Positions 1 through 64,000 of a stretch of DNA of 64,000 bases are shown piece after piece. The notes beneath the pieces are model-generated. The model saw only the letters and a list, made by a program, of their open reading frames with translations, made no database searches and was not told the origin of the DNA. The translations under genes and the position numbers were made by a program. The first letter of the stretch is position 1; each line of letters starts with the position of its first letter. Source of the DNA: Vicia villosa (lineage: Eukaryota; Streptophyta; Magnoliopsida; Fabales; Fabaceae); assembly GCF_029867415.1 (NCBI RefSeq), contig NC_081185.1:42540766-42604765 (forward strand). Reading direction: 5' to 3'.

Positions 1-78
1 ATATGGTAAATAGAACTGAATGATGAGTGATCTGAATGAGACATAGTCGTACGCTTTAATCTTTAACTTTCGCCTAGG

Positions 79-83
79 CCGCC
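79..83 (+). repeat. TSD of E1, left copy (CCGCC)
   Basis: The bases before the LTR start are CCGCC and are repeated exactly at 11766-11770. A 5 bp target-site duplication is normal for Ty3/gypsy integrase. Confidence 0.9.
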
Positions 84-1420
84 TGATCGGTCACCATTTT
101 ACACTCAATTTCATCATAAATTCGACACACGATCATCATGTTTGGTAACACTTTGTGTTTATTTCCCAATGTTTTCTTTAATTTATCTAGTTTTAAGTTT
201 ATTTGTGTGAAGTTTGTTTTTGTGTCATTCTCATTGTAAGTTAGGTGCTTTTTATCTCGTTTGGTAATGGTTTCAGTTTAGCTTAAGATTGATGGAAGAT
301 CGCATGGCCAAGAGGTGTGAAATAGGAAGCAAAAAGCCAAGAAGGAACATATGGGCAGAGGCGGACACGGTCTGACCGTGTCGCCTGACACGGCCGTGTC
401 CGACCTCCTGAAGAAAGTAGACCATCAGACCAGAAGCTGACACGGTCTGCCCGTGTCAAGTGACACGGCCGTGTCAGCTGTGCGGACCAATTTTCTGAAT
501 TTTGGTTTTTCCAATATTTTTAAAGTCCAAGGGCAGTTTAGGTATTGCGGCTGAAATCTGAAAACCTAGGGAGATTAAAAGAGATTGAAAGACAAGGAGA
601 AGGCACTTTTTGGATCGTACGATAGAATTCACAAGAAAGGAGAGATAGCTTCATCAAGGATTGGGAAGACGAAGAGATTCAACGGTGGACACCATTGAAG
701 ATCCGAGTTCTCTTAATTGTTGTAATGTCTAAACTCTTTGATTCTGTTTTCTTGAATATTATGAGAGGCTAAACCCCCCAATGCCAGGGGGTGTCCCTGA
801 TTTGCATTGTAATGACTCTGAATATCGTTGTTCTTTAATCAAGCTTTCATATTTTGCAATTTAATTGTTTAATGTTTTTATTGCTTTCTTTGTCGGCAAA
901 ACAAGATTGATCCACGGTTAACAATCTGTAGGACTACGGTTGTTAAGGTTTTTAAACAATTAAATCTTATTGTTATCACCTAGGCCTAGGGATACCGTAA
1001 GGTTATTTGAAAAATTCTTGATTATTTACATCTTTGGTTCACAAGCCTTGTTTCTAAGGACTTAGGCATTAGGGTTGCAAACCAAAAGGTTTTCACTAAG
1101 GACTTAGGAAAACACCCTTAAGAACAGATAGTTGCATCATATGAACTTGTTGAAGAGATCTTATTACAGAGTCATTAGAAGGCTAATCATACACCTACCT
1201 TGGCATTACTCTTAATTTACACACAAAAGCTATTTTACTTTCAGCTTATTTATTTGAATTTTATTATTTCAAGATTTCAATATAAAACCCATATACCATT
1301 TTGTTTAATTGACTATTAAAATAATTTATATTTACTACGCAATCCTCGTGATCGATACTTGGGGTAAAACCCATTAGAACTACACCGGTAAAAATAGTAC
1401 ACTTGCTATTTTTACGATCA
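84..1420 (+). repeat. 5' LTR of E1
   Basis: The LTR starts TGATCGGTCACC and ends TTTTTACGATCA, giving terminal inverted repeats TGATCG/CGATCA. It holds two pairs of GC-rich palindromes (364-400 and 439-476), a C5-6/G5-6 hairpin near 775-792, and a possible TATA element (ATATAAAA) near 1280. It matches 10428-11765 apart from one G. Its start and end are homologous to the LTR of E4. Confidence 0.95.
364..476 (+). repeat. paired GC-rich palindromes in the E1 LTR
   Basis: Each of two units has an interrupted palindrome followed by a perfect one. GACACGGT-CTG-ACCGTGTC (364-382) is followed by GACACGGCCGTGTC (387-400). GACACGG-TCTGC-CCGTGTC (439-457) is followed by TGACACGGCCGTGTCA (461-476). Three further units lie at 7284-7486 and the LTR pair recurs in the 3' LTR (about 10708-10820). 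The function is unknown. Confidence 0.85.
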
Positions 1421-1426
1421 AGTTTT

Positions 1427-1444
1427 TGGCGCCGTTGCCGGGGA
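1427..1444 (+). other. primer binding site of E1 (tRNA-Asp type)
   Basis: TGGCGCCGTTGCCGGGGA lies 6 bases after the 5' LTR. It is the complement expected of the 3' end of plant tRNA-Asp, the usual primer of Athila elements. The same 18-mer occurs in E3 and, inverted, in E6. Confidence 0.92.
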
Positions 1445-1582
1445 TTGCCAAAATATAAGTTGTTAAATAGTCCATTAAAATTTTATTGCTCTGCAATTAA
1501 AATTTTATTTTTGCTGAAATTACATTTGTTTAGTTTTATTTGTCATTTTATTTACTTTAAACTAATTAACTTCTAATCTTGT

Positions 1583-4500
1583 ATGCGAGGTAAGGCCTCA
1601 GCTGAACTTCTTTTTGACGCAGAACCAGAAAGGCTATTGCGAGCAAGACTCCGAGAAGTTAAACAGAAAAGACTGGCTTCAAAAGAAGAATCTCCTATAG
1701 TCTCAGAATCAGAAGACGAAGAAAGAATATCTCTTTCATCCGAGCAGTCAGAATCTGAGCCTGAAACTATGGCAGCTGATCCACCTCCCCCAGAGAGGCT
1801 TTTAGGAGACTATGGAAGGGATAATGCCCCGCTTGGAAGAATGACCATCGTAAACCAACCGGTCAATGTGGCACACTTCCAACTCCATCCTTCAACTATC
1901 CGACAGTTGGAGAGCAAGCCGTTTGCAGGAAGAATCAATGAAGATGCAAATAAGCATCTGCAAAGATTCCTCACCACAACTACATCATTAAAGATTGAAG
2001 GCCATTCTGAAGAGGCCAAGAGACTTGTGATGTTTCCATTCACTTTATCTGAAGACGCAGAAGAATGGTTTTACTCACTTCCAGCTGGAAGCATCACAAC
2101 ATGGCAACAAATGGAAACGGCTTTCCTTAATGAATATTTCCCTGCATCAGTTTTTATTCGAAAAAGATATGATATTGTGAATTTCAAGCAAAAAGAAGGG
2201 GAATCATTAGGAGATGCGTACAAAAGGTTTAAGAGATGTTTGGTTGCGTGTCCGACTCATAACATGGACCCAACCGAGCAAATGCAGACGTTTGTGAACG
2301 GTCTTCGACTGAAGACAAAACAGCTTATCGACACTGCTGCCGGTGGCTCAACTAACTTTGCAACAGCCACTGGTATCAAGAGAATCATAGAAGAGATTGC
2401 CGCCAATGAGCACATTGAGTTATATGACCGCGCTATGAGCCAACCAGAAGGAAAAATTGATTTGAAGCTTGCTGATCAGGTGGTTAAAATGGAAGAACAG
2501 ATTGCAGCTGAAGTAGAAAGAAGATTGAAAAAAATGAATCTCGGTGAACAGAAGGTAGCACAGGTTGAGCCAACCACCTCAATTATATGTGAAATATGTA
2601 GTGGACCGCATTTTGCCATGCATTGTGTGGCAACGCAGGAACAGGTGGAACAGATTCATATGTTGAGGCAAAACAATCCTTATGCCAATACATATAATCC
2701 GGGTTGGAAAAATCATCCAAATTTTGCATGGAAGGACCAACAAGGAAACTTTCAAAAGCAGGGACCAATCCAATATCAATCTCCAGCTCAGTCACAACAA
2801 TACAGACCTCCTCAACAACAAGTTCCCTATCAGCAACAATTTCAACATCACCCGCAACAGTTCCAATCTCAAGCACCTCAACAATTGCAGCAACAGGTAC
2901 CGAAGAAGGCAGAATGGGAGATAGCTATTGAAAAGATGGCAGCTCAAAACTCTCAATTTCAGGAAGAAACTAGGAGCAACTTGAGAAACACAGGGGCATC
3001 AATAAAAAACTTAGAGATTCAAGTGAGTCAGATTGCCCAACAAATGACCAACACTCAACCACAAGGCGCTCTCCCTAGTGCCACGGTTACAAATCCCAGA
3101 GACAACAATCATGTGAACGCTGTAATTACCAGAAGCAATAAATCCAATGACAAACCGGAGAGAAATTTCGAGGATGAGGATATGTTGATTGAAGTTGATG
3201 TCGAGATTAAAGAGAATGAGGGTGTAAGTCAAGAAGTCAAGAGGGACGAAAGGGTAGTACAAGAAAAGGTAGCTACACCAAAACCGGCAGTTAAACTCCC
3301 TTTTCCCACGAGAAATAGGAAGAAAGAACAACATGAGAAGAATTTCGAGAAGTTCTTAGAGATGTTCAAGAAACTTGAGCTGAACATTCCTTTCTTAGAG
3401 GCACTTGAGCAAATGCCCACTTATGCGAAATTTATGAAGGATATCATTTCAAAAAGGCGAACCATCGATGATGATCCGATTATTCTAACCGAGACGTGTA
3501 GTGCTATTTTGCAGGGAATGAAGATTCCGGTTAAAAAGAAAGACAGAGGTTCGGTAACTATACCATGCACAATTGGTGATAGGTCTTTCAAGAAAGCACT
3601 GATAGACTTAGGAGCAAGTGTGAGTCTTATGCCATTATCCATTTACAAAAGATTGGGAATAGGTAAAGTACAAGACACACGAATGACACTCCAGTTCGCT
3701 GACCAATCAATTAAAAGACCTTACGGAGTGGTAGAAGACGTGTTGGTGAAAATCGATAAGTTCGTATTCCCGGTAGACTTTGTTATTTTAGAGATGCCCG
3801 AAGATGAAGAGATACCAATCATTTTAGGGAGACCATTTCTAGAGACCGGGAGGTGTTTGATCGACATAGAGGAAGGTACAATGACCTTGAAAGTTTATGA
3901 TGAAGAGTTGAAGATTGATGTGCGAAACACTATGAAGTACAAGGATGATGTTGCCACAAGTCAACACATTGAGGTAATTGAGCGAATTTGTGATGAAGAA
4001 AACTCTTTGACAAAACATAAATTACCCTTGGAAAGAGTTTTGAGTCTATCAATTTTCGAAGAAGAGGAGGTAATTGATGAAAAAGATAGTGAAGTTTTAG
4101 CCATGATGGAAATATCATTTGCCAAAGATTCTCGCCACAGCAGATGGGAGGATCTAAGGCAACCGTTAGTGGAAGTAAGTAAAGATGAACCAAAGAAGGG
4201 GGCTGAACTCAAACAATTACCGGAGAACCTCAAATACGTCTTTTTAGACACTGAAAGTAAGTGCCCGGCTATAATAAGTTCTCACCTTGAATTCCTTCAA
4301 GAAGATAAACTTGTCAAAGTTCTGAAAAAGCATAAAAGTGCCCTTGGATGGTCAATTGAAGACTTGAAAGGAATAAGTCCAACACTTTGCATGCACAAGA
4401 TTTTAATGGAAGAGAATCACAAACCGGTTGTCCAACCTCAACGACGACTGAATCCAGCAATGAAGGAGGTGGTTAGAAAGGAGGTGGTAAAACTTTTGGA

Positions 4501-5842
4501 CGCCGGGATGATCTACCCAATATCTGACAGTTCATGGGTGAGTCCAGTTCATGTGGTCCCAAAGAAAGGTGGAACTACCGTTGTTAAGAACGAAAAAAAT
4601 GAGTTGATTCCCACAAGGACAGTTACAGGGTGGAGAGTCTGTATTGACTACCGAAGACTAAATCAAGCAACAAGAAAAGATCACTTCCCGTTGCCTTTCA
4701 TCGACCAGATGTTAGAAAGGTTGGCGGGTCATGACTACTATTGTTTCCTTGATGGTTACTCAGGGTATAATCAGATAGCTGTGGCACCAGAGGATCAAGA
4801 GAAGACCGCGTTTACATGCCCTTTTGGTATTTTTGCCTACAGAAGAATGCCATTCGGGTTATGTAATGCACCGGCCACATTTCAACGATGCATGCAATCC
4901 ATTTTTTCCGATATGCTTGAGAAGCACATGGAAGTGTTCATGGATGACTTCTCGGTTTTTGGTAAGTCTTTTGATAACTGCTTAACTAACCTTGCTATTG
5001 TTTTAGAAAGATGCCAACAAACCAACTTAATCCTAAATTGGGAGAAGTGCCACTTCATGGTGCGTGAAGGTATAGTCTTGGGCCACAAAATTTCTCATAA
5101 GGGAATAGAAGTTGATCAAGCCAAGATAGAAGTCATTGCAAAATTACCTCCTCCCCTGAATGAAAAAGGTATCCGAAGTTTCTTAGGGCATGCGGGTTTT
5201 TACCGTAGGTTCATAAGAGATTTCTCAAAAATAGCAAAACCGTTAACTACACTTTTAGTTAAGGACAAAGCTTTTGATTTTGACAAAGAATGTGCCGCAG
5301 CATTTGATACATTAAAGAAAAAATTAGTATCGGCACCAATTGTTGTAGCACCAGATTGGTCTCTACCTTTTGAGATCATGTGTGATGCAAGTGATATTGC
5401 AGTAGGGGCGGTGTTGGGACAACGTAGAGAAAAATTGTTACATGTTATTTACTACGCTAGTCATGTGTTGAACCCTGCACAGATGAACTATGCAACTACT
5501 GAAAAGGAGTTGTTAGCAGTTGTTTATGCCTTTGATAAATTCAGGCAATATCTGTTGGGTTCTAGAGTCATTGTTTATACTGACCATGCTGCTTTGAAGT
5601 ATCTTTTTGCTAAACAGGACTCTAAGCCAAGACTGCTAAGATGGATCTTACTACTTCAAGAGTTTGATGTAGAAATTCGTGACAAGAAAGGATCTGAGAA
5701 CACTGTAGCAGATCATTTGTCGCGAATGTCACCAATTGAAGAGACAGAAACCACACGCCCAATAAAGGATGAGTTCGCAGATGAACATATCCTCGCTGTT
5801 ATTGGTATACCTTGGTTCGCCGATTATGCGAATTTTTGGTAG
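1583..5842 (+). CDS. Athila gag-protease-RT-RNase H polyprotein
   Basis: This 1419-residue ORF encodes capsid-like Gag and the replication enzymes of E1. The retrotransposon gag domain lies at about residues 110-240. A CX2CX3HX4C knuckle starts near residue 336, followed by a Q-rich stretch (about 386-440). The aspartic protease motif is [12 protein letters not shown], with the Asp near residue 675. RT spans about 985-1160 with catalytic FMDDF near 1119. RNase H begins near 1263 (CDASD) and has YTDH further on. The start is the first ATG after the leader. The ORF stops at TAG 5840-5842, right after a five-T run (5833-5837), while the integrase homology continues in another frame. One extra T would make the frames continuous, so this is either a one-base loss or an unproven frameshift site. 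Domain calls are firm; activity is not shown. Confidence 0.93.
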
Positions 5843-7089
5843 GTGGTATTATCCCTGATGATTTTGACTATAACCGTAGAAAAAAGTTTTTACATGATTG
5901 CAGGTTCTACTTGTGGGATGATCCTTACTTATACAAGAAAGGTCTCGATGGGTTGATTAGAAGATGTGTACCTGAAGAGGAACAACGAGATGTACTGAAA
6001 GCATGCCATGACTCAGAATACGGAGGACATTTCAGTGGTGATAGAACAGCTGCAAAAGTCCTACAATCTGGTCTATATTGGCCCACCATATTCAAAGACG
6101 CCCAAAGCATTGTGAAAGAATGCGACAGGTGTCAGCGAACAGGGAATATCTCAAAAAGAAATCAGATGCCTCAGAAGGGTATTCTTGAAGTGGAGTTGTT
6201 TGATGTGTGGGGTATTGATTTCATGGGACCCTTTCCACCATCATGTGGAAAAAATTACATCCTGGTAGCGGTGGACTACGTCTCTAAATGGGTTGAAGCA
6301 GTTGCTCTACCTACAAATGATGCCAAAGTGGTGGTAACTTTCCTCAAGAACAACATATTCTCCAGATTCGGTGTCCCCCGAACACTCATAAGCGATGAAG
6401 GTACACATTTCTTGAATAAGTTGATGGAGAATCTGCTGAAAAAGTATAATGTGAAGCACAAGATTGCAACAGCTTACCACCCTCAGACTAGTGGTCAAGT
6501 AGAGGTATCGAACAGGCAAATTAAACAGATTCTCGAAAAGACAGTCAACACCTCAAGAAAAGATTGGGCTGTGAAGCTCGACGATGCATTATGGGCCTAC
6601 AGGACGGCTTTCAAAACACCCATAGGCATGTCACCCTACCAGTTGGTTTATGGTAAAGCTTGCCATTTACCACTCGAGCTTGAACACAAGGCATTTTGGG
6701 CATCTAAATTCCTTAATTATGATATTGTAAAAGCCGGTGAGTCCCGTATCCTTCAACTACACGAGTTAGAGGAATTTCGAGATCAAGCATATGAAAATGC
6801 CAAGATATACAAAGAACAAACAAAGAAGTGGCACGATCAGAGGATCATCAAGAAGGATTTTTGGGAAGGACAACTCGTGTTATTGTTTAACTCGAGGCTG
6901 AAGCTGTTTCCTGGAAAATTGAAATCCAGATGGTCAGGACCTTTTGTTGTACACAAAGTTTTCCCACATGGCGCGATTGAAGTTAAAAACCAAGTCACTG
7001 GGGATATATTCAAAGTAAATGGACAGAGGTTGAAACCCTACTATGCTGGGCATGAAGTTAGATCAATTGAACATGTGCGTCTCACTTAA
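5812..7089 (+). CDS. Athila integrase (downstream frame of pol)
   Basis: The 425-residue ORF inserts element cDNA into the genome. The HHCC zinc domain is visible (H near residue 65, CDRC near 104). The catalytic triad is D136 (GIDFMG), D195 (ISDEG) and E231 (GQVEV), with the canonical 35 residues between the second D and E. The family motif YGKACHLP is present. The C-terminal part ends with a [10 protein letters not shown] motif typical of this lineage. The first residues (about 1-6) are an artefact of the frame; real homology starts around 5830, where the RT frame stops. In the cell it would be made as part of pol and cleaved by the protease. All three catalytic residues are intact, so the frame change is the only obvious defect. 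Confidence 0.9.
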
Positions 7090-7113
7090 TGAGGGAGGCG
7101 TTCGTCGAGCCAT

Positions 7114-7152
7114 GCGACGTTAAACGAAGCGCTGAGTGGGAGGCAACCCACT
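7114..7152 (+). other. conserved post-pol hairpin with AGGCAA loop (E1)
   Basis: AGTGGG-AGGCAA-CCCACT at 7135-7152 is preceded by the conserved string GACGTTAAACGAAGCGC. Related blocks with different stems but the same loop core occur in E3 (19028-19072), E4 (52755-52797, inverted) and E8 (63110-63148). It sits about 25 bases after the integrase stop. Confidence 0.8.
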
Positions 7153-7283
7153 ATTTTTGTTTTTTTTTTAACAGTTTGCTTTGTTTGTTTAGTTTTAGTT
7201 GTAGGTTGTTGTTGGCGCACAGCTATCAGGGAGTGAAAAGAGCAGAAAATTCAAAACGGCGAAAATTTTGTGAAGGCAGTAGC

Positions 7284-7486
7284 TGACACGGTCTGGCCGT
7301 GTTGACGGACACGGCCGTGTCACCTTACTCCAGAATTTTGAAAAGAAAAGTTGGAATTCCAGATTCGGACACGGTCTGACCGTGTTGCTTGACACGCCCG
7401 TGTCACCTGGATTGATTTTTAAAGAAAAATAAGGAACTTCCAGACTCGGACACGGTCTGGCCGTGGCACCTGACACGGCCGTGTCA
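7284..7486 (+). repeat. three internal copies of the E1 palindrome unit
   Basis: Units of about 80 bp repeat the LTR pattern of an interrupted CACGG/CCGTG palindrome followed by GACACGGCCGTGTC. The second copy carries GACACGCCCGTGTC, one substitution from perfect. They are followed each time by a short AT-rich spacer. Confidence 0.85.
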
Positions 7487-7770
7487 GCGAGTCAGAGTTG
7501 AAATTTTTTTTAAGATTTTCTGTGGGTCCCGCGCGCCCCACTTTTCAAAACCCTACTTTCTCCTCCTCTTTCCCCACTTTACCTCTTTCTTTCTCTTTCT
7601 TTTTTTCTTCTTCCCCAACAACAACTTCCCTCCTCCATTACTCTTCCATCAAAAACCTTCATCCACCTCTCCAAATATTCAATTTTTCCTCACACCCGCT
7701 TCACAAAAAGTGCTCCATTCACAGTGCTCCATCCACCTACGGTGGCCGTTTTCTCTAATTCCACTTTTGA

Positions 7771-7788
7771 GTTTTTGTTTTTTTTCAG
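7771..7788 (+). promoter_or_regulatory. predicted 3' splice acceptor before the third ORF
   Basis: A T-rich tract runs into TTTTTCAG/GT, with AG at 7787-7788, only 9 bases before the ATG at 7798. Envelope-like third ORFs of retroviruses and some plant Ty3/gypsy elements are known to be expressed from spliced RNA. The splice is a prediction from the motif alone. Confidence 0.45.
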
Positions 7789-7797
7789 GTACCCAAA

Positions 7798-9072
7798 ATG
7801 CCCCCGAAGAATGCTTCTAGAAGAAGGCCATCCGAGGATGGACCTTCAAGACCTTCTACTCGACCACGGAGGAATGTGGCACAGGCGGATGAACCGAGCA
7901 ACGAGAATGCTCATGGATTCACTTTCTCCATACCCGCCCATGAAGTCCGGTATGCAAAACTTAAGGATAGACGGTTAATTCCAAACAGGTATTTGTGTCC
8001 CTCTACTTTAGCTGAATTGGGTTTGTCTGAGGATGTTCATAGGCTGCTGAATAAAATAGGGCTGTTAGACTTTATGTTGCGTACAACACCAACTTATGAA
8101 CGGATAACATTAGAGTTCTTAAGTACAGTGGAGTACGAGGTGCATACGGATTGGGAAAGAAACCTCCCTATGTGTACCGGGGCCATCACTTTTCAGTTGT
8201 TTCAAATGCAACACCGGTTAACGCTCGAGGAATTAGGTGCTATACTTGGTATACCCGTTAATGGTCCCGGAAAATTGCCTAGTGATTTTATTCCAGGTCG
8301 GTTTTGGTCTAAGATCACAGGAACTGAGTATATCGCGAAGGACGCGAAAGCCTCCCGGATTCATAATCCTTGTTTTCGTTATGTGCAAAAATGCTTGGCT
8401 TATTCTATGTTTGGCAGGGGTGATAGCCAAGGCGTTATTTCGCAAACTGAGCTGTTTTTTATGTCCTCAATGATTTCGGAAACTCCGGTCAATGTAGCGG
8501 CTTTTGTAGCTGCCCATTTAAGTAAAGTGGGAAAAGCGGTTTCTGGTGACATTTGTGTTGGAGGCATCATAACTCAAATAGCTACATTCCTCGGCTATGA
8601 CCCGGTGGAGCAACAGCATGCACCAGTGGCAGGTATGACTAAATTAGATATACTTGCTTTGATTAACCAACTTGTGATACAGATGAATGGTACCAATTAC
8701 GAGTACAAAGTTGGGAAAACAGTGATCATGAACCTTCCAAACCCTGAAAGAACCTCCACCATTGACGAAGCAAACTGGAGGTATCGAGAGGTTTTTCGGA
8801 GCAATTATCAGTTTCAGCGGAATGAAGAGAATGAACACCTACAAGGAGAGACGGGTCAATCCTCACAAGGAGGTCACCAATCTTCATCTTTCACAAGTGA
8901 AGAATGGAAGTGGATTCACGGCGAATTCGCTGATCTCAGAGGTGAGCAAGCGCGTCAAAGTTTAGAGCTACACCGTCAAGGAGATGAACAAACCCGTCAA
9001 GGCGTGATGATGACGGAGATGCATAGCATGATGCAACAATTGATGTTGCATTTCCCTCCTCCTCCTCAGTAG
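7798..9072 (+). CDS. third ORF, ATHILA ORF-1 family (env-position protein)
   Basis: This 424-residue ORF lies between integrase and the 3' LTR, where Athila elements carry an extra gene. The segment around residues 65-170 (CPSTLAELGL, EYEVHTDWE, LTLEELGAILGIP) resembles the ATHILA ORF-1 protein family. The N-terminus is basic (MPPKNASRRRPSEDG). The C-terminal third is polar and Q/E-rich, probably coiled coil, and ends in a Pro-rich tail. I see no signal peptide and no clear membrane span, so an envelope role is not supported by the sequence. The start is the first ATG after the predicted acceptor at 7788. The biochemical function is unknown. The frame is fully open, consistent with recent activity of the family. 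Confidence 0.8.
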   Translation: MPPKNASRRRPSEDGPSRPSTRPRRNVAQADEPSNENAHGFTFSIPAHEVRYAKLKDRRLIPNRYLCPSTLAELGLSEDVHRLLNKIGLLDFMLRTTPTYERITLEFLSTVEYEVHTDWERNLPMCTGAITFQLFQMQHRLTLEELGAILGIPVNGPGKLPSDFIPGRFWSKITGTEYIAKDAKASRIHNPCFRYVQKCLAYSMFGRGDSQGVISQTELFFMSSMISETPVNVAAFVAAHLSKVGKAVSGDICVGGIITQIATFLGYDPVEQQHAPVAGMTKLDILALINQLVIQMNGTNYEYKVGKTVIMNLPNPERTSTIDEANWRYREVFRSNYQFQRNEENEHLQGETGQSSQGGHQSSSFTSEEWKWIHGEFADLRGEQARQSLELHRQGDEQTRQGVMMTEMHSMMQQLMLHFPPPPQ

Positions 9073-9104
9073 GATGTTCGGTAAGTCCTCTCCGGCGAGT
9101 ACGA

Positions 9105-9143
9105 AAACATTGGGGACAATGTTTAGTGCAAGTGGGGGAGGGA
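9105..9143 (+). other. AGGA-type hairpin plus internal polypurine tract (E1)
   Basis: AAACATTG-GGGA-CAATGTTT (9105-9124) is followed by AAGTGGGGGAGGGA (9130-9143), 33 bases after the stop of the third ORF. The same module, with a different stem, precedes the true PPT at 10393-10427. It may act as a second priming tract; this is inference. Confidence 0.6.
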
Positions 9144-10392
9144 TTTTATCAGTATCGTTTTTTTTTATCAGTATTGTTTTCGTATTTTAGTATTTCATGT
9201 TGATTTGTTTTGTCTGAAATTTTCTTTTTAGTTGAATCAAAAGTGTAACAGGATGAAGGTTGGTGTCGAAGGCATGAAGTATTGAGTGATAAATGGAAGG
9301 ACGACTCGACCAAAAGCTAATATCTCAAGGCACCTTGGAAGTAGATGTAGCCAAAAAAAAAAAGAAGATGTCGGACGCAATATGGCGAACGGAATTGATC
9401 AGTTGAGAGACGAAATCAAGCCGGAAAGAGAAGTCACACGACATGAGGGTGTGCGGAAGCTGCAAACTTAACCTACCTGGTGAGGTTTATAAAAAGCCAA
9501 ACACTTCAAGAGATCACCATGAGAGTGAAATCAGGTATGTCTTTATCTCCCTAATTTTGCGTCTATTCTATCGACATAACACAATTGAGAAATCACACAA
9601 GAGGCAGTTGTTTGTTATTAATTGTTTCATCATCCTATCATTGTTGTTGTCCACCATTGTTGTTTTGTCTTGTATGGTCATATCCCTCGTATAACCCGTT
9701 GAGCCATTCCTCCTTGTTTTGTTTGGTCTTTTCTCCATCTTTTATTATTATCACTTCCGGGTAGCACTTATCGTTTTCTCTTAAGTACAACTGTGTGAAA
9801 ATTGTAAGTTTGGGGTGGCCGATATATGTGTATGAAAGTAAAAAAAAAAAAAAAGAAAAAAGAGAAAGAAAAAAAAGGGGAGAGAAAAAGAGAACAAACA
9901 AAAGAAAAAAAAGAAAGGGGATTGAACACACATGGGCCCAAAGAAAAGTAAAAACCCGTAAAAACGGGGAATATAAGAAGAACACCCCATATGAAAAAAA
10001 AAAAGAATGATAAGAGTAACGTAAGTGCGGAAAAACCAGTTGTGTACCCATTCACTGTTTATCCAACCTCCACCTCAGCCCCGTTACAACCCATAAAGAC
10101 CTCAAATTGTGTGATTCCTTTTTATTGTGTAGTGAAAGTAGGATACTCGCAAAGTCAAGGGTTGATATCGCATATTTTGATCTGAGCGAAAAATACTTTA
10201 ACCAAGAGAGAAATGGTGAGAAGTGTGACAAGTTTGCAGGTGAAACACATTTTGAATTGAAGTGTGACGGACAACAAGGGGCGATGAGTTTCAAAAGCTG
10301 ACTCAAGGAAGGGATTCAAGTTGCGAATGACATCGGCTATGTTGTGGTACCAAAGGAAAATTCAAGGTGTCCTTTGTTTGTTCGCTTGCATC
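9144..10392 (+). other. 3' non-coding region of E1
   Basis: No credible gene is present. It contains an A/G-rich tract at about 9838-9910, continuing in patches to 10007. The T-rich reading frames across it on the minus strand are composition artefacts. Confidence 0.7.
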
Positions 10393-10427
10393 GCTTGAGG
10401 ACAAGCAATGAGATAAGTTTGGGGTTG
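10393..10427 (+). other. hairpin and polypurine tract next to the E1 3' LTR
   Basis: GCTTG-AGGA-CAAGC (10393-10406) is followed by AAGTTTGGGGTTG, which abuts the LTR at 10428. The G-rich purine stretch is in the position of the plus-strand primer. Confidence 0.75.
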
Positions 10428-11765
10428 TGATCGGTCACCATTTTACACTCAATTTCATCATAAATTCGACACACGATCATCATGTTTGGTAACACTTTGT
10501 GTTTATTTCCCAATGTTTTCTTTAATTTATCTAGTTTTAAGTTTATTTGTGTGAAGTTTGTTTTTGTGTCATTCTCATTGTAAGTTAGGTGCTTTTTATC
10601 TCGTTTGGTAATGGTTTCAGTTTAGCTTAAGATTGATGGAAGATCGCATGGCCAAGAGGTGTGAAATAGGAAGCAAAAAGCCAAGAAGGAACATATGGGC
10701 AGAGGCGGACACGGTCTGACCGTGTCGCCTGACACGGCCGTGTCCGACCTCCTGAAGAAAGTAGACCATCAGACCAGAAGCTGACACGGTCTGCCCGTGT
10801 CAAGTGACACGGCCGTGTCAGCTGTGCGGACCAATTTTCTGAATTTTGGTTTTTCCAATATTTTTAAAGTCCAAGGGCAGTTTAGGTATTGCGGCTGAAA
10901 TCTGAAAACCTAGGGAGATTAAAAGAGATTGAAAGACAAGGAGAAGGCACTTTTTGGATCGTACGATAGAATTCACAAGAAAGGAGAGATAGCTTCATCA
11001 AGGATTGGGAAGACGAAGAGATTCAACGGTGGACACCATTGAAGATCCGAGTTCTCTTAATTGTTGTAATGTCTAAACTCTTTGATTCTGTTTTCTTGAA
11101 TATTATGAGAGGCTAAACCCCCCAATGCCAGGGGGGTGTCCCTGATTTGCATTGTAATGACTCTGAATATCGTTGTTCTTTAATCAAGCTTTCATATTTT
11201 GCAATTTAATTGTTTAATGTTTTTATTGCTTTCTTTGTCGGCAAAACAAGATTGATCCACGGTTAACAATCTGTAGGACTACGGTTGTTAAGGTTTTTAA
11301 ACAATTAAATCTTATTGTTATCACCTAGGCCTAGGGATACCGTAAGGTTATTTGAAAAATTCTTGATTATTTACATCTTTGGTTCACAAGCCTTGTTTCT
11401 AAGGACTTAGGCATTAGGGTTGCAAACCAAAAGGTTTTCACTAAGGACTTAGGAAAACACCCTTAAGAACAGATAGTTGCATCATATGAACTTGTTGAAG
11501 AGATCTTATTACAGAGTCATTAGAAGGCTAATCATACACCTACCTTGGCATTACTCTTAATTTACACACAAAAGCTATTTTACTTTCAGCTTATTTATTT
11601 GAATTTTATTATTTCAAGATTTCAATATAAAACCCATATACCATTTTGTTTAATTGACTATTAAAATAATTTATATTTACTACGCAATCCTCGTGATCGA
11701 TACTTGGGGTAAAACCCATTAGAACTACACCGGTAAAAATAGTACACTTGCTATTTTTACGATCA
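10428..11765 (+). repeat. 3' LTR of E1
   Basis: It is identical by eye to 84-1420 except for one extra G in the G-run near 11131-11136. It ends CGATCA and is followed by the right TSD CCGCC (11766-11770). Confidence 0.95.
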
Positions 11766-11946
11766 CCGCCCTTTTAGGTTTTCAGCCTACCAGGATACCC
11801 TTTTTTGCCCAAGTCGCCCTTTTGGGTTTTCAACTTGCCGGGTGTACAATTTTTCTATATATATATCCCTAATTTTTGCCCGAACCCTTTTGGTTCACCG
11901 GGATGCCCTCACTTTTGCCTAGGTACGTCGACCTAGAGGGTCTTAT
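11766..11946 (-). other. 3' non-coding part of E2 with degenerate direct repeats
   Basis: The first five bases are the right TSD of E1. Three degenerate repeats of a phrase like CGCCCTTTTGGGTTTTCA follow (about 11767, 11812 and 11875). They lie just downstream, on the minus strand, of the integrase stop. Bases 1-83 are the other half of this region. Confidence 0.6.
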
Positions 11947-13155
11947 TTATGCGTAGTATTTGTTGACTATGTCTGGATTCACAGGATGTGGAAAGTCTTC
12001 ACCATCCATAGTAGTGAGTATCATTGCTCCTCCAGAGAATATCTTCTTAATTACGAATGGTCCTTCATATGTGGGCGTCCACTTGCCCCTAGGATCTCCT
12101 TGTGGTAGAATAATTGTCTTTATAACCAAGTCACCAGTCTGGTATGCTTGTTGCTTGACTCTCTTGTTGAACGCCTTGATTATACGCTTCTGATATAACT
12201 GCCCATGACAAACAGCCGCAAGCCTCTTCTCATCAATCAGGTTTATCTGGTCTAGTCGAGTTTGGATCCATTCATCTTCCTCTAACTCTGCATCTTTCAT
12301 AATTCTTAGAGATGGAATCAGAACTTCAATCAGTAACACTGCTTCCATGCCCTAGACTAGTGAAAATGGGGTTGCCCCAGTTGAGGTGCGTGTTGAAGTG
12401 CGGTAACCATGAAGAGCAAATGGTAACATCTCATGCCAATCTTTGTAAGTAACGGTCATCTTCTGTACAATCTTCTTTATGTTCTTGTTGGCGGCCTCCA
12501 CTGCGCCATTCATCTTTGGTCTATAGGGAGAAGAGTTGTGGTTTCTGATCTTGAACTGCGTGCAAAGTTCAGTAATCATCTTGTTGTTCAGGTTGGTACC
12601 GTTGTCTGTGGTAATCCTTTCGGGGATGCCATATCGACAAATAAGGTTGTGCTTAATGAATCGAGCCACCACATTCTTAGTAATGGAGGCGAATGAAGCA
12701 GCTTCTACCCATTTGGTGAAGTAATCAATGGCCACAAGGATGAAACGATGTCCATTGGAAGCAGTAGGTTTGATTTCCCCGATCATATTGATGCCCCGCA
12801 TTGCAAAAGGCCAAGGAGCAGTCAGGACATTTAGTAGAACTGGAGGTACGTGTACTTTGTCAGCATATATCTGGTATTTGTGGCACGTTCTAGAATGTCG
12901 GTGGCAGTCTGTTTCCATAGTGGACCAGTAGTAACCCGCTCTCAGAATCTTTTTAGCCATAGTATGTCCACTAGAGTGAGTTCCAAAGGTACCGTCATGC
13001 ATATCTTCCATAATCTCTTCTGCTTCCTTCTTGTTCACACAACGAAGTAGGGTTGAATCATGATTGCGCTTGTATAAAGTTCTGTTGCTCAGAAAAAACT
13101 TGGATGCGAATCTCCTTAGGAACTTCTTGTCATTGATAGATGCCCCTTCAGGGTA
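11947..13155 (-). pseudogene. E2 integrase, inactivated
   Basis: The minus-strand reading contains a zinc domain, a catalytic core and a C-terminal part ending NPDIVNKYYA, typical of Tat/Ogre pol. It is open from 13155 to a TAG at 12352-12354, inside the conserved family string after ATPFSLV, then open in the same frame to 11947. The first catalytic Asp is replaced by Asn (RGINMIGE, codon at 12787-12789). The second (TTDNGT) and the Glu (GAVEAAN) remain. One zinc-binding Cys has become Tyr (TCHKYQ). The polyprotein is also cut upstream by a TAA at 13156-13158. Identification is firm and it cannot be active. Confidence 0.88.
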
Positions 13156-15418
13156 TTACTGAGCTTCGAGATATCTTTTTACTTCATGAAACCATGGATT
13201 TTCTTCAGCCTTGTCAGTAACTATCTCGTAACAGTATGCCGGTTCGTCATGTCTTTCAATAATAACTATAGGAGCCTCATTATCCCATCTGACCTTGAAC
13301 ATGGATGACATAGTAGCTAATGCGTCTGCCAATTGATTCTCTTCTCGGGGAATGTGTTCAAACGTAATCTCTTCGAAGTGTGGAATCAAAGATAGCACCA
13401 AATCTTTGTAAGACATGAGATTAGGATGCTTCGTGTCCAATTCTCCTTTGATCTGACTAATTACTAGGGCTGAATCCCCATATACTTTCAAGAACTTGAT
13501 TCTTAAGTCGATAGCAGCTCTGAGACCCAAGATACACGCTTCATACTCAGCCATATTGTTGGTACAATCGAAACAGAGTCTTGTTGTAAATGGAGTGTGT
13601 CCACCTGCTGGAGAGATAATTACAGCGTCAATACCATTACCAAGTGCGTTCGAAGCTCCGTCAAAAGCCATGGTCCATCGGGATCCTGGTTTAGGTCCTT
13701 CATCCGGACCAGGTTGTTTATAATCAGTAACAAGCATAACATCCTCATCTGGGAATTCGAAACTCATAGATTGATAATCGTCTACAGCTTGTTGGGCCAA
13801 GTGGTCTGCCAACACACTTCCCTTGATCGCTTTTTGTGTCGTGTACTGAATGTCGTATTCTGTTAGTATCATTTGCCATCTTGCTATTCGTCCAGAGAGA
13901 GCGGGTTTCTCAAATACATACTTGATAGGATCCATTCTAGAAATCAATAAAGTGGTATGGTTCAACATATATTGTCTTAGTCGGCGAGCAGCCCATGCCA
14001 AAGCACAACAAGTTTTCTCGAGCAGTGAGTATCTTGTTTCACAGTCGGTAAACTTTTTGCTAAGGTAGTATATTGCATGCTCTTTTCGACCAGACTCGTC
14101 ATGTTTCCCCAGTACACACCCCATTGAGTTCTCCAATACTGTTAAGTACATAATTAGAGGTCTTCCTTCAACAGGTGGTATCATAATCGGAGGTTCTTGA
14201 AGATATTTCTTGATCTTGTCAAAAGCTTCTTGGCATTGGTCATTCCATTTCACTGCTTGATCTTTCCTTAGTAACTTGAAGATCGACTCACAAGTAGCGG
14301 TCATATGGGAGATAAACCTGGCAATGTAGTTCAAACGTCCCAAGAATCCTCTAACTTCTTTCTCATTCCATGGAACCGGCATTTCTTGTATGGCTTTTAC
14401 TTTCGTAGGGTCAACTTCAATACCTTTACTGCTAACAACGAACCCTAGTAGCTTACCAGACCTCACAACGAAAGTACACTTGTTTGGATTCAGTCTTAAC
14501 TTGTATTTCTTCAACCTATCAAACAACTTCTGCAGGTGGACCAGATGTTCGTCTTCAGTGTTGGACTTTGCAATCATATCATCAACATAGACCTCTATTT
14601 CTTTGTGAATCATGTCATGGAAAAGAGCCACCATTGCACGCTGATACGTTGCCACTGCGTTCTTCAGCCCAAACGGCATGACCTTGTAACAGAATGTGCC
14701 CCAAGGAGTAGTGAAAGTTGTCTTTTCCATGTCTTCGGGTGCCATCTTAATTTGATTATAACCTGAGAAACCATCCATGAAAGAAAATATTTTGCATTGC
14801 GCAGTGCTATCAACTAGAATGTCAATATGTGGTAGGGGAAAATCATCTTTAGGACTTGCTCGATTCAAATCTCTATAGTCTACACACATTCTGACCTTTC
14901 CGTCCTTCTTGGGTACCGGTACTATATTGGCGATCCATGGTGGATAACTTACTACTTTCAAGAAACCGGCATTGAATTGTTTCTCAACCTCTTCTTTGAT
15001 CTTCTGAGCCATGTCAGGTCTGCTTCTTCGTAACTTCTGTTTAACTGGAGGACTGTTTTCTTTGATAGGTAGACGGTGGACCACAATATCAGTATCGAGC
15101 CCAGGCATATCTTCGTAGGACCAAGCAAATATCTCAACATTGTCTCGTAGCATCTGAATTAATCTTTGTTTGACCATATTCTCTAGTTCAGCCCCTATCT
15201 TGATTTCCTTCTTTTCTTTGTCAGTGCCTATATTCACAACCTCAATTGGCTCTTCGTGCAGCTGTATAGTCTTTTCTTCTTGCTCTAGTAGTCTGGTAAG
15301 TTCTCTGGGCACTTTGCAATCTTCCTCACCTTCATTCTCAGCTTGGTAGATCGGATTTTCAAAGTCATATTTAGCAATAGCAGAGTCGTTATCAATAGGA
15401 TCCAAAGTGGATATGGAT
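13156..15418 (-). pseudogene. E2 reverse transcriptase with RNase H and second (archaeal-type) RNase H
   Basis: This is a long open minus-strand frame of about 750 residues. RT motifs include CVDYRDLNRAS (near residue 180), the FSGYNQI block and catalytic YVDD (near 283). The first RNase H follows, with YLTVLENSMGCVLG where the first catalytic Asp would be, so it looks degenerate. A second RNase H starts near residue 585 with FDGASN, NNMAEYEA, YGDSALV and ENQLADALA, keeping the acidic residues. This dual arrangement marks the Tat/Ogre lineage. The frame ends at TAA 13156-13158 before integrase. Upstream it probably joins the protease exon through an intron; the ATG at 15429 lies inside that intron and is unlikely to be the start. 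Confidence 0.88.
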
Positions 15419-15678
15419 CTGCAGTGCATTATGTGGGTGTGTGTAAGAACACATAGCTATAGGAAAGTAAAGAAAATAAAAGCGAACACACAATTTTGAA
15501 TACGAAACGTCCAATGTTTTATTGAATGAAAATATGCTTATGAAATGACAAGCCGTAACAATGGACCGTTGTGCCTCGGGCAGGACATACGACTTTAAAG
15601 TTTATTGTTTATTGAAATACAGAAATTAAAATTGGAAAACATAAAGGAAAGCAAAGCAAAACTAAGAACGACAATTAC
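15419..15678 (-). other. predicted intron between protease and RT exons of E2
   Basis: On the minus strand the donor GTAATT begins at 15678 and the acceptor ACTGCAG ends at 15419, giving 260 bases. The upstream exon ends in phase 2 (GA) and the downstream exon supplies the third base of that codon, so joining bypasses the TAA at 15677-15675. An intron at this place is established for Ogre elements. The splice sites here are predicted from motif and phase only. Confidence 0.6.
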
Positions 15679-17126
15679 TCCTGACTGGAGATAGAGACAA
15701 TGTCTTCAGTCTTCCAGTTGTTCAGCCCTTCGTCAGGTGTAGGAAAGATCCACTTGTCCAGGTTGCAACCATCTTCGTCTTCTCCTATGCCATTGACCCC
15801 TTTGCTGATGAAACGATACTTCAGACCTTCTGGGCGAGAGTGTTGTTCTCCCTTCTGATCTTTAGCAGTGCGGCCTAAACCCCATTTGTTGGATTTGTAC
15901 GGAATGTCAGGTAGTTGCCCCCAGATAGTGCAGCCACCTTCTTCTACCACAGCCCTAGCGTCTTTCAGAGAAGCCATTGTAAGAGGAACCCTAGTAACTT
16001 TAGGAACATCATTGATGGGTTTAGTCTCAGGAACCACTTGAGGGACCAATTCGAACGCTTGACGGGGAGATTCAAAGGCTTCTCCAGTGAATTCAACATA
16101 CTTGGTCTCATCTATGAAGCTCACCACATATTCTTCCTCGCCATACACAGTGACAATCTTGCCTTTCGCCGGATATTTCAGTTTCTGATGGAGAGTTGAT
16201 GTCACAACATTTGCCCTATGTATCCAAGGACGCCCAAGTAGACAGGAATAAGCGGGATGAATGTCCATCACATAGAACACAGTGTTGAAAGTCTGGGAAC
16301 CTACTCTGATCGGGAGCTCAACTTCGCCATATACAGTACTCATTGAACCATCGAAAGCTTTTACTATCACATCACTGGATTTTAGCACGATTCCTCCAGG
16401 GTTGAGTTAGTCCAGCACCAACTTGGGTAGTACATTCAAAGATGAACCATTGTCAACTAGCACGTGAGCTAGAGTGGTGCCCCCACATTCAATGGATATA
16501 TGTAGAGCTTTGTTATGATTCTTTCCACTAGGACTTAGATCAGCATCAGAAAACCCAAGGTAGTTATCTGTCGTCAGGTTTGCAATATAATTCTCGATTT
16601 GAGTGACAGAAATCTCTTGTGGCACATGAGCGGCATCTAGAAACTTCATCATAGCTTTGGCGTGAGTCTTGGAACAACTTAGGAGTGACAACATAGAAAT
16701 CTTGGAAGGAGTATGCCCCATTTGTTTAACAATGTCGTAATCATTCTTGCGGATGATCTTCAGGAACTCATTTGCTTCTTCAGAAGATGGATTTTCAGTA
16801 ACGGTCTCAACTGGCGTCTGGACAGGTTCATGCAATGGTCCTTTACCTCGAGTATCATCATTTTGATTAGGAATAATTGTAACAGCAGGTGAAGTAGTGT
16901 TTAGAGAGATCTCTGGAGAAAACACTCTTCCACTTCTTGTCACTTTACTAGTTCTAGCAATATTACCCACATCAGGATTAACGTCTTCAACAACCTTTTC
17001 GGATACCAACTCTTGTTTAACCCCCTGAATATAGACCTCAGCACCATAGTTCCAAGGGATAGCCTTATCGAAAGAATATGGGATTGGACCAGACTTAGTG
17101 ATGATCAGAGGAGCCACACGGGGTTC
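15679..17126 (-). pseudogene. E2 protease and linker region
   Basis: The minus-strand frame carries the aspartic protease start VLVDNGSSLNVLP near 16410-16450, followed by the DVIVKAFDGS and LLGRPWIH segments of Tat/Ogre proteases. A TAA just after the LPKLVLD string (about 16404-16406) breaks the frame; it is open again to 15675. The upstream part (about 16407-17126) is a poorly conserved linker ending in a segment with KSGPIPYSF. E3 is inserted at 17127, and the reading continues beyond it at 22118 with no frame loss once one TSD copy is removed. Confidence 0.82.
17122..17126 (+). repeat. TSD of E3, left copy (GGTTC)
   Basis: GGTTC precedes the E3 LTR and is repeated exactly at 22118-22122. 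Confidence 0.9.
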
Positions 17127-18542
17127 TGATAAGTGCCAAAATGTACTTATTTTGTGTATGTAAATAGTGGCACTTATCGATACTTATGTTAATACCGTTT
17201 GAATAATTCCCCGTTTTGTGTATAAATACGTATACTTTGTGAATAGTTGTATTTTCATATACTTTTATACCATTTGATAGTTTTTCCTTTGTTTTTATAG
17301 GTATTCATGCTTATTGGAGCCTTGAGGAATAAAGTGTCAAAGACACGGCTTCGATTTCGCAATTTTGGTGAAAGCCCGCTTAGCCACCGTCAAGCGGACT
17401 TCCAAAGACTCAAAATAAGGATGACCAAAATCATCATTTTGGGTTCCATTCATTCATTATTGGATAGAGCATTGAATAAGCTTTCCAACGCTTCGAACCG
17501 GGCGCAATTCGGAGTTACGGTTCTCGAGTTATGGCGAAAACAAAATCTGATTTTTAGCAGACTCCGCTAAGCGGAGGGGGTCCGCTGAGCGGAGCTCCGG
17601 CGGAGCAAATCAGAGTCTGGATGCAATTTTGAGTCCGCTGAGCGGAGGGGGTCCGCTAAGCGGACCTGCTAAGACAGCAGCTCGTTAAAAGGGGCCAAAA
17701 TCACATTTTTAGGTCATGGGTTGGGTATTTTTGAGTCCCAACACCATCAACTTCACTCTTAGAGTAGAATTGGCTTAGAAAACAACTTCGGAGGTTGCAT
17801 AAGGATGATCGGGGGTGGATTGAGCGTCGAACGGAGCTGACAAACCGGGAGATCTTTGGTTCATTTCTCTTCTTCTTTGTGTATTTCTCTTTGGTTGGGT
17901 TTGTTTGTATATTTACTTGAATCTTATGTATATTTATCGATTATAATGTTATATTTAACTTGCTTTACGAATCTGTGTTGATGTTATCCTGGATTTTTGC
18001 TCTATGCTGGGGATTTTGGGTGCTTTAGAGATAAACTTCTTGAATCCTTATCTAGGATGATAATCTGTTGGTTCTGAACTCTAGAGATAGATTTAGAGCT
18101 AGCATTCACTGTGGGTATCTGTACTTAATGCTTTCGTGTTTGAGCGGCGCGCGAGAGATCGCCGACGCGAGAATACGGATGTTCTCGCGACTTCGCGTTA
18201 GAGATAACCTTAGTTGTGAGATGATCTCGTTTGTGCTCCAGAGATGGACGCTTATGTGAGAGATACGTGATGACATAGATGAGTATCGTAGGTTGAGTAT
18301 AATGGGTTGGTAAGTGTATGTTTGTGAAGAGTGAATATATTTACATTCCTGATAAGTTATTTCTCTTCTAAGAATGTGTTTATTCTTTTCTTGTCTATAT
18401 CTTTGTTTACTTTTTGCTCATTCAAACCCAAGCTCGAAACCGTAGAAACTGTTGAATGGCATCTCTCCATCTCTGAGGACGATAATTCCCGGATCAATAT
18501 TTCCAAATCTTTTCTGTTGCTTGCCCTATACTGCATTCAACA
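17127..18542 (+). repeat. 5' LTR of E3
   Basis: The LTR starts TGATAAGTGCC and ends GCATTCAACA. It contains GC-rich palindrome pairs at about 17561-17671. The short ORFs in it, also present in the 3' copy, show no homology I recognise. Confidence 0.93.
17563..17668 (+). repeat. paired palindromes in the E3 LTR
   Basis: CTCCGCT-A-AGCGGAG is followed by TCCGCTGAGCGGA, then after about 40 bases TCCGCTGAGCGGA is followed by TCCGCTAAGCGGA. The layout copies that of the E1 LTR, but the sequence is unrelated. The 3' LTR has the same block at about 21138-21243. A degenerate copy (GCTAAGCGAGC) lies at about 19178-19206. Confidence 0.8.
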
Positions 18543-18545
18543 AAA

Positions 18546-18563
18546 TGGCGCCGTTGCCGGGGA
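18546..18563 (+). other. primer binding site of E3 (tRNA-Asp type)
   Basis: TGGCGCCGTTGCCGGGGA lies 3 bases after the 5' LTR, identical to the site in E1. Confidence 0.92.
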
Positions 18564-20662
18564 TGGTTGTGATTGCATCGCAATAGTTTTTGTGGTTTTG
18601 AGCTTTGTATATATCGTATATATTGTATAGTTTCACTTGTATATATTTACTTGTTTATGTTCACCATATAGTTACTTGTATATGTTTGCATACAAGTATA
18701 CTTTGTTGGTGAATGTTGGTGAAACACGTTGAGATCGGAACAGTTCATTATTCAAAATCTTCACTTTTCAACTTGTGAATCCAACATTCACCTATTTTCT
18801 CTTTTTGTATGATAATAATTGTATTTGTTTCAAACTTGTACATATGTGTTTGTTTGTGTATATAGTTGTATACTTTCGTTTTTATGTTTGTTTAATTGTT
18901 GTATATATTTGTACCCATAACGTTTGTTGAGTGGTTGGTTAGGACACTTTCTTAGGCTTGTGCGGTGAGACGTCACATGGCATGATTGGAGGAAGCTACT
19001 TTCCAAACACCGAAACAATAAAGGCGTCGAGCTAATGACGTAAAACAAGCGCTTGTTGGGAGGCACCCCAACGGATGTAAATGTTGTTTATATTTCTGTT
19101 TATGAGGTATTTAGGTGAAGTGGCGAGTGATTGAAACAGCTGGTGATTTTCTGATTTTTCTGAGTTCTGATGTGCCTGCTAAGCGAGCTCAGCTCCGCTA
19201 AGCGAGCATAGCAGAATTTTGTTTTTCTGCTCTATACCACTGGGGTTCCTATTCCACTTGGTTCACTCCTTTTTCCCACTTTCACCAAGGCTAATTATTA
19301 ATATATATTAGTTTTGTTTTTCTAATTCTTTTGTTGGTTGTTTGTACTCACATTTTGTTCGGTGATTCGAAGATTTTTGAGGTGATTTTCCAAAGCTTGA
19401 GTGTTTCAACTTGCAGATGTATGGTAGAATATTGTTTTTGAAGTTGTATCATTCAAGGTACTCATTTATCGCTTTCTATAGCATAACATGTTTAGGAAAC
19501 TTTTCATTTGTACAATTACCATACGATTCATTCTTTTGCCTTACTTGCTTGTTGATTGAATCACTTTAGTTCCCAAACCATAAATGTGAGGAAGCTTTCC
19601 ATTATTTACATATGCTGGAGGCCACAATCTTTGTTTTAACTGGATTTTATTATGCTTAATCTTTTGTTTATGTTGATTTTATGAAAGCATGAAAAGGATC
19701 AAGGCATTTTGATTCATTTTGAGCACAACCACCATAACCAAATAGTCAATTCACCTTGTGAGTGTGTGATCATTTGTTAACCCTTTTGAGCCTTTTTGTC
19801 AATGTCCATGTTGTATTTGCTAAATGCTTATCTTTGAGTGTTTAGTTCTCATTTTTGCATGGATGATTGATTCTTTGTTTTCTTGAACCCTCAACCATGA
19901 TTTTTGGTATGAATTTTTACCTTGCCTTAGAAAGTATGGAGTATTCATATGATGGTGTGGTTGAATTCAAGTTGGGGAGAGAAATGGTTGCTACTTATTT
20001 GGTTGTTGCTATGAGGTTGAAAAGAAAGAAAAAAGAAAAAAAATGTGAAAAAGAAAGAAAAGAAAAAGAAAGAAAAAATGTGAAAAAGTTTTGAAAAACA
20101 AAAAGAAAAAAGAAGCGAATAATTATAAGTATGGTGTCTTGGTTGTGACAACTTGGAATAAGGAAGAAGTTTAATCGAGATTTTGTTGTTTGAATCTTTG
20201 GTGGATTGATCACTCCCTTAGGTTTAGGCAAGTTTTTGTTTCGATTAGCCTTAGGATATATCCCTTGTTTGTTAACCAAGCCACATTACAACCTTGAAAA
20301 GTCCTTGTGATTCTTGCTTTTGTATCTTCAATGTGATTTTTAGATGAGTGCATAATTTAATCTTTTGTTTGCAAGATTGTTGGATGAGTGTTAAAAGTCC
20401 TTTACCTTTGTGTGTTCTTCATCCATTGATGAATTTTTACTAGGTGTGATTCATGATGTAAGCATGTATTGTGTTAGAATGTTTTGTATGCTTTTTGTGC
20501 TTAGGATTCGTTTCGTTTACATGTTGTCGTTGTAGGATAGTGGTAAGTATTTACTTTGTTTATACGTTTTTCTATTAAGCCATACATTTATTTTTGGTTT
20601 TCAAAACTTGTTGAATCACAATTCTTTGGTTTATTACTTTTGATTCTTTGATTTATTTGACA
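18564..20662 (+). other. non-coding interior of E3
   Basis: No gag, protease, RT or integrase homology is visible in any frame. It keeps the post-pol hairpin (19055-19072) and an A/G-rich tract (about 20026-20115). The K/E-rich frame at 19867-20094 simply translates that tract. Confidence 0.75.
19028..19072 (+). other. conserved AGGCA-loop hairpin in E3
   Basis: GTTGGG-AGGCAC-CCCAAC (19055-19072) follows a GACGTAAAACAAGCGC string like that of E1. The stem differs from E1 on both arms (GTTGGG/CCCAAC against AGTGGG/CCCACT), while the loop core is kept. Its presence in an element without pol argues for a cis-acting role. Confidence 0.75.
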
Positions 20663-20701
20663 TTGTTTGAGGACAAACAAAGTTTCAAGTTGGGGAGAGT
20701 T
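20663..20701 (+). other. hairpin and polypurine tract next to the E3 3' LTR
   Basis: TTGTTTG-AGGA-CAAACAA (20663-20680) is followed by AAGTTGGGGAGAGTT directly before the LTR. Confidence 0.75.
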
Positions 20702-22117
20702 TGATAAGTGCCAAAATGTACTTATTTTGTGTATGTAAATAGTGGCACTTATCGATACTTTTGTTAATACCGTTTGAATAATTCCCCGTTTTGTGTATAA
20801 ATACGTATACTTTGTGAATAGTTGTATTTTCATATACTTTTATACCATTTGATAGTTTTTCCTTTGTTTTTATAGGTATTCATGCTTATTGGAGCCTTGA
20901 GGAATAAAGTGTCAAAGACACGGCTTCGATTTCGCAATTTTGGTGAAAGCCCGCTTAGCCACCGTCAAGCGGACTTCCAAAGACTCAAAATAAGGATGAC
21001 CAAAATCATCATTTTGGGTTCCATTCATTCATTATTGGATAGAGCATTGAATAAGCTTTCCAATGCTTCGAACCGGGCGCAATTCGGAGTTACGGTTCTC
21101 GAGTTATGGCGAAAACAAAATCTGATTTTTAGCAGACTCCGCTAAGCGGAGGGGGTCCGCTGAGCGGAGCTCCGGCGGAGCAAATCAGAGTCTGGATGCA
21201 ATTTTGAGTCCGCTGAGCGGAGGGGGTCCGCTAAGCGGACCTGCTAAGACAGCAGCTCGTTAAAAGGGGCCAAAATCACATTTTTAGGTCATGGGTTGGG
21301 TATTTTTGAGTCCCAACACCATCAACTTCACTCTTAGAGTAGAATTGGCTTAGAAAACAACTTCGGAGGTTGCATAAGGATGATCGGGGGTGGATTGAGC
21401 GTCGAACGGAGCTGACAAACCGGGAGATCTTTGGTTCATTTCTCTTCTTCTTTGTGTATTTCTCTTTGGTTGGGTTTGTTTGTATATTTACTTGAATCTT
21501 ATGTATATTTATCGATTATAATGTTATATTTAACTTGCTTTACGAATCTGTGTTGATGTTATCCTGGATTTTTGCTCTATGCTGGGGATTTTGGGTGCTT
21601 TAGAGATAAACTTCTTGAATCCTTATCTAGGATGATAATCTGTTGGTTCTGAACTCTAGAGATAGATTTAGAGCTAGCATTCACTGTGGGTATCTGTACT
21701 TAATGCTTTCGTGTTTGAGCGGCGCGCGAGAGATCGCCGACGCGAGAATACGGATGTTCTCGCGACTTCGCGTTAGAGATAACCTTAGTTGTGAGATGAT
21801 CTCGTTTGTGCTCCAGAGATGGACGCTTATGTGAGAGATACGTGATGACATAGATGAGTATCGTAGGTTGAGTATAATGGGTTGGTAAGTGTATGTTTGT
21901 GAAGAGTGAATATATTTACATTCCTGATAAGTTATTTCTCTTCTAAGAATGTGTTTATTCTTTTCTTGTCTATATCTTTGTTTACTTTTTGCTCATTCAA
22001 ACCCAAGCTCGAAACCGTAGAAACTGTTGAATGGCATCTCTCCATCTCTGAGGACGATAATTCCCGGATCAATATTTCCAAATCTTTTCTGTTGCTTGCC
22101 CTATACTGCATTCAACA
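20702..22117 (+). repeat. 3' LTR of E3
   Basis: It matches 17127-18542 with two differences by eye and is followed by the TSD GGTTC at 22118-22122, after which the E2 gag reading resumes. Confidence 0.93.
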
Positions 22118-23850
22118 GGTTCAGCAGAAATCTTGAATGGAGCTTTAGTAGGGATCTTCAACGGAGCTTTGGAAATTACCGACACGTCTTCAATCTTCAA
22201 GCCACGGGAGAAACCTTCGCACAAATTCTCTATAGAAGGAATATTTTCAAACCTGATAGTGCGACGATCCATCCAACCTTGAATACCTCTTTTCAGGTTC
22301 TCACGACCAATGGGTTGGGAAGCACAATAATAACAACCTGGGTCGCACCCCGGAAATAAACCAGCTTGCAGCAGCTTTCTCTTGATGTCAGGGAGGGGAG
22401 TTGACAGATCTCTCACATCATAGACATGGACCGTGTCTATGATAGCGTTAACAGCCTTGTCATGTTTTGGCATGGGAGCAGTAATGACATTCGGAGTTTC
22501 CAGCGGATCAAACTCGATTTCACCAGCATCTATCATGTCTTGGATCTTATCTTTCAATGCCCAGCAGTTATCAGCATTGTGTTTAGGGCTATTAGAGTGG
22601 TACACACATTTTGCATTAGGATCATAGTTTGGAGACGTAGTAGTGACATTCTTCGGAGGATCTCTTATAGTGATCAAATTGGCCTTCAACAGATGCTGCA
22701 GGGCTTGAGATAAAGGCATGTTGATTTTAGTGAATTGCCTTCTAGGTGCGTCTGACCTACGCTGATACCCTTGTCTAGAAGCTTGTTAAGGTGTTGGTGT
22801 AGAGATGAGGACAGCTCCAACAGATTGATTCTGATCATTCTTATTACGGCCCCTCTGACTATGAACAACATTAGACTCATTTCTTCCATGATAGGGCTTT
22901 TTTGCAGTACCAGAAGATGCGCCTACTAGAATCTTCCCACTTCGAATACCACTCTCCACTCGTTCTCCAGACAATATGAGATCAGTGAAACCAGATGAGG
23001 AACTACCCAGCAAATGACTATAGAACAACCCAGTTAGCGTGCCCATGAACATGTCCACCAATTCCCTATCAGTCAAGGAAGGTTGGACTCTTCCAGCTAA
23101 ATCTCTCCACTTTTGAGCATACTCCTTGAAACTTTCCTTAGGTCCCATAGACATGCTTTGTAGTTGCATGCGAGTTGGTGCGAGGTCAGAATTATATTGA
23201 TATTGTTTGTAGAAAGCAGCAGCCATGTCCTCCTATGTGCGAATATTGGCATTCTCCAGCTGATAATACCATTCTAGTTGAGTCCCAGACAGACTCTCCT
23301 GGAAGAAATGAATCCACAGTCTCTTGTCTCCAGTATGAGGTTGGATTTTCCTCACATACGATCTCAGGTGCATCTTGGGACAGGAGACTCCATCATACTT
23401 AGCAAAGGCGGGAGTTTTGAATTTCAGAGTTATAACGACTCCAGGAATGAGTCCCAGCTCTTCAAAATCCAACCCAGGTACCTTCTGAATTTCCATATTT
23501 CTCAGACGCTCTTCTAGTAGCCTATACTTCTCGTCAGAATAGTCTTCGTCTTGAGGACAGTCTTCTTCATCCTCATCTTGACCAGCAGAGCCTACATTAC
23601 TTCCAGCATCGGTCTTGACACTGATGTTATCATCTTCTTCCTCGTCTTTGGGAATTTCAGCTTCTTCCGCCTTTCTGGGAGGACCTTTGAATCTTCTTCC
23701 CAAGTTGAGAACACCTTTAGGTTTATTAGCTTTCTTCTTCTTTGTCAAGAGTGATTTCAGCTCGTCTTGCCCCTTGGACAAATTCAGAATTAAAGCTTGG
23801 AACTCAGCATTCTGAGCTTGGAGATTTTTGACAGATTGTTCAAGATCCAT
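22118..23850 (-). pseudogene. E2 gag, with nonsense mutations
   Basis: The minus-strand reading starts at ATG 23850 (MDLEQSVKNLQAQN), a coiled-coil-like N-terminus shared with the E5 gag. A charged linker follows, then the retrotransposon gag domain (FAKYDGVSCP, LEWYYQLEN, FKEYAQKWRD). A TAG at about 23230-23232 replaces a codon after ENANIRT. A TAA lies near 22783-22785 after STPTP. Further on, a zinc-knuckle-like CVYHSNSPKHNADNC is visible, then the frame runs to the E3 insertion at 22117. The ATG at 23943 extends upstream without conservation, so 23850 is preferred. Confidence 0.85.
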
Positions 23851-24100
23851 TTTCTCACTGAAATAAACAGCGGAAAGATGAGGTATTTGCTTTATAAAAC
23901 CTGTGATGTAATGTTTATGAATGGTATGTTTATGCATATGCAATGTTTTCGAGGACCTTGGAATTCAAATTTGTTTAAAACCAAACAAAAAAGAAACTTT
24001 ATTAATAATGCTTAAGGAAAAAATTGTAAATTGCTTTATTATTCTCTTTTACAATAGTGAAAGCATAAAACTAGAAATAAAATAAAATCATAAAACTAGT
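23851..24100 (-). other. 5' leader remnant of E2
   Basis: This non-coding stretch upstream of the E2 gag ATG contains phrases shared with the E5 leader (CTGAAATAAACAGCG, GTTTATGAATG, GCAATGTTTTC). It is cut at 24100 by the LTR of E4; the last bases, ACTAG, are a candidate TSD whose partner is not in the window. Confidence 0.6.
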
Positions 24101-25535
24101 GATCGGTAAAATAGCAAGTGTACTATTTTGCCTCTTGTAATAATAAGGAAAATTCCCCGAATATCGATCTCAGGGACTACGCAGGAATAATGAGTTCAAT
24201 TCAAAGTTCAATTAAACAAAAACTTCAATTGGGTTTTGTTTGGTGATTATCACTTAGCGAACAGTAAAATAAGCAGCAAATGAAATTGACCTTTTTAACA
24301 AATATGAGTAACATGCTAGGGATAATGGATGATTGACAATGTAACAACTCTGAAATCTCTATTCCAACAACTTATTTTCAAAATCAATTACCAGTTCTTA
24401 AGGTTGTTTGATCCTAAGTCCTTAGTGAAAAAACCTTTGATCCTTCATCCTAAACCCTAAGTCCTTAGAAATTTACGATGAAATCAAGCACTTAAGTTAT
24501 CAAGAATATCTGGTTACTATAAGGTAATCCTAGTCCTAGGTAATATCAATTATAGCATATTCTCATGAAAGCATTATCAATGGTGGTCCAACCTAAACGA
24601 TAATCATACATCAATTCCGATTTGTCCGAAAGGAAAAGCATTAGAAACATCAAGAGAATAAATCAACAATGAAAAACATGATTGTTATTGCAATTGCAAA
24701 CTCAGAGTCATTACAAAGTGAAATCAGAGCCACCCCCTAGCATTGGGGGGTTTAGCTACTCATAGTAATCAAAGAAAACACAATAATAAATAAAGACATT
24801 ACAAGAAATTGGAGGAGATTGAATCTTCAATTGCTTCCGTTCATGAATATCTTCTTCTCTCCCTAACCCTTGCTTTCTCCAATCTTCTATTGTATTCTTT
24901 TCTCTAATCTGTCAAAAAGTCCTCTCTCCTTACACAAACCTTGTTTAAATAGTATTAGCATCAGTCTTAGTGTCCACAAAAAGTCAAAAGTACCCTTAAT
25001 ACAAGACAGAGTAAAACAGATCAAAAAGTGAAGTTTCTGTCCGCATCCATCTACACGGGCCGTGTTGATTAACACGGATGCCCGTGTTGATTTTCTGATT
25101 CACGTGACTTTTTGTTTGTTGCAGGCCCATCAACATGGGCAGTGTGGATTAACACGGGCGCCCGTGTTGATTCACTGTTTTCAGCTCGTTCACTCCTTTC
25201 CTGAAGCTTTCAACACGGGCCGTGTTGATGTACACGGGTGCCCGTGTTGATGTACTGATTCTTCAAAAATTCCCATCTTTTAGCCTTCCAGAGTCCCTCA
25301 AGTCCTGTCATTAGTTTCTCTGATCACACGCATCAACCTACAACAATGACACTACCAAACGAAGGCGTAAAGAGGATCTTTTGACATAAACTTTAAACCA
25401 AATGCAATGCAATACTATAAATTAATAAATATGATAAACTTAGCTTAAAAAGCAATAAAACAACCGAATGTGTTACCAAGATGATGAATTTGTGTCGGAT
25501 GAAAGACATAACTTAATAGAAATGGTGACCGATCA
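24101..25535 (-). repeat. 3' LTR of E4
   Basis: Inverted, it starts TGATCGGTCACC and ends ACCGATCA, like E1. It shares the AACCCCCCAATGC...GGGGGTG hairpin (near 24735-24755). It has its own palindrome pairs at 25045-25250, for example AACACGGGCGCCCGTGTT. It is clearly a diverged relative of the E1 LTR, 1435 bp long. Confidence 0.88.
25045..25252 (-). repeat. three palindrome pairs in the E4 LTR
   Basis: Three units of about 80 bp each hold an ACACGG-G-CCGTGT type palindrome and an AACACGGGCGCCCGTGTT type palindrome (the best copy is perfect over 18 bases). The arrangement matches E1, but the sequence differs. Confidence 0.8.
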
Positions 25536-26594
25536 TAACCCCAAACTTATCTCATTGCTTGTCCTCAAGTAATGTATTGAGACTAAATAGAGGTCACCCA
25601 CGAATTTCTCCTATCCACAACACAGCCTGTGTCTTTCGCGATTTGGATTTTCCTTCCCGAACAAGCTTCTGATTTCCTAAATCGAACTATCTACCACACT
25701 TTCACATCAGAGGGCTTCTTTACATGCAAACTTTTCACACTCTCACCAGTTCTCTCGGGGTTAAAGTGTTTGCACTCACAGTACCAAAGTATGCAATATC
25801 AACTCTTAATTTTGAATTTACTCTATCTTCACTACACAACCAGATTCCACACACTTTATGAGGTCTTTTGGGTTGTAACGGGGTTCAGGTACGGTAGGAT
25901 AGACAAACGAATGGATAACAAAGGGTTTTGGATTCGGCATTCATGTCATTTTTCTCATTTTTGTGCCTCAATAATAACCTGGGGGTTTATTCAACTTTGA
26001 TTCTCCACTCAATTTTTTCTATGAGCATGTTAAAGTCTTTAGTCTTTAGTCATACGCAAAATCAGAGTGATAAGGTCATACCTGACTGAACTCTCATGAT
26101 GATATTTTAGTGTTTGGCCTTTGTACTCTCACCATGTTGGTTATGCTTACAAGCTCTGAAGCCTCCTCGTGTCATGTGGTTTCTTTTCCGACTCGGGTAT
26201 ACCATACAACCATTTCGGTTCGGTGTTACCAAATCGCGTCCAACCTTTAATTTTATCATTTCATGGCTGCATCAACTTCCGGGGTGCCTCGAGAGATCAA
26301 GTATAGGGAGTATCTTTCATCCACTAGCTATCAATCTCGGATTCATCCAACAACTATTTGTCACTCTGTAACACAATGGTACTAAAAAATAGAAATGCTA
26401 AAAACAAAATGAAAACAGAAACAAGAGCACTGCAAGAAAACCCCCCACACCTGAACTAAACATTGACCTCAATATTTTAGCCCACTGCGGAAAGGACTCA
26501 CATAGGGTACATCAACTCCAGTTGTCGCTTTCAAGCTTTCACCAGAAAAATCCCCTTTTTATTACCTGAAATAAAACAAAACAAAAAGACACAT
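25536..26594 (-). other. 3' non-coding region and PPT of E4
   Basis: Inverted, the stretch next to the LTR reads AAGTTTGGGGTTA, the polypurine tract. A CTTG-AGGA-CAAG hairpin lies at 25558-25569. The rest to 26594 shows no gene. The last five bases, CACAT, are the left TSD of E5. Confidence 0.7.
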
Positions 26595-28438
26595 TGTGAT
26601 ACGGTGAACTGACTTTTAAAGAAATGTCGCGGTAAGCAAGAGTCACCACCGACTTTTATATTATCCAATTTAAAGAAAGGCTAAAAGAACAGAAAAAGAC
26701 CTTTTAAAAAAATTATGAGTTCGGGGGGTAGGTTATACAAAGGGAAGGTTTAAGGCACCCTTTGCATCCATGGTTTTCCATGGGCTCTTAATTGCTTGGC
26801 TCACTTGTTTTCAAAAAATGTTTGTAATGTGAATAAGAAAAGATTTTGAAGAAGAACTTTAGCTTGTAAATAAGCGTAGTCTTTTGAAAAGATTTTTTTG
26901 AAAAGAAGTGGGAAAAGATTTTGAATTTTTGAATTTGAATTGAAAAAGAGCAAGCAATTAATAGCAACTACCCTTAAATTATAAAAATGTTCTTTTAGCT
27001 TTTCAGGGCTGTCCACACCATAGGAGGGTAGGAAGTCCTTTTATTAATTGTAAAGGTTCATCGAAATTATCGTTCTCCATAAGACTGACCCTGCCATAAA
27101 GAGGGCAGGTAGTCTAAGGGAAGGATATAATAGTCATTAATATTTTTAGGCATCATGCGAGGATACCTTAGCAATTGGGACAATCATCGTGTTTTTTCGA
27201 GGCAGCATCGAGGGACTAGATCTCATATGATGATTTCAATAACTTTAAGGCAACTTTTGATTTAGGTATCCTCGGAATTGAGGGACTTGACTATTTTTCA
27301 CAAATAAAGCAACAAGGCAACAAGGCAACAAGAGAGGGTTACCCTAAAGGTGTGTGTGTGGCACAATCACGTGGTTAAATTCGGATATTTATCTTGTAAA
27401 TAATGTTAGCTACATTCGATTAATTATTTTGCACTCCCTAGGATTACTAACCACGCATTTTAAAATAAAGGCAGAATTAAAAGTTCCTACGCTATTACAA
27501 TAAACACCTGCAGGCAGAAAAATAAAGGCGGAAAAGTAAGGCAGAAAAATAAAACTAAACTATTACAATAAACCCTTGCAAGCCTATACACATTTTCTAG
27601 AATTTAAAATAAATAGTAAAAGCGAAACTCAAAAATAGATAATTAAAGTTAAATGCAAAAAATTAAATAAAGGCAGAAATTTAAATAAAGGCAAAAATTA
27701 AATAAATAAACAAGTTTTACCCCCAAGGCTGGGAATTAGCACAAACATACGACAATCATAGAATATGAGGTGAGAAGAGAATGCTTTGAAGAAATTCAAT
27801 GTTTGATTAAAAGGGTAAACCTAAACCTTTGGAGGTTAAAAAAACCTAGTGGGTAAAATAAATCTGCAGGCTAAAAACCTAAGCCTAGGTTAATGAACAA
27901 CACCTACCAGTAATTACTAAGCCTAACTGCACTAAAGTAACATGGCAAGGGAAAGTCAATTGATTAAATGAACCTAATTAATCTAAATTGTTTTAATCTA
28001 AATTCAAATTAATTAGCATAAAAATCTTAATTTGATTAAATTAACCTAAGTCTAAAAATGTTATTGTTGAATTAACCTAAATTAAAAAAAATTAATTATT
28101 TAAACCTAAAACTAAATATTACTCTAAATTATTAATTTAAATTAAAAAAACAAATTAATTTTATAAAAAAAGATTTTAGAGTGGTTTATGAAAATAACAT
28201 GAATTTTATGGTTTGAGGAAAAAAGATTAAGGTTTTCGTAAAAATTTAAATAATAAAACAATAAATCAATAATTAAAAAAATGAATTAAAGAAAAACCAG
28301 GATTTGATCTGATATGGTGTGGCTGGAGGTCCATGGAATGCCAATGAGATTTTCGAAGAGGCAAAAGCTTTATGCCCTAACAATGGTAAATCCATATTCT
28401 TGCACCGCTCCTCTTTAGCGAAAGGAAGTACCTGCAAA

Positions 28439-28494
28439 AATAAGATAAGAATAAGAATAAGAATAATAATAGTATAATAGTAATAATAACAATA

Positions 28495-28565
<71 letters not shown>
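28439..28565 (+). repeat. (TAA)n microsatellite in LTR A
   Basis: About 125 bases are mostly TAA. Shorter versions occupy the same place in LTR B (about 37740-37805) and LTR C (about 52092-52167). The poly-Leu and poly-Tyr frames across it are artefacts. Confidence 0.9.
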
Positions 28566-29908
28566 GTAATAGAAGCAATTAACAAAAATATTACTACTAA
28601 TAATAATTATAAAAAAAAGGTTAGTAATGATAATAGTTACAATAAAAATAAAAAAATAAAAAATATTATAAAAAGGGTTTGGCCTCATATAATTTACAAT
28701 TTTTCCAAGAAATAAAGAAAGGTTCAGAAAGTTAGATCATGGCTAAAAGGGCAAACATTCCCAAGGGTTTTTTTAAAAAAATATTATGATCCTAAAAACA
28801 TAATTTTAAACTAAAATGTAGCAACAATGGCCAAAGCAATGATTTTAAAAAAACAAACCTCAGGTATCATCATTGGCAAAAAATATTGTAATTCTAGATA
28901 AAGTATTTGAAAAAGGTTTTTAAAAAAGGGGAGTTGAAAGAAAGTGTTTTGAAAAATAAAGAGGATGTCAAAAACATAAGAATTTTGATAAAAGGTGGCC
29001 TCAAGTATCATCATTGGCCAATGGCCAAAGGCCAAAAACTAAAGTTAGTATAAAAACATACATAAGGAGCCTCATATGTTAATCATCGGCCAAAAGGTTT
29101 TGAAAACAAAAGGTTTATTTTTAGTTTTGATAAAAAGATTTTTAAAAAGGTTTTTTTAAAAAATAAAAAAAGAAGAAGAAGATGCCTCATAGGAAATCAT
29201 TGGCCAAGAACCAAGCAAAAGAAGAACAAAAGATATTGAAGAAACTCGGTGAATTGTTTTGTATGTAGGAATTAGGAATGAAGAATGGGGTTGAAGGTGT
29301 TAAAAAAATAAGGGTTTAGTTAGGAGAGAGTGAATTGAGAAATTGGTAATTGTTAGTTTTTTTTTTTAAAGTGTAGAACCTAGTGCTATTTATACATAAA
29401 AATTAGGTTTGTAAAAATATTAAAAGAATCAATTAATTAATTAATAAATCATAACTCTAAATCAAATATAATTTGATTTTGATTTCTGAAATATTTAACT
29501 AATTATGTTGATTCTTTCCTAAACTATACAATTATGAAATATTAAAAAATATGAACAAAATCTTTGGAAATCTTTTTTTTTAATGATTTTTGGACTAAAA
29601 TTACAGAAAATAAAGATTTTAATAAAAAATAATATTTTAAAAATGCCTAATAAACAAATACGAAAATAATAATTAAATGATGAAAAAAATACTATTTTTG
29701 ATTTTTTTTTAATAATTTATGATTTTTGGTAATTTTTGACTAAAAAATACATAAAAGTAAAAATTGACTACTTTAAAAAATGCCTATTTAATTAGTTCAA
29801 AAATTAAAATTAAAATGATAAAAAAAATGCAATTTTTGTGATTTTTGAATAAATGGAAATAAAGTTATAACTAAAATTAAAAAGCAAGTAAAAGGGAAAA
29901 TGTTAGAA

Positions 29909-29979
29909 GTGGAATTCGAGCCCGGGACCTCTCGCTCTTATACCTTTTAACCTCAAATCCTTATCAACTGTGCTATGTC
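29909..29979 (-). other. tRNA-like sequence in LTR A
   Basis: On the minus strand, a D-arm-like TAGCACAGTTGATAAGG is followed about 35 bases later by a T-arm-like GGGCTCGAATTCC. These resemble the pol III A and B boxes. It starts about 60 bases inside the LTR. The versions in LTR B (39140-39211) and C (52606-52676) are closer to a tRNA. Confidence 0.5.
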
Positions 29980-30204
29980 AATTATTCAAAATAAAATAAC
30001 ATTTGCAAATATATGAGAGCAAATTTTGGGGTATGACAGCTGCCCCTGTTCAATCTTCTTAAACTTGAGGATGTAGATTGGCTTGTGTGCCTGTCGGAAT
30101 CTGAAGGTAGAAGAAGATTGAACACTATAATACCAAGAAATTTGCCCTTGCTGATGTAGGGACCTTTTTTGGAGATGGGCTTAAAGATGCCATCAGTTGA
30201 TGTA

Positions 30205-30880
30205 TTGACGTGTGTTAGAATGAGTCGTACGTTAGACTGTATCTGTGGTGTCAGAATTAAATTGTTGGCTCGGTTGCCCTGAGCGTCGGGATCATCTAAG
30301 TGAATTGATTGAGATAGGCTTAAAGGATTCCATCTGGATGTTGGGAGTATGAAGTGGGCTTAAAGATGCCACCTGACTTGATAGGTTGAAAGTCAGAATG
30401 AGTCGTACGTTAGACTGTATCTGAAAGGATATACTTAGGATGAGTCGTACGTTAGACTGAATCCACTGTATTGATGAATGTCAAAGTAAGCCGTACGTTA
30501 GGCTGTACTTTATGACGAGTCCTACGTTAGACTATGTCCAATTGCATCGATTGATGTCTGGATAAGCCGTATATTAGGCTGAAGGACGGGTCGTACGTTA
30601 GACCTGGTCTGATTGCATCGATAGATGTCTGGAGTGCTGTACGTTAGGCTGAAGGATGGGTCGTACATTAGACCGGATCCAATTGCATTGATAAACATCC
30701 GGAAAAGCCATACGTTAGGCTGTAGGATAGATCGTACGTTAGACCAGGTTCTCTGTGTTGATAGTTGTCAGAATACACCATACGTCAAGTTGTATCCTAG
30801 GATGAGTCATACGTTAGACTGGATCCTTTGTATTGAGAAGTACTAGAAGGAGCCGTACGTTAGGCTGTATCAGAGCTCGA
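30205..30880 (-). repeat. R1 variable hairpin repeats, interior 1
   Basis: About a dozen imperfect units carry the core GTACGTTA between complementary 4-base arms: AGTC/GACT, AGCC/GGCT or GGTC/GACC. Interior 2 has the homologous block at about 39440-40115. Confidence 0.85.
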
Positions 30881-30904
30881 TGTATTGAGAAGTGTTTGTT
30901 GGAG

Positions 30905-31720
30905 ATTGATCGTGTCAACACCGTTCGTAGTAACTGAATTAGATCTTGGAAAGATGATCGTGTCTACACCGTTCGTAGTAATAGAATTAGATCTCGGAAT
31001 ATTGATCGTGTCAGCACCGTTCGTAGTAACTGAATTAGATCTTTGAAGGATAATCGTGTCTACACTGTTCGTGATGATAAAATTAGATCTTTGAATGTTG
31101 ATCGTGTCAGCACTGTTTGTTGTAACTGAATTAGATCTTGGGAAGATGACCGTGTCTACACCGTTCGTGATGATAGAATTAGATCCTTGTAGGTTGATCG
31201 TGTCAGCACCGTTCGTAGTAACTGAATTAGATCTTGAGAAGATGATCGTGTCTACACCGTTCGTGATGATAGAATTAGATCCTTGTAGGTTGATCGTGTC
31301 AGCACCGTTCGTAGTAACTGAATTAGATCTTGGAAGATGATCGCGTCTACACCGTTCGTGATGATAGAATTAGATCCTTATAGGTTGATCGTGTCAGCAC
31401 CGTTCGTAGTAACTGAATTAGATCTTGGGAGATGATCGTGTATACACCGTTCGTGATGATAGAATTAGATCCTTGTAGGTAGATCGTGTCAGCACCGTTC
31501 GTAGTAACTGAATTAGATCTTGGAAAATGATTGTGTCTACACCGTTCGTGATGATAGAATTAGATCCTTGTAGGTTGATCGTGTCAGCACCGTTCGTAGT
31601 AACTGAATTAGATCTTGGAAGATGATCACGTCTACACCGTTCATGATGAAAGAATTAGATCTTTGAGAGTTGACCGTGTCAGTACCGTTCGTAGTAACTG
31701 AATTAGATCTTTGAAGATTG
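30905..31720 (-). repeat. R2 satellite-like tandem repeat, interior 1
   Basis: Seventeen monomers of about 46 bp alternate between two types, one with GTGTCAGCACCGTTCGTAG and one with GTGTCTACACCGTTCGTGA. Tat/Ogre 3' UTRs are a known source of satellite-like tandem repeats. Confidence 0.9.
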
Positions 31721-33879
31721 GAGATTTTGTTTATCTGTTCGTACCTGTATTCTGAAAAAGGTAAAGTTAAGCTTTATGCAATGTCATGATGCATGTATTA
31801 TGTGATAAGTTTCTCAAAATGAATGAGAAACTTGTATGTATGAGTTTATCATGAGACGCTGTTTGCAATGTATGGATATGTATGTGATATATGATGTATG
31901 AACACGGCTTATGCCGTTTGGAGTGTATTCATGATTCCTCCTTGATTGAGAAAATAAGTTTCCATATCATTGTGATTTTGATGTCTGATCTTGTTTTGAA
32001 GATGCTCAGCTGGGGATTTATGATTTCTGCTTGGGGATGAGAACCATTTGGATGATTGATCTTGATGTACCCTGACTGGGGATAAGAGAGATGAATAACC
32101 CTGTTTGAAGAAGAAAAACGTGTCGGGGAACCGGCAGTGTCGAAGATGTAAACTCCGTTGAGGAACTAAGTCTCTGTTGGGAAGAGAACATTTGAAGATA
32201 TCCTCTCGAGGACTACTCTGTGGGGATATGATCCTGTGAAACCGACACCGTGAGAAGGCATGGATGCTTTGAACGTTGCCCCCAGTATTATAGTAACTTC
32301 CATTCCTGGATTTGTAATGAATGTTGGTTGAAATGTCAAACAGGTTTTGCACAGCTTTGCCTCTACTAGTAGGGAATTTGAATAGATTTGCCTTGTGAGA
32401 ACCTTATGAGATGTGTGCTATGGGAAACCCGCCCCTAGTAATCATAGACTGAGGATGATGCCCCTGACTGATCGAGAGGTAGCTTCAGACCCACTTGGTT
32501 GCATGCCTCTGATTGTTTGGCATTCTTGAGAGATTCTTGGAATCTTGACCTGATTGCCCCAGATCGACTGGATAAACTGTGTCATGCCCCTTGTATACAT
32601 TGCTTCTGAAGTGGTTTTGTCTGTCGGGATAACTTTCAGTTATTAGTTGTACCATGTGCAAATTCTTCCTGATGCTAACATTCGAAATTATGTAGCAAAA
32701 TATGTTTAATAATGAATTCATGAGATGCAGTGCGTATGTCTGTCTTGATTTTTTGAAAGCATTAAAATAGAGGATGTAAAAAGCGTGACGTTTATAAAAC
32801 GTGATGTTTATAAAACGTGATGTTTGTAAAAGGAGATATCAACTCAGCTTTTATGGCAAACCTTAAGGAGTCAGGATACCTTTTTGGTGACAGTATGCTT
32901 TCGAACTTACCATGCTTCAGTTAGGACTTTCAAGGGTTGTAACGTGGCTTGGTTCACGGTTTAAGAAACAAAGGATAACGGCTCAAAGTTTATTTGTACC
33001 CATCCCAATCTTCGTGATGTTCTTCGATCCTATGCTCAGTTAACTTTGCGTTTAAGTCTTAGCAAAGCTTTGAAGTCGTAACATCGACATTTGATGATGG
33101 TTTCAGCACCGGCAGTTTATTTGGACAGGCAGTCCTCCTTTTTTGTAATTCTTTTTCTTTTTTTTCGAGGATTTGTAGTGACCTCTTTTTTGACATTGAT
33201 TTTGTTATCCCTAACTTTTGCCTGAACTGTTTATTTTGAGGTTACAGTCAGCGGGATATTTCGATTTTTGATAAGTCTCCTTCATAGGTTTTGACTTAAC
33301 AGCTTTTTCTTTTTGGTGGATATTGACTGCCTGACTTAATGGTTGCGGGAACCCATCATTATTTGTGTAGAAAACAGCTAAGATAATTGAGTTAACTGAG
33401 TAACTACCCTGCCTCATGTTACGATTAAGGGTTTTAAATTGTACAAGAAAGAAAACTTCTACTCCTTAGGCTCAAAGGGGTTGACGAGGGATTAACATCC
33501 TTATATCTCCACTGTTTAGGAATTGAAATAATGCCTGTACATCGTCAGTATAGTCTGTTCAAAAGCATACTGTATGAGGTTGCGGTATCATTTTCGTCAT
33601 CCTCCCTCAAAAGGCATACAACTTTAGCAGGAGTCGAGTATCACAAAACATATGCAAAGTAAAGACGCAATTTAAAATGAGTGATAGCGAAATGATTTAT
33701 TCAAGACAAACATATGTAATGCACTGATGATGATTATTAAAACAGATAATGTCTATCTTGAGTCAAATGTTTAAACAAACAGAAAAGAAACTTGCAAATG
33801 ACAGTAGATCTAATGATCTAAAAGTTCGTCCGTCTAGACGTCAGTCAGTCTTGTCATGACTAGGCATAGGAGCAGCCAT

Positions 33880-34156
33880 CATCCCAGGAGTTTTTAGGAG
33901 GGTTGAATTTGATTTCCCCGTCATCGATTAGATCTCGATTCTTATTCGTCAATGTTCAGCAATTGTTAGTGTCATGTCCAGGACTGTTGAAATGGTATGC
34001 GCATCTCGCATTGGGTTGATAGCCAGTAGCGGAGGTGCTAGGATTCTTAGCAGTGTCCCTCAGAGTACTCAATTCGATCTTCAACAGATGTTGTAATGCT
34101 TGAGCCAACGACATATTGATCTCGGTGAATTGACGCTTAGGTACGTCTGGCTTTCT
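33880..34156 (-). pseudogene. second gag zinc-knuckle segment, interior 1
   Basis: The reading continues the gag frame past a stop at 34157-34159 with RQFTEINMSLAQALQ and a knuckle-like CAYHFNSPGHDTNNC. It repeats the segment already present in the ORF just upstream and also present in E2 gag, so it is an internal duplication. Interior 2 has the same at about 48110-48401. Confidence 0.65.
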
Positions 34157-34636
34157 TCATTGTTGTGGAGCTGGTGTAGAGATCAGAACTGCCTCCACAA
34201 ATTGGTTGCGTTCATTAAGGCCTTTCTGGTTATGCGCAACATCAATCATATGAGGTTCCTCAGGTGAATTGAAATCAGTGATCTTGTCATCGATTAAATC
34301 TTGGATCTTATGCTTCAATGGTCCACAATCCTCTGTATCATGACCAGGACTATTCGACTGATAAGCACATCTTGTGTTGTACTTGTACCTAAGAATAGGA
34401 TTGGCAGGACTTGAATATGGAGGCAATAGGGTTATCAAGTTCTGATTGAGCAGTTGTTGTAGAATTTGAGACAATGGCATGTGCAATGGAGTAAACTTTC
34501 CCGCATATGCTGATCCTTTTTCTTCTGGGTTAACAAGGTTTTTCAACTCGTCTTGCCCCTTGACCAAGTTCAGACTCAAAACTTGGAACCGGATATTCTG
34601 AGCCTGAAGATTTTTGACTGATTACTCGAGATCCAT
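34157..34636 (-). pseudogene. shortened gag of E5, interior 1 (early stop)
   Basis: The start MDLE matches E2 gag but is followed by TAA (34622-34624) where E2 and interior 2 have CAA. After that the frame is open through LNLVKGQDELKN and MPLSQILQQLL to a knuckle-like CAYQSNSPGHDTEDC. The gag domain core seen in E2 is absent, so the product would be a small fragment. This copy is broken and the interior 2 copy is intact. Confidence 0.75.
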
Positions 34637-34891
34637 TTGTGCTGAAATAAACAGCGAGAGAGAATGGGAAGCCTATTGCGGAAACCTGTTATGCATTGTT
34701 TATGAATGTAGATGCAATGTTTTCAAGGATCTTTAGGAAATTCAGTTTGCGACATTAGGAAATGATTGGTCACCGCTTCGTCTGAAGAATCTTGGTCTTT
34801 GTCTTTAAATGTCCTTCTTTGAGAATCAAGCTCACCATACCGAGTGGGTCATCGCCTCTGATACGGGATATCTCTGAATTTGAAGGTACAT

Positions 34892-35048
34892 GGTTAGAGG
34901 AAAATAAATCCTCTTACCCCTTGATAGGTATGATGTCTTTGAACTGGAAGGCATACGGCAAGAGGAAAATAAATCCTCTTGCCCCTTGATAGGTGTAGAG
35001 TCTCTGAATTGGAAGACATATGGCCAGGGGAAAATAAATCCTCTTGCC
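34892..35048 (-). repeat. leader hairpin repeats of E5, interior 1 (65 bp period, 3 units)
   Basis: Units start at 34892, 34957 and 35022. Each has arms around the constant loop AAATAAA. The middle unit is GGCAAGAGGA / TCCTCTTGCC, a perfect 10 bp stem. The first is GGT.../...ACC at the arm ends, a paired change. They lie between PBS and gag ATG. Interior 2 has the same at about 49137-49293. Confidence 0.85.
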
Positions 35049-35860
35049 CCTTGATGAGAATTTAGTCCTTTGATAAGGGCACCTGAAATTGTGCGTCCTA
35101 AATTCCCAAGATCCTTGAAAGGGTTAGTTAACATGTGATGTTATGATGTCATGATGTCATGCGAATGCAATACAATAGGTAAAGCATAAGGTAATAAGGA
35201 CGAATGTCCTAGAAGCAAATCCTGCAAGGAAATAGAAGGGTTAGTAGCACACACGAGCAAGTCACACAAATGTCATTAGGTTTAAAGGCTTTGCATGGAG
35301 TTTGACTAGGTAACTACCCTTCCCCAAAGGTACTTCTATGGATAAAGATGATATCAGCAACGGGTTCTACCAGTGACCCAGAATTGTCAGCCCATTCTAA
35401 AGCACCCTCGGACATGATACATTCGCATCATGCAATGATACTTTGAGAAAGAACCTATTTGAATTGTAGTATCGGGTAGCGACTAGGCTCTCAACATTTT
35501 TAAAGAGTAGCCCCCCCACTACTTCCTAAAGGCCAAGATGGGTTAAAGGTAACTAAAGGTCCTTGAGCTCCGGCGCACCCATAGGCACATACATAGACCT
35601 CCCTCATTTGAGAAAGGTGTGCATATAGCTATGGAGTCCTAACACAAGCGTGAACTTCATATTGACTAATCTCCCACATATGTGAAAGAGGTCGCCATGA
35701 CTATGCCACTCCTATCTTAAGTGTACTTGAATCCGGGTATAGAATTCGTCCTTCATTTATTTCCCAAAGCGTCCCTAAAAAATAAAGCAAGCAAAGCAAA
35801 CAATAGAAAACATTTAAGTGATCCTAAACTTTTAAGGTAACCCCTCTTTTATTCGAAAAT

Positions 35861-35880
35861 TCTCCCTAGCAGAGTCGCCA
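35861..35880 (-). other. primer binding site of E5, interior 1
   Basis: Inverted, it reads TGGCGACTCTGC..., four bases from LTR B. A tRNA-Arg primer is reported for Ogre elements. The homologous site of interior 2 is at about 50105-50124 with two or three changes. Confidence 0.8.
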
Positions 35881-35884
35881 GTTC

Positions 35885-37773
35885 TGTAATACGGTGAACT
35901 GACTTTTAAAGAAATGTCGCGGTAAGCAAGAGTCGCCACCGACTTTTATTTTGTCCAATTTAAAGAAAGGCTAAAAGAACAGAAAAAGATCTTTTAAAAA
36001 AATTTTGAGTTCGGGGGGTAGGTTATACAAAGGGAGGGTTTAAGGCTCCCTTTGCATCCGTGGTTTTCTATGGGCTCTTAATTGCTTGGCTCACTTGTTT
36101 TCAAAAAATGTTTGTAATGTGAATAAGAAAAGATTTTGAAGAAGAACTTTAGCTTGTAAATAAGCGTAGTCTTTTGAAAAGATTTTTTGAAAAGAAGTGG
36201 GAAAAGATTTTGAATTTTTGAATTTGAATTGAAAAAGAGCAAGCAATTAATAGCAACTACCCTTAAATTATAAAAATGTTCTTTTAGCTTTTCAGGGCTA
36301 TCCACACCATAGGAGGGTAGGAAGTCCTTTTATTAATTGTAAAGGTTCATCGAAATTATCGTTCGCCATAAGACTGACCCTGCCATAAAGAGGGCAGGTA
36401 GTCTAAGGGAAGGATATAATAGTCATTAATCTTTTTAGGCATCATGCGAGGATACCTTAGCAATTGGGACAATCATCGTGTTTTTTCGAGGCAGCATCGA
36501 GGGACTAGATCTCATATGATGATTTCAATAACTTTAAGGCAACTTTTGCTTTAGGTATCCTCGGAATCGAGAGACTTGACTATTTTTCACAAATAAAGCA
36601 GCAAGGCAACAAGAGAGGGTTACCCTAAAGGTGTGTGTGTGGCACAATCACGTGGTTAAATTCGGATATTTATCTTGTAAATAATGTTAGCTACATTCGA
36701 TTAATTATTTTGCACTCCCTAGGATTACTAACCACGCAGTTTAAAATAAAGGCAGAATTAAAAGTTCCTACGCTATTACAATAAACACCTGTAGGCAGAA
36801 AAATAAAGGCGGAAAAGAAAGGCAGAAAAATAAAACTAAACTATTACAATAAACCCTTGCAAGCCTATACACATTTTCTAGAATTTAAAATAAATAGTAA
36901 AAGCGAAACTCAAAAATAGATAATTAAAGTTAAATGCAAAAAATTAAATAAAGGCAGAAATTTAAATAAAGGCAAAAATTAAATAAATAAACAAGTTTTA
37001 CCCCCAAGGCTGGGAATTAGCACAAACATACGACAATCATATAATATGAGGTGAGAAGAGAATGCGCGTTTGAAGAAATTCAATGTTTGATTAAAAGGGT
37101 AAACCTAAACCTTTGGAGGTTAAAAAAACCTAGTGGCTAAAATAAATCTGCAGGCTAAAAACCTAAGCCTAGGTTAATGAACAATACCTACCAGTAATTA
37201 TTAAGCCTAACTGCACTAAAGTAACATGGCAAGGGAAAGTCAATTGATTAAATGAACCTAATTAATCTAAATTGTTTAATCTAAATTCAAATTAATTAGC
37301 ATAAAAATCTTAATTTGATTAAATTAACCTAAGTCTAAAAATGTTATTGTTGAATTAACCTAAATTTAAAAAAATTAATTATTTGAACCTAAAAATAAAT
37401 ATTACTCTAAATTATTAATTTAAATTAAAAAAACAAATTAATTCTATAAAAAAAGATTTTAGAGTGGTTTATGAAAATAACATGAATTTTATGGTTTGAG
37501 AAAAAAAGATTAAGGTTTTAGTGAAAATTTAAATAATAAAACAATAAATCAATAATTAAAAAAATGAATTAAAGAAAAACCAGGATTTGATCTGATATAG
37601 TGTGGCTGGAGGTCCATGGAATGCCAATGGAATTTCGAAGAGGCAAAAGCTTTATGCCCTAACAATAGTAAATCCATATTCTTGCACCGCTCCTCTTTAG
37701 CGAAAGGAAGTACCTGCAAAAATAAAAATAAGATAAGAATAAGAATAATAATAGTATAATAGTAATAATAACA

Positions 37774-37805
<32 letters not shown>

Positions 37806-39270
37806 GTAATAGAAGCAATTAACAAAAATATTACTACTAATAATAATTATAAAAAAAAGGTTAGTAATGATAATAGTTACAATAACAATAAAAAAATAAA
37901 AAAAATTATAAAAAGGGTTTGGCCTCATATAATTTACAATTTTTCCAAGAAATAAAGAAAGGTTTACAAAGTTAGATCATGGCTAAAAGGGCAAACATTC
38001 CCAAGGGTTTTTTTTTAAAAATATTATGATCCTAAAAACATAATTTTAAACTAAAATGTAGCAACAATGGCCAAAACAATGATTTTAAAAAAACAAACCT
38101 CAGGTATCATCATTGGCAAAAAATATTGTAATTCTAGATAAAGTATTTGAATAAGGTTTTTAAAAAAGGGGAGTTGAAATAAAGTGTTTTGAAAAATAAA
38201 GAGGATGTCAAAAACATAAGAATTTTGATAAAAGGTGGCCTCAAGTCTCATCATTGGCCAATGGCCAAAGGCCAAAAACTAAAGTTAGTATAAAAACATA
38301 CATCAGAAGCCTCATATGTTAATCATCGGCCAAAAGGTTTTGAAAACAAAAGGTTTATTTTTAGTTTTGATAAAAAAATTTAAATTTTTTTTTTTTTTAA
38401 GAAAAAAAAGAAGAAGAAGAGGCCTCATAGGAAATCATTGGCCAAGAACCAAGCAAAAGAAGAACAAAAGATATTGAAGAAACTCGGTGAATTGTTTTGT
38501 ATGTAGGAATTAGGAATGAAGAATGGGGATGAATGTGTTAAAAAAATAAGGGTTTAGTTGGGAGAGAGTGAATTGAGAAATTGGTAATTGTTAGTTTTTT
38601 TCTTAAAAGTGTAGAACCTAGTGCTATTTATACATAAAAATTAGGTTAGTAAAAATATTAAAAGAATCAATTAATTAATTAATAAATCATAACTCTAAAT
38701 CAAATATAATTTGATTTTGATTTCTGAAATATTTAACTAATTATGTAGATTCTTTCCTAAACTATACAATTATGCAATATTAAAAAATATGAACAAAATC
38801 TTTGCAAATCTTTTTTTTTTAATGATTTTTGGACTAAAATTACAGAAAATAAAGATTTTAATAAAAAATAATATTTTAAAAATGCCTAATAAACAAATAC
38901 GAAAATAATAATTAAATGATGAAAAAATACTATTTTTGATTTTTTTTAAATATTTTATGATTTTTGGTAATTTTTGACTAAAAAATACATAAAAGTAAAA
39001 ATTGACTACTTTAAAAAATGCCTATTTAATTAGTTCAAAAATTAAAATGATAAAAAAAATGCAATTTTTGTGATTTTTGAATAAATGGAAATAAAGTTAG
39101 AACTAAAATTAAAAAGCAAGTAAAAGGGAAAATGTTAGAAGTGGAATTCGAGCCCGAGACCTCTCGCTCTTGTACCTTTTAACCTCAAATCCTTACCAAC
39201 TGTGTTATGTCAATTATTCAAAATAAAATAACATTTGCAAATATATGAGGGCAAATTTTGGGGTATGACA
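35885..39270 (-). repeat. LTR B of E5 (shared middle LTR)
   Basis: It serves as 5' LTR of interior 1 and 3' LTR of interior 2. Several variants (for example GAATGCGCGTTTG near 37060) are shared with LTR C and not with A. The TAA tract is short (about 37740-37805). The tRNA-like segment is at 39140-39211. Confidence 0.9.
39140..39211 (-). other. tRNA-like sequence in LTR B
   Basis: The minus-strand ACACAGTTGGTAAGG resembles an A box and GGGCTCGAATTCC a B box. It is homologous to the segments in LTR A and C. Confidence 0.5.
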
Positions 39271-40270
39271 ACTGCCCCTGTTCAATCTTCTTAAACTTGA
39301 GGATGTAGATTGGCTTGTGTGCCTGTCGGAATCTGAAGGTAGAAGAAGATTGAACACTTGAATACCAAGAAATTTGCCCTTGCTGATGTAGGGACCTTTT
39401 TTGGAGATGGGCTTAAAGATGCCATCAGTTGATGTATTGACGTGTGTTAGAATGAGTCGTACGTTAGACTGTATCTGTGGTGTCAGAATTAAATTGTTGG
39501 CTCGGTTGCCCTGAGCGTCGGGATCATATAAGTGAACTGATTGAGATAGGCTTAAAGGATGCCATCTGGATGTTGGGAGTATGAAGTGGGCTTAAAGATG
39601 CCACCTGACTTGATAGGTTGAATGTCAGAATGAGTCGTACGTTAGACTGTATCTGAAAGGATATACTTAGGATGAGTCGTACGTTAGACTGAATCCACTG
39701 TATTGATGAATGTCAAAGTAAGCCGTACGTTAGGCTGTACTTTATGACGAGTCCTACGTTAGACTAGGTCTAATTGCTTCGATAGATGTCTGGATAAGCC
39801 GTATATTAGGCTGAAGGACGGGTCGTACGTTAGACCGGGTCTGATTGCATTGATAGATGTCTGGAGAGCCGCACGTTAGGCTGAAGGATGGGTCGTACAT
39901 TAGACCGGATCCAATTGCATTGATAAACGTCCGGAAAAGCCATACGTTAGGCTGTAGGATAGATCGTACGTTAGACCAGATTCTCTGTGTTGATAGTTGT
40001 CAGAATACACCATACGCCAAGTTGTATCCTAGGATGAGTCATACGTTAGACTGGATCCTTTGTATTGAGAAGTACTAGAATGAGCCGTACGTTAGGCTGT
40101 ATCTGAGCTCGATGTATTGAGAAGTGTTTGTTGGAGATTGATCGTGTCAGCACCGTTCGTAGTAACTGAATTAGATCTTGGAAAGATGATCGTGTCTACA
40201 CCGTTCGTAGTAATAGAATTAGATCTCAGAATATTGATCGTGTCAGCACCGTTCGTAGTTACTGAATTAG

Positions 40271-41382
40271 TGATCCGCTGTCGCGCGCGGATCAATAACG
40301 AGTTATTTTGAATAAAACTGTAGATAGCGACAAGTGACTCGAATATCGTCTCACAAGGATTCTTAGTTGTTACTAACCGAATGGAATTCGAATTAAGGGG
40401 GGTTGTTTCGTGTTCAAATTATAAAAAGTTCTTAAAATAAGTGATTCTGGAAATAAGCTGTTTATGAAAATAAGTGATTAATAATTAAGCTAAAACGAAT
40501 CAACCTACTGTTTCGACTCCCAACTTATCATCGATTTATAAAATCCCAATTCCCTAACGGGTTCGTTCGTTCCTATTCGATTATAACAACTACTGACAAG
40601 CACAATAGAAATTATACGGCAGATGTTCCTGAATTCCGGATTAAGCAAACGGATTAAAACTGTTACGAATTAAGCAAACGCAACTTTGATCGTTCGTGAT
40701 AATATAAAAGCTATGTTAACACGAAATTGATTCAGGATCATCAATCAACAATCGAATTTAAGAAATCTATCCTATAGCAACAATCAAATTAAGCAAATAA
40801 TTGGAATTATAGGAAGAATTCAAAGGAAACAAATAATTGGAATTATTAAAACCTCAAAGTGGAATCCGAGTCACAGCAGATTGATCCTTGATGAATTAGT
40901 TCCTCATGATCATACAAAGCAAACTCCAAATTCGTGAATAGTGTAACGTTATTTTTGGCTGTACCGGCCAGACCTTGACCAAATAGAAAACAAAAGGAAA
41001 TTCGGGTCATAACCCAACTGGGTCAAACAAACATCATCCAGGCCCAAAACTAACGACCCAAAACTTATAAAACTAGTGCTTCAGCTTCCAACGCAAATCT
41101 GGAAAATATAGGTTCCGAATCTGACTTCGACTCCAACACGAAAGTCGTAGCTCTCTTTCTTAGCTTTCCGGCGATTATTAGAACGCCTCAATCGGATTCC
41201 TGGAACTCCAGTTATGATTGTTTCAGTGAAAGCTGTCAAAGCTGAAAATAAAATACGAAAATTAAATAACGATAAAAATAAACTGAAATATAAAAACATT
41301 GTAAAACATAAAAATAAATAAAGAAAAACATAGAAATGCTTAGTACAAATATGAAAGAATGTGCATTAAAATGCACTGATCA
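40271..41382 (-). repeat. 3' LTR of E6
   Basis: Its outer 24 bases form a perfect hairpin: TGATCCGC-TGTCGCGC-GCGGATCA. The inner side borders a PPT, inverted AGTGTGGGGGAATT, at about 41383-41396. Confidence 0.92.
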
Positions 41383-41396
41383 AATTCCCCCACACT

Positions 41397-42376
41397 TGAA
41401 CTTTTGCACTCCGAGCAAACTAAAATCAAAACAAAGAAAGCAGAAACACATCAACAGTTACTCATTCCAGGCTAAAAGTCTTCTTCGATTAAGTTTGCAT
41501 TGATAGGTACTAATGTTGCACACTAAGGATATCGTAGGGACACTAATCCATAATTGTGCAGACATAAGCCTCCTGAATACACAAATCAAATCGAATCATG
41601 TTATTATGTTAAAGCCTAACTTACTCATCCTCCTTTTTGCTCTTTTTCATTCAGGCGCAATCACATTAAGCCCGTTATCTCCACACACTTATAGCAAGCA
41701 AACCGGTTAGTGACTCTGATCCTTTTCTGCATAGGGTTCTGGTACTTACGTGGCATAACCCTTTGTTTACTCAGTTGTAGTTGCGGGGGATCGGACCGTA
41801 ATCCTCCCTACCAAGTTCAGCACCAGAAACCGCTGAACCAACTAACAAAGAGTCTTGCTTTCAACTTTTTCTTTTGAAGGTTCCACAACCGTTGGGTTAA
41901 GTGACCGGGTGAGGGTCACCAAACTTAGAAGGTGCATTCCCTTTTTCTTTTTTCTATTTTTTTTCGGAACACTCACTTATATTCATCGGCTTCCCTGCGT
42001 AAAGTGTGTGAGAGATGGTGCCGACTGCTGAAATAAACTACTCAAGAGCTATCAAAGAATGAGAAATTAAGGCTAAAACATAATAACAAATTCAAGTCAA
42101 TTTCCGTATGCAGGAGACTTACGGTGTTAGAACGATACCGATCTTGTGAATTTTTCCCAAGTCTCCGCAAACCCGACTCAAATCAGTGTGTAGCCTAAAA
42201 CTTTCAAGAAGATGCATTTTTTTTTTAATAACTGAAAACAAAACAAGACAAAATAGTAAAACAAGTAAATAAAACAAAGGTTTCCCTCCCCCGCACTTAA
42301 AACAAGCATTGTCCTCAATATAAAGACATAAATATTAAAGTAAGCGGGAGAGAAAGGAAAGAACACACCCGAGCAG
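41397..42376 (-). other. 3' non-coding region of E6
   Basis: No gene is visible. It holds an A/G-rich tract (sense strand) at about 41941-41966 and an internal hairpin ATTG-AGGA-CAAT (42308-42319, inverted) next to an internal purine tract (about 42284-42298). A stretch near 41880-41935 is homologous to 63900-63960 in E8. Confidence 0.65.
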
Positions 42377-42661
42377 TCAAGGAGGATAGGTGATCACATA
42401 AGCAACCTTTGCTAGTGAAGGCTCTTCTATAGTCTGTCCTTCCAAAGTGGGGAGTAGCTTCAGATAATGTCCATTGATCTTAAAATTTGGTTTAGTACCT
42501 TTGCCTTTTATTCCAGGATCAAAGAACAATCTTCGATAAGTAAAAGTGTTGAATGGGCACGTGATCTTCTTTTCCACAACATCGGAGATCAAAAGATTGC
42601 GGGGCTGCCCCACTACTTTTGTTTCATCTTCCCCTTCAATTGAGACCCTATGCAAAATCAT
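42377..42661 (-). pseudogene. E6 pol remnant: RT fragment fused to integrase tail
   Basis: This 94-residue frame has ITCPFNTFTYRR, which matches the RT block [12 protein letters not shown] of E1 (before its PFGLCNAP motif). About 25 residues later comes FKINGHYLKLLP, which matches the integrase tail [12 protein letters not shown]. All of the RT active site and integrase core is missing. It looks like an internal deletion of pol rather than a functional gene. Confidence 0.6.
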
Positions 42662-42766
42662 GGCTAATATCAGAAAATTCAGTCAAAGTCCACCTAATCA
42701 CCTTCTTATGCTTCTTCAAAACCTGCAATAGCTTATTTTCTTGATCAAAATCAAGGTTAGAAGAAA

Positions 42767-43738
42767 TTATAATCGGGAGTTTTTATTACTCTCTAAATAA
42801 GCATATTTCAAATTTTCAGGAAGTTGCTTCAGCTCGGGGGAAGGTGGCTGCTCAATGGAAGGAGTTCTTGGGGCAGCCGGGATGTCAAGAGTATCAGCTG
42901 CAAGAACAGATTCATCGATAAGAACTTCACCTGTAGTAGATATGTCACCCTGTAAGGCAGCATCAATCTCAGCACATACAACACAAATGTTAGTGTCAGT
43001 ACAATCAGAACATGAGTAAACATCATCAAAATCAGACAATGATGGAAAATCATATGCAAGCAAATCATTACGCGTATCATCAACATTTTCAGAAAGCGAC
43101 TCTATTTGAAAAACAGAATGCTCTTCCAAGGGTTGTTGGTTTGATCCTTGAGCTTGCTGCATGGAATTCATCAAAGTGGAAAGCTGTCCAATCTGTGTTT
43201 GCAAAGTCTGAAGAGTAGAATCTATTTGTTGTTGATACTGGAGATTATTCATAGCCATTTGCTTGACAAGGTCCTCTAGTGAAGGTCCGGAAGATGCAAA
43301 ATTGGTAACTTGGGGAGGGAAGAATCTTTCTAAGAACACTTTTTTGAGATCATTCCAGTTTGTAACAGAGTTCGGCTCAAGGTAGTATAACCAATCTTTT
43401 GCAGCACCTTGAAGTGAGAACGGGAAGACTCTCAGCTTGATATGGTCTTCTGTTATTCCTTTAGGTCTCAATAATGTAGAACAAACAATCTGGAATTCCT
43501 TTAGATGCTTATGTGGATCCTCACCTGCAAGACCACTAAACCTTGGCAACAAGTGTATTAAACCAGATTTCGATTCAAAGGGATCAACAACATCAGCATA
43601 TTCAATACATAAACCATTATAATTAACATCAAGCGCAACTAGCTGCCTTAGTGTTCTTTGATCAACCATATTATCAAAATCAGGTTCAGAATCAAAATCA
43701 ATTAAGCAATGCAACAACAAATGCGAAAATGCCAACAA
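42767..43738 (-). CDS. E6 gag-like protein ending in a pol linker
   Basis: This 323-residue frame has a gag domain at about residues 55-150 (FSGLAGEDPHKHLKEF, AAKDWLYYLEP, VFLERFFPP), as in Athila. A Q-rich coiled-coil-like stretch follows (about 165-210), then an acidic region. The end, [15 protein letters not shown], matches the linker between protease and RT in E1 ([15 protein letters not shown]), so protease has been deleted and the ends fused. The start may be internal: real gag similarity begins near MVDQRTLRQL. Whether it is expressed is unknown, but the frame has stayed open in a fairly young copy. Confidence 0.75.
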   Translation of the reverse strand: MLAFSHLLLHCLIDFDSEPDFDNMVDQRTLRQLVALDVNYNGLCIEYADVVDPFESKSGLIHLLPRFSGLAGEDPHKHLKEFQIVCSTLLRPKGITEDHIKLRVFPFSLQGAAKDWLYYLEPNSVTNWNDLKKVFLERFFPPQVTNFASSGPSLEDLVKQMAMNNLQYQQQIDSTLQTLQTQIGQLSTLMNSMQQAQGSNQQPLEEHSVFQIESLSENVDDTRNDLLAYDFPSLSDFDDVYSCSDCTDTNICVVCAEIDAALQGDISTTGEVLIDESVLAADTLDIPAAPRTPSIEQPPSPELKQLPENLKYAYLESNKNSRL

Positions 43739-44145
43739 TGTCCTATAACAGCCATAAACAAATAGAATGAAGGAACAAGATTAAAATAAGTTCAGAAAAA
43801 TATAAAAATACAAAATTTAATCTAATTAGATGAAATAAGAATTTTGAGAATTTTTTTGGATTTTTTTGACTCTATGAAAACAGTAAAAAATTCATTAAAA
43901 ATAGAAAAACGATGAATTTGGCAATTTTGACTCGAATTCCCCTACTCTTTTAGAGTAAGGGAGTATTAATCGCATGATTTTTCTACTTCCAGTAGGCAAA
44001 AACTTTTTACAATCAAACACAATTTTTTTTCAAAAACTGAATTTTTCGACTCTAAACGCGGATTGGCCAAAACCGTGAGGAAACTATGGCCAAAACACAC
44101 AAACACTACACCTAAGACTCTAATATCAGTTAATATTCACAAGAA
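43739..44145 (-). other. 5' leader of E6
   Basis: AT-rich non-coding sequence lies between PBS and gag. I see no ORF or clear repeat in it. Confidence 0.6.
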
Positions 44146-44163
44146 TCCCCGGCAACGGCGCCA
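44146..44163 (-). other. primer binding site of E6 (tRNA-Asp type)
   Basis: The plus-strand TCCCCGGCAACGGCGCCA is the exact complement of the E1 and E3 PBS, 3 bases from the 5' LTR. Confidence 0.92.
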
Positions 44164-44166
44164 ATT

Positions 44167-45278
44167 TGATCCGCTGTCGCGCGCGGATCAATAACGAGTT
44201 ATTTTGAATAAAACTGTAGATAGCGACAAGTGACTCGAATATCGTCTCACAAGGATTCTTAGTTGTTACTAACCGAATGGAATTCGAATTAAGGGGGGTT
44301 GTTTCGTGTTCAAATTATAAAAAGTTCTTAAAATAAGTGATTCTGGAAATAAGCTGTTTATGAAAATAAGTGATTAATAATTAAGCTAAAACGAATCAAC
44401 CTACTGTTTCGACTCCCAACTTATCATCGATTTATAAAATCCCAATTCCCTAACGGGTTCGTTCGTTCCTATTCGATTATAACAACTACTGACAAGCACA
44501 ATAGAAATTATACGGCAGATGTTCCTGAATTCCGGATTAAGCAAACGGATTAAAACTGTTACGAATTAAGCAAACGCAACTTTGATCGTTCGTGATAATA
44601 TAAAAGCTATGTTAACACGAAATTGATTCAGGATCATCAATCAACAATCGAATTTAAGAAATCTATCCTATAGCAACAATCAAATTAAGCAAATAATTGG
44701 AATTATAGGAAGAATTCAAAGGAAACAAATAATTGGAATTATTAAAACCTCAAAGTGGAATCCGAGTCACAGCAGATTGATCCTTGATGAATTAGTTCCT
44801 CATGATCATACAAAGCAAACTCCAAATTCGTGAATAGTGTAACGTTATTTTTGGCTGTACCGGCCAGACCTTGACTAAAGAGAAAACAAAAGGAAATTCG
44901 GGTCATAACCCAACTGGGTCAAACAAACATCATCCAGGCCCAAAACTAACGACCCAAAACTTATAAAACTAGTGCTTCAGCTTCCAACGCAAATCTGGAA
45001 AATATAGGTTCCGAATCTGACTTCGACTCCAACACGAAAGTCGTAGCTCTCTTTCTTAGCTTTCCGGCGATTATTAGAACGCCTCAATCGGATTCCTGGA
45101 ACTCCAGTTATGATTGTTTCAGTGAAAGCTGTCAAAGCTGAAAATAAAATACGAAAATTAAATAACGATAAAAATAAACTGAAATATAAAAACATTGTAA
45201 AACATAAAAATAAATAAAGAAAAACATAGAAATGCTTAGTAAAAATATGAAAGAATGTGCATTAAAATGCACTGATCA
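44167..45278 (-). repeat. 5' LTR of E6
   Basis: The ends are TGATCC...TGATCA on the plus strand. It is almost identical to 40271-41382, with two changes near 44876-44880 and one near 45242. Confidence 0.92.
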
Positions 45279-45960
45279 ATTAGATCTTTGAAGGATGATC
45301 GTGTCTACACCGTTCGTGATGATAAAATTAGATCTTTGAATGTTGATCGTGTCAGCACTGTTCGTTGTAACTGAATTAGATCTTGGGAAGATGACCGTGT
45401 CTACACCGTTCGTGATGATAGAATTAGATCCTTGTAGGTTGATCGTGTCAGCACCGTTCGTAGTAACTGAATTAGATCTTGGAAGATGATCGTGTCTACA
45501 CCGTTCGTGATGATAGAATTAGATCCTTGTAGGTTGATCGTGTCAGCACCGTTCGTAGTAACTGAATTAGATCTTGGAAGATGATCGTGTCTACACCGTT
45601 CGTGATGATAGAATTAGATCCTTGTAGGTTGATCGTGTCAGCACCGTTCGTAGTAACTGAATTAGATCTTGGGAGATGATCGTGTATACACCGTTCGTGA
45701 TGATAGAATTAGATCCTTGTAGGTAGATCGTGTCAGCACCGTTCGTAGTAACTGAATTAGATCTTGGAAGATGATCATGTCTACACCGTTCGTGATGATA
45801 GAATTAGATCCTTGTAGGTTGATCGTGTCAGCACCGTTCATAGTAACTGAATTATATCTTTGAAGATGATCGTGTCTACACCGTTCGTGATGATAGAATT
45901 AGATCTTTGAGAGTTGACCGTGTCTGTACCGTTCGTAGTAACTGAATTAGATCTTTGAAG
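45279..45960 (-). repeat. R2 satellite-like repeat, interior 2, remainder
   Basis: Fourteen monomers here plus three at 40134-40270 equal the seventeen of interior 1. The first bases, ATTAG, are the E6 TSD. Confidence 0.88.
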
Positions 45961-48401
45961 ATTGGAGATTTTGTTTATCTGTTTGTACCTGTATTCTGAA
46001 AAAGGTAAAGTTAATCTTTATGCAATGTCATGATGCATGTATTATGTGATAAGTTTCTCAAAATAAATGAGAAACTTGTATGTATGAGTTTATCATGAGA
46101 CGCTGTTTGCAATGTATGGATATGTATGTGATATATGATGTATGAACACGGCTTATGCCGTTTGGAGTGTATTCATGATTTCTCCTTGATTGAGAAAATA
46201 AGTTTCCATATCATTGTGATTTTGATGTCTGATCTTGTTTTGAAGATGCTCAAATGGGGATTTATGATTTCTGCTTGGGGATGAGAACCATTTGGATGAT
46301 TGATCTTGATGTACCCTGACTGGGGATAAGAGAGATGAATAACCCTGTTTGAAGAAGAAAAACGTGTCGGGGAACCGGCAGTGTCGAAGATGTAAACTCC
46401 GTTGAGGAACTAAGTCTCTGTTGGGAAGAGAACATTTGAAGATATCCTCTCGAGGACTACTCTGTGGGGATATGATCCTGTGAAACCGACACTGTGAGAA
46501 GGCATGGATGCTTTGAACGTTGCCCCCAGTATTATAGTAACTTACATTCCTGGATTTGTAATGAATGTTGGTTGAAATGTCAAACAGGTTTTGCACAGCT
46601 TTGCCTCTACTAGTAGGGAATTTGAATAGATTTTCCTTGTGAGAACCTTATGAGATGTGTGCTATGGGAAACCCGCCCCTAGTAATCATAGACTGAGGAT
46701 GATGCCCCTGACTGATCGAGAGGTAGCTTCAGACCCACTTGGTTGCATGCCTCTGATTGTTTGGCATTCTTGAGAGATTCTTGGAATCTTGACCTGATTG
46801 CCCCAGATCGACTGGATAAACTGTGTCATGCCCCTTGTATACATTGCTTCTGAAGTGGTTTTGTCTGTCGGGATAACTTTCAGTTATTAGTTGTACCATG
46901 TGCAAATTCTTCCTGATGCTAACATTCGAAATTATGTAGCAAAATATGTTTAATAAGGAATTCATGAGATGCAGTGCGTATGTCTGTCTTGATTTTTTGA
47001 AAGCATTAAAACAGAGGATGTAAAAAGCGTGATGTTTATAAAACGTGATGTTTATAAAACGTGATGTTTGTAAAAGGAGATATTAACTCAGCTTTTATGG
47101 CAAACCTTAAGGAGTCAGGACACCTTTTTGGTGACAGTATGCTTTCGAACTAACCATGCTTCAGTTAGGACTTTCAAGGGTTGTAACATGGCTTGGTTCA
47201 CGGTTTAAGAAACAAAGAATAACGGCTCAAAGTTTATTTGTACCCATCCCAATCTTCGTGATGTTCTTCGATCCTATGCTCAGTTAACTTTGCGTTTAAG
47301 TCTTAGCAAAGCTTTGAAGTCGTAACATCGACATTTAATGATGGTTTCAGCACCGGCAGTTTATTTGGACAGGCAGTCCTCCTTTTTTGTAATTCTTTTT
47401 TCTTTTTTTTCGAGGATTTGTAGTGACCTCTTTTTTGACATTGATTTTGTTATCCCTAACTTTTGCCTGAACTGTTTATTTTGAGGTTACAGTCAGCGGG
47501 ATATTTCGATTTTTGATAAGTCACCTTCATAGGTTTTGACTTAACACCTTTTTCTTTTTGGTGGATATTGACTGCCTGACTTAATGGTTGCGGGAACCCA
47601 TCATTATTTGTGTAGACAACAGCTAAGATAATTGAGTTAACTCAGTAACTACCTTGCCCCAGGTTACGATTAAGGGTTTTAAATTGTACAAGAAAGAAAA
47701 CTTCTACTCCTTAGGCTCAAAGGGGTTGACGAGGGATTAACATCCTTATATCTCCACTGTTTAGGAATTGAAACAATGCCTGTACATCGTCAGTATAGTC
47801 TGTTCAAAAGCATACTGTATGAGGTTGCGGTATCATTTTCGTCATCCTCCCTCAAAAGGCATACAACTTTAGCAGGAGTCGAGTATCACAAAACATATGC
47901 AAAGTAAAGACGCAATTTAAAATGAGTGATAGCGAAATGATTTGTTCAAGACAAACATATGCAATGCACTGATGATGATTATTAAAACAGATAATGTCTA
48001 TCTTGAGTCAAATGTTTACACAAACAGAAAAGAAACTTGCAAATGACAGTAGATCTAATGATCCAAAAGTTCGTCCGTCTAGACGTCAGTCAGTCTTGTC
48101 ATGACTAGGCATAAGAGCAGCCATCATCCCAGGAGTTTTCAGGAGGGTTGAATTTGATTTCCCCGTCATCGATCAGATCTCGATTCTTATTCGTCAGTGT
48201 TCAGTAATTGTTAGTGTCATGTCTAGGACTGTTGAAATGGTATGCGCATCCCGCATTGGGTTGATAGCCAGTAGTGGAGGTGCTAGGATTCTTAGGAGTG
48301 TCCCTCAGAGTACTCAATTCGATCTTCAACAGATGTTGAAATGCTTGAGCCAGCGACATATTGATCTTGGTGAATTGACGCTTAGGTATGTCTGGCTTTC
48401 T

Positions 48402-48881
48402 TCATTGTTGTGGAGCTGGTGTAGAGATAAGAACTGCCCCCACAAATTGGTTGCGTTCATTAAGGCCTTTCTGGTTATGCGCAACATCAATCATATGAGG
48501 TTCCTTAGGTGAATTGAAATCAGTGATCTTGTCATCGATTAAATCTTGGATCTTATGCTTCAATGGTCCACAATCCTCTGTATCATGACCAGGACTATTC
48601 GACTGATAAGCACATCTTGTGTTGTACTTGTACCCAAGAGCAGGATTGGCAGGACTTGAATATGGAGGCAATAGGGTTATCATGTTCTGATTGAGCAATT
48701 GTTGCAGAATTTGAGACAATGGCATGTGCAATGGAGTAAACTTTGCCGCATATGCTGATCCTTTTTCTTCTGGGTTAACAAGGTTTTTCAATTCGTCTTG
48801 CCCCTTGACCAAGTTCAGACTCAAAACTTGGAACCGGATATTCTGAGCCTGAAGATTTTTGACTGATTGCTCGAGATCCAT
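48402..48881 (-). CDS. shortened gag of E5, interior 2 (open)
   Basis: This 159-residue ORF starts MDLEQSVKNLQAQN, as in E2 gag, then joins directly to MPLSQILQQLL and the knuckle-like CAYQSNSPGHDTEDC. The central gag domain is deleted. It could encode a small RNA-binding Gag fragment, or be a by-product of keeping the packaging region. It lies between the leader hairpins (49137-49293) and a second knuckle segment (48110-48401). The intact frame contrasts with interior 1, where codon 5 is a stop. Confidence 0.6.
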   Translation of the reverse strand: MDLEQSVKNLQAQNIRFQVLSLNLVKGQDELKNLVNPEEKGSAYAAKFTPLHMPLSQILQQLLNQNMITLLPPYSSPANPALGYKYNTRCAYQSNSPGHDTEDCGPLKHKIQDLIDDKITDFNSPKEPHMIDVAHNQKGLNERNQFVGAVLISTPAPQQ

Positions 48882-49136
48882 TTGTGTTGAAATAAACAGC
48901 GAGAGAGAATGGGAAGCCTATTGCGGAAACCTGTTATGCAATGTTTATGAATGTAGATGCAATGTTTTCAAGGATCTTTAGGAAATTCAGTTTGCGACAT
49001 TAAGAAATGATTGGTCACCGCTTCGTCTGAAGAATCTTGGTCTTTGTCTTTAAATGTCCTTCTTTGAGAATCAAGCTCACCATACCGAGTGGGTCATCGC
49101 CTCTGATTCGGGATATCTCTGAATTTGAAGGTACAT

Positions 49137-49293
49137 GGTTAGAGGAAAATAAATCCTCTTTCCCCTTGATAGGTATGATGTCTCTGAACTGGAAGGCATA
49201 CGGCAAGAGGAAAATAAATCCTCTTGCCCCTTGATAGGTGTAAAGTCTCTGAATTGGAAGACATATGGCCAGAGGAAAATAAATCCTCTTGCC
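49137..49293 (-). repeat. leader hairpin repeats of E5, interior 2
   Basis: Three units of 65 bp carry the constant loop AAATAAA. They are homologous to 34892-35048, with a few changes in the arms. Confidence 0.85.
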
Positions 49294-50378
49294 CCTTGAT
49301 GAGAATTTAGTCCTTTGATAAGGGCACCTGAAATTGTGCGTCCTAAATTCCAAGATCCTTGAAAGGGTTAGTTAACATGTGATGTTATGTTGTCATGATG
49401 TCATGCGAATGCAATACAATAGGTAAAGCATAAGGTAATAAGGACGAATGTCCTACAAGCAAATCCTGCAAGGAAATAGAAGGGTTAGTAGCACACACAA
49501 GCAAGTCACACAAATGTCCTTAGGTTTAAAGGCTTTGCATGGTGTTTGACTAGGTAACTACCCGTCCCCAAAGGTACTTCTATGGATAAGGATGATATCA
49601 GCAACGGGTTCTACCAGTGACCCAGAATTGTCAGCCCCTTCTATAGCACCCTCGGACATGATACATTCGCATCATGCAATGATACTTTGAGAAAGAACCT
49701 ATTTGAATTGTAGTATCGGGTAGCGACTAGGCTCTCAACATTTTTCAAGAGTAGCCCCCCCACTACTTCCTAAAGGCCAAGATGGGTTAAAGGTAACTAA
49801 AGGTCCTTGAGCTCCGGCGCACCCACAGGCACATACATAGACCTCCCTCATTTGAGAAAGGTGTGCATATAGCTATGGAGTCCTAACTCAAGCGTGAACT
49901 TCATATTGACTCATCTCCCACATATGTGAAAGAGGCCGCCATGACTATGCCACTCCTATCTTAATTGTACTTGAATCCGGGTATAGTATTCGTCCTTCAT
50001 TTATTTCCCAAAGCGTCCCTGAAAAATAAAGCAAGCAAAGCAAACAATAGAAAACATTTAAGTGATCCAAAACTTTTAAGGTAACCCCTCTTTTATTCTA
50101 AAATTGTCCCCAACAGAGTCGCCAATTCTGTAATACGGTGAACTGACTTTTAAAGAAATGTCGCGGTAAGCAAGAGTCGCCACCGACTTTTATTTTATCC
50201 AATTTAAAGAAAGGCTAAAAGAACAAAAAAAGACCTTTTAAAAAAATTTTGAGTTCGGGGGGTAGGTTATACAAAGGGAGGGTGTAAGGCACCCTTTGCA
50301 TCCGTGGTTTTCCATGGGCTCTTAATTGCTTGGCTCACTTGTTTTCAAAAAATGTTTGTAATGTGAATAAGAAAAGAT

Positions 50379-50487
50379 AAACTGGCTACTCCTTATGATA
50401 TGCCACCTCAACCCCCGATCTAAGAGCATTTGAGAACATCTCCGGCATTGTCGAGGGAAACTCAGATAACCGGAATGATTGGCCTTC
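50379..50487 (+). other. 109 bp insert of unknown origin in LTR C
   Basis: LTR A and B read AAAAGAT-TT-TGAAGAAG here. LTR C has 109 unrelated bases instead. The insert is less AT-rich than its surroundings, has no terminal repeats and no visible TSD, and matches nothing else in the window that I can see. Confidence 0.75.
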
Positions 50488-52119
50488 TGAAGAAGAACTT
50501 TAGCTTGTAAATAAGCGTAGTCTTTTGAAAAGATTTTTTGAAAAGAAGTGGGAAAAGATTTTGAATTTTTGAATTTGAATTGAAAAAGAGCAAGCAATTA
50601 ATAGCAACTACCCTTAAATTATAAAAATATTCTTTTAGCTTTTCAGGGCTATCCACACCATAGGAGGGTAGGAAGTCCTTTTATTAATTGTAAAGGTTCA
50701 TCGAAATTATCGTTCGCCATAAGACTGACCCTGCCATAAAGAGGGCAGGTAGTCTAAGGGAAGAATATAATAGTCATTAATCTTTTTAGGCATCATGCGA
50801 GGATACCTTAGCAATTGGGACAATCATCGTGTTTTTTCGAGGCAGCATCGAGGGACTAGATCTCATATGATGATTTCAATAACTTTAAGGCAACTTTTGC
50901 TTTAGGTATCCTCGGAATCGAGGGACTTGACTATTTTTCACAAATAAAGCAGCAAGGCAACAAGAGAGGGTTACCCTAAAGGTGTGTGTGTGGCACAATC
51001 ACGTGGTTAAATTCGGATACTTATCTTGTAAATAATGTTAGCTACATTCGATTAATTATCTTGCACTCCCTAGGATTACTAACCACGCAGTTTAAAATAA
51101 AGGCAGAATTAAAAGTTCCTACGCTATTACAATAAACACCTGTAGGCAGAAAAATAAAGGCGGAAAAGAAAGGCAGAAAAATAAAACTAAACTATTACAA
51201 TAAACCCTTGCAAGCCTATACACATTTTCTAGAATTTAAAATAAATAGTAAAAGCGAAACTCAAAAATAGATAATTAAAGTTAAATGCAAAAAATTAAAT
51301 AAAGGCAGAAATTTAAATAAAGGCAAAAATTAAATAAATAAACAAGTTTTACCCCCAAGGCTGGGAATTAGCACAAACATACGACAATCATAGAATATGA
51401 GGTGAGAAGAGAATGCGCGTTTGAAGAAATTCAATGTTTGATTAAAAGGGTAAACCTAAACCTTTGGAGGTTAAAAAAACCTAGTGGGTAAAATAAATCT
51501 GCAGGCTAAAAACCTAAGCCTAGGTTAATGAACAATACTTACCAGTAATTACTAAGCCTAACTGCACTAAAGTAACATGGCAAGGGAAAGTCAATTGATT
51601 AAATGAACCTAATTAATCTAAATTGTTTAATCTAAATTCAAATTAATTAGCATAAAAATCTTAATTTGATTAAATTAACCTAAGTTTAAAAATGTTATTG
51701 TTGAATTAACCTAAATTTAAAAAAATTAATTATTTAAACCTAAAAATAAATATTACTCTAAATTATTAATTTAAATTAAAAAAACAAATTAATTTTATAA
51801 AAAAAGATTTTAGAGTGGTTTATGAAAATAACTTGAATTTTACGGTTTGAGAAAAAAAGATTAAGGTTTTAATGAAAATTTAAATAGTAAAACAATAAAT
51901 CAATAATTAAAAAAATGAATTAAAGAAAAACCAGGATTTGATCTGATATGGTGTGGCTGGAGGTCCATGGAATGCCAATGGAATTTTCGAAGAGGCAAAA
52001 GCTTTATGCCCTAACAATGGTAAATCCATATTCTTGCACCGCTACTTTTAGCGAAAGGAAGTACCTGCAAAAATAAAAATAAGATAAGAATAAGAATAAT
52101 AATAGTAATAATAACAATA

Positions 52120-52168
<49 letters not shown>

Positions 52169-52605
52169 TTGATTTTGATTTCTGAAATATTTAACTAATT
52201 ATGTTGATTCTTTCCTAAACTATACAATTATGCAATATTAAAAAATATGAACAAAATCTTTGCAAATCTTTTTTTTTTAATGATTTTTGGACTAAAATTA
52301 CAGAAAATAAAGATTTTAATAAAAAAATAATATTTTAAAAATGACTAATAAACAAATACGAAAATAATAATTAAATGCTGAAAAAAAATACTTTTTTTGA
52401 TTTTTTTTAATATTTTATGATTTTTGGTAATTTTTGACTAAAAAATACATAAAAGTAAAAATTGACTACTTTAAAAAATGCCTATTTAATTAGTTCAAAA
52501 ATTAAAATTAAAATGATGAAAAAATGCAATTTTTGTGATTTTTGAATAAATGGAAATAAAGTTAGAACTAAAATTAAAAAGCAAGTAAAAGGGAAAATGT
52601 TAGAA

Positions 52606-52676
52606 GTGGGATTCGAGCCCGGGACCTCTCGCTCTTGAGCCTTTTAACCTCAAATCCTTACCAACTGTGCTATGTC
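52606..52676 (-). other. best-preserved tRNA-like sequence in E5 (LTR C)
   Basis: On the minus strand, TAGCACAGTTGGTAAGG is followed by an anticodon-arm-like TTGAG...CTCAA stem with a 9-base loop, then GGG-CTCGAAT-CCC, a T-arm with the usual 7-base loop. The match to a tRNA is better than in LTR A and B, so this may be the ancestral form. Confidence 0.5.
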
Positions 52677-52754
52677 AATTATTCAAAATAAAATAACATT
52701 TGCAAATATATGAGGGCAAATTTTGGGGTATGACACACATTAATTATTAAAAGT

Positions 52755-52797
52755 GTGAGTTGCCTCCCACAAAGCGCTTCGTTTAACGTCGCATGAC
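52755..52797 (-). other. conserved AGGCAA-loop hairpin in E4
   Basis: Inverted, it reads GTGGG-AGGCAA-CTCAC (52770-52755), one mismatch in the stem, after GACGTTAAACGAAGCGC. In E4 it follows protease directly because pol is missing. Confidence 0.75.
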
Positions 52798-52818
52798 TCG
52801 ACGGTCCATTACCCTTTA

Positions 52819-54178
52819 TTATGGAGGGTATTTTCTCTTCCACACCTGGTTGCTTTTCACCTCCGAAACCAAAAACTCATGATGATGAAAAGTATGGACA
52901 TCTTTTCTCTTCAATTCACTTTCGTCATTCATCTTTTCACCGTTCTTTTTATTAGAACATTTGGTGGCTATAGGAGTTGGTTCCACCCGAGAGGCTATGC
53001 TTGACACTTTTTCTTGGAGCTGTTTAGGCTTTTTGTCTTTTTCCTCACTTTCTGTCATACCACCAGAAGTTTGATCATTTACAACCGCCCTATGTTTCTT
53101 AACTCCTAACATCTTCAAGGTTACTTCTTCATCAAATGATTTCAGCGTTAGTGTCCCTTTTTCAATGTCGAAGTTGCAGCGACCTGTCGACAAAAATGGT
53201 CTCCCAAGAAGGATAGGAGTTTCTTCGTCTTCCGGAATGTCCATGATGTGGAAGTCAACAGGGAATACAAACTTATCAACTTCCACTAGTACATCTTCAG
53301 CTACCCCATAGGATTTCTTAATGGTGTGATCGGCGAACCTTAATTGTGTCTTACTTTCACTAATCTTTTCCAATTCAAGCTTTTTGAAAATGGACAGAGG
53401 CATTAAACTCACACTAGAACCAGAATCGAGGAGTACCTTTTTAAATGTTATATTCTTGATAGTGCATGGTATCGCCACCGCCCCAGGGTCTTTCCTCTTT
53501 ATTGGTATTTTTCTTGCTGACGAGACTATACCACACTTCTCAGTTGAAATTTTTGATTCCCCTCCCAGTGATCTCTTTCTCGCCATCACCTCCTTCATAA
53601 ATTTCCTATACAAGGGCATGTGCTCAAGTGCTTCGAAGAAGGGTAGATTTACCTCTAACTTTTTAAACAAGGCAGTGAACTTCTCGAAGTCTTTCTCTTT
53701 TGAATTCTTCTTTGTCACTCTGGAAGGAAAAGGCAGTTTGATCACCGGTTCAACAACTTCCTTATTTTTTTCTTCAAATGGTTTACCCGGCGGTACCACA
53801 ACCTCTGGCTCTTTTGGATTTTCTCTTATTTCCAAATCCACCTCTATTACCATGGGGTCATCTATTTCCTCTTTTTCTTTTTCCGATTCTGCCACTTTCT
53901 TACTTCTTGTAGTAACATCATTAATCTTCTCTTGGACTTTCGGATTTTTCACGGTTGCGCTCGGAAAGGTACCTTGTGCTTACAGAGTGAGATGCTGTGC
54001 TATTTGACCCACTTGAACTTCCAGATTTTTGATTGAAGATGTGGTGTTCCTGTGGTTGTTTATGGTCTCTTCTTGAAACTGAGAGCATTGTCCAGCCAAT
54101 CTCTCAATAGCTACTTCCCACTCTGCTTTCTGAGGATTTTATTGTTGATCTTTCCAAGCGAAGTTGGGATGATTCTTC
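52819..54178 (-). pseudogene. E4 gag-protease fragment
   Basis: The open part (52819-53952, about 377 residues) has an FPSRVTKKN / FEALEHMPLYRKFMKE block and a protease with [14 protein letters not shown] and ILLGRPFL, close to E1. Reading further upstream on the minus strand, the E1-like frame continues to 54178 with TAA at 53980-53982 and TAA at 54139-54141. At 54178 it is cut by E7 within the [12 protein letters not shown] segment. After protease it runs into a polar tail and stops before the post-pol hairpin, with no RT. The true product would have been gag-protease only. The GTG at 53952 is not a real start. Confidence 0.82.
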
Positions 54179-56137
54179 TGTAGCAACCTGCCCTAAAAAA
54201 TAGACTTGTAGAGTCGCCACCTATTCTGAAGGGCGAATAGGAAACCCTACGCAGTTAAGAGATTCAGGGTAAGTTATTATAATCAGGTTGAGGGAAGGTG
54301 TTAGGCACCCTCAACCCTTTCCTAAGGTTTGTTCTAAGGTAAAGGTTTTACGGCCAAAATTTAGAGGTTTAATAGCTAAGGTAATGAATAGGGCGAAAAT
54401 TGAGATTTGAAAGTGAATTGAAATTGTGAGGGGGGAGACTCGCCATGTTACCAAGTGCCTACGTATCTCCTTATGGAGAATCAGAGTCAACGTAGTTCGT
54501 GCACAGGGTTGTACGCCTTAGAATTGATTATGGAGGTGTTTGAAGGCTTTTTGAATAGCCTATCGTAGATTTTTGAAATGCGAAGTTCGAAGGTATTTTG
54601 AATTACCTTATCGTAGTTTTGAACATTGCAGTGTTGAAGAGATGAAAATTCGTAGTGTCGTGGTTTAGTGTGTTTTGAATGTTTTGGGCGTACAACCCTG
54701 ATTTAATATGTCACCGTTAGTTGCGATGATCAATAGATTTGATCATTATAGTTAACGGATTAATGGGGGCATTACTGGTTACTCTAATCGATAGATTCGA
54801 TCGTCGCGGGCAGCAAATTGAATGTATTTTAGATTTGTAATATTTTTATCTCTTGTCTAATACGACTAATAGATTTAGTCGGGTCGAGAAGAGAATTAAT
54901 TAAGGGTTAATGTTCTGCCAAATGGCAATGGGATCGGGCAAACCCTAATACTTACACCTTTATAGGGTTTTTGTGATTTAATATTAATTAAAGTTAATTA
55001 AATAAATTAAATCGATATAATCGAAAAAATCGGGAAATCTAATTCTAAACCCTAATTACTAACCTAATACTAATTTAATTTCTAATCCTAAGTAAATTAA
55101 CTAAACTTAAATTTAATTAATTAAACCTAAATACAATTAACCAAATCTAATCCTAATAATTAAATAATAATACAAAAATAATATATAAAACCTGGCAGTG
55201 ATCCTATACAGCGCGCTTGGGAAGGTGTATGGTAGAGGTGCATTTTGATCCCTTTGATATGGCTTTGCAATTGATCTGGTGGCTCATAACCGAAGGTGCA
55301 TCGTAGGGATTTATTGATGGCGTATACTGGATCCTGTGGAGGCGTTGCAATCCAGTATTGCTTGGTCTTTGAAAGTCTACAATGGGGGAGCAACAACAGA
55401 TCTTCAGATCCGTCTTCGTGGAGATCCAATGGTGAGGACATGACGGTCCATGGTAAGGATGCGCGCTCACCATACTCTGGATCTACAAGTTTTATCAAAG
55501 AAAACAGAGAAAAAAACAAGCAAAACACGCCCACGGCCAGAATCGAACTCGCGGCGTATAAGTCATGAACATATACCCTTGCCATCTAAACTGGACCACG
55601 TTAGTGATATTGACACGAAACAGAATGAATATATAAAAAGTATTGTCGTGGAAATTCAAATGAAACCAATTTCGTGCCCAGCATTATATCATCTTCAACC
55701 TGCGTTTTTTCAAAGTATACCGACTTTTAGCAACAACTTTAAAACGTACTATAGTTAATCCTTATAATTAATTCTATTGACCCTAATAAAACTAATAATC
55801 CTAATTATTTAACTTAATGACCATAATATCAAAATATTAATAATAATTGATAATAGGTAATTAATCCTTAGTTAGTAACAATAATATTATTTGATGAAAT
55901 GGAAAAATGATAAAATAAACAAATGAGGAGAATAAAAAAAAACAAATGGCCCAACATCGAATTAGATCTTAAGTATTTGCTATTCATACCTCCATTTCGT
56001 TTTAATCAATTTATAAGGGCATTTTATAAGAGATCGAGTTTAATAATAGGTATACTAAACCCTATGGCTCCTAATTTTTAACGCCCTTAATAAATTGACA
56101 GATGTAAAGTATATCGGGTAAATTTTGGGGTATGACA
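54179..56137 (-). repeat. 3' LTR of E7 (Tat/Ogre-like), 1959 bp
   Basis: Inverted, it begins TGTCATACCCCAAAATTT and ends CAGGTTGCTACA. The inner features (AGAGTCGCCACC, a GGTGTTAGGCACCC phrase) parallel those of the E5 LTRs, but the rest is diverged. No second copy is in the window. The 5 bases before it are TCTTC, a candidate TSD without partner. Confidence 0.8.
55530..55602 (-). other. tRNA-like sequence with CAU anticodon in the E7 LTR
   Basis: On the minus strand, an A-box-like TGGTCCAGTTTAGATGG is followed by an anticodon-like arm with the 7-base loop TTCATGA (T33, CAT, then G) and a T-arm-like GCGAGTTCGATTCTGGC with the loop TTCGATT. The anticodon stem has one mismatch and the T stem one. 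It resembles a decayed tRNA-Met. It is not homologous in detail to the E5 segments. Confidence 0.55.
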
Positions 56138-56599
56138 GTTGCCCCTGTTCAAACTTCTTAAACCTGAAGAGTCGGATAGGCACGTCTGCCTATCGTGATC
56201 TAAAGGTAGAAGATGATTGAACACTGAGAATGCCTTAAAATTTGCACTTGTTGGGAAGAATTTCTGTGGGAGATGGGCTTACAGATGCCACCCAAGGTAA
56301 ATACCCCTCCTTTTTAGAATGTGAAGCAGATGCTTTCGAAAGGAACCACTCGCTTTGATGGTAGTACGGCCTAAAAAGGCAACCTGAATTTTATGCAATG
56401 TTATGATGCATGCGATGTATGATGCAGTGAGCTTCTCAAAATAAATGAGAGCGATGTATGTATATGCCTTATGTATAAATAAGGTATGCAGTTGAATGAT
56501 GCATGACTGTTAGTTATGTTAGTTGAAATATGTTAGTAACTTTGAAAAAAGAAAACAAAACCTTTGTGTGTTATTGATGATTTTTGGAGAAGATCACTG

Positions 56600-57780
56600 C
56601 CGAGGGACTAACGTGATAAACCCAAAAGGATCACTTGCTATAGCGCTAGCAAGCTTTCGTAGTTTGTGAATCCCACTTACTATAATTCTAGTAAGTTTCC
56701 GTAGTTTGTGAACCCCACTTACTATAGTTCTAGTAAGTTTCCGTAATTTGTGAACCCCACTTACTATAGTTCTAGTAAGTTTCCGTAGTTTGTGAACCCC
56801 AAAAGGATCACTTGCTATAGCTCTAGCAAGTTCACCTGCACCATTTGGATCATTTGCCCTGGTTCGGACAAATTTCACCTGCACCATTTGGATCATTTGC
56901 CCTGGTTCGGACAAATTTCACCTGCACCATTTGGATCATTTGCCCTGGTTCGGACAAATTTCACCTACACCATTTGGATCATTTGCCCTGGTTTGGACAA
57001 ATTTCACCTACACCATTTGGATCATTTGCCCTGGTTCGGACAAATTTCACCTACACCATTTGGATCATTTGCCCTGGTTCGGACAAATTTCACCTGCACC
57101 ATTTGGATCATTTGCCCTGGTTCGGAAAAATTTCACCTGCACCATTTGGATCATTTTCCCTGGCTCGGACAAATTCACCTGCACCATTAGGAATTATTTG
57201 CTATAGTTCTAGCAAACTTACCTGCACCAAAAGAATTACCTGCCATGGTTCTGACAAGCGTACCTGCATAGGATGAATCAATTGCTATAGTTTTAGCAAA
57301 CTTACCTGCATGGAAAAGATTCACTTGCTATAGCGCTAGCAAACTCTTGCAGTTTGTAGGTAACCCACTTACTATAGTTCTAGTAAGTCGTCGCGGTTGG
57401 TATACCCACTCACTATCGTAGTTTGAGTAAGCTTATCGAAGATGGTATGACCCACTTACTATAGTTCTAATAATTCGTCGCAGTTAGCCATACCTGCTTA
57501 CTATTGTAGTTTCAGTAAGTTTATCGTAGACGGTGTGGCCCACTTACCATAGCTCTGGTAAGTCGTCGCAGTTAGTCACACCTACTTACTATCGTAGTTG
57601 GAGTAAGCTTATCGTAGATGGTATGACCCACTTACTATCGTTCTAGTAAGTCTTCGCGGTTAGCCATACCTGCTTTCTATCATAGCTGGAGTGAGTTTAT
57701 CGTAGATGGTATGACCCACTTACTATCGTTCTAGTAAGTCGTCACAGTTAGCCATACCTACTCACTATCGTAGTTTGAAT
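56600..57780 (-). repeat. E7 hairpin repeat families a-c
   Basis: Family a (56600-56828) and family c (57186-57780) carry cores such as ACTTACTA-TAGTTC-TAGTAAGT, ACTTGCTA-TAGCTC-TAGCAAGT and ACTTACCA-TAGCTC-TGGTAAGT. Family b (56829-57185) has eight 43 bp units plus a ninth degenerate one with ATTTG...CAAAT. Repeat length and arms vary while pairing is mostly kept. The open frames here are repeat artefacts. Confidence 0.88.
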
Positions 57781-57794
57781 AATCCCAAAAGGAT

Positions 57795-58000
57795 CGCTTG
57801 TTTGGAGACTCACGACTCGAGGGTCGGAGAAAATAGCATGTCAAATATTCACGACTCGCGGGTCGGAAAGGAAACGATATGTTTAGAAACTCACGACTCG
57901 AGGGTTGGAAAACACACCTATCGCAACACGAGGGTTGGAAACTCACGACACGTGGGTCAGAAAACACACCTATCACAACACGAGGGTTGGAAACTGGGCT
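57795..58000 (-). repeat. E7 hairpin repeat family d
   Basis: Several short units contain CGACTC-GA-GGGTCG, CGACTC-GC-GGGTCG or, with a paired change, CAAC-ACGAG-GGTTG. Confidence 0.75.
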
Positions 58001-58227
58001 TTTGTGGTATGTGAATGCAATAGATGATATGCATATGCTAATGCGTATGTATGTATGCTGATGTAATCCCAAGATCTCCTTAAACCCATTGAACCTGTTT
58101 AATCCATGTTTGCCCCTACACCATGGCTATGCTTATGCTGGCTTGGTAATGTGGATAATGCTTATGCTTATGCATATGCGTAGTTTGTTTATGAGTGAAA
58201 TGAACATCAAGGTTGCTATCATCGGTA

Positions 58228-58530
58228 AGGTTACCGGGATACATCAATCAGGTGATCGGGTGGATATCTCCGTAAGGTTGCTATCATCAGTAAGGTTACT
58301 AGCACCGGTAAGGTTACCGGAAAGCATCAATCAGGCGATTGGGAAGAATATCTCAGTAAGGTTACTGGCATCGGTAAGGTTACTGGAAAACATCAGTCAG
58401 GCGATTGGGAAGAATATCTCAGAAAGGTTGCTGGCATCGGTAAGGTTACCGGAAAACATCAATCAGGCGATTGGGAAGAATATCTCAGTAAGGTTACTGG
58501 CATCGGTAAGGTTACCGGAAATCGGGCGGG
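58228..58530 (-). repeat. E7 hairpin repeat family e (66 bp units)
   Basis: Units of 66 bp contain GGTAAGGTTACC cores; CCGGTAA-GG-TTACCGG and CAGTAA-GG-TTACTG are alternative stems. Because 66 is divisible by 3 a long frame stays open across it, which is not evidence of a gene. Confidence 0.82.
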
Positions 58531-58627
58531 CAATGTAGCTTAGCACCAAAGTTTTGAATTGGATGTTTTGATGTATGTGATAATGCTTATGCTCATGCAT
58601 ATGTTGATTGATGTAACAAGTGGAATG

Positions 58628-58980
58628 AAATAATGTCTTCTATAAGACTACCTGAAAAGGTTTCCGGAATGGATATGAACATTTGTCTTAAAGAAGACTA
58701 CCTGAAAAGGTTTTTAGAAAGGATAGCAATTTGTCTTAAAGGAGACCACCTGGAAAGACTGAAAGATGTCTAAAAAGACTACCTAGAAAGGTTCTTAGAA
58801 AAATAATGTCTTAAAGAAGACTGCCTAAAAAGGTTCTCGGAAAATAATGTCTTAAATAAGACTACCTGAAGAGGTTCCTTGCAAGGATGACAATTTCTCT
58901 TGAATAAGACTGCTCGAGGAGGCTCCAAGAAAGGATCGTGAGTTTTGTCTTAAAGAAGACTACCTAAAAAGGTATGGTGT
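58628..58980 (-). repeat. E7 hairpin repeat family f
   Basis: Units alternate GTCTT-AAAG-AAGAC (variants GTCT-AAAA-AGAC, GTCTTA-AA-TAAGAC) with ACCT-GAAA-AGGT. Confidence 0.78.
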
Positions 58981-59261
58981 AATGTATCAACTAGTGTATG
59001 TAATGCATGACTTATATGTATTTGCATGATTCTCCAATGATAGGTTGTTGATGACCAAAGCGTATATAGCTTGCTGGAGTTGTAGGTTTGTTTGATAAGT
59101 TGGGGTGTGATGCTAGCGCGACTTCCCAATACCTATTTTTGGAACTTTGAAGATCGTAGTCAGGGGAAAGATTCGTTCGATGTTGTAAAGTGTGAGAACG
59201 CCTTTTCCTTTTGTTATGCGTCTTGCCCCAGTTTGGCTTTTTTTTGAAATACTACACTCCT

Positions 59262-59375
59262 TTAACCTTTTAAGGTTCTCCACACCTTTAACCTTTTGAG
59301 GTTCTCCACACCGTTAGTCTTTCGAGGTTCTCCACACCTTTAGCCTTTCAAGGTTCTCCACACCTTTAGCCTTTG
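59262..59375 (-). repeat. E7 hairpin repeat family g
   Basis: About five units of roughly 29 bp have the core AACCTT-TT-AAGGTT and variants, separated by CTCCACACC. Confidence 0.8.
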
Positions 59376-61929
59376 AGTTGTTTACCTTATGGATTTGATA
59401 TCCAATGCCCCAATGTTTAGTGGAATAAGGTGCCTATGATCTCCACGCCAAGAAGGAAGTGCCCTGAGAAATAATCTTGTCGTATGCTTCGACGTTTAGA
59501 TTGAAGGGTATGTCATTGATCTCCAGGATATGGAGGACTATCCATAGTGTTCTATCCTTGTGAATTTGAATTCTTCACATGTTTGACATGCCCCTGTTTG
59601 TTATTGCTTCGAGATGTGCCCCTAAGTCGATTGAATCTTAGGAAGAATGCCCCTAGTAAATAGGATTTTTGATTGTATGCCCCTGTAACCCTTAAAATTT
59701 TGCCCCTGTTTAGGAGAACCCCCTGGATGTGGTTCCCCCCATTCCAGAGTCTTTATTAGAAATGATTGCCTTTGATTAAACAATTTCGAGATCTCCTTGA
59801 TGCTAAGTGTATACTCGTAGATAGCGTTGTACCCTTTGAAAAGTAACTCCAATGCGATGCGTATGCAAGTTTTGAAATCGAAATCCGTTATGAATTAGGA
59901 CTGGATAGTTAGAAATGAATGCTTGAAGAAGCGCAGTGGTTAGAAATAGTTTTAACAAACCTAGGAGTCAGTATAACAAAATCCTGCTTAATATGCTTTC
60001 GTAGTTAACCTTGCCTCAATTAGGACTTTTGAATGTTGTAACTTGGCCTGGTTCATGTTTTAAGAAACAATGGACATAAGGCTCAAAATTTTATTTATCC
60101 CACCCCTTTCTCCTTGATGTTCTCCAAATCCTAAAAATTCGCCTAATCCAACGAATGTGCTTTGTTTGTAAAGAGAATCGTTTCAGTTTTGATGTTGAGC
60201 GGAAGCCTTAGTAGAGATCTAAGCAGTTGTAAAGCTTCGATGGTTTAGCAGTCACAAGATTATCCTTTGTATTTCGCCTTTGTTTTTATCCCTTATTTTT
60301 GCCTAAGTCATTTTGTTTTCTTTTATGGAAATTTTCCTTTTGACTTAGCGGGCGTTTTTCCTTTGAAAGCTCCTTCTGAGATTTGATCCTTGGATATTGA
60401 ATATTGTGACTGCCATGTTGATTTTGATTTGTAAGCTACGACTTTGATACTTCCTCGATCTTGGATGATGTAATGAGGAAGAAAATTGTTGTGAACGTCA
60501 TCCCCATTGCTCCCTCATTCTTGGATGAATGCGAGGAAGAAGATGTGCTTGAACTTTTGCTTTGCTTGATCCTTTGCTTAAACCTTTGCTTCATTGATTG
60601 ATTCTCTTGGCAGCCAAAATACATCATTGAATTAATTGAGATCTACCCTGCCCTTGGTTAAAATCAAGGTTTATTTGAAAAGTAGAAACAAGCTCCAACT
60701 CCTGGCTAGAGGGGGTAACGAGGGATTAACATCCTTATATCTCCATTGTTTAGGAATTGAAACAATGTCTGTACATCATCGGTTCGGTCTTACCTTGAAA
60801 GCATATGTTTAGCGAGATTCAGTTATTTGTATTCGTCATTCTCCCTTAAGTTTGTTAATAATCCTAAATTGAAAATAGAATAGAAGTGCGCGAGTGGAAA
60901 GTCGTAGTAGTGAGCGAATGAAGCGAATGAATTGATTCCAAAACCTGCATGGTCATCCCATTAGAATTGCTAATCCGAAGGTACCACTTTTATCCTGAGT
61001 AACACTTAGCGATCGTAAGTAAGGGTTGAAATTTTGACATGATAAATCCTATTGATCCTAGGGAAAATCTCCTTTGTAAATCCGTTGACCTTGTTTCACT
61101 CCTTAGTTCATGGACTCGTAGAAGTGAAGGGTAACCTCAAATTCTCCTTAGGCACGTCAAACCTATCGGGAATAAATTGTTAGCGGTGGGTTTTCGTCGT
61201 ATCGGAACTTCATGAGTTTCCTTTGACTGAACCTATTTTGCTTTTTCTAAGGATAGTATCACACCGTTTGTAACCTCTAGGGTTTGTAGATTGATAAAGG
61301 AAATCTATGACCCTTTTGCCCCTTGATGGGGGAGTTAACCTATGCGCCTTCCCTCCATCGTAATTATGCATCTTTGTTCAGGATATTGCCCCAATTGGAC
61401 TAGTCATCGCCCCAGGTTATCGCAGAGCGTCCTTGTAAGTTTGATATGTTCTAAGATGGACCCCTTAATGACTAGATACCCCTTGAGTGTATCTATGAGG
61501 GAACTCTTTTGTTGAACTAATCCTTGCTTGACGATAACCTTTTTTGTACGTACAATCCTATTATGAAAGGGCATGGGCATGTAGCTGGCACGGCGAAAGG
61601 CATCCCCTTATTTCTTTTGAAAGCTAAACTCATTCCCAATAATTTATCCTCCTTTCTCCATAGTTTATGATCTTCTTCATGAGTCTCGGGAAATTGGCTA
61701 GCATGGAAGGTGTGGATGCGGGCGAAGATAGAAATGCAAATGTAAATGTATGAAAATGCAAATGCATGCGTGTGCGAGAGACTCCTTGTATTATAACTCC
61801 GTGTATGCAATGCAGACGTGTGACATATAATCCTAGGGATAGCCTTAGAGGAGACATTAGACCCTAGTGAAATCCTTGCAAGGTAGATGTTATGACACAC
61901 CAATGAAAATCCCTTAAATCGGGGAGTAT
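59376..61929 (-). other. E7 interior without clear repeats or genes
   Basis: I see no coding homology. Two blocks (about 59940-60120 and 60710-60790) match E5 at about 32870-33020 and 33480-33560. That supports common descent of the two families. Confidence 0.65.
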
Positions 61930-62505
61930 GCAGAAAGTAGCGGCTGGAGACCGTTCAAGACAGTCACCAAGTCTCATGGCCATCGAGAGGCCGTTCGACG
62001 TGTACTTGCGAAGTTATCCCTCGTGGGAAGGTTCTCCATGTGGAACACAACCTATCTAAGGACGATATCGGATGAAAAGAAATCCCTACAGGCTAGGGAT
62101 GAAGGGTGTATAGATGGAAATCCAAATCAGTTAGAGGGTGCGCAGGAATAAGCACGGGGTGACCGTTCAAGACAGTCAATGAATCGCATGGCCATCGAGA
62201 GGCCAATTGACGTGCGTAAACGAAAATGTCCTTCGTGGGAAGGATACGATTTTAGAAATAGAATCCCTACAGGCTAGGGAATACGTAGATGAAAGCACGG
62301 GGTGACCGTTCAAGACAGTCACTGGATCTCATGGCCATCGAGAGGCCAATTGACGTATGCTAACGAAGACGTCCTTCGTGCGAAGGATGCGATTTTAGAA
62401 ATAGAAACCCTACAGGCTAGGGGATACGTAGATGTAAGCACAGGGTGACCGTTCAAGACAGTCATTAGATCTCATGGCCATCGAGAGGCCAATCGACGTA
62501 CGCTA
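61930..62505 (-). repeat. E7 leader repeats, 143 bp period, four hairpins per unit
   Basis: The phrase GTGACCGTTCAAGACAGTCA starts at 62159, 62302 and 62445, 143 bases apart, with an earlier diverged unit near 61945. Each unit holds GTGAC...GTCAC, TGGCC...GGCCA, TCCTT...AAGGA and CCCTA...TAGGG. By position relative to the 3' LTR this is the 5' part of the element. Confidence 0.82.
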
Positions 62506-63081
62506 AACCCTAATGAGATTGAGGATAGTGATTATGAGATTAAGGAGAGTGATAATGTGGTTGAGGAGAGCTCTAGTGAGAAAAGAGTGGAGATTGAGAA
62601 AAATCCACCAACACCATCTGAAAGTGAGGTTGTAGAAGAGGTAGAGAGGGAAGCACCTATTATTATTCCTTTTCCCTATACCCCACCGATTTCTTTCCCG
62701 CAAAATTTTATGAAAGCTAAGGTAGACTCCAAATCCATAATGTATGTGAAGGTATCAGAAAATATCCACACTAATGCACCTTTATTTGAAGTCTTGCATA
62801 AAAAGAGAAATTTAAACGACCATGAAACTAAGAATATCGTTAGTGATAAGAGGGTAAGGTTAATCTTTGAGGTGGTGGATAATATCACTAATCCCGAACT
62901 TGAAAAGCTGATACTCAGGATCGATCCAGAACCGCCACCACGATTTCAAAAGAATGAACCACCCCACAGAAGAAAGAAAAGAAAAGGTGAGGGATATGTG
63001 AGATGGCTTGATAAGTGGCCATGTAAAACGACATTTGCTAAAAGTTCAACCGAGGAGTCATTCTCGAGAGAACCACCTTGA
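62506..63081 (+). pseudogene. E8 gag/protease-linker-like ORF, 5' truncated
   Basis: The frame is open from the break at about 62506 to TGA at 63081. It encodes an acidic start, a PIIIPFPYTPPISFP segment comparable in place to the LPFPTRN segment of E1, and a basic C-terminal PHRRKKRKGEG. Similarity to Athila gag is weak and mainly positional: it is followed by the GACGTTAAAC string and AGGCAA hairpin that follow pol in E1. The GTG at 62557 need not be a start. No protease motif is visible. Confidence 0.5.
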
Positions 63082-63109
63082 GTGCTTGCACTCTTAAGCT
63101 GTCGAGCTA

Positions 63110-63148
63110 TCGACGTTAAACAAAGCACTGCGTGGGAGGCAACCCACG
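63110..63148 (+). other. conserved AGGCAA-loop hairpin in E8
   Basis: CGTGGG-AGGCAA-CCCACG (63131-63148) follows GACGTTAAACAAAGCAC. The outer stem pair differs from E1 on both arms (C-G in place of A-T). Confidence 0.8.
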
Positions 63149-63432
63149 AGTTTTTAGTTTAATGTTTTCCTTTTATCGTTTGAACTTGCAGATAATAAAG
63201 ATATGGATCGCCTGTCACATCTCGACCATATCTAGGCGAAAAACCTATAGATGATCATCTCAAAGATGAGCGGGTCTCCACGCACATTCCTACGAGTGTT
63301 GCTGCTGGTGGTGACACAGTTGATGAGCATGATAGGAGAAGGTATTTCCTCCGGACGCGGAGTGGATTTGATCGTGATAGCCTGCCGATAGCATCCATAT
63401 AGGTTCTGTCTTTTCTTCTCCACCTTGGATCG

Positions 63433-63473
63433 AAACATTGAGGACAATGTTTGGTTTAAATGTGGGGGAGAAG
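63433..63473 (+). other. AGGA hairpin and internal polypurine tract in E8
   Basis: AAACATTG-AGGA-CAATGTTT (63433-63452) is followed by AAATGTGGGGGAGAAG. It is the same module as at 9105-9143 in E1, with loop AGGA instead of GGGA. Confidence 0.7.
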
Positions 63474-64000
63474 CTTTACCGCTTTCATTTATTGTTTTAC
63501 TGTTTTCTAGTTATGTTGTCGAGTCTTTATATATGATTTTCTGTTGTTATCGAATTTCCCCAAATTTTGAAAATTTTAACCTCCAACAAAAATTTGAATT
63601 TTGACGCATGGCATACACACTCTGAAAGTATAAAGGTTGACACACTTTAGGCATTGTTAGTAAGACTAGGAGATGTTTCAACAACATCGATACCGTCCTT
63701 ACACCCTAAACCCCCTCATTATGTGATATCAATTTGGATGCCCATTATGTCGAGACCTTAGGCTCAAGTTTTCAAAGTAGCTCTTAAGTAGTTTATATTA
63801 GCAGTCAGCACCATCTTAAGCACAAACTACGTAGGGAGTCGATGAATATAAGTGAATGATCCTTTTTTTTTTAATAAATAAATGTTTTGATTGAAAAATA
63901 ACCTTCTAAGTTAGGTGACCCTCACACGGTCATTTAGCCCAACGGTTGTTAAGCCAATAAGGATTTAATAATTAGCACCCACTGTTGGTTGGCCTAGAGG
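63474..64000 (+). other. 3' non-coding part of E8
   Basis: No gene is seen. The last hundred bases match the E6 3' region in inverted orientation (GTGACCCTCAC and CCCAACGGTTGT phrases). The 3' LTR should lie beyond the window. Confidence 0.6.

Follow-up and report, generated by a model that had tools for sequence, protein, structure and literature searches.

In two related Ogre-like retrotransposons on the minus strand, arrays of tandem stem-loops that would lie in the non-coding 3′ region of genomic RNA carry matched changes in the two arms of their stems, which suggests that the fold matters. The arrays are a to d of one element, designated E7, and X71 of a second element; both elements lie in the 64-kb window (the whole stretch of DNA that was analysed). 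We put at roughly one half the probability that the stems of a to d and X71 have been maintained in element RNA, and that the other arrays of the two elements (e to h and X95) are tandem repeats without demonstrated structure.

Plant LTR retrotransposons are nested throughout the window. The second Ogre-like element (26595-52735, minus strand) has TG..CA LTRs and is flanked on both outer sides by CACAT (26590-26594 and 52736-52740), a 5-bp target duplication. Comparison of LTR edges and motifs places its 3′ LTR at 26595..30038 and further LTRs at 35885-39270 and 50129-52735, all on the minus strand; the layout of the region 26590-52740 is LTR-int-LTR-int-LTR, three LTRs being common to two internal regions. 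A 5-kb element with LTRs 99.7% identical (40271-45279) is nested in the array region of the second internal copy. A putative PBS-like sequence starts with TGG 4 nt from the LTR end (35863..35880, minus strand; second copy at 50107-50124). The PBS of Ogre elements corresponds to tRNA-Arg.

An ORF survey confined to uninterrupted reading frames revealed intact gag-pol neither in the second element nor in E7. The only ORFs of at least 150 aa in 26595-52740 are 42767-43738 (gag, part of the nested insertion) and 48402-48881, for which Pfam gave no match, and there are none in the E7 part, 54179-61900. Because a gag-pol with a second RNase H (aRH, between RH and INT) is not found in these elements, they are classed as Ogre-like elements that lack an intact coding region and not as Ogres proper. 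Among ten ORFs scanned, RVT_3 was detected in 13156-15429 alone; this minus-strand ORF encodes RT, RNase H and the second RNase H-like domain (RVT_3), as expected for a Tat-clade coding region. Elsewhere in the window, an LTR pair with 99.9% identity (84-1420 and 10428-11765) surrounds a long gag-pro-RT ORF and marks a recent insertion. Palindromic repeats of the GACACGG...CCGTGTC type (364-475, 7285-7486, 10708-10819 and 25053-25092) recur in an Athila-like element, both within its LTRs and beyond the 3′ side of its coding ORFs, and also near 25 kb. Among the 25 relatives listed for the ORF at 62449-63081, the 7 that bear a species name come from Trifolium repens and Lathyrus oleraceus, so that the DNA probably derives from a legume related to them; the ORF adjoins 143-bp repeats (61918-62506) with short inverted repeats (GGCCatcgagaGGCC, CCCTAcaggcTAGGG).

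E7 has a single LTR within the window, its 5′ end being beyond the window or lost, and no PBS-like sequence of E7 was found within the window. Its 3′ LTR (54179..56137, minus strand) starts in the sense direction with TGTCATACCCC and ends with ...GCTACA, the left edge having been placed from TG..CA; the start motif has a match at 54210. The end motif TTTTGGGGTATGACA occurs in four exact copies in the window, at the E7 LTR edge and in the three LTRs of the second element. Beside the LTR is a candidate polypurine-tract-like stretch (56138..56150, minus strand), which falls in a stretch shared by homology with the second element (29990-30192). By its sequence signals the orientation of E7 is the minus strand, and the reverse complement was therefore used to judge pairing in RNA; reading the arrays on the plus strand was abandoned, as PBS-like sequences and LTR edges show minus orientation. 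The preliminary description assigned the arrays to the 3′ part of a Tat/Ogre-type element, leaving the strand unstated; the LTR edges and the PPT-like and PBS-like sequences agree with that location.

Short tandem arrays lie just upstream (in the sense direction) of the 3′ LTR in both elements, the Tat/Ogre-type placement, with ∼180 bp from LTR edge to first hairpin in the second element (30218 versus 30038) and 496 bp in E7 (56633 versus 56137). The E7 arrays are situated between blocks 56373-56463 and 59992-60133, which correspond to 31755-31841 and 32894-33032 of the second element; the interval that holds them in E7 (56463 to 59992) is represented in the second element by ∼1 kb in which the sole repeat is a short one of 16 bp. 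X71 and X95 lie between 30192 and 31755, the E7 counterpart of this interval being 83 bp (56290-56373). Since the arrays occupy different places in the homologous 3′ region, as judged from block order, we take the E7 arrays and X71/X95 as separate expansions. No Rfam match at gathering score was found in the E7 region (54000-62600, the only region searched), and an exact 20-base pattern had no match in viral contigs.

Arrays that Tandem Repeats Finder keeps apart, with periods of 42, 43, 42 and 88 bp, have one homologous hairpin in common. On the minus strand these are ‘a’ (five units, 56633..56831; sense RCTTRCTA-loop-TAGYAAGT), ‘b’ (eight units, 56852..57174, homologous with a and c), ‘c’ (four units, 57196..57344) and the 88-bp array ‘d’ (57367..57783), where five d1 units, counted with a to c, alternate with five d2 units. 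The flanks ‘ggatc’ and ‘ACCTGCACC’ connect units at 56810, 56852 and 57196. Because the hairpins are homologous and the flanks common, a, b, c and d1 were handled as a single family, abcd1, so that the ‘unrelated families’ of the preliminary description are, for a, c and d1 (with b, which it had left out), one hairpin family. The 22 units of abcd1 comprise 15 distinct hairpins, identical repeats having been removed before counting.

In abcd1 both sides are altered at four of the eight pairs, and 116 of 120 cells (96.7%) pair in sense RNA versus 103 of 120 in the antisense. Throughout subfamily b one pair reads C-A on the plus strand, which corresponds to U-G in the sense RNA; with b removed, 97.7% of 88 cells are paired and none of 500 shuffles reaches the covariation score. 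For the full family covariation in the sense orientation is 0.567 versus 0.332 in shuffles, with 0 of 500 shuffles as high, while slid registers give at most 0.154. We also rebuilt the substitutions of each family on a neighbour-joining tree, which for tandem units that recombine is an approximation only, and re-placed the changes of each column randomly in 1000 simulations. On this null the covariation of abcd1 is 3.30 versus 0.42 (p=0.001), and its paired events (double WC-to-WC changes) number 7 versus a null mean of 0.62, a count reached in 0 of 200 simulations. Diversity in arm, loop and flank is 0.31, 0.26 and 0.53, and loops that had been described as largely constant are thus only fairly so in abcd1.

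The X71 array (14 hairpins, 30218..30866, minus strand; second copy at 39450-40098) has a loop, UAACGUAC in the sense direction (plus-strand gtacgtta), that is seen in most units with few changes. Arms are AGUC/GACU, AGCC/GGCU or GGUC/GACC in 11 of the 14 hairpins, and the units at 30635, 30730 and 30776 have mismatches; removal of identical repeats before counting left 11 distinct hairpins. In units of the GUC type an outer helix, GGAY/RTCC, follows beyond a small internal loop, with one pair covarying and the outermost pair unpaired in 5 of 10. The alignment was restricted to this type, the GCC type being left out, and held eight first-copy units and the three second-copy units that differ, 10 distinct in all; 90% of its 80 cells are paired, none of 500 shuffles reaches the covariation score and slid registers score lower. 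With no structure supplied, RNAalifold predicts the stems of these GUC-type units, the outermost pair excepted. On the tree-based null covariation is 2.07 versus 0.24 (p=0.001), with 2.5 paired events versus 0.30 expected (0 of 200). Diversity is 0.35 in arms, 0.14 in loops and 0.53 in flanks. Loop variability is therefore below that of the flanks in both families and clearly below that of the arms in X71. When the two internal regions of the second element are compared, all six arm-base differences seen (two in X71, two in X65 and two in the outer X71 helix, where three units were compared) are one-sided, a small number, as expected of changes in dead copies.

The other arrays give no such picture. 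On the minus strand of E7 these are family ‘e’ (57813..57989), with 4-bp arms and with hairpin and covariation not above chance; family ‘f’ (58222..58518), palindromes with a 2-nt centre; family ‘g’ (58635..58973), with short arms not above chance; and family ‘h’ (59255..59374), 26-bp units AACCTT..AAGGTT. A single covarying pair is present in each of e, f and g, in no case exceeding the null, and d2, g1 and h have none; p values on the tree-based null are 0.24 (e), 0.19 (f), 0.35 (g2) and 1.0 (d2, g1 and h), and the observed score is reached by 193 of 500 shuffles for e and by 80 of 500 for f. Half-pairs or breaks are seen in e (57894, CGAC/GTTG; 57946, CGAC/GTCA), in f (58270, 58288, 58372 and 58420) and in d2 (57409, 57673 and 57761), the five units of which show no paired changes. 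Changes in h break pairing in sense RNA, not in antisense, its one-sided cells numbering 0 sense versus 5 antisense, the opposite lean to abcd1. With four to seven distinct hairpins each, d2, e, f, g and h are small samples that are not distinguishable from independent mutation. In the second element the neighbouring 95-bp array X95 (30899..31718, minus strand) has no comparable hairpin (p=0.95), and thus a hairpin rule is not universal; e, f, g, h and X95 give no support within the same elements, so structure cannot be a requirement for all arrays. A 65-bp array, X65 (34892-35048 and 49137-49293), located towards the 5′ end of the second element, has a 10-bp hairpin, GGCAAGAGGA-aaataaa-TCCTCTTGCC (p=0.001), in which one pair differs between units on both sides, not significantly.

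Hairpin presence was assessed for 18 units by comparing the best hairpin of each consensus unit (plus strand, loop of at least 3) with 1000 dinucleotide shuffles. The p values are 0.014 for a, 0.37 for b, 0.15 for c and 0.07 for d; 0.74 for e, 0.15 for f, 0.55 and 0.42 for g and 0.048 for h (26-bp unit); 0.79 for X71, the ungapped 4-bp arms of which are not above shuffled units; and, for the rest, 0.012 (81-bp), 0.002 (22-bp) and 0.15-0.29 (four further units). The proposition that all arrays are hairpins was rejected, as e, g, X95 and ungapped X71 do not beat shuffled units. The preliminary description had held each unit to be an inverted repeat, which goes beyond chance for a and its kin at best, with e, g and b failing against shuffled units. 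The arm variants that it had listed are all present: CTTACTA/TAGTAAG (e.g. 56676-56695), CTTGCTA/TAGCAAG (56634-56653 and 56811-56830) and CTTACCA/TGGTAAG (57543-57562); CGAC/GTCG (57813 and 57852) versus CAAC/GTTG (57924 and 57976); and CCGGTAA/TTACCGG (58305) versus CAGTAA/TTACTG (58354 and 58486). That such changes are paired is borne out in a to d, both on the tree and against a shuffled control (run here on the window arrays), and not in e and f, where the values are those given above and where, as in d2, half-pairs and breaks occur. Arm changes in a to d are accordingly more paired than independent mutation would make them, a statement that does not extend to d2, e, f, g and h.

The tree test covered eight families (abcd1, X71, d2, e, f, g1, g2 and h), and event counts covered ten, X65 and 81a (an array of an Athila-like element, plus strand) having been added. 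The pooled covariation of the eight families (p=0.001) owes its significance to abcd1 and X71; covariation above the tree-keeping null is not seen in d2, e, f, g1, g2, h, X65 or 81a. Paired events over the ten families total 11.4 versus 1.76 expected (sd 1.18; the largest of 200 simulations was 5); paired changes are nevertheless in the minority, with one-sided ones making up about 51 of the 63 events. Two coarser measures, pairs changed on both sides and further pair types, are not above shuffles in abcd1 and X71. Independent events are few, at least about seven in these two families together, and with a single exception the pairs that covary are of the transition type.

Predicted folding leans to the sense strand in the same two places. 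The fold predicted for 56625-56835 (minus, sense) has a z of −4.99, with 0 of 200 shuffles as low, and consists partly of pairing between units; that for 30430-30620 (sense) has a z of −3.41, with 1 of 200 shuffles as low. Sliding-fold mean z is −1.30 sense and −0.39 antisense in a to d (19 windows) and −1.23 and −0.60 in X71 (10 windows), compared with sense and antisense controls from non-array internal sequence of 0.13 and −0.09 in E7 and −0.13 and −0.01 in the second element. The E7 LTR, which contains no array of this kind, likewise has a modest folding advantage on the sense strand (−0.64 versus −0.18); e to h show no strand difference (−0.63 and −0.75), and X95 gives −0.10 sense and 0.91 antisense. 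A kissing-loop arrangement was dropped, since by eye the loops are not consistently self-complementary in abcd1 or X71.

Selected RNA structure and fold-back copying of an arm, the two options named in the preliminary description, are the right ones to weigh, and paired change far exceeds independent mutation in a to d and X71. In fold-back copying the nascent strand, during reverse transcription or DNA replication, folds back and one arm is templated from the other, with no selection; the mechanism is known to create and repair hairpin arms (passages of PMC8794818 and PMC8604942), and we think it a rather unlikely explanation here. It accounts well for the near absence of half-converted pairs (mixed alleles in 1 of 116 cells at two-state pairs, with 6 other mismatches) and for the neighbouring pairs 7 and 8, which both differ between b and c. 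Unit 57238 is, however, a stepwise intermediate, with pair 7 changed, pair 8 not and a sense G-U at pair 6, and no inversion of the loop, which copying sometimes predicts, was seen by eye among the listed units. Wobbles separate the two explanations, and thereby offer a test between them: among the one-sided breaks of abcd1, 6 events give a G-U in sense RNA and none gives an antisense wobble, while 4 produce mismatches of other kinds (13, 0 and 4 as cells, 5 of the 13 sense wobbles being in the outermost pair). One-sided changes tolerated as sense G-U are expected for RNA hairpins, and a bias of 6 to 0 is not predicted by copying; the wobble bias of abcd1 thus favours selection on RNA over arm-copying. 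The argument is limited to one family, because the bias vanishes when the ten families are pooled (13.3 versus 13.0 in plus-strand letters, where 81a, on the plus strand, adds 2 to the second figure), and this lack of bias speaks for copying.

Descent from a handful of early variants, with tandem duplication mimicking covariation, is in our opinion unlikely. The sample of 15 (abcd1) and 11 (X71) distinct hairpins would suit it, and variants do behave as subfamily markers, b having its own states at pairs 7 and 8 and a and d1 mostly sharing pair 5. Against it, p is 0.001 in both families on a null that keeps the tree, and all four combinations are present at pairs 5 and 7 of abcd1, as they are at both pairs that covary in X71 units of the GUC type, so that changes either recurred or recombined. 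Non-stem column pairs, moreover, mostly fall below stem pairs, which take ranks 1, 2, 3 and 5 among 903 column pairs in abcd1 and ranks 1 and 3 among 666 in X71, the exceptions being non-stem pairs at rank 4 and rank 2, respectively.

Tandem palindromes with a fixed spacer would look alike if they were dyad-symmetric sites conserved as DNA for a dimeric DNA-binding protein, and half-sites would presumably change together; yet several arm sequences occur within one array, hardly to be bound by one protein, and both the wobbles of abcd1 and the folding are biased to the sense strand, which makes this reading very unlikely. A shared mutable context, in which methyl-cytosine deamination strikes arms with the same neighbours alike, would suit the predominance of A-T/G-C transition pairs but predicts many half-changed pairs, contrary to the rarity of mixed alleles noted above, and pair 8 of abcd1 (A-U to C-G) is a transversion pair, so that we give it hardly any credence.

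We therefore return to maintenance of the stems in element RNA, for which we infer selection acting while the elements were still copying: compensatory change would have preserved stem pairing in sense RNA by way of G-U intermediates, and arms and loop would have stayed less variable than the flanks. Units may have been multiplied in tandem by aberrant strand transfer, and hairpins favouring strand transfer are a possible cause of the amplification. Since loops that are less variable than flanks suit a binding partner, the likeliest, if tentative, use of multiple stem-loop copies would be to present the loop to one, e.g. Gag for packaging, which would be relevant to elements without intact gag-pol. 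If the reading is true, covarying stems in two independent arrays give these repeats a testable role as RNA structure. A wider proposition, which is possible though doubtful, is that Tat/Ogre elements repeatedly and independently evolve multivalent 3′ stem-loop arrays with a near-constant loop and a compensating stem, that the arrays are functional RNA, e.g. trans-packaging signals of non-coding elements, and that legume satellites derived from such arrays began as RNA-structure modules.

Hypervariable tandem repeats in the 3′ UTR of Tat/Ogre retrotransposons were reportedly described by Macas et al. in 2009, and a 2006 study, by its title on Y-chromosome tandem repeats, is said to be a source for hairpin-like structures in plant tandem repeats; the sentence citing the latter does not itself tie such structures to Tat/Ogre arrays or to covariation, unlike here. 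Tandem repeats at the Tat/Ogre 3′ position are well known, and template switching is an established general route to arm-copying. The 3′ repeats of Tat/Ogre elements are a recognized source of plant satellites, according to the main text of PMC7004042, and the question on which covarying stems bear is the origin of the repeats and any activity they have. The arrays described there resemble ours in being short, in having monomers that vary and in lying 3′ of the coding region, in legume Ogre elements; unlike here, the main text mentions no hairpin, secondary structure, inverted repeat, dyad or stem-loop. In soybean Gmr9/GmOgre the interval that separates the coding region from the LTR holds five families of interleaved minisatellites (PMC3305785), and Retand, a Tat-clade lineage, has tandem arrays between pol and the 3′ LTR (PMC11963269); the available text of each differs from our description in containing no hairpin, secondary structure, inverted repeat or stem-loop (nor, in the former, ‘palindrom’). 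A literature search, with most subscription literature outside its reach, turned up no account of hairpins that covary in Tat/Ogre arrays, and there is none in the available text of PMC7004042, PMC3305785, PMC11963269, PMC6317226, PMC3485330 and PMC12477314. Other mentions of such terms deal with probe or primer design, or with palindromes generally. Template-switch maintenance of hairpins explains paired arm change without selection, as would be needed here, but in the passages concerned of PMC8794818 and PMC8604942 the subjects are RNA genes and yeast coding DNA, not retrotransposon arrays. The stem-loop modules of enod40 (PMC10578108) belong, unlike ours, to a host non-coding RNA, and ‘covariation’ is absent from the main text; like the arrays described here, they are stem-loops related to tandem repeats and transposable elements.
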